A DNA stretch of 26,354 nucleotides from a virus. Made by a program: the position numbers and the translations under genes. Numbering within the stretch: position 1 is the stretch's first letter; each line of letters begins with the position of its first letter. Positions 1 through 26,354 of the stretch are shown one piece after another. The stretch is taken from positions 1 to 26,354 of IMG/VR virus record IMGVR_UViG_3300042458_000963, one strand, 5' to 3'. The notes beneath the pieces are model-generated. The model was not told where the DNA came from. It made no database searches and saw only the letters and a program-made list of their open reading frames with translations.

Positions 1-827
1 ATGTAGTTATCCACTTCGTTTGGTGGGATATTACCAACATCCACTTTAAAAATTCTCTTTTCAGGAGCTCTCATTACTCTGTGAATTAACATTGCATCTT
101 CCATCAACATTAATTGTTTCCACACTCGTCTAGCTCCTTCAACCATAGACTTTCCATAAGGTAAGAAGTTTGAATCACCGTTTAAACGGAAGTGAGCAAT
201 TTCATAATTTTCAAATTCCTTTTTAGTAGTCTGACCTACCGCCATATATGGATTTTGATATGGAGCATATACGAATTTAACTCTTTGTGGGTTTTCAGGG
301 TCAAATCCTTCTACTCTACTCATTTCGTATGATGATAATGGCATTACGTTTATAATTCCCAATTCATCCGCAATTTCTAATTCTAAAAAGAAATCACCGT
401 ATTTTACCAAGTTTCGTGTCCAAGGCCAAAGGTTAAATTCTACATTAAGAATATCATAAAAAAGATTTTCTAATATTTGTTTAACATTATCGTCATCGTG
501 ATGAATTTTTAAAATATTACCTTGCTCATTTTTAGCAGTACATTCATCTGCATATACATCCAATGCGGATGATAAAATCGGGTCCATATCCATTGAATCG
601 TAATCTCTGAAAAGGTCAATACGAACTTGTTGATATGCCATTGCAGATTCTACCCCTCCTACACCGTAGTTACTCACTTTGAGCTTCATATAACGGTCTA
701 CAAGGTTAGTTGTCATATTCTGATACTCGTCTGTATCAACTATTTTAACTCCCTTTTCCGTTTTTCTAACTATGGTATTAGTTGAAAATAATTTTTGTAA
801 CCTACCGAATAATGTTTTATCTGCCAT
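1..827 (-). CDS. Portal protein, T4 gp20-like (N-terminal 275 residues; cut by window edge)
   Basis: Portal proteins form the dodecameric ring at the capsid vertex through which DNA is packaged and ejected, and they dock the terminase. The frame is open from ATG at 827 to the window edge, giving 275 residues without a stop; T4 gp20 is about 524, so roughly half is present. The translation begins MADKTLFGRLQKLF and contains ALDVYADECT, DDDNVKQILENLFYDIL, WPWTRNLVKYGDFFLE and MEDAMLIHRVMRAPEKRIF, all in the style of T4-type portals. It follows the terminase with one gene between, and a small inverted repeat lies just upstream. The ATG has no Shine-Dalgarno sequence, only A/T. The identification rests on remembered family similarity and gene context. 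Confidence 0.88.
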   Translation of the reverse strand, partial: MADKTLFGRLQKLFSTNTIVRKTEKGVKIVDTDEYQNMTTNLVDRYMKLKVSNYGVGGVESAMAYQQVRIDLFRDYDSMDMDPILSSALDVYADECTAKNEQGNILKIHHDDDNVKQILENLFYDILNVEFNLWPWTRNLVKYGDFFLELEIADELGIINVMPLSSYEMSRVEGFDPENPQRVKFVYAPYQNPYMAVGQTTKKEFENYEIAHFRLNGDSNFLPYGKSMVEGARRVWKQLMLMEDAMLIHRVMRAPEKRIFKVDVGNIPPNEVDNY

Positions 828-859
828 TTTAATATTTTATATCTAATTAATAAAGATAA

Positions 860-887
860 GTAAATTTTTTCAATTTTCCAAATTTAC
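860..887. repeat. 8-bp inverted repeat between the DUF5872-type gene and the portal gene
   Basis: GTAAATTT at 860-867 is matched by AAATTTAC at 880-887 with a 12-base loop. It straddles the stop codon of the 884-1822 gene and lies upstream of the portal start at 827. The stem is almost all A/T and no clean U-run follows on the minus strand, so it is a weak candidate for a hairpin that ends or processes the transcript. In DNA this AT-rich it could be chance. Confidence 0.3.
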
Positions 888-1822
888 CATTTTCTACAAG
901 ACCAATATCTTGCTTTATGTCTTGGTCCTGGTGATTCACAATTGTGTCTTGCTCTAAAACTTCTTCTCCTATCAGGATTGTTCTTTTTAATTTTTACTCC
1001 CTTTTGTCCAAAGTTTACCTTAACAACATTACCTTGTGGGTTTTTTACATACACCTTAAATTTCTTAACATCACCTGCCATTGGTTTTCCCAATTGTACT
1101 TCTCTACCTTGATATTCTGCTTCTCTCAAACATTGACATCCTTCATTTAAAGTTTTATCATAACTTCTCATAAACGCAATGAAATCTTCCATATCCTCAT
1201 CTTCAACATCGTATTCTTCGGGTTCAACATATCCGTAGTTTACATCATCATCTGAATCTATATCTTCACTTATAGGAACACAATTAGGAACTTGTCTACC
1301 TCCCTTATCTTTCATACCCACTTGCTTATATCCATCCCAACAAGCTTCATTTAATTGCACACTTTCATTGCAAGTTTTCCAACCACCACCTTTTTCTTTG
1401 TAGTTTTTTGCCGCCCATCCGTTTGCGTATGCTGATGGATATACATCAAATTTAGATTTTGCAGCCGATTTACTTGCAGACCATTTATCTGGGTCTGTTG
1501 GGCAATTTTTTTCTAAAAATAGGTTTATTTTTTCTTCTATGTTCATAGTTTCATTTTTTGGTTTTGTTGAAACATATATTGGTGTTTTACCTTGTCCTTT
1601 ACTATCTTTACCACCTCTCCCTGCATCGTTTTGTGCATCTCTCTTTCTACGAGTTGCACTTTCTTTCTCTTTCTTACTCATACTAGCCGCTTTTGCAGCA
1701 GGTACACATTTTGCATAACCCTTTTTTTCTCCTGAAGTTCCGCATGGTGGATGTTCACCATCAACTTTTTTGCCGATGTTTACCCATTTTTCTTTAAACC
1801 ACTTGTCTAAATTTTCCTTCAT
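884..1822 (-). CDS. DUF5872-type phage protein with Cys/Trp-rich C-terminal motif, unknown function
   Basis: The likely start is ATG at 1822 (312 residues); the frame stays open to a TTG at 1837 but ATG is preferred. Four recognisable segments are strung on charged linkers. Residues about 7-65 (KWFKEKWVNIGKK, EHPPCGTSGEKKGYAKCVPA) resemble DUF5872, known from phages and large algal viruses. Residues about 120-150 hold KFDVYPSAYANGWAAKNY. Residues about 160-180 hold GRQVPNCVP. After an acidic linker, the last 70 residues end in DRRRSFRARHNC, PGPRHKARYWSC. Such segments recur in T4-like marine phages, but I know no assigned activity. The Lys/Arg-rich head and conserved Cys, His and Trp suggest nucleic-acid or metal binding (inference). 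The slot between terminase and portal suggests a head or packaging role. An in-frame ATG at 1546 is a possible internal start. Confidence 0.7.
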   Translation of the reverse strand: MKENLDKWFKEKWVNIGKKVDGEHPPCGTSGEKKGYAKCVPAAKAASMSKKEKESATRRKRDAQNDAGRGGKDSKGQGKTPIYVSTKPKNETMNIEEKINLFLEKNCPTDPDKWSASKSAAKSKFDVYPSAYANGWAAKNYKEKGGGWKTCNESVQLNEACWDGYKQVGMKDKGGRQVPNCVPISEDIDSDDDVNYGYVEPEEYDVEDEDMEDFIAFMRSYDKTLNEGCQCLREAEYQGREVQLGKPMAGDVKKFKVYVKNPQGNVVKVNFGQKGVKIKKNNPDRRRSFRARHNCESPGPRHKARYWSCRKW

Positions 1823-1855
1823 ATAAGAGAGTTTCAATATATAAATATAAAAAAA

Positions 1856-3463
1856 TTAACGAAGTAACCAAGTTAAGTTTTCTACCTCACCTCTACCCAC
1901 TTCCATTTCGTATGGATTCTTACCAGACCAACCTGTAGAATACACTCCATCAAATTGTTTTATTTGAGTAGAATTCAACATACTCTTTGTTAAATCAATA
2001 CCTTCTTGTCTCAAACGAAGTGCGGTGTTACGAACCCAAAGTCCGATTGCCAACGCCATTACCAAGTCATCATTATATCCCTTCATTGCTTCTGCTCTAC
2101 CACCATGCCAAATAAATGTAAACATTTCATCTATCAATCTACCACTACGAATGAGAATATCCTTATCACTCATATATGTATCCAATGCGGAGATTATAAG
2201 AGGACGGGTTTTTGATGTTGTAGAGAATCCTGCAACCATTTGCTTTTCATCTCTGTAAAACTTATTACTCATTTGTTTCTCAACATCAATATATTTTAGG
2301 TCATTACTCATATAGAATAAATTACCATACTGCCTATCAATTATCTGTTGAATACATGCCCAACCTACGTTTGAGTTTTCTACTACTAATAGGGCGTTAT
2401 TATATTCCGTTGCCAACGATGTTAAAAAATTACCAAAATGTTTTGTTTCAATTTTACCTCTGTATTCGGCTACTTGTGTGCAATCTTCAATATCAATTAT
2501 TTGTGCAGTAGAATAATCGGCTCCATCTCCTCTTGCAACGTCAGCCACAACCATATATTGTTTGTTGTAGTTTGGATATTCCCAAATCCATAAATTATTA
2601 TCAAATCCTCTTTTTTCAATCGGGTCCATTACATAGGTATCTTTGTACCAAGTCAATAATGCAGGGTCAATTACGGTATCACCGGAACCAATGAAGTCAC
2701 AATCACATTCCTGTGCCGCTCCTTTAACTCCCAAAATACGGGTTTGCTCATCTCTCCACGCCTGATTTCTTTCAGGGTGAACTGTCCAATGTAGATTGAT
2801 ACAATTGAATCCATTTGCTCCACTCTCACCTTCTACCCACATTTTGTGAAACCAGTTACCCACACCATTAGGAGTAGATAATACAATTGCGTTACCACCA
2901 GTTGATAGAGTTGATTGTGCTGATAACCAAATTTCGTCAATATCTCTAATGAATGCAGCCTCATCCACTACCAATAGGGATAGGGCTTCAGAACGTCCTG
3001 CATCAGGTGAGGATGCGATTGCTTTGACCTGTGAACCGTTCTTTAGTTTAAGTGATAGTTTGTTATCTTCAGCTGCCGCAGTTCCTCCATCCCTCAACCA
3101 AACGGGAAGTAAATCGTGCATAACTCTAACCTTTTCTACGAGGTTTTTAGCTACCGTTACTTTAGTTGCAATAACCAACGCATTGAAATCCTGATTGAAT
3201 ATCATTTTCCAAAGAATAAATCCCGCAGAAAGGGTTGATAAACCTAACTGACGAGATTTTAGAATGATATTAAAACGATGGTCTTTAAAATCAGTTAAGC
3301 AATCCTCTTGAAAAGAATAAAGGTGAAAGGGTATTTTCCCTCTCACCGGATGTTGAATAACACAATATTTCTTCATAAAGTAAATGGGGTCTCCCGCACA
3401 TTTACGATATTCTTCAGAAATTATTTCTTTTAAAGTTTTTTTTGGTTGTCCTTGAACTCCCAT
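1856..3463 (-). CDS. Terminase large subunit (T4 gp17-like ATPase and nuclease)
   Basis: This is the DNA-packaging motor. Its N-terminal ATPase translocates DNA into the prohead and its C-terminal RNase H-fold nuclease cuts concatemers. At 535 residues it is slightly shorter than T4 gp17 (610). The Walker A region is KSRQLGLST at 69-77. The lysine at the usual GKT position is leucine and a lysine sits at the start of the loop, as in the deviant Walker A of lambda gpA. Walker B is LLVVDEAAF with D167 and E168. The nuclease acidic residues are D308 in VVADVARGDGADYS, E362 in LLVVENSNVGW and D465/D466 in GYNDDLVMA. The fold order and downstream portal gene make the call secure. The start at 3463 gives MGVQGQPKKT; there is no Shine-Dalgarno sequence. 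Confidence 0.96.
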   Translation of the reverse strand: MGVQGQPKKTLKEIISEEYRKCAGDPIYFMKKYCVIQHPVRGKIPFHLYSFQEDCLTDFKDHRFNIILKSRQLGLSTLSAGFILWKMIFNQDFNALVIATKVTVAKNLVEKVRVMHDLLPVWLRDGGTAAAEDNKLSLKLKNGSQVKAIASSPDAGRSEALSLLVVDEAAFIRDIDEIWLSAQSTLSTGGNAIVLSTPNGVGNWFHKMWVEGESGANGFNCINLHWTVHPERNQAWRDEQTRILGVKGAAQECDCDFIGSGDTVIDPALLTWYKDTYVMDPIEKRGFDNNLWIWEYPNYNKQYMVVADVARGDGADYSTAQIIDIEDCTQVAEYRGKIETKHFGNFLTSLATEYNNALLVVENSNVGWACIQQIIDRQYGNLFYMSNDLKYIDVEKQMSNKFYRDEKQMVAGFSTTSKTRPLIISALDTYMSDKDILIRSGRLIDEMFTFIWHGGRAEAMKGYNDDLVMALAIGLWVRNTALRLRQEGIDLTKSMLNSTQIKQFDGVYSTGWSGKNPYEMEVGRGEVENLTWLLR

Positions 3464-3464
3464 A

Positions 3465-4115
3465 TTATTTTTTTAATTTAATCTTCCAATATGTACCAAA
3501 TCCAATGAAAGGTGATAGTGTGCCATTAGTTCCATCGATAGTTGTATTATTTACACCGATATTTAAGTTGTATATTTTATCTTTTTTTGTTTTCAAAATT
3601 ATGCCAGCTCCAATTGCAGATACATAATCTTCTTTGTTAAACCCTGCGTTTAAACCATAGTATACTTGATTCTTTGCAGGTTCTTTAACAATTAACTCTT
3701 CTCTTATAGTTCGTTCTCTTACTTTAGCATCAAATGTTCTACCTAAAATTCTGTTTTGAGATATAGTATCAGTTACAGATACCGTTCCCAATGAATCAGG
3801 TAATACTAATACATCTTTGTATAATACTTTTGAGTAATAATTTTTAAGTAATGCCGCAGTATCTATATTAGCAGGAATAAAAACTTCTTTTTCTACGATT
3901 GTTTCGTGATAGATATCTTCTCCTCTTTTAGTTACAACTTTAGTTTTGATTACATCAACGGTATCAATTGTATGTTTAATAACTTCATATTTTTTACCAT
4001 CTATTGTAATAGTTCTACCACCTGGCATAACTCCACCTGGATTAAACCACTGTAATAAAACATAAATAATCAATGCTGCTATAGCAATGTTCTTAAAATT
4101 CAATAATTTTTTCAT
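3465..4115 (-). CDS. Membrane-anchored protein with beta-rich C-terminus, spanin-like candidate
   Basis: The protein has 216 residues. A short basic head (MKKLLNFKN) is followed by one membrane segment at about 10-25 (IAIAALIIYVLLQWF), so it is probably anchored in the inner membrane with the rest in the periplasm. Residues 35-140 are charged and beta-prone, with DTAALLKNYYSKVLYKDVL. The last 65 residues form alternating glycine/aromatic strands (VYYGLNAGF, AIGAGIILKT, LSPFIGFGTYWKI) that look like outer-membrane beta-hairpins. A protein touching both membranes is what a spanin does at the last step of lysis. Similar proteins are, as far as I recall, found in Bacteroidota phages, but function is inferred from shape only. 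It is one base upstream of the terminase start, with no endolysin or holin beside it in this window. Confidence 0.55.
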   Translation of the reverse strand: MKKLLNFKNIAIAALIIYVLLQWFNPGGVMPGGRTITIDGKKYEVIKHTIDTVDVIKTKVVTKRGEDIYHETIVEKEVFIPANIDTAALLKNYYSKVLYKDVLVLPDSLGTVSVTDTISQNRILGRTFDAKVRERTIREELIVKEPAKNQVYYGLNAGFNKEDYVSAIGAGIILKTKKDKIYNLNIGVNNTTIDGTNGTLSPFIGFGTYWKIKLKK

Positions 4116-4120
4116 AATTT

Positions 4121-4789
4121 TTAATTTTTTATAAGCTCTGAATGATTTAATTCTCGTAACTTATCTTCCAATGCTAACTTTCTTTCTAATAATGCATCTA
4201 TTGCATCATACGCTCCTTCAATATCATTTTTTAAATCCGATTTTACTTTTTCAATATCAATATCCCATTGCCATTTACTAAATGAACCATCTTCGTTAAG
4301 CATTTGAATTTGTTGAGTTACACTATTAAATGCTTCTTCTAATTGTGATTTAGTATCTCTAACAAAATCTAATTTATTTAATGTTATTCTATAATCTTCA
4401 TAAAACGCCCAACTACCATCTTCCCGTAGTGATTGTTCTATTTTTCTCATACACGTTACACAATACCCAGTTCTAATAATTAATTTTTTATCTGCATTAC
4501 TATATTGTATTGTTCCACAATTTTCAGAAGAACAAGTTGTTAATTTTTTTAAATACTCTCTGGCATCATCTAATTTGGTGGTATTAATTTTGAAACCTTC
4601 TTTTTGTTCCCATTCATTACCAGCTTCATCTATCCAAATTTCTCCAACTTCTTTTTTTGTTTCATCTGCCTTTTCATAACCAAACACATTTTGATTGTCA
4701 TCGGTTCTACCAAATACCGTATCTATAATTAGTTTACGAGATTTGTGTATGTGTTTATTTTTTTCGTCAAAACTTTTTCTTTTTGTCAT
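4121..4789 (-). CDS. Hypothetical protein with four-cysteine zinc-ribbon-like motif
   Basis: The product has 222 residues and I do not recognise its family. The N-terminus is basic and polar. The centre has C86 and C91 (TTCSSENCG) and C110 and C113 (GYCVTCMRK), a CX4C...CX2C pattern spaced to hold one zinc ion. The C-terminal third (about 145-218) is strongly helical and charged, with SQLEEAFNSVTQQIQ and ALLERKLALEDKLREL, which looks like a coiled coil. A zinc ribbon plus coiled coil suggests a small structural or nucleic-acid-contacting phage protein, but nothing proves that. It lies between the giant multidomain gene and the spanin-like gene with short spacers. Confidence 0.6.
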   Translation of the reverse strand: MTKRKSFDEKNKHIHKSRKLIIDTVFGRTDDNQNVFGYEKADETKKEVGEIWIDEAGNEWEQKEGFKINTTKLDDAREYLKKLTTCSSENCGTIQYSNADKKLIIRTGYCVTCMRKIEQSLREDGSWAFYEDYRITLNKLDFVRDTKSQLEEAFNSVTQQIQMLNEDGSFSKWQWDIDIEKVKSDLKNDIEGAYDAIDALLERKLALEDKLRELNHSELIKN

Positions 4790-4834
4790 TTTTCTATATT
4801 GTTATAACCTATTTATTAATAATATATATTAAAT

Positions 4835-7800
4835 TTATTCGTAAAATATACCTAATATCTGATTTAGTGGTGCAAATGTACCTGTTAATTTATAAGTGTT
4901 ACCTTTATAAACGAATACAATACCTTCGTTTGGAACTATTTTATCTTTACCACCTATAGATGCTAACCTACTTAATTCCATTTTTAATTTAGCTATTTTA
5001 GATACGTCACCACTACCTCTTACTTTTTCTGCGGTAGATTCCAATCTGTTTCTCATATCGGCTACTGCTGCATTTGGATTTGCAGTTAGTACTGAACTCA
5101 TAAATGAAAGAACATCAGCACCTACTCCCAAAAATATTTCTTCAAATTGTCTAACATTTTCTTTTTGTTGCTTTACTACATTTACTTTATCATTATCTAT
5201 TGCCCATTTTTGAGCTTCTTTATCTGCGATTGAATTCAAACGAAATGATTTATCACCAAATGCCCATCTTCTTATTAACGCATCTTTTTCAAATTTCTGT
5301 AATTCAACTTTTGATTTATCTATAAAATTAGTCCACCATGCTTGATGATATTCAGAAACACCATCATTATTGGATAACCCAAATTCAGATTGTAATTTTT
5401 GTAATTTACTTAAATATTTACCCTGTTTTGCACTCAAATCTTCATTTTTAGGAAGTTTTGTAACAGGAGGGCCTTGAATTGTATATTTAGATTGAACATC
5501 TGCATTTACCTGCTTAATCATTCCTGCTAATTTAGTTGCAGCCGATTGGTCAGCAGAAACTGCACTTCCTTTTTCATCGTAGCAAGTTGTATTATGGAAT
5601 ACTAATAAAGCCTGTCCGTAGGGAATAACATTAACCGATGTTGGCCAAATTACTTCCAAATTCATAAAACACTGCCCTTCGTTAAATATTTTCTTTCGTT
5701 GTGGTTCTGAAAGAGATTGAACTGCTGCCGATAAATCTTTCATTGCAAAATTATATGCATCAGTTAATCCACCTCTACCACCAAATTTAGATGCAACATC
5801 TTCAATTCCCATTGCGTTTGCTCCTGCGTTTGCCAAATGTCCTTTGTTTCTTGCTGCAATTAATCTACCATTTTTCCAGCTGATTGCCAATGCCTGCCCA
5901 TCGGTTTTTTCTCTTGTCAATTCTAATTCACCAGTTAATGCACCAGTTATTATGTTTTTTAAATCACCAAAAGTTAAATCCATATCATCAAATGGGTGAG
6001 ACATGTGTCCGTATGCACCACCTTCAGTTAAAAGAGATTCATTTACTAATCCTGTTTTTGAAAAATCACCTCTAATAGTACCACTCTTATTTATTCCATA
6101 GACACGAACACCAGCTTTTTGAATTTCGTCTGCCACTTTTTCTACAACATCAGGAGATACTTTATAAAAACGAAGGAAATTATTACCATCATAACTATAT
6201 CCATTATTTACAATATTATGAAATCCTCTTACAGAAGTAGATGTAGTTTTCATTGCATTTACACCATGCTTTTTCAAAATAGCGTTTACTACCTTCTTTA
6301 CAGGGTTCATTTCCGCTTCGTTTACCGATTCTTTTTTTAATCTACTTTTTTCAGCTCTACCTCTATTTACTGATTCATCTTCAAATCCAGCAATCTTTCC
6401 ATTCTTATGAGATGCATCTTTACCATCACCATTACCATAAGTACCTTTATCTCTATTGTACTTATTTAATTCAGCTCTGTATTTTTTTGATTCAGTTGAT
6501 GATTGATATTTTTTATATTCAGCTTTGTAATCCCTTTTGGTTGACTCTTTTAGTTTAACTCCTGCATATTCTAATCTATATTCATAGTATTCTTTTTTAA
6601 TATCAGAAGGAACTTTTGAATTCTTTCTGAATATTTCATCTACCATTTTACGAGTATCTTTATCCGAAAGTGCCCATTTTACTTTATCTTTATCTAATGT
6701 AAAAAAAGTATTCAAAGTAAAATCTATTTTTTTCAACATTGGTAATAAAACTTCATTCTCAAAAAATGAGTTATATTCTTTCCGTTGTGAACCATCTAAA
6801 TAATTAAGAGCAAAATCGGAATCATACAAATAATGCTTTAATGATTTTGCAATCATCTCTAAAACATACTTTTTATCGTTTTTACCAATATATTTTTCTT
6901 CACCACTACCAATTACATATTTGTACTGATTACCCACCAAATCACTTAATTTGAGTTCGTTTAATTTACCAGTATCGGTTTTGAAAAACGGACCTCTTCT
7001 TACACTTCTAAAGTCTAAACTCATTTCGTTTCCAAAAATTTCTTTAGGTGCAAGTATTTTTAATCTAATAGTTCCATTTTTATTATCAACACCTATTGTT
7101 TCAAAATCAATTTCGGAATATTTTTTACCCTTAAATCCTAAATTCTTACCCGTAATAAACTTATGAACTTTTCCGCCACTAACTGCCTGTGCTTCTTTTA
7201 AAGATTTTGCAGGTTCATATCCTCTATCTTCGGTATCTTTTTTATTTAATTGATGTCCTACCTGTTTAGTGGTATCATCAAAATCAACTGTATCTAATTC
7301 AGCAGGATATCCCAAATCAGGAGTGTAATTCCCAGTTTTATGGTGATGTAGAAAATCTCTTTGAGCACCACTTTTTGCGTGTTTTGAATGAGTTGCTGCA
7401 CCTATGGATTCTCCTTTTGGTATTCTAAATGTTGCCGCTTTTTTACCATTAATTGTCGGCATTCCGTGGTCATCAGTTCCAATATCTTTAACGGTAACTT
7501 TTTTATTTTTAAACTTACCCATTAAAACTTCATCACCTTTATCAACATCCAAATTAATGTCTTCTTTAAAAAAATCAGTTTCAACATAATCAATATTTGG
7601 TAAATTTTTTATAGTGTATTTTACAGTTCTTTCTTCCGCATCATCATCTCCAAATATAGCATCTGCTTCTGGGAAATCGGTTTGAGTGTATCCTCCACCT
7701 GTGTACCAAGCTTCACCTTTATCCGAATCTAATTTTCTTTTTTTTCCTTTTTTTATGAAAGAACCATCAGGAACATCTGCCGTATTTGCAGTTCCCACAT

Positions 7801-10132
7801 TACTAACCTCATTATATATTTGTTTGTTTATTCTACCATACTCTCTCATTAGGATTCCAGCTACTGCGTGTGCTTGGTTTTCTATAGGAGAACCATCTGC
7901 CCCATCTTTTTCTGAATTTCTAACTAATCCCAACTCATCTTGCTTTCTATGAACCATTTCATGTGCAAGTGTACGAAGTATATCCGCTGTCAATCTACCC
8001 TCTGTTGCAACATATATTGATTTATCATCTGGGTTATAACCACCCAAAGATGTTTTTACTTCAGCAAATTCTCTACCACCAACTAATGTTACATTTGGAG
8101 ATTCTTTTAACTTCAATCTTTTAGTTGCAAACTCTACAAAGTTCTGAATAGATTGTTGTTTTGTTTCTGAAAGAGTTTCATTTAAATTACCTACTAATTT
8201 AGATACCGCCTGTTGTGGTTTTTGCTTTTTATATGATTCAATTGAAGCCAATAATTGTTCATCACTCATTTTATATGTTTCCATTTTTTCTGCAACGGTT
8301 TTTAACAAATTTGCAGAAAACTTTTGAGTATCAGATGATGCATCAATACCTTCCAATATACCCAATGTGGCTGTTGATAAAGCGGCACCTGTTCCTGCAG
8401 CACTTACTCCACCCAATCCCATTGCTTCCAATGTAGCGTGTTTTGCAATATCCTTGCCTAAATGGACACCAAATCCAACCGCACCATGTGTAAATGCACC
8501 AGTTGCTCCGGATAGAGCGGCTCCTCCAATTGCACCGCCAGTAGCAGCTCCTGCCATAACTGCTTTAGCAACCGCTACACCTGCTCCACCCAATGCCATA
8601 GAACCGAATATCAATCCAACATCCAACGCAGTATGTTTGATATGTTTTATTTGTTCTTTTCGTTTTTCATCGGAGTATTCCCATTCGCCAGTTTCTTTAT
8701 TTTTAGTAGAACCAATTTTTTTACGATTCATTACAGCTTTAGCCGCATCCATCGTCCCACCAATCATTTCTTTTTTATGATGTGCCCAATGTGCTAATCC
8801 TTTTCCGAATTTCTGTAAGCCAGATTTAATATTACCCAACATTCCCTTTCTTTCTTCGGATTGTGGGTTGTTTACTTTATCTATTGTTTCATTATCTTCT
8901 TTTGATAATCCTTTTCTAGCAGTAGTTAATTTTTCTGTTGTTTTCGCGTCTTTCTTTTCTTTATCAGATTTTTCGGCAGACGATTTTAACTCACCTCCAC
9001 TTAATTTTTGAGATGGTGGTGGCGGTGGTGGTGGTGGTGGTGGTTTTGGTACACCTTGTTTTGGTTTCGTTGCATCCACCTTACCTTGTGCAGTTGCCCC
9101 CTTATTTACAGGTTGCCCTGGTTGTGGTGGTGGAGGTGGTGGAGGTGGAGGTGGTTTTGGTATTCCACCACTTTGTTTTTTCTGAACTGCAGCTACTTCA
9201 GCGGGAGTTAGGGTTCTAATTTTACCATCTTCTGATTTATGACTAGCAGGTTGTCCTTCTTTACCATAGTATCCACCACCTAAATGGACTAATCCCATTT
9301 TTTCAGCTTCACTCTCTTCGTTAAAATATGTTCTGGTAAATTCTTCAAACATTTCTTCCATTGCAACTCTACCAAGTATTTCTGCAATTGGGTTATATAA
9401 CTCATTTGTTGGATGTTCGGTTTCATGCCGTGTAGGATGTGGTTCTGGTCTCATCTCATACGATGGCTTTGTATTATTACTCTCATCCGTTGAACCCGTT
9501 GGTGCCCCATTAATGTATCCTCCTGGAAGATTTAATCCAGTTCCTATACCACCTGGAAAACCATTTTCATTCAATTTACCTGTTATCATACCGAATACAT
9601 CTTTATTAAATTTTGGATATGCTTTTAAGAATCCTTTCTTTTTAGATTCATCATCTCCACTACCCAACCAATTACGAACATCTGTTCCACTAATTGGATT
9701 TGATTCAGCAGGAACGGCATACACATATCCAATTTCATTGTATCCGTATCCAGCTTTTTCTTTATATGGTTTAAAATATTTACCAGCTAATCTATCTGCA
9801 TCCTTTTCTCCAACTGCTGCTACATACGCAGTAGTTTTACCATCAAATTGAGATAATATTTCTTTTGGAGCATACGGATTCCGAACTTGAACTATCTTAT
9901 CTTTCGGTATTCCAAACATTGTAGTAATTATTGTTACCTTCTCATCAAAATTAAAAGGAGATTTAGGACCCGATGTATCATTGGAGGTTCCAATATATAC
10001 ATTTGATTTTCCAAATTTTTGAGCAAGTTTTAAATAAGAAACATAATGCCCTTTATGGAATGGTTGGAAACGACCTGAATATACTACTACGGTCTTTTTT
10101 ACTACTGGTTTATCTTTTTCGTTCAAATTCAT
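4835..10132 (-). CDS. Giant multidomain phage protein: NMNAT-like, metallopeptidase, HNH-like and ligase-like domains
   Basis: The frame is open for 1765 residues from ATG 10132. Residues 1-155 are an NMN-adenylyltransferase-type domain: GRFQPFHKGH with HKGH at 26-29, and ISGTDVR at 147-153. Two PKP10 tracts end at 336 and 373. Residues about 498-598 are Gly/Ala-rich and hydrophobic. HEMVH at 724-728 with a downstream PIENQAHAV is a gluzincin-like zinc protease signature. GDGKDASHKNG around H1242 resembles a phage HNH motif. Residues about 1380-1765 carry covalent nucleotidyltransferase motifs: KTDG (K1409-G1412), AARNKG, NLEVI (E1493), EGIVF (E1736) and YKLTG (K1748). The mix suggests a virion or injected multi-enzyme protein acting on NAD or nucleic acid (inference). 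It directly follows the glycan operon by 14 bases. I see no frameshift. Confidence 0.85.
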   Translation of the reverse strand: MNLNEKDKPVVKKTVVVYSGRFQPFHKGHYVSYLKLAQKFGKSNVYIGTSNDTSGPKSPFNFDEKVTIITTMFGIPKDKIVQVRNPYAPKEILSQFDGKTTAYVAAVGEKDADRLAGKYFKPYKEKAGYGYNEIGYVYAVPAESNPISGTDVRNWLGSGDDESKKKGFLKAYPKFNKDVFGMITGKLNENGFPGGIGTGLNLPGGYINGAPTGSTDESNNTKPSYEMRPEPHPTRHETEHPTNELYNPIAEILGRVAMEEMFEEFTRTYFNEESEAEKMGLVHLGGGYYGKEGQPASHKSEDGKIRTLTPAEVAAVQKKQSGGIPKPPPPPPPPPPQPGQPVNKGATAQGKVDATKPKQGVPKPPPPPPPPPPSQKLSGGELKSSAEKSDKEKKDAKTTEKLTTARKGLSKEDNETIDKVNNPQSEERKGMLGNIKSGLQKFGKGLAHWAHHKKEMIGGTMDAAKAVMNRKKIGSTKNKETGEWEYSDEKRKEQIKHIKHTALDVGLIFGSMALGGAGVAVAKAVMAGAATGGAIGGAALSGATGAFTHGAVGFGVHLGKDIAKHATLEAMGLGGVSAAGTGAALSTATLGILEGIDASSDTQKFSANLLKTVAEKMETYKMSDEQLLASIESYKKQKPQQAVSKLVGNLNETLSETKQQSIQNFVEFATKRLKLKESPNVTLVGGREFAEVKTSLGGYNPDDKSIYVATEGRLTADILRTLAHEMVHRKQDELGLVRNSEKDGADGSPIENQAHAVAGILMREYGRINKQIYNEVSNVGTANTADVPDGSFIKKGKKRKLDSDKGEAWYTGGGYTQTDFPEADAIFGDDDAEERTVKYTIKNLPNIDYVETDFFKEDINLDVDKGDEVLMGKFKNKKVTVKDIGTDDHGMPTINGKKAATFRIPKGESIGAATHSKHAKSGAQRDFLHHHKTGNYTPDLGYPAELDTVDFDDTTKQVGHQLNKKDTEDRGYEPAKSLKEAQAVSGGKVHKFITGKNLGFKGKKYSEIDFETIGVDNKNGTIRLKILAPKEIFGNEMSLDFRSVRRGPFFKTDTGKLNELKLSDLVGNQYKYVIGSGEEKYIGKNDKKYVLEMIAKSLKHYLYDSDFALNYLDGSQRKEYNSFFENEVLLPMLKKIDFTLNTFFTLDKDKVKWALSDKDTRKMVDEIFRKNSKVPSDIKKEYYEYRLEYAGVKLKESTKRDYKAEYKKYQSSTESKKYRAELNKYNRDKGTYGNGDGKDASHKNGKIAGFEDESVNRGRAEKSRLKKESVNEAEMNPVKKVVNAILKKHGVNAMKTTSTSVRGFHNIVNNGYSYDGNNFLRFYKVSPDVVEKVADEIQKAGVRVYGINKSGTIRGDFSKTGLVNESLLTEGGAYGHMSHPFDDMDLTFGDLKNIITGALTGELELTREKTDGQALAISWKNGRLIAARNKGHLANAGANAMGIEDVASKFGGRGGLTDAYNFAMKDLSAAVQSLSEPQRKKIFNEGQCFMNLEVIWPTSVNVIPYGQALLVFHNTTCYDEKGSAVSADQSAATKLAGMIKQVNADVQSKYTIQGPPVTKLPKNEDLSAKQGKYLSKLQKLQSEFGLSNNDGVSEYHQAWWTNFIDKSKVELQKFEKDALIRRWAFGDKSFRLNSIADKEAQKWAIDNDKVNVVKQQKENVRQFEEIFLGVGADVLSFMSSVLTANPNAAVADMRNRLESTAEKVRGSGDVSKIAKLKMELSRLASIGGKDKIVPNEGIVFVYKGNTYKLTGTFAPLNQILGIFYE
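9014..9055 (-). repeat. Poly-proline unit 1 (GVPK plus ten prolines) inside the giant gene
   Basis: Ten consecutive proline codons (residues 364-373), preceded by Gly-Val-Pro-Lys, make a tract mostly of CCA codons. It matches a second unit at 9125-9166 (Gly-Ile-Pro-Lys plus ten prolines) and the two are separated by about 23 other residues. They probably form stiff polyproline II linkers between the NMNAT-like head and the rest. As near-identical triplet repeats they are also a natural site for length change by slippage. Confidence 0.9.
9125..9166 (-). repeat. Poly-proline unit 2 (GIPK plus ten prolines) inside the giant gene
   Basis: Ten prolines at residues 327-336 follow Gly-Ile-Pro-Lys. 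Three codons are CCT and the rest CCA, so the tract is not a pure copy of unit 1 at 9014-9055. The shared head (Gly, Val or Ile, Pro, Lys) argues for an ancient internal duplication. Confidence 0.9.
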
Positions 10133-10146
10133 ACATATAAATATAA

Positions 10147-11592
10147 CTAAATAAGAGTCTTATCAAAAGATACTCCTAAAAATTTTAATATTAATTGCAT
10201 TTCGGTATTATTTTCTATATGTCCAAATGAATCTTTACCATATTTTAGAAACAAATTCTGGTTATAAATACATATTTCTTTTACATTGTTTAGAAATTCA
10301 TCCTTTTCTTCTTTACTCTTACTAGAAAATTTAGTAATTTCATCTTGAATTAATCTCAATCTAGCGAAATCATCACATTCCGTATCATAACTCTCATCAA
10401 TATACGGATTAAAAGTTTTAAATCCAAATCTGTTTCTTAAATATTCCAATGATTTTGCAGGTCCTGCCAATATAAATGGTTGACAATGCCCCAGTGGTTT
10501 AAATATTTTTTCAGATAAATATCCAGTTGGAAATTTCACAAATATATCATCAGGTCCTTTGGATTGAAAAAATGCAGACTCGGTCACAATACTAATATAT
10601 GAATTTAGGTAGATGTTTTTATCTTCAAACCCAAATCCGGCTATTTTAGTTAAATCAGGTATATCCAATAAAGATGATGTTTCTTTTATTAATTTTCCAA
10701 ATTCTTCATTTTTATCGTGAATATACATTTCTTCTACAATATTTTGTGTATAGAATTTGTTATCCCATGATACTAAATTTTTTTCTAATCCTATTTTATG
10801 TAAATGGCTCAATAGTAATAATCTATGTAATTTCCAATGTCGTGATAATAGTAGAAAATCTTTTTTATCTCTCCCGATACTCTGTTCAAATTCTTTGGAT
10901 GTTGCAATTGTGGATACTCCTGATTTAATATTACCAACTTGAGATTCGTATGAACCTTCACCCCAATAACGATAACCTGGATTAGTTAATACATTATTAA
11001 ATTCTTGAGATTTAGCAACCATATTTAATGAATAATCGGCTACATTGTATTTTACTCCTAATTTTTCAAAATTCTTTTTTAATTTAAAATCTGCGAATAA
11101 AAAATAAACTTTTTCTTCAGGTATTTCTTTATCTCGTATATTTTTAATCAATCTTTCAAAATTTTCTATTTCAAATCCTTCACCACCATCTATTATATAA
11201 TTAAAAAATAAATTACCATTTCCGTTTTTTATTTCATCAATTGCAATTTTAGACATAAAATTTAAACCAAATTCGTGTATTGAGTGATTTCCAAAAAATT
11301 GGTTTAGATTGCCAAATGGCTCTACAATGTAAAACCAATTGTAATTTATACCTCGTTTTCTATCTTCTTTTATTTGGTAAATTGATTTCTTTTCGGCATA
11401 TCTTTCATAAAAATTACTATTATAAACTGCCCAATCACAATTCCATCTTTTAGAAAAAAATGCACCTGAATTTGAAAAATCAAAATCAGATGCGTTATAT
11501 ATTGTATTTATATATTTTGGATTCATACAATTTGGTAATTCACCATTGTATGTCATTACATCATATCCAAATATTAATTTGTTATTCAACAT
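10147..11592 (-). CDS. Putative glycosyltransferase, family A (paralogue 1)
   Basis: The product has 481 residues. The C-terminal half has the layout of a GT-B enzyme. A basic block (LLLSRHWKLHRLLLLSHL, about 250-267) is followed by SIVTES around E338, SEKIFKPLGHCQPFILAG around E361, and GFKTFNPYIDESYD. An acidic-basic pair in SEKIxKP close to a Gly turn resembles donor-binding segments of fucosyltransferase (GT10) and exostosin-like enzymes. I infer a sugar transferase, donor and acceptor unknown. Two paralogues lie at 12696-13868 and 18425-19774. The N-terminal 230 residues are divergent and may set acceptor choice. It is the last gene of the glycan run, 4 bases after the SGNH-like gene, and its DNA is very AT-rich. 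Confidence 0.65.
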   Translation of the reverse strand: MLNNKLIFGYDVMTYNGELPNCMNPKYINTIYNASDFDFSNSGAFFSKRWNCDWAVYNSNFYERYAEKKSIYQIKEDRKRGINYNWFYIVEPFGNLNQFFGNHSIHEFGLNFMSKIAIDEIKNGNGNLFFNYIIDGGEGFEIENFERLIKNIRDKEIPEEKVYFLFADFKLKKNFEKLGVKYNVADYSLNMVAKSQEFNNVLTNPGYRYWGEGSYESQVGNIKSGVSTIATSKEFEQSIGRDKKDFLLLSRHWKLHRLLLLSHLHKIGLEKNLVSWDNKFYTQNIVEEMYIHDKNEEFGKLIKETSSLLDIPDLTKIAGFGFEDKNIYLNSYISIVTESAFFQSKGPDDIFVKFPTGYLSEKIFKPLGHCQPFILAGPAKSLEYLRNRFGFKTFNPYIDESYDTECDDFARLRLIQDEITKFSSKSKEEKDEFLNNVKEICIYNQNLFLKYGKDSFGHIENNTEMQLILKFLGVSFDKTLI

Positions 11593-11596
11593 TAAA

Positions 11597-12694
11597 TTAC
11601 ATTTTTATTTTTTCTAAAAAACTTTTCAATTCAGTTTTAACAAATTTCCTATTTGAATATGGTGAAGCATGCTGCCAGTAATTATTAGTTTTAAAATAAT
11701 CCAAAATATCATCAATGTTTCGTTTTCCATTATCCCATAGAGTTCTATATTCTTGCCAAATTAGATTAGGAACCTCATCTCTATCTGATACTTCATCAAA
11801 GTTATAATTTTGTATACACCATTCAACTTGTCCTCCAAATTTTGTAACATTTTCTTTTTCATAAAACCAAAATTTATCTAAATCTATTAAATCGTAGAGA
11901 TATTTAACATACGGTTTATTATTATATTGTGGGTTTATATCACTTTCCCATGTATGGGGTATATATTTTTCCATTAAAACATGCCAAGCTTGGTCTTTTT
12001 TACTACCACTTGGTGAAAATAATGGAAATCTATCATCAGTTGTATACTCTATCGAAAAATTATTATGCATTGTAAAACATTTATAATCTATACCATGTGT
12101 TTTACAAAAGTATTGTAATAATAATATATTTTTAAAATATTCAATTAATCTTTCATCCACCGAAAAAACATGGTCTACATAATCATCAAAATAATCAATA
12201 GAACGAACATTAACATGAGATGAGTGATACCCACCCGCTAATATGAAATATCCATGCTCTCCTGCATATTTTTTAGGAACATCAATAAAATCATTTATGT
12301 GAGCAAAATCTTCTACAATTGGTAAATTCTTATCTCTCTCTTTTACAAAGGTTCTGTTTAACTCATAACCTTTTTCAGTTTGTTTTACATTTGATATAAA
12401 TGCAGAATTTCTAGACCATGCAGACCATTGTACTATAACTGATATATCCGAAGCAGCTATTCCCTCTTTTAAAAGTTTATCAATCCCATATATCGTAGAT
12501 TGAGTTATAACATTGTTATCGTTTGTGGGACATCCGTAGTTTAATACTTTTAAATCAGGGTTTTCTTCTTGTATAAAATGGGGCCACTTCCATTGTGAAA
12601 TATGGTCATCCATAAAGTCATCAGCAGTTCCTGTTATTCCTAATCTTCTAAATTGACGTGTAAACGAACACCCATTTGTAATTATATGTTTCAT
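11597..12694 (-). CDS. SGNH-hydrolase-like protein with GCSFT motif (paralogue 1)
   Basis: The start is ATG at 12694 (365 residues), one base after the upstream stop; an upstream start at 12739 would only overlap the neighbouring gene. MKHIITNGCSFTRQF places GCSFT at residues 8-12, matching SGNH/GDSL block I with S10 as the candidate nucleophile. Also present are LNYGCPTNDNNVI, SVIVQWSAWSRN, HGYFILAGGY and a C-terminal HASPYSNRKFVK, where a catalytic His could sit. Sequence and length match the protein at 16306-17391 (FHNYGAITNDNK, RKFV near the end). SGNH enzymes in glycan clusters usually add or remove O-acyl groups. This activity is inferred, because blocks III and V are not clear here. 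It sits between two family-A glycosyltransferase genes. Confidence 0.6.
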   Translation of the reverse strand: MKHIITNGCSFTRQFRRLGITGTADDFMDDHISQWKWPHFIQEENPDLKVLNYGCPTNDNNVITQSTIYGIDKLLKEGIAASDISVIVQWSAWSRNSAFISNVKQTEKGYELNRTFVKERDKNLPIVEDFAHINDFIDVPKKYAGEHGYFILAGGYHSSHVNVRSIDYFDDYVDHVFSVDERLIEYFKNILLLQYFCKTHGIDYKCFTMHNNFSIEYTTDDRFPLFSPSGSKKDQAWHVLMEKYIPHTWESDINPQYNNKPYVKYLYDLIDLDKFWFYEKENVTKFGGQVEWCIQNYNFDEVSDRDEVPNLIWQEYRTLWDNGKRNIDDILDYFKTNNYWQHASPYSNRKFVKTELKSFLEKIKM

Positions 12695-12695
12695 A

Positions 12696-13868
12696 TTATA
12701 ATTTATTCCAAATATTGTGTATAGGTGTTTTGTATACACCTTCTATAAAGTTTTTGTAATTTGATTTTGAAAAATGATAATAATCTTTATTAAATTCGGA
12801 TAATTCTTTCATACTCATTTGCATAACTTTTGTTGTAAAATTTTGTACCTCCATCATCCTATCATCGTTATTTTCTATATTATCGTACTCAAAATTCCAA
12901 AAATCGTAAGAATATTTAACTCCTCTTTCTTCCAACATTTTAATAGTATTTGGCTTTGATATTAAAATAAATGGATGACCTAACAAAGTTGGTTTCATTA
13001 TTTTTTCTGAAATGTTGTTCCAAGTTTTATAAGTTTTTTTAGAACCATTATTTCCAGCAGCATCGTAAAAACGAGTTTCTGCAACTATTTCAAAACAAGT
13101 ATCTAAATATGTAATTAAATTAGGATTACCTTGAATTAGTTCATATTGTCGCCTATTAAAAATATCGTGGTCAAGTGCTCTTGGCAATAATTTTAAAACT
13201 TCAAAAGAATTGAATTCTTTTTCATATTCTTCCGGAACCAAATCTTTAAAAATATCAATATCAAAATCTAATCCAGTGCAAGACCATATAAATTCATTTA
13301 AATGGTTATTTTGATATAAAAATTCTAAATATTTTATTTTATGAATACGAGTATGTCCTACATAATAAAATCCTTTAAATTTAGGCCAAAAATTAAAATG
13401 AGTTGATTTTAATTTTTTATATGCTTCGTATTGACTAGGAATGGCCTTGTCTTCTTTTATATGATGATACGCCAATTCTTCAAAATATAAATGATTTTGT
13501 CTATTTTGAATTAAATTCTTCGTTAGAAAATATATAGGTTTATCAGTTAAAGATTCTATTGTATCCAAGTCTTCTTCTGATATTTCTTGATTGTCATAGG
13601 TTGAAAAATCAATAAATACATTTTTACAATTTACTGATTTTAAAAATTGATATAAGAATTCTGTAAAACTTTCATTTACATCTACAACATCAAATGTTAT
13701 AAATAAATTAACATCAGAGGTTAAATCTGTAAAATTGATTATATCAATCTTTTCATACGAATGTAACGAATGAACTAATTCAGAAAATGGGTCAAGTGGC
13801 TTTATATCATGTATTATATTATAAGAATTATTTTTTCTTATTACACTAATAAACGTACATTTTTTCAT
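12696..13868 (-). CDS. Putative glycosyltransferase, family A (paralogue 2)
   Basis: The product has 390 residues and the same C-terminal order as the 481-residue protein at 10147-11592. It has a YVGHTRIHKIKYLEFL block around 180, FEIVAETRFYD around 275, and NISEKIMKPTLLGHPFILI around 300, then ERGVKYSYDFW. The DESYD tail is changed to FEYDN, so this is the most diverged of the three. A GT-B-type sugar transferase is inferred; the substrate is unknown. The N-terminus (about 1-150) has alternating short strands and helices with no recognised motif. The ATG is 3 bases after the 43-residue gene, and the stop is 1 base before the ATG of the SGNH-like gene, so translation is probably coupled. Confidence 0.6.
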   Translation of the reverse strand: MKKCTFISVIRKNNSYNIIHDIKPLDPFSELVHSLHSYEKIDIINFTDLTSDVNLFITFDVVDVNESFTEFLYQFLKSVNCKNVFIDFSTYDNQEISEEDLDTIESLTDKPIYFLTKNLIQNRQNHLYFEELAYHHIKEDKAIPSQYEAYKKLKSTHFNFWPKFKGFYYVGHTRIHKIKYLEFLYQNNHLNEFIWSCTGLDFDIDIFKDLVPEEYEKEFNSFEVLKLLPRALDHDIFNRRQYELIQGNPNLITYLDTCFEIVAETRFYDAAGNNGSKKTYKTWNNISEKIMKPTLLGHPFILISKPNTIKMLEERGVKYSYDFWNFEYDNIENNDDRMMEVQNFTTKVMQMSMKELSEFNKDYYHFSKSNYKNFIEGVYKTPIHNIWNKL

Positions 13869-13871
13869 ATC

Positions 13872-14003
13872 TTAAAATGATTTGTACACAAAAGGGTCTC
13901 TTTTTTTGAGTTCTTCTAATTTCTTTTTAAGACGTTTTTTCAATTTATAATTTTCATATTTTTTAACAAAATATGAAATAACGGGTAGTTCTTTAATTTT
14001 CAT
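13872..14003 (-). CDS. Small basic protein (43 residues), unknown function
   Basis: An ATG at 14003 lies inside the last codons of the glycosyltransferase at 13993-14772, overlapping it by 11 bases. The frame ends in TAA at 13872, just 3 bases before the next ATG at 13868, so it fills an otherwise empty 124-base gap exactly. The product starts MKIKELPVISYF, then has a run very rich in lysine and arginine (KLKKRLKKKLEELKKRDPF) and ends in KSF. It has about 16 basic residues, no clear membrane segment, and an amphipathic helix. It could be a small membrane-surface or RNA-contacting partner of the glycosyltransferases, or the tail of a decayed gene. The tight fit favours a real gene. Confidence 0.6.
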   Translation of the reverse strand: MKIKELPVISYFVKKYENYKLKKRLKKKLEELKKRDPFVYKSF

Positions 14004-14772
14004 TTTCTAGTGTTTTAAGTAGATTATCAAATTTTTTAGTTCCAAAATGTTTCCAAGGTACATTAAATACTGAATATGGTTTCCAATTTATGCCAGTATT
14101 TATGAAATTAAATTCTGCAGTACTTCTAGTGTTTTTATCTATCTGTTCCTCCGTTGGATTTGTAAGTAATGTTTTTGCATAATCACCTTTTATCCAAAAA
14201 AAGTTACCAGCGTAAACTTCACAATTCCACATTGGTTCATTTAAAAATATACCAACAGTATTATACTCTGTATTTTTTAATATATCTATACATTCTTGAT
14301 TTTTTTCTATTAAATAGTACTCCATCGCACGTTTCCAATAAAGTGAATTTTTTTCATAAATTAATCTATGTTTCATATATTCATCCGTTGGTTTATACGA
14401 TTCATCTTTATTTACCAATTCGTGCGATGCTCCTTTAGTATGTAAATATAAAATACAGTCATCATCTTCAAATGTGTCTTTATCTTTTATAATAAAATCC
14501 AAAGTAGACCATTCGTTTGGTAATGTGTGTTCACTTATTATAAAGTTTCTTATTATATAATCGTTTTCTATTGGTAGAATTTCTTTTGATAACCAATCAT
14601 AAATTTGACTACTACAATCAGCTTTAGATATTCTATCTTGTCTACCAGGAGTTGTTATTATTATATTTACTTTTGGTCTACATTTAAAACTATTCTGAAT
14701 ATAGTTAATTTGTTGTTTAACTATATCAAAAGTGGTTTTAAAAGAATAAATATGATAATATATATGTACCAT
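13993..14772 (-). CDS. Putative glycosyltransferase with HTKG and YAGNFFW motifs
   Basis: The product has 259 residues. Key segments are CILYLHTKG (HTKG at 111-114), YWKRAMEYYLI (W147), TVGIFLNEPMW and VYAGNFFWIKGDY (YAGNFFW at 187-193). In the family this resembles, related to rhamnan-synthesis RgpF-type enzymes and small GT-A-like transferases, the HxKG block and the GNFWW block flank the active site. I infer a nucleotide-sugar-dependent transferase acting at the inner face of the membrane; there is no signal peptide. The start at 14772 shares its A with the TAA of the E1-beta-like gene (TAATG), so the two are coupled. It is unrelated in motif to the three family-A transferases here. Confidence 0.65.
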   Translation of the reverse strand: MVHIYYHIYSFKTTFDIVKQQINYIQNSFKCRPKVNIIITTPGRQDRISKADCSSQIYDWLSKEILPIENDYIIRNFIISEHTLPNEWSTLDFIIKDKDTFEDDDCILYLHTKGASHELVNKDESYKPTDEYMKHRLIYEKNSLYWKRAMEYYLIEKNQECIDILKNTEYNTVGIFLNEPMWNCEVYAGNFFWIKGDYAKTLLTNPTEEQIDKNTRSTAEFNFINTGINWKPYSVFNVPWKHFGTKKFDNLLKTLENEN

Positions 14773-15302
14773 TATTTATTATATAATTGAGGATATTCCA
14801 CTAATATAACTATACCTCCGTTTGTATTAAAATAATTATATGCAGTTTCAACTTCTTCAGCTGTTTTCAAATCAAAGAATGTAATATTTTTACAAATAGA
14901 TTTAAATTCTTCAAAATAATTTGCTTTGTGTTGATGACCAGGATCCAATGGTTCATCCGAACCCTTACCCACTCTAATAAGTATATCTACATTTTTTCCC
15001 GTCATCAATTGATATTTATCTAAATGATTTACTAATTGATTTGTAGCGGATATTATAAAATCCCATCTTGGATAAAATGATACAACCGTTTTCCCAGTCA
15101 TTGCCATTCCTAAACTCATACCCATTTGAGTTTCTTCCATAACTGGAACTTCAATCATTTTTTCTTTTGGAACATCCGTTAATGTGGTACTCATAGGATT
15201 ACCAGGATAAACTATTTGTTGTCCTATAAAAACTACATCATCTGCTTTACCTAATTCAGTCATAGCAGATGATATTGCTTTTTTATATTCAGTTATTTCC
15301 AT
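14772..15302 (-). CDS. Thiamine-diphosphate enzyme, pyrimidine-binding half (E1-beta-like)
   Basis: The start is ATG at 15302 (176 residues), immediately after the upstream stop at 15304; a longer reading to 15356 overlaps the previous gene. The sequence matches the PYR domain of pyruvate dehydrogenase E1-beta and transketolase: EYKKAISSAMTELGKADD, VVFIGQQI, then PVMEETQMGMSLGMAMTG, where E56 is the glutamate expected to activate the TPP ring. FYPRWDFIISATNQLVNHL and RVGKGSDEPLDPGHQH also fit. The C-terminal transketolase domain of real E1-beta (about 320 residues) is absent. The PP-binding half is encoded at 22420-23055. The pair may form a small split decarboxylase or ketolase for sugar building; its substrate is unknown. 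Confidence 0.8.
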   Translation of the reverse strand: MEITEYKKAISSAMTELGKADDVVFIGQQIVYPGNPMSTTLTDVPKEKMIEVPVMEETQMGMSLGMAMTGKTVVSFYPRWDFIISATNQLVNHLDKYQLMTGKNVDILIRVGKGSDEPLDPGHQHKANYFEEFKSICKNITFFDLKTAEEVETAYNYFNTNGGIVILVEYPQLYNK

Positions 15303-15303
15303 A

Positions 15304-16296
15304 TTATGGTCTTGAATCTGGGTTATATTGATGTTTGTTAGCTTTATACCACTCAATAGTTTCTTTTAGGGCTTCTGTTAAATTTCTTTTTGGTTTCCAC
15401 CCTAAATCATTAATCTTTTTAGAAGACAATAATCTGATAGGAATCATTGGTGCTTTATTATTGACATATTCAATTGGATTTGTATTGTTATCCAATTCTT
15501 TAATCGTTGCAAGTGTTTCGTTTACTGTAAATCCCTCACCATAACATACATTAAAGATATCGTATGTATCATTGTTTTCTGCTACAAATATAAAACCATC
15601 TGCCATATCTTCAACGTGTAGTAAATCTCTTACTTCAGTACCATCACCCCAAACTGGAATAGGATTCAATCCATCTGCTACCTTACGGATGTTTGCAGGA
15701 GTAACGTGGCACTTTTCAAAATCAAACTTATCATTAGGTCCAAATGCGTTTGAAGGTCTAACAATCAAACATTGCATTGGTTCATGAATCTGATTTGAAA
15801 AGAAATCACATAACATTTCACCATATCTTTTCATACCACCAACTGCTTTATAAACAGGTAACATTGGTGTTGCATGAACATTAATATCTTCAGTACAAAA
15901 TTCAGTACCCATATCTGGATAAGTTGTATTTGATGATATAAATAAGAATTTACGAACTTTGTTTTTCCAACTTTGTTCCATTAAATTCACATTCATCTCT
16001 ACATTTGGAGTAACGTGCAATAGTGGATTGAATTTAGTATCTAATGCATTTGAAGTATTTGCTGCACAATGAAATACCACATCCACATCTTTACTAATCA
16101 ATTCACAAAACTCTGCATTTTGCAAATCTCCTTTAATGTGTTCTACTTCTGATGTTCCTTCAAAATCATTTCTCAAATCTCTGCTAAATGATGTTGACCG
16201 AAGGTTTCTATAACCCTTTGCATGTAATAACCTTAATAAATGTGAACCTATAAATCCACTTGCTCCTGTAACTAAAATTTTGTCTGTTTTTTTCAT
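15304..16296 (-). CDS. NAD(P)-dependent epimerase/dehydratase (extended SDR), atypical catalytic Tyr
   Basis: The product has 330 residues, full length for an extended SDR. The Rossmann motif GASGFIG lies at 11-17, CAAN at 77-80, LFISSNTTYP at 118-127 and RPSNAFGPND after the active site, and the overall look is that of GDP-fucose-synthase-like or UDP-sugar epimerases. The catalytic YxxxK is not normal. The lysine in GGMKRYGE is K156, but four residues before it is V152; the nearest Tyr is Y149, seven before. It may use another acid/base or bind without full catalysis. Its base composition is richer in G+C than the glycosyltransferase genes (24 and 26 of 60 in samples at 15601 and 15661). It lies 1 base upstream of the E1-beta-like start. 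Confidence 0.85.
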   Translation of the reverse strand: MKKTDKILVTGASGFIGSHLLRLLHAKGYRNLRSTSFSRDLRNDFEGTSEVEHIKGDLQNAEFCELISKDVDVVFHCAANTSNALDTKFNPLLHVTPNVEMNVNLMEQSWKNKVRKFLFISSNTTYPDMGTEFCTEDINVHATPMLPVYKAVGGMKRYGEMLCDFFSNQIHEPMQCLIVRPSNAFGPNDKFDFEKCHVTPANIRKVADGLNPIPVWGDGTEVRDLLHVEDMADGFIFVAENNDTYDIFNVCYGEGFTVNETLATIKELDNNTNPIEYVNNKAPMIPIRLLSSKKINDLGWKPKRNLTEALKETIEWYKANKHQYNPDSRP

Positions 16297-16305
16297 AACT
16301 TATTT

Positions 16306-17391
16306 TTATTTAAATATATCCCATTTCAAAACTACATCATTTACGAATTTTCTAGCTAAAATGGATGATGTATGCCCATACCAGCTTCTGTTTAAGTATT
16401 TTCGTTGGTCCGCTTCATCCAATCCATTTAATTCCCTCCATAATACTTTGGGTAAATTATAATTTCCATCGGATAAATCTTCATTAAAATTTCTAATTGA
16501 CCATTCAATTATACCTCCCTTTTTATGTTTATTTTCTTCTTCAAAGAACCAAAAATATTTATCAAAATCCAATCTATCAGCATATATTTTAACGTATGGA
16601 TTTTCATCTGCCAATGATGTATCATTCCAAGTGTTACATATAATTTTTTCTTTTATAATACAATCGTATGTATCTGAATTTATACGCTTCCGTTCTTCAT
16701 TGTAAGATGGTGGTGTTTTACTTTCATCTAAATAACTTTTTGAAAAATTATTATTCATTTGAAATGATTTTATTTTAGTTACACCTACTGATTCTAAATA
16801 CGAAAATAATCCAATTATAGAATCAAACCAGTCGATATATCGTTCTTCTTTTGATAATACTTTACTCGCATAAGTTAATGCAAACTCATCCATTTTATCA
16901 GGATTAAAAGTTTCATTATAATATCCACCTGTTAAATAAAAATATCCATGTTGGTATGCATTTTTTTTAGAATCCCATTGAATAAAATCATTAGTATGTG
17001 GAGGTGAGTCGTTTTTTTCTATGAAATTTTTTAAACAATTATTATTTTTATCATAAATTTTAGGAGAAATAAACCAAGATGTACGGGTTAAAGATGTCCA
17101 TTGTGGTATTACAATAATATTTTCAGGCTTTACTCCTTTATTAAAAATTAAATCGTTTACTTTATAAAATATAGACCTGCAAATAGTTTTGTTATCATTT
17201 GTAATTGCACCATAATTATGAAATTCATAATCATTTTTAGGTAAAATTCTCCACAACCAATGAAACCATGTATAATGGTCTTTATCATCCTCTTTCCATC
17301 TATCTTCCGATTTATTATACGGGTCGATATTTGGTCTAAAATTGGAGGTAAATGAACACCCACTACCTACTATATGAATTTTATTTTCCAT
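16306..17391 (-). CDS. SGNH-hydrolase-like protein with GCSFT motif (paralogue 2)
   Basis: The product has 361 residues, homologous by eye to the protein at 11597-12694. MENKIHIVGSGCSFTSNFRP puts GCSFT at 11-15, with S13 the candidate nucleophile. It shares YTWFHWLWRILP (compare a W-WPHF block), NYGAITNDNKTI, VIPQWTSLTRTSW, QHGYFYLTGGYY, KIKSFQMNNNFSK, YFWFFEEENKHKKGGIIEWSIRNF and a final GHTSSILARKFV. Activity is probably an esterase or O-acyl transferase on sugar, inferred only from the fold family and surroundings. It sits between two SDR genes, with a 35-base spacer to the upstream gene, one of the longer gaps in the run, where I see no recognisable signal. Confidence 0.6.
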   Translation of the reverse strand: MENKIHIVGSGCSFTSNFRPNIDPYNKSEDRWKEDDKDHYTWFHWLWRILPKNDYEFHNYGAITNDNKTICRSIFYKVNDLIFNKGVKPENIIVIPQWTSLTRTSWFISPKIYDKNNNCLKNFIEKNDSPPHTNDFIQWDSKKNAYQHGYFYLTGGYYNETFNPDKMDEFALTYASKVLSKEERYIDWFDSIIGLFSYLESVGVTKIKSFQMNNNFSKSYLDESKTPPSYNEERKRINSDTYDCIIKEKIICNTWNDTSLADENPYVKIYADRLDFDKYFWFFEEENKHKKGGIIEWSIRNFNEDLSDGNYNLPKVLWRELNGLDEADQRKYLNRSWYGHTSSILARKFVNDVVLKWDIFK

Positions 17392-17426
17392 AATGAAATA
17401 TACGAATAATTTTTAAAAAAAACAAA

Positions 17427-18425
17427 TTACAATCTACTTTTGTATTCTAAAATTGATTTTTTTAATCCCTCTTTCAATGTAGTTTGTGGTAAGATTCCGT
17501 ATTGTTTTTGTTTTTTAGAACCTAAACATCTAATAGGGTCTCCGTTTGTTTTTGTAGAATCCCAAACTATGTTTTTAGTTTTACCTGTAATTTCAGTATA
17601 ACATTCGACAATGGTTTCAATTGTATCTTTAATCGATACTGCTTCTGCACATCCAAAGTTGATAATATCTCTAACTTCTTTTTTAACCACATCAATCGAT
17701 GCCTGTGCTACATCATCCCCAAATACAAAATCTCTTTTGGATGAACCATCACCCCAACAAACCATATCATCTCCCTCTACATTGAATAACTTCCAAATGT
17801 TAGAAGAGATTACAGTTGCATCTTGTGCAAAGTTATCGTTTGTTCCATAGATGTTAGAAGGTCTAATTACTGTCCAATTATTCCAACCATACTGAACTCT
17901 TAATGAATCCAATGTAAGTTCTCCCATTCTCTTTGTCCAACCCGGATGCCAATCTAAACGAGATGGAGTTGATGCCCAAGTTTCTTCCTGGTTCCAAGTA
18001 TCTTCTTCATTCATTACATCTGCTGGTTTATAAACCCCAACCGATGAAAGGTATACAAACCAATCAACCTTTGCATCAAATGATGCTTTAATCATATTGG
18101 TATTAAACATCAACATTGGGAATAGATAATCGGCAGGACAAGTTGATGACCTTGCTGGTGAACCCTTTACTCCCGCAATATGTAATACAATATTAATATT
18201 ATCTAACTTAAATAAATTCTCACAATGTGAAAGATACGTTAGGTCAGTTTTAACCAATTCTAATTTATCACCATATTGTCCTTTTAAAAAATTTAGATTT
18301 TCACTAAATTTTAAATCAACTGCATATACTTTTGCAGCACCTTCTTCTAAACATTTTCTAACTGTTGGTAACCCTACTAACCCGTTAGCTCCAGTTACAA
18401 TAACTTTTTTTCCTGTAAATTTCAT
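17427..18425 (-). CDS. NAD(P)-dependent SDR, GDP-fucose-synthase-like, catalytic Tyr replaced
   Basis: The product has 332 residues. The Rossmann motif GANGLVG is at 12-18, then IAGVKGSP, FVYLSSVGVY, and an RPSNIYGTNDNF segment that matches the RP(T/S)N(L/I)YGP.DNF motif of GDP-L-fucose synthase. It keeps WTKRMGEL with K165, but the Tyr four residues earlier (normally YxxxK) is P161, preceded by H160 in DWHPGWTK. So the protein keeps the cofactor fold and lysine but not the usual catalytic base. It could epimerise or reduce using another residue, or be a partner of a neighbouring SDR. Its start overlaps the stop of the glycosyltransferase at 18425-19774 by one base (TAATG). Base composition is less AT-rich than the flanking transferase genes. 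Confidence 0.85.
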   Translation of the reverse strand: MKFTGKKVIVTGANGLVGLPTVRKCLEEGAAKVYAVDLKFSENLNFLKGQYGDKLELVKTDLTYLSHCENLFKLDNINIVLHIAGVKGSPARSSTCPADYLFPMLMFNTNMIKASFDAKVDWFVYLSSVGVYKPADVMNEEDTWNQEETWASTPSRLDWHPGWTKRMGELTLDSLRVQYGWNNWTVIRPSNIYGTNDNFAQDATVISSNIWKLFNVEGDDMVCWGDGSSKRDFVFGDDVAQASIDVVKKEVRDIINFGCAEAVSIKDTIETIVECYTEITGKTKNIVWDSTKTNGDPIRCLGSKKQKQYGILPQTTLKEGLKKSILEYKSRL

Positions 18426-19774
18426 TATATGTGTTTTTTTAAATTTTCTATAAACATTGGTTTTTGTGCAAATTTTAATGCGAAGTTTCTATTATATTCC
18501 AAAATTGGCGTTAATATTGATATATACCAATTATGTATTTCTTCCAACGGTATTTCTGATAATCTTTTTATTTCTTTACAAATCAACTCAAATCGTTTTG
18601 CATCATCATATTCATTATCATAACTTTCATCTATAAACCCATCAAAGGTTTTGAAACCCAACTCTTTTATATATTTTAAATATTCAGGTGCACCTACTAA
18701 AATAAATGGTTGTAAAACTACCATTGGATTTATTATTTTTTCTGTTGGGAAAATATCATTTTTAAAATTAGTTTCGGTTACTATGTGTATATATGAATCT
18801 GTATATATTTCTTTTTTGTATGCACGAAGCACTTCAAATGACTCTTTTTCAGATTCACTCAAACACATTGTATCCATTTCAATTGGTAATTTATTTATAA
18901 AAGAAGAAATTGAAGTTCTTAATTTATTTCTTAAATCATACTGCAATCCATCAATTAATTGAATTCTATCATCATGTTTTAAAAGAAAAGATGCGTATGT
19001 TTTATCCCATAAATTTTCTGCTTCAAAAAAACATCCTAATGTAAATCTGTGTGGTTTGTTAGAATTTCTATTTGGACAAACAAAATATTTATTTCTTTTA
19101 ACACTAACATCGGATAGAGTTAACCATTCGGTTTTATATCCTAATGTATGATTTGGTTGAGCTTTTAAATCATCCAATTTTTTACAACTTGATATTAACA
19201 AATTATTTTCGAAATAAAAAGTAAACCCCATATTTTTAATATCAGGATGTAATTCAAATAAATTAGAGGTTCCTCCAAAAAATATAAAATTTGATTCATT
19301 TAACCCTATATATTTTATTTCTTCGGATAATTTTTTTAAAAAATTAAAATCAGAAAAGGGTTCATGTGATATATTGATAACAAAAACTAATTTATTTATT
19401 TTCGCCAATTCTATTGCATATTTCGATACAACATTTTTAAAATTAACCCGATATTTAAGACCATCTGAATCGTAGACCGTATCATCTGCCAAAAAGTTAT
19501 GATTACCATATATTTCTATTGGATAAAACAAAATATCTCCATTATAATTTTTAGTATCTAACTTATCTAATATTACATATTTTCCACCTAATTTATTTAA
19601 TATATTTCCTCTTAATTCGGAATGGCTTGATGCAAAATTAAATTTGCTTCTAACAATAGAAAAGAAATCTTGAGAATCTATAGTATCGGCATAATCATAC
19701 AATTTAGTGTTCCATGCATTTGGATACACCATTTTTCTTTTAAAATCATACCTATCGTATGCCAATGTTATCAT
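18425..19774 (-). CDS. Putative glycosyltransferase, family A (paralogue 3)
   Basis: The product has 449 residues and follows the same C-terminal plan as the 481-residue protein. It has CPNRNSNKPHRFTLGCFF around 230, IHIVTETNFKND around 330, FPTEKIINPMVVLQPFILVG around 345, and GFKTFDGFIDESYDNEYDD. The HR block differs in detail (PHRF), but the IVTET, TEKI and DESYD segments align without gaps to paralogue 1. A sugar transferase is inferred, with unknown donor. The N-terminal 200 residues contain short strands (LVFVINIS, FIFFGG) typical of a Rossmann-like domain. The stop overlaps the next start by one base, so it is coupled to the SDR at 17427. A 15-base gap separates it from the COG5610-like gene. 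Confidence 0.65.
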   Translation of the reverse strand: MITLAYDRYDFKRKMVYPNAWNTKLYDYADTIDSQDFFSIVRSKFNFASSHSELRGNILNKLGGKYVILDKLDTKNYNGDILFYPIEIYGNHNFLADDTVYDSDGLKYRVNFKNVVSKYAIELAKINKLVFVINISHEPFSDFNFLKKLSEEIKYIGLNESNFIFFGGTSNLFELHPDIKNMGFTFYFENNLLISSCKKLDDLKAQPNHTLGYKTEWLTLSDVSVKRNKYFVCPNRNSNKPHRFTLGCFFEAENLWDKTYASFLLKHDDRIQLIDGLQYDLRNKLRTSISSFINKLPIEMDTMCLSESEKESFEVLRAYKKEIYTDSYIHIVTETNFKNDIFPTEKIINPMVVLQPFILVGAPEYLKYIKELGFKTFDGFIDESYDNEYDDAKRFELICKEIKRLSEIPLEEIHNWYISILTPILEYNRNFALKFAQKPMFIENLKKHI

Positions 19775-19789
19775 ATATTATTGTAATAT

Positions 19790-20788
19790 TTAATTTCTAT
19801 ATATTTTTTTAATATTATTTCGTACATAATAGTTATCATGATAAAAACTATTAAACAATCCTTCATTTTGTATACCACTTTTCATACACATTAAATCAAA
19901 AAGATTATCTGAAAAATGTTGCAGTATTTCGGATTCTTCAATTTCAAATGATAACATATCAATTACAAATTGTTTTATACCATTTACTATTTTTACTTTA
20001 TCATTGAAATGTTCTTGGTTTTCACTATTATCTTCATTTATAAATTGACCATCAATTATATCTATATAAGTTCCAACTTTATCGGTGAATACTGATTCAA
20101 AAAAAATAATATTATTTTTAAAATAACATTTTTCAAAATCATAAAAACCTTTTGTATTTTTTAAATCAATGTTTCCTTTGTAGGTCATATACCTACCTTT
20201 TAAATCTAAATTAAATGTTTTTTGTAAATAATATTGAGTACTTCCTTGATATCCACTATCAATCATATATAGATTTTTACAATTTCCAATTGTAGCATCA
20301 ATATATTTTTTATATTCATTTCTTAATACCTGCGATTTTCCTAATATATCGGAAATACATTGATTTAAGTTTGGTAATCTTTGTAATGTATCAATTTTAA
20401 TATGATTTTCTATAAAATTATTTAAGCCAAATCTGTGTTTAAGCAATTCAGAAAGAGTACCTTCATATCGGTGAAGATTGAATGATTCGTATACATCTTC
20501 TTCGGAAACATACGAAGATAATGATGCTAACTTTCTTGATGTTTTAAAATATACTGAATTTGGTAGATGATATTTCTCTTTAAATAATTGATATATTTCA
20601 TTAAGAAAATATCCTTCTCGTGAATTAAATAGGATTAAATCACCATCCTTTACTTCATCTTTTAACCAAAAAAGGTAATTAAAGACAAGTGGGCCGAAGA
20701 AAATATATCCAAGTTCTTCCAATGATTTTGGATTTCCAAAATCTTTATCCTTCAATAAATAATTTGAAATATCTCTTATTGTTCTCAT
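19790..20788 (-). CDS. COG5610-like HAD-related protein of surface-glycan clusters
   Basis: The product has 332 residues. FGPLVFNYLFWLKDEV (31-46) is followed by LILFNSREGYFLNEIYQLF, with SREGY at 56-60, and later YMIDSGYQGSTQYYL around 173-187. These are the two signature blocks I associate with predicted HAD-superfamily hydrolases of COG5610: an L-x-REG or RDG block and a D-x-GxxGxxQ block. Members lie in capsule and O-antigen clusters, but I know of no firmly assigned reaction. A catalytic first Asp typical of HAD phosphatases is not obvious. The start at 20788 shares its A with the stop of the PNKP-like HAD gene (TAATG), so the two are likely co-translated. Predicted cytosolic, with no signal peptide. 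Confidence 0.6.
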   Translation of the reverse strand: MRTIRDISNYLLKDKDFGNPKSLEELGYIFFGPLVFNYLFWLKDEVKDGDLILFNSREGYFLNEIYQLFKEKYHLPNSVYFKTSRKLASLSSYVSEEDVYESFNLHRYEGTLSELLKHRFGLNNFIENHIKIDTLQRLPNLNQCISDILGKSQVLRNEYKKYIDATIGNCKNLYMIDSGYQGSTQYYLQKTFNLDLKGRYMTYKGNIDLKNTKGFYDFEKCYFKNNIIFFESVFTDKVGTYIDIIDGQFINEDNSENQEHFNDKVKIVNGIKQFVIDMLSFEIEESEILQHFSDNLFDLMCMKSGIQNEGLFNSFYHDNYYVRNNIKKIYRN

Positions 20789-21219
20789 TATAAGTAAACT
20801 TTAAATGAAGGTATGCCAAGTGAAATCCACAAATCAATTATTTCTTGTTTATCATCAAAAGCACAAAATACTTCATCATCAATAAAATCAACATACATAT
20901 TTCTTTTTAATTCCACATCCTTAATGTAATGATTTTCTTCACTTCGCATGTGTAATCTATCGTAGAAAATAGTATAATTCTCTAACCAATCTTTAGTAGA
21001 TTCTTCTATTGAGTCTGGTCTACTAGTTAGTAATACGATTTCATATTTATCAAACAAACGATTTACAATATCAATCATTGGATAGTTTGGTTCATCTGAC
21101 ATTACATTTTTATAATCATATAAAATATCCCAATCTACACTATCATCAAGTTTAGTTGCAAGTTGATATCTCTTTTTATTTATTGCAAGAGTATTATCTA
21201 TATCAACTATTACAATCAT
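20788..21219 (-). CDS. HAD phosphatase, PNKP 3'-phosphatase-like
   Basis: The product has 143 residues, about the size of the phosphatase domain of T4 polynucleotide kinase. HAD motif I is VDIDNTLA with D6 and D8, motif II is LLTSRPD (T65-S66-R67) followed by a DWLENY helix, RLHMRSE matches the L-x-MR block, K105 fits motif III, and FDDKQEIIDLW (121-131) is motif IV. This is the order seen in the PNKP phosphatase family. Substrate could be a nucleic-acid 3'-phosphate (RNA repair) or a sugar phosphate; the glycan neighbourhood leans to the second. The kinase half is absent. The start overlaps the radical SAM stop (ATGA) and the stop overlaps the COG5610-like start. Confidence 0.8.
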   Translation of the reverse strand: MIVIVDIDNTLAINKKRYQLATKLDDSVDWDILYDYKNVMSDEPNYPMIDIVNRLFDKYEIVLLTSRPDSIEESTKDWLENYTIFYDRLHMRSEENHYIKDVELKRNMYVDFIDDEVFCAFDDKQEIIDLWISLGIPSFKVYL

Positions 21220-22415
21220 TTTCGTAAACCTTGTTCTTTATAACTTACAGGTACTTTGATTCCTGTATTACACCCATTACAATTATCACAAAATGTAATG
21301 TATCCAAGTTCGGTAAAGCCCAAATCAAACTTAATCAAATCTTCGGATGAAACATCGGATAGATTTACATAGTCATTATCGTTTAATGGAAATAATTTTG
21401 TAAGTACTGCAGATGTATTTAAATGACAATAGTAAAACTTACCATCGTTTAATCCTCTAAATGGAGCAGTACATGAATCAAAATGGTCAATGAGTTCCTC
21501 TTCACTCATATTATTTTTGATTCTTAAATCTCCAAAATCATACCACTCAATATTATTTCTAACATAGTGATTGATATTATTCTCTTGGTAAGTTCCTAAA
21601 ACTCTATCAACTTTACTTTTTAGTTTTTCTAATTTGTTTGAGTAATTACTTACACTTAAAATAACATTGTTGTTTTTTAATATTTCTAGTATTTCTTCTT
21701 TAGGTAGAACGGTGCCATTAGTTGTTATTATAAACTTATCAATTTTATCTGAATACTTTTCTAAAATATATTCAATAATATCTTTAATGTTTGGATGTAG
21801 AAATGGTTCACCCCCAACTAAATGGAAAATACTTACATAATCAACAAGATTAAAATATGAATCAATATCACTTAAAATGATTTGAATATCTCTATGTTTT
21901 GGTAGTTCGTAATGAGGTATAAACATATTACAAAACGAACATGCTAAATTACATTTTTCAGTTACCAAAACATCGGTTTGAAATATATGAACTTTTTGTT
22001 TTAAAACGAATGGCCAAATAGATGCTATATTTTTATACCAAGTATATTTTATACCTCTCTTATCAAGATAATCTTTATAGTATTGTTTATATTCATCTGA
22101 TGTAATGATAACATTATCTCCATTAGATTCAAAATTATCAATATGAATTAACTTTAAATTTTCTCGTGTATTAGTTAAATTTTTAGATTGGTGATAAAAT
22201 GAACTAATTTCATTTACATTCAATACATTTGATTCATCTTTAACATCGTGGTCAACTATACATTTAATCTTTAGAACATCATTACCCAATAGATAATCTA
22301 CACTCCTAATAAATTGGACACACTCTTTACTGGCACCAAATAGTACATATTCTTTTTCAATATCCCATTCAGATATGAATTTATTAAAGTTGTGTAGATT
22401 TGGGTTGTATTTCAT
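21216..22415 (-). CDS. Radical SAM protein with N-terminal Rossmann-like region
   Basis: The product has 399 residues. The radical SAM cluster motif is KCNLACSFC, with C155, C159 and C162 (CX3CX2C) binding the 4Fe-4S cluster that cleaves S-adenosylmethionine. HLVGGEPFLHP (the GGEP block) and KFIITTNGT follow as in SPASM/twitch-type members. A C-terminal cysteine group (SCTAPFRG, YYCHL, CDNCNGC) may hold a second cluster. The first 140 residues, with EYVLFGASKECVQFI, look like a nucleotide-binding Rossmann-type domain, an unusual fusion. Small-molecule or sugar modification is likely, but the substrate is unknown. It is coupled by ATGA to the PNKP-like gene and comes 4 bases after the E1-alpha-like stop. 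Confidence 0.85.
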   Translation of the reverse strand: MKYNPNLHNFNKFISEWDIEKEYVLFGASKECVQFIRSVDYLLGNDVLKIKCIVDHDVKDESNVLNVNEISSFYHQSKNLTNTRENLKLIHIDNFESNGDNVIITSDEYKQYYKDYLDKRGIKYTWYKNIASIWPFVLKQKVHIFQTDVLVTEKCNLACSFCNMFIPHYELPKHRDIQIILSDIDSYFNLVDYVSIFHLVGGEPFLHPNIKDIIEYILEKYSDKIDKFIITTNGTVLPKEEILEILKNNNVILSVSNYSNKLEKLKSKVDRVLGTYQENNINHYVRNNIEWYDFGDLRIKNNMSEEELIDHFDSCTAPFRGLNDGKFYYCHLNTSAVLTKLFPLNDNDYVNLSDVSSEDLIKFDLGFTELGYITFCDNCNGCNTGIKVPVSYKEQGLRK

Positions 22416-22419
22416 ATTA

Positions 22420-23055
22420 TTAAAATACTATCCATTTTCCAGTTCCATAGTGAGGATATTTTGATTCGTATGTATAATGTATTACATCGGATGGTATATT
22501 TCTTTTAACATTCCAAGTTGCTTCGGTTGGGGTGTAAGTAGATACTCCATTATCTTCTACAACAAATACAATCGGTAAATCAAAATTTCTAGCATATTTA
22601 TGAACTTCATAAAATAACCCACTTTCAAAACTCATATCACCAATAAAACACCAAACTTTTTCATCACTACCTTTGGCTTTAATTCCCATTGCTACACCCA
22701 ATGCGATAGATAGAGTTCCACCTACAATAGCAGATGCATAAAATTTTTCATCTATATTACATAGGGTAATTGATTTACCATTGAGAATTTCATCTTCAAT
22801 CCATTTTGGAGAAATACCATGTAAAAGTGCATGATAATGAGACCTCCAAGTTGAAAACACCCAATCATTTGCTGATATTTTTTTGAATATCTCTATGAGT
22901 TGTTCTTCATTTCCATTTGATAGATGAATCGGTCCTCTAATTTTACCCTCTTCCCAATGAGATACAATTAAATTTTCAAAATCAATCAAATCTTGAGGTG
23001 TAAATGTGGTGTCTACCTCATTTAAACTTTTATATTTTTCTAAATTCTGTATCAT
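22420..23055 (-). CDS. Thiamine-diphosphate enzyme, diphosphate-binding half (E1-alpha-like)
   Basis: The product has 211 residues and resembles E1-alpha of 2-oxoacid dehydrogenases. RSHYHALLHG (71-80) matches the RSHGH-type block. SAIVGGTLSIALGVAMG (108-124) matches the glycine-rich AIVGAGIPIAxGxA block. FIGDMSFESG (G139-D140), followed about 28 residues later by EDNGVS (N169), is the GDG-x-N motif that binds TPP and magnesium; here the second G is M. The usual E1-alpha is 320-370 residues; this one ends soon after the TPP motif, with ESKYPHYGTGKW. Its PYR partner is probably the protein at 14772-15302. No E2 or E3 genes are seen, so the pair is not an ordinary dehydrogenase complex. Its start overlaps the previous stop (ATGA). 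Confidence 0.8.
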   Translation of the reverse strand: MIQNLEKYKSLNEVDTTFTPQDLIDFENLIVSHWEEGKIRGPIHLSNGNEEQLIEIFKKISANDWVFSTWRSHYHALLHGISPKWIEDEILNGKSITLCNIDEKFYASAIVGGTLSIALGVAMGIKAKGSDEKVWCFIGDMSFESGLFYEVHKYARNFDLPIVFVVEDNGVSTYTPTEATWNVKRNIPSDVIHYTYESKYPHYGTGKWIVF

Positions 23056-23831
23056 AATTTGTCTTTTAAGTATTCTGCTATTTTATTTCCAATTAATCTA
23101 TGTCCCTCTAGTGATTTATGTGTATCATTTGATTTTTTAAATACATCTCTTATTAATAATTTATTATCACAAATATATCTACCCATAGATTTATTTTCAT
23201 ATAATATTATATTTTTATATTTTTTTAAGTAAGTAATATTATCAATATCTAATTTTTCAGGAATAGTGTTAAATGATAAATCAACCCAAGGAGCCCAAAA
23301 CAATTTTATATTTTTTTCTTTAAAATAAGAATTATATAATTCCATATTATTTAAGAATTTATTAAATTCATATTCTTCATTATGACAATATTTTAAATTT
23401 AAATTATGGAGTTGATGTAATGGCATCCATTCATCCTTATTTCTATATGGCCAATCTCCTACTTCAGAAGCGTTTACACTAAAAAATTGTTGAAATGGTT
23501 CATACCAATAAAATTTTCTAGCATAAAATGATGGTTGTACTATAAAAATATCATCAGATTTAGTTGTTGATTCGTTTACTACTTCAAACAATTTTTTTAA
23601 AATTGCTTCATTTGAATTGGCCCCAATTGCATAATTTTTAGTTTCTACATTTAAAATATTACCAACTATTGCAGAGTATCTATTGGATTCTTTATACATC
23701 CTAATTTCTTCAGCTTGCTCTGAAATATTATCACTTATATTATAATTTTTACCTGTAATAAAATTGTAATAATCAAAATTATCCAATCCTCCACCTTCGG
23801 TAAAACTACAACCAAAAAAATGTATTGTCAT
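23052..23831 (-). CDS. SGNH-hydrolase-like protein with GCSFT motif (paralogue 3, short)
   Basis: The start is ATG at 23831 (259 residues), 1 base after the stop of the RmlC-like gene at 23833; a longer reading to 23897 would sit inside that gene. MTIHFFGCSFTEGG puts GCSFT at 7-11, with S9 as nucleophile. NYAIGANSNEAIL resembles block II (G...N), FIVQPSFYARKFYW comes next, and SNDTHKSLEGHRLIGNKIAEYL near the end resembles block V (DxxH), so here the full SGNH set can be traced. Probable O-acyl esterase or acyltransferase on glycan (inference). It is shorter than the two other GCSFT proteins and only distantly like them. Its DNA is extremely AT-rich (8 G+C in 23161-23220). Confidence 0.65.
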   Translation of the reverse strand: MTIHFFGCSFTEGGGLDNFDYYNFITGKNYNISDNISEQAEEIRMYKESNRYSAIVGNILNVETKNYAIGANSNEAILKKLFEVVNESTTKSDDIFIVQPSFYARKFYWYEPFQQFFSVNASEVGDWPYRNKDEWMPLHQLHNLNLKYCHNEEYEFNKFLNNMELYNSYFKEKNIKLFWAPWVDLSFNTIPEKLDIDNITYLKKYKNIILYENKSMGRYICDNKLLIRDVFKKSNDTHKSLEGHRLIGNKIAEYLKDKL

Positions 23832-23832
23832 A

Positions 23833-24369
23833 TTATCTATCTCTTTTTTGTAATATTGGATTATTTGTTGGCCATTCCATTTGGTATTCCGGGTCATTCC
23901 ATTTTACCACACCTTGCTCTCCCGCATCAACATATCCATCTGCATAAAATAAATTATAATGAAACATACAATCCGTTAATGCGTAATGTCCATTCGCAAA
24001 TCCAGGTGGAACTAATACCTGATTTCTTAATCTTTCTGAAATTATGTAGGATTCCCAATCTCCATAAGTGGGAGAATCTTTTCTCATATCCAATACAACC
24101 AAATAGATATCACCTACAGCTGTCTGAACTAACTTCCAAGTTTTATTATCCCAATGTAACCCTCTTAATACACCTTTATACGAACGAGAAAATCTACCAT
24201 GTATCTCACATCCATCACCCACATATCTCATAACAGGATGCTCCTTTGAATGAAATGTTGTAAATATTTCACCTCTATATTCTCTGAATACCGATGGTTG
24301 AAATTGTGGAACTTCTAATCCGAAAGTTTTTGATGGAGTAACTTGAAACTCATCCCATTTATTACTCAT
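23833..24369 (-). CDS. RmlC-like sugar-nucleotide 3,5-epimerase (dTDP-4-dehydrorhamnose epimerase family)
   Basis: The product has 178 residues, the normal size for RmlC. This cupin-fold enzyme epimerises a 4-keto-6-deoxyhexose nucleotide, usually on the way to dTDP-rhamnose. The sequence has FSRSYKGVLRGLHW with H72 as the candidate catalytic base, WKLVQTAVGDIYLVVLDMR, KDSPTYGDWESYIIS, VLVPPGFANGHYAL (123-131) and FHYNLFYADGY with Y138 and Y142. The GFANG replaces the usual GFAHG, so C5 or C3 specificity could differ. No RmlA, RmlB or RmlD is seen in this window; the nearby SDRs may supply those steps or the substrate may come from the host. It lies 1 base after the epimerase stop at 24371 and 1 base before the next start. 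Confidence 0.85.
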   Translation of the reverse strand: MSNKWDEFQVTPSKTFGLEVPQFQPSVFREYRGEIFTTFHSKEHPVMRYVGDGCEIHGRFSRSYKGVLRGLHWDNKTWKLVQTAVGDIYLVVLDMRKDSPTYGDWESYIISERLRNQVLVPPGFANGHYALTDCMFHYNLFYADGYVDAGEQGVVKWNDPEYQMEWPTNNPILQKRDR

Positions 24370-24370
24370 A

Positions 24371-25336
24371 TTATGTTTGATTTGCGTACCCTAATGGAAA
24401 CCCATTTCTAAATTCAGCTCCCATTTTGGGAACAATCATTTGGTATCCCTGAATTAATTGTTTTATACCTCTATCTAAATCCCATTCTGGCACCCATCCA
24501 GTTCCCTCTAGCTTTGAGTTAGAAACTATGTAATCTCTCTTATCGGGGTCTTCATAATAATCGTTGTATGCTATTGCAAAATCCCTCACGTGAGATTGTA
24601 TCTTTTCTAATAGTTCTTGCTTTGAAAGATTTGCCGAACTTAACCCTACATTGAAAACTTCACCTTTGTATGTATCGTAATTTTCTAACATAAAAAGGAA
24701 TGAGGATGCCACATCTTCAACATGAATAAAGTTTCGTTTAAAATTCTTTTCAAATACAACAATGTATTTATCTGTAATTGCTTTATAAGTAAAGTCATTA
24801 ACTAATAAATCGGTTCGCATTCTCGGTGATACTCCAAATACAGTTGCTAAACGGAATGCAATCGCCGATGTATTTTCTCTCAAAAAGTTTTCAGCATCAC
24901 ACTTTGTTTGCCCATAAACTGAAATAGGAGTAAGTGGGGATTTTTCGGTACATTCCGTTTGCCCAACTCCAACTCCATATCCACTATTTGTATTTGGATA
25001 TAAAATCTTTTTATCTTTGGCAAATCTTACAATATTAACAATTTGGTCAAAATTAATTTCTTTTGCCAATTTAGGGTCAGCTGCACACGCAGGAAATCCT
25101 ACAATTGCCGCCAATGGGATAATAACATCTGCATTTTTACACAATATCTCTAATTCAGTTATATTCCGAACATCTCCATAAATAAATTTAAAGTTTGGAT
25201 TGGATGTATATTGTAATAAAGAAGTTTGATTGAATAATAATTTATCCAAAACTACAACTTCATGTCCAGCTTTCAACATTTTGTCTACAATTACCGAACC
25301 TAAATAACCTGCTCCTCCTGTAATTAATATTTTCAT
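24371..25336 (-). CDS. NAD-dependent epimerase/dehydratase (canonical extended SDR)
   Basis: The product has 321 residues. The Rossmann motif GGAGYLG is at 7-13. D58 of YGDVRN marks the adenine pocket, LAAIVG follows, NTNSGYG lies at 115-121 and the catalytic pair is Y141 and K145 in VYGQTK. Downstream RLATVFG, RNFIHVEDVA and FNVG are standard for UDP- or dTDP-sugar epimerases and dehydratases. The substrate is not fixed by sequence; the adjacent RmlC suggests a 4-keto-6-deoxy sugar route. Of the three SDRs in the window only this one keeps YxxxK. The start shares its A with the stop of the LamG-like gene (TAATG). Confidence 0.88.
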   Translation of the reverse strand: MKILITGGAGYLGSVIVDKMLKAGHEVVVLDKLLFNQTSLLQYTSNPNFKFIYGDVRNITELEILCKNADVIIPLAAIVGFPACAADPKLAKEINFDQIVNIVRFAKDKKILYPNTNSGYGVGVGQTECTEKSPLTPISVYGQTKCDAENFLRENTSAIAFRLATVFGVSPRMRTDLLVNDFTYKAITDKYIVVFEKNFKRNFIHVEDVASSFLFMLENYDTYKGEVFNVGLSSANLSKQELLEKIQSHVRDFAIAYNDYYEDPDKRDYIVSNSKLEGTGWVPEWDLDRGIKQLIQGYQMIVPKMGAEFRNGFPLGYANQT

Positions 25337-26097
25337 TAGAAATAAATGTTTTTTTCTATATAAAATTGTGGATAGTTTCCGCTAAAACTAACATCCCATA
25401 CTTTATATCGATTGTGATTATCAAAATCACATAGGAATGCGAAATTATCTCTAAATGGGTAGTTATAATTTAGTTTTCTCAACCCATTATATACAACATG
25501 CGAGTAATCGGTTTTAAAATTATCAACAAAATCTTGAATTTCGTCAATTTTTAATTTAATATTTAACACAAATGCTAATTCAAATTCAAAGTCTCCGATA
25601 GCCTGATGCTCTTCTGGTCCAATCATACTACCACATCCAAACCAATAAAATGCGTGCTCATAACTAACTTTTTCTCCTTCTTCAAAATTAATAACCCCCA
25701 CTAATTCTCCATTTTTATAACATTTAATGTTTCGTTCTACAAAATGGTCACAAATCATAGTATATTCGTTAAACTCATTAACTTCATGTGGTAGTAATCC
25801 AGTAAAAATGTGTTTTGGATACACTTCTTTTTTACCATTTACTTCTTTTGTAAGCCAATATGTAAAGCAAATTGATATATTATCTAATTCATCTTTATAT
25901 GTTGAAATACCAGAATGCATACCATTTCTAGCAATAGCAAAAGTTTGTATATCTTTAAGTACACAATCTGGGTATACTTTAAATTTAATAAATAAAGAAA
26001 AATCTTCATCCATATATTTGTCTATTCTACGTGATACCGAATATCTACTTTCCGGTAAAACGAAAAATATATTATCTTTGTTTACTCTTAAACTCAT
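25336..26097 (-). CDS. LamG/concanavalin-like carbohydrate-binding protein candidate
   Basis: The start is ATG at 26097 (253 residues); a TTG at 26115 is also in frame, but 26097 forms an ATGA overlap with the upstream stop. I do not recognise a named family. The layout fits a beta-sandwich lectin. FSLFIKFKVYP, FAIARNGMHSGIS, SICFTYWLTKE and especially NIKCYKNGELVGVINFE, a typical LamG or concanavalin loop (a strand, then NGxLV), recur. There is no signal peptide, membrane segment or Cys pair. An intracellular glycan-binding or scaffolding role is inferred from neighbours. A structural role in the virion is the other option. Confidence 0.5.
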   Translation of the reverse strand: MSLRVNKDNIFFVLPESRYSVSRRIDKYMDEDFSLFIKFKVYPDCVLKDIQTFAIARNGMHSGISTYKDELDNISICFTYWLTKEVNGKKEVYPKHIFTGLLPHEVNEFNEYTMICDHFVERNIKCYKNGELVGVINFEEGEKVSYEHAFYWFGCGSMIGPEEHQAIGDFEFELAFVLNIKLKIDEIQDFVDNFKTDYSHVVYNGLRKLNYNYPFRDNFAFLCDFDNHNRYKVWDVSFSGNYPQFYIEKNIYF

Positions 26098-26354
26098 ATT
26101 TTTATTGTTGAACAAAAGTGATAAAATTCTTCTAATTCTGGAAATGTTTTACAAAAATCAGTCCCTCTTCTCTTATCGTGATTTGAAAAATATTGATAAA
26201 AACTATATCTATTTTTCATTTGTTGTGCCGCATCCTGGGGAGAAACCATCCAATCATAAATTCTTTTTACTTTTTGAACCTCAACATCAGAATATCCAAT
26301 ATGTTTTGGGTCAAATGATGGTGCCGCATAATATGTAATTAATTTGGCTTGGTC
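26094..26354 (-). CDS. C-terminal 86 residues of an unidentified protein (cut by window edge)
   Basis: The frame is open from the window edge to TGA at 26094 and overlaps the next ATG by the ATGA pattern. Visible content is DQAKLITYYAAPSFDPKHIG, then KVKRIYDWMVSPQDAAQQ, NRYSFYQYFSNHDKRRGT and DFCKTFPELEEFY. It is rich in aromatic and charged residues and mostly helical. The RRGT...TFPEL ending faintly recalls the tails of phage and cluster-borne radical SAM or Fe-S proteins, but I cannot assign it. It shows that the operon continues beyond the window. Confidence 0.7.
   Translation of the reverse strand, partial: DQAKLITYYAAPSFDPKHIGYSDVEVQKVKRIYDWMVSPQDAAQQMKNRYSFYQYFSNHDKRRGTDFCKTFPELEEFYHFCSTIKI

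Follow-up and report, generated by a model that had tools for sequence, protein, structure and literature searches.

The window, by which we mean the whole 26,354-nucleotide stretch of viral DNA analysed here, contains between positions 4835 and 10132 one uninterrupted open reading frame (ORF) of 1,765 amino acids (aa) on the minus strand. The coordinates and length given in an initial annotation, made from the letters alone, were correct; a plus-strand reading of the same interval is ruled out by 103 stop codons. Each motif quoted in that annotation is present once in the ORF, far beyond chance: GRFQPFHKGH at aa 20–29, ISGTDVR at 147–153, HEMVH at 724–728, EKTDG at 1408–1412, EGIVF at 1736–1740 and YKLTG at 1747–1751. 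The ORF and its parts are as follows.

4835–10132, minus strand: the 1,765-aa ORF, read as an NMNAT-like head, a mosaic middle and an RNA-ligase-like tail
9563–10132, minus strand: aa 1–190, NMNAT-like (archaeal NadM-type) nucleotidyltransferase domain, from Pfam, PHROG and PDB profile matches
10046–10075, minus strand: aa 20–29, GRFQPFHKGH motif, in which His29 is invariant and His26 is not
9674–9694, minus strand: aa 147–153, ISGTDVR motif, defined by motif conservation
8978–9154, minus strand: aa 327–385, two polyproline linkers, seen in the sequence
8333–8620, minus strand: aa 505–600, Gly/Ala-rich hydrophobic stretch, a module common to 40 ORFs
7763–8215, minus strand: aa 640–790, zincin-like module with HEMVH and a downstream conserved ENxAH
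7397–7570, minus strand: aa 855–912, small mobile module, at different positions in relatives
6938–7210, minus strand: aa 975–1065, module also present in other ORFs of loci L028–L030
6341–6535, minus strand: aa 1200–1264, HNH-like segment matching phrog_6437 (E = 1.3e-11), with a very similar segment in locus L261
4838–6046, minus strand: aa 1363–1765, RNA-ligase-like covalent nucleotidyltransferase domain, from motifs, model and profile alignments
5897–5911, minus strand: motif I, EKTDG, with the predicted nucleotidylated Lys1409
4958–5548, minus strand: aa 1529–1725, long helical insertion between the motif III strands and motif IV, from the model

An NMNAT-like N-terminal domain

The first 190 residues match the Pfam family CTP_transf_like (PF01467, E = 5.7e-5, above the curated cut-off) and phrog_395, ‘cytidyltransferase’ (E = 4.2e-13). 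When a profile of 18 relatives was compared with the PDB, the matches included 1f9a (1.9e-8) and 2qjt (6e-8), and the top nine were all archaeal-type NMNAT or NadM entries. The window protein carries both NMNAT hallmarks, (H/T)xGH and SxTxxR. Across 111 distinct N-terminal domains, His29, Ser148 and Arg153 are invariant (111/111) and Thr150 is kept in 110, whereas position 26 varies (60 His, 49 Gly, one Thr and one gap). The HxGH motif reads GxHH in many marine members, so that NMNAT activity may not be general. Judged by these matches and motifs, the domain is NMNAT-like, with the activity itself likely but not assured in every member; for true NMNAT activity, we see the odds as evenly balanced.

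A C-terminal domain resembling RNA ligases

Searches of aa 1363–1765 against Pfam, PHROG and PDB sequences returned nothing significant, and no ligase family at standard thresholds. The RNA_ligase Pfam families (PF09414 and kin) gave no match above the curated cut-off in the window protein, and one relative (L132) has a single weak RNA_ligase match (E = 0.057). The domain contains a KxDG motif I followed by motifs III, IV and V, conserved and in the order expected of the superfamily. All 198 distinct C-terminal domains compared share E-K-x-D-G, Arg1428, Lys1430, Glu1493, Glu1736-Gly and Lys1748, and relatives of at least 35% identity keep E-K-x-D-G, A-R-N-K, Glu1493, E1736-G-x-V-F and K1748-x-T-G. 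In profile–profile alignments to the phage Rnl1 and Rnl2 families the motif register holds, on motif III for Rnl1 and on motif I for Rnl2. The scores of 36.5 (Rnl1) and 34.7 (Rnl2) were well above those of the reversed profile and of 60 column shuffles per family, whose maxima were 24.3 and 22.4 (0/60 each). The domain stops right after motif V, where known ligases normally have a further C-terminal domain.

A first structural model, built from near-identical sequences, was too poor (pLDDT 74, TM <0.2), and we used instead an AlphaFold model of aa 1363–1765 from an alignment of 54 diverse sequences (pLDDT 88, pTM 0.84). Structure prediction, which the initial annotation had proposed as a check, gave a ligase-type nucleotidyltransferase fold. 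The first 28 Foldseek matches in the PDB are all polynucleotide ligases, nearly all of them named RNA ligases; they are led by the fungal tRNA ligase 8rbj (probability 0.97), then T4 Rnl1, and also include T4 Rnl2. Capping enzymes and DNA ligases come further down, the latter only from rank 34 with the exception of an Aquifex entry named ‘putative DNA ligase’. The best E-value, that of 8rbj, is only 3.6e-3 and the TM-scores of the top matches are below 0.3, since the match is confined to the core: the helical insertion, about 200 residues long, has no counterpart.

The ligase-like character first read from KTDG, EGIVF and YKLTG is supported, with RNA ligases nearest in both fold and profile, as is the joining of an NMNAT-type domain (by Pfam, PHROG and PDB profiles) and a ligase-superfamily domain (by motifs and model) in a single polypeptide. 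On its motifs and model, we regard the C-terminal domain as a new family within the covalent nucleotidyltransferase superfamily, on the RNA-ligase side. Ligase-type chemistry is probable from this evidence, and RNA is slightly favoured over DNA as the substrate. As to the residues first singled out for mutation, the ligase motifs, Lys1409 among them, are conserved in homologues (198/198) and Glu725 is kept where the zincin module exists; His26, a histidine in only 60/111, is not.

A constant core around a mosaic middle

The C-terminal domain is encoded in at least 583 IMG/VR stretches. Among the loci compared, some of which overlap, 159 of 260 ORFs with this domain also carry the N-terminal one. 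Almost all the others are cut at a contig edge, and the eight uncut pieces are explained: the NMNAT lies in a neighbouring gene (L033, L125), a split intein interrupts the gene (L053, L075), the frame is broken (L091 and two pieces in L194), or the start is a very divergent NMNAT-like one, as judged by eye (L263). In L194:1-3661 and L091:5097-7209 the fused gene is spread over two or three frames, through decay or sequencing error. In LR756500 the C-terminal domain stands alone, and the gene that comes after it has an NMNAT-like C terminus. The gap between the two domains ranges from 20 aa in phage Mel-JY01 to 1344 aa. The two ends are the constant core of the protein and the middle is a mosaic. 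No relatives turned up in a scan with the L032 protein, and a literature search found no experimental work on any family member and nothing for Mel-JY01 or DUF6267.

The protease motif HEMVH that had been noticed between the two ends (7949–7963, minus strand) is indeed a zincin-like motif in a conserved module. This module, with the downstream conserved Glu of ENxAH, occurs mainly in near relatives of the window protein; in Pfam the region has only a weak DUF6647 match, and a similar segment is found in cyanophages B23 and S-SRM01. The HNH-like segment of the initial annotation could also be located, but its match, phrog_6437, is a function-unknown family; this piece is among the rarest parts of the protein and is shared by few members. 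Marine relatives have other modules instead, often N-terminal to the NMNAT domain: a P-loop kinase of AAA_33/zeta type (9 of 25), a poly(A)/CCA polymerase head with its RNA-binding part (2.8e-31), Nudix, and PF05618 Zn_protease. The L186 member carries a phrog_36119 domain whose sequence resembles a Pol-beta nucleotidyltransferase.

A split intein at motif I

In L053 (592-7086) and the same gene in L075, probably from one virus, a split intein lies between the motif I Lys and Thr, with junctions TREK / CIAGDT and DILVHN / TDGQ. A free-standing homing-endonuclease-like ORF sits between the intein halves. A group I intron was considered as the cause of the interruption in L053 and rejected, there being no Rfam match. 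Inteins favour the active sites of genes that matter, and insertion right after the motif I Lys lends indirect support to a catalytic role for that residue. The TerL gene of the same contig holds a second split intein (L053:8433-11238).

Genomic context

Three further genes of the window bear on the setting of the ORF.

1856–3463, minus strand: terminase large subunit (phrog_2, 6e-45), the conserved downstream neighbour
4121–4789, minus strand: 222-aa gene directly downstream of the ORF
20788–21219, minus strand: 143-aa HAD phosphatase of the PNKP 3'-phosphatase family (PF25109, 4.7e-19, above cut-off)

A terminase gene lies downstream on the same strand in 161 of the 162 loci with at least 4.5 kb of downstream sequence, and a relative of the 222-aa gene does so in 196 loci, usually as the next gene after the ORF. 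The ORF sits in the late packaging region, and this late-gene setting beside the terminase fits a head-associated or injected protein. The closest matches of the window terminase come from Flavobacterium phage immuto (54%) and Microcystis phage Mel-JY01 (52%), which hints at a host among the Bacteroidota or the cyanobacteria. No tRNA genes were found in the 26-kb virus record.

Adjoining the late module is a long nucleotide-sugar cluster (11597–25336) with three epimerases, a dTDP-sugar isomerase and a radical SAM gene; a thiamine-pyrophosphate enzyme lies within it in two separate halves (22420–23055 and 14772–15356; E1_dh, 5e-16, and Transket_pyr, 1e-7). The HAD phosphatase, whose gene is inside this cluster, is by its family a possible RNA-repair partner.

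NadV was found in only 2 of 14 records; some of the 14 are incomplete, and the window itself is a fragment. An ordinary RNA ligase is also encoded in 6 of 13 records, and the DNA ligase families PF01068 and PF01653 in one of 13 each, several of these records being fragments.

A proposed role in RNA repair and NAD metabolism

What the analysis finds directly is two domains with invariant motifs, a mosaic middle and linkage to the terminase. The explanation that we favour, with a probability of about 0.5, is a late protein of the polyvalent type described for phages (PMC5512222, PMC9503650), whose constant core of two enzymes would combine RNA repair with NAD metabolism. Lys1409 of the C-terminal domain would take AMP, and the domain would seal RNA breaks, with tRNA cleaved by host anticodon nucleases as the likeliest substrate. 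The N-terminal domain would make NAD or a related dinucleotide, a product that might restore NAD during infection, a counter-defence known from phages (PMC12774641), or feed NAD-dependent end processing. The middle would hold accessory modules exchanged among phages; in the window protein these would be the HNH-like segment and a zincin, which may cleave the polypeptide. The protein would be synthesised together with the proteins of the head and of packaging and might be packed along with them; carriage in the virion seems to us somewhat less likely than not, and the injected, self-cleaving protein of the T4 Alt kind that was first proposed is a possible model.

The companions found in fusions (kinase, poly(A)/CCA head, Nudix and Pol-beta-like parts) and the PNKP-type phosphatase of the window support this explanation, although fusions with P-loop or Nudix parts would fit pure NAD metabolism just as well, as in NadR and NadM, and the ordinary RNA ligase encoded by several of these phages counts against it. 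The NMNAT/ligase-like pairing recurs in more than one order, a sign that the two activities may belong together.

The best-surviving alternative, which we consider unlikely, is a polyvalent anti-defence protein with independent ends, in which the NMNAT would refill NAD drained by host NADases, the ligase repair RNA and the zincin carry out processing, the fusion being a shared delivery vehicle only. Polyvalent phage proteins are a published class that brings disparate enzyme domains together, with zincin the commonest (Iyer et al. 2017, PMC5512222), and head-packaged phage enzymes are encoded near packaging genes (PMC9503650). The mosaic middle with its widely varying gap, and the NMNAT-like protein of the cultured phage immuto with its two HEXXH motifs, point the same way. 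Against this, the NMNAT/ligase-like pair stays constant while the rest changes, and is found reversed in cyanophages, which argues for a functional link; the rarity of NadV also differs from published NadM phages, where NadV is always present.

That same difference makes plain NAD salvage through NadV and NadM less likely, and the idea that one polypeptide could make and spend NAD as a single cycle is not supported, given the 12 of 14 records without NadV.

A DNA ligase that would seal nicks in the phage genome as the adjacent terminase packages it, or beforehand, or in replication, is improbable in our estimate. The ligase superfamily includes DNA ligases, the terminase is a near-constant neighbour, and most records have no recognisable DNA ligase of their own, which keeps this role in play; such absence is weak evidence because several records are fragments. 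The structure and profile comparisons that place RNA ligases first, the RNA-type companion modules (CCA/poly(A) head) and the cyanophage version, located away from the terminase and near replication genes, all speak against it.

The two activities could also be coupled chemically, with NAD, or an NAD-type RNA end, used by the fused domain for NAD-driven RNA repair or end modification, which we rate a poor bet; to our knowledge, nothing of the kind is known from any organism. Poorer still is a closed form of this coupling, in which the ligase would take AMP from NAD supplied by the NMNAT (or act on NAD-type ends) and the released NMN would become NAD again. The pairing is constant in three arrangements (window type, S-PM2 type and adjacent genes), and such a cycle needs no NadV, matching its rarity. 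The helical Ia domain, which confers NAD specificity on bacterial DNA ligases, was not detected in the Pfam scans, and we know of no RNA ligase that depends on NAD. ADP-ribosyltransferase activity as in T4 Alt is rejected, as no ART domain was found.

With these results, a domain that is common among phages of aquatic habitats but falls in no Pfam or PHROG family gains a likely enzyme activity, as does, on structural grounds, DUF6267 of cyanophages. Because NMNAT-type and ligase-type domains have been joined in more than one way, it becomes possible to test directly, with small recombinant proteins, whether phages link NAD metabolism to RNA repair.

Comparison with known systems

T4 Alt is an ADP-ribosyltransferase, and the window protein resembles it only in the proposed mode of delivery. 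Like the polyvalent proteins, the window protein is multi-domain and mosaic, with a zincin-like motif and a late-gene context, and it joins several unrelated predicted catalytic domains in one late phage protein, as that class does; ArdC, ART and MuF were not detected in it, and the consulted part of PMC5512222 names no NMNAT-type or ligase domain. The 907-aa protein of immuto (L367:2109-4832), annotated NadR, has an NMNAT-like domain, HEXXH twice and a weak match to Pol-beta; no ligase domain was found in it. Phage NadM and NadR salvage enzymes also have an NMNAT-type domain, and some relatives of the window protein share their Nudix or P-loop kinase parts; the window protein differs in its fusion to a ligase-like domain and in usually lacking a NadV partner.

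T4 RNA ligases 1 and 2 and the ligase domain of fungal Trl1 share with the C-terminal domain a nucleotidyltransferase core with motifs I and III in register. The window domain differs from them in its large helical insertion before motif IV, a single Lys in motif V, the missing C-terminal domain and the lack of significant single-sequence similarity. An unannotated 446-aa protein of PA5oct-like Pseudomonas jumbo phages (L113:2908-4248) has ligase motifs EKIDG and VEGYVIR, and the protein of PA5oct itself is a structural match (E = 6.6e-4).

The nearest counterpart is the ‘cytidylyltransferase like protein’ of Mel-JY01 (WWT39297.1, 639 aa), which has both domains as in the window protein (37% identity) and lies upstream of TerL, but its domains are only about 20 aa apart, it lacks middle modules, and its ligase half is not annotated. 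In BFVD, the C-terminal model matches a 591-aa cytidyltransferase-like protein of cyanophage S-PM2 (E = 6.6e-5). This protein, S-PM2d138 (L366:39486-41261), consists of DUF6267 (1.6e-111) followed by an NMNAT-like CTP_transf_like domain, and its N-terminal half contains KWDG, EGFVAIV and VKIVD; the 91-aa ‘possible cytitidyltransferase’ S-PM2d141 has no such motifs. As a query, the 591-aa protein finds 547 phage records, of which 201 cover most of it in one place, many as two adjacent genes, ‘hypothetical | cytidyltransferase’ (phrog_395). From the model match, DUF6267 resembles a nucleotidyltransferase of the ligase type; in cyanophages an NMNAT-like domain is either fused to it or lies next to it. 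These pairs thus resemble the window protein in joining ligase-like and NMNAT-like parts, and differ in their reverse order, in a ligase half beyond the reach of sequence search and in lying near replication genes rather than the terminase.
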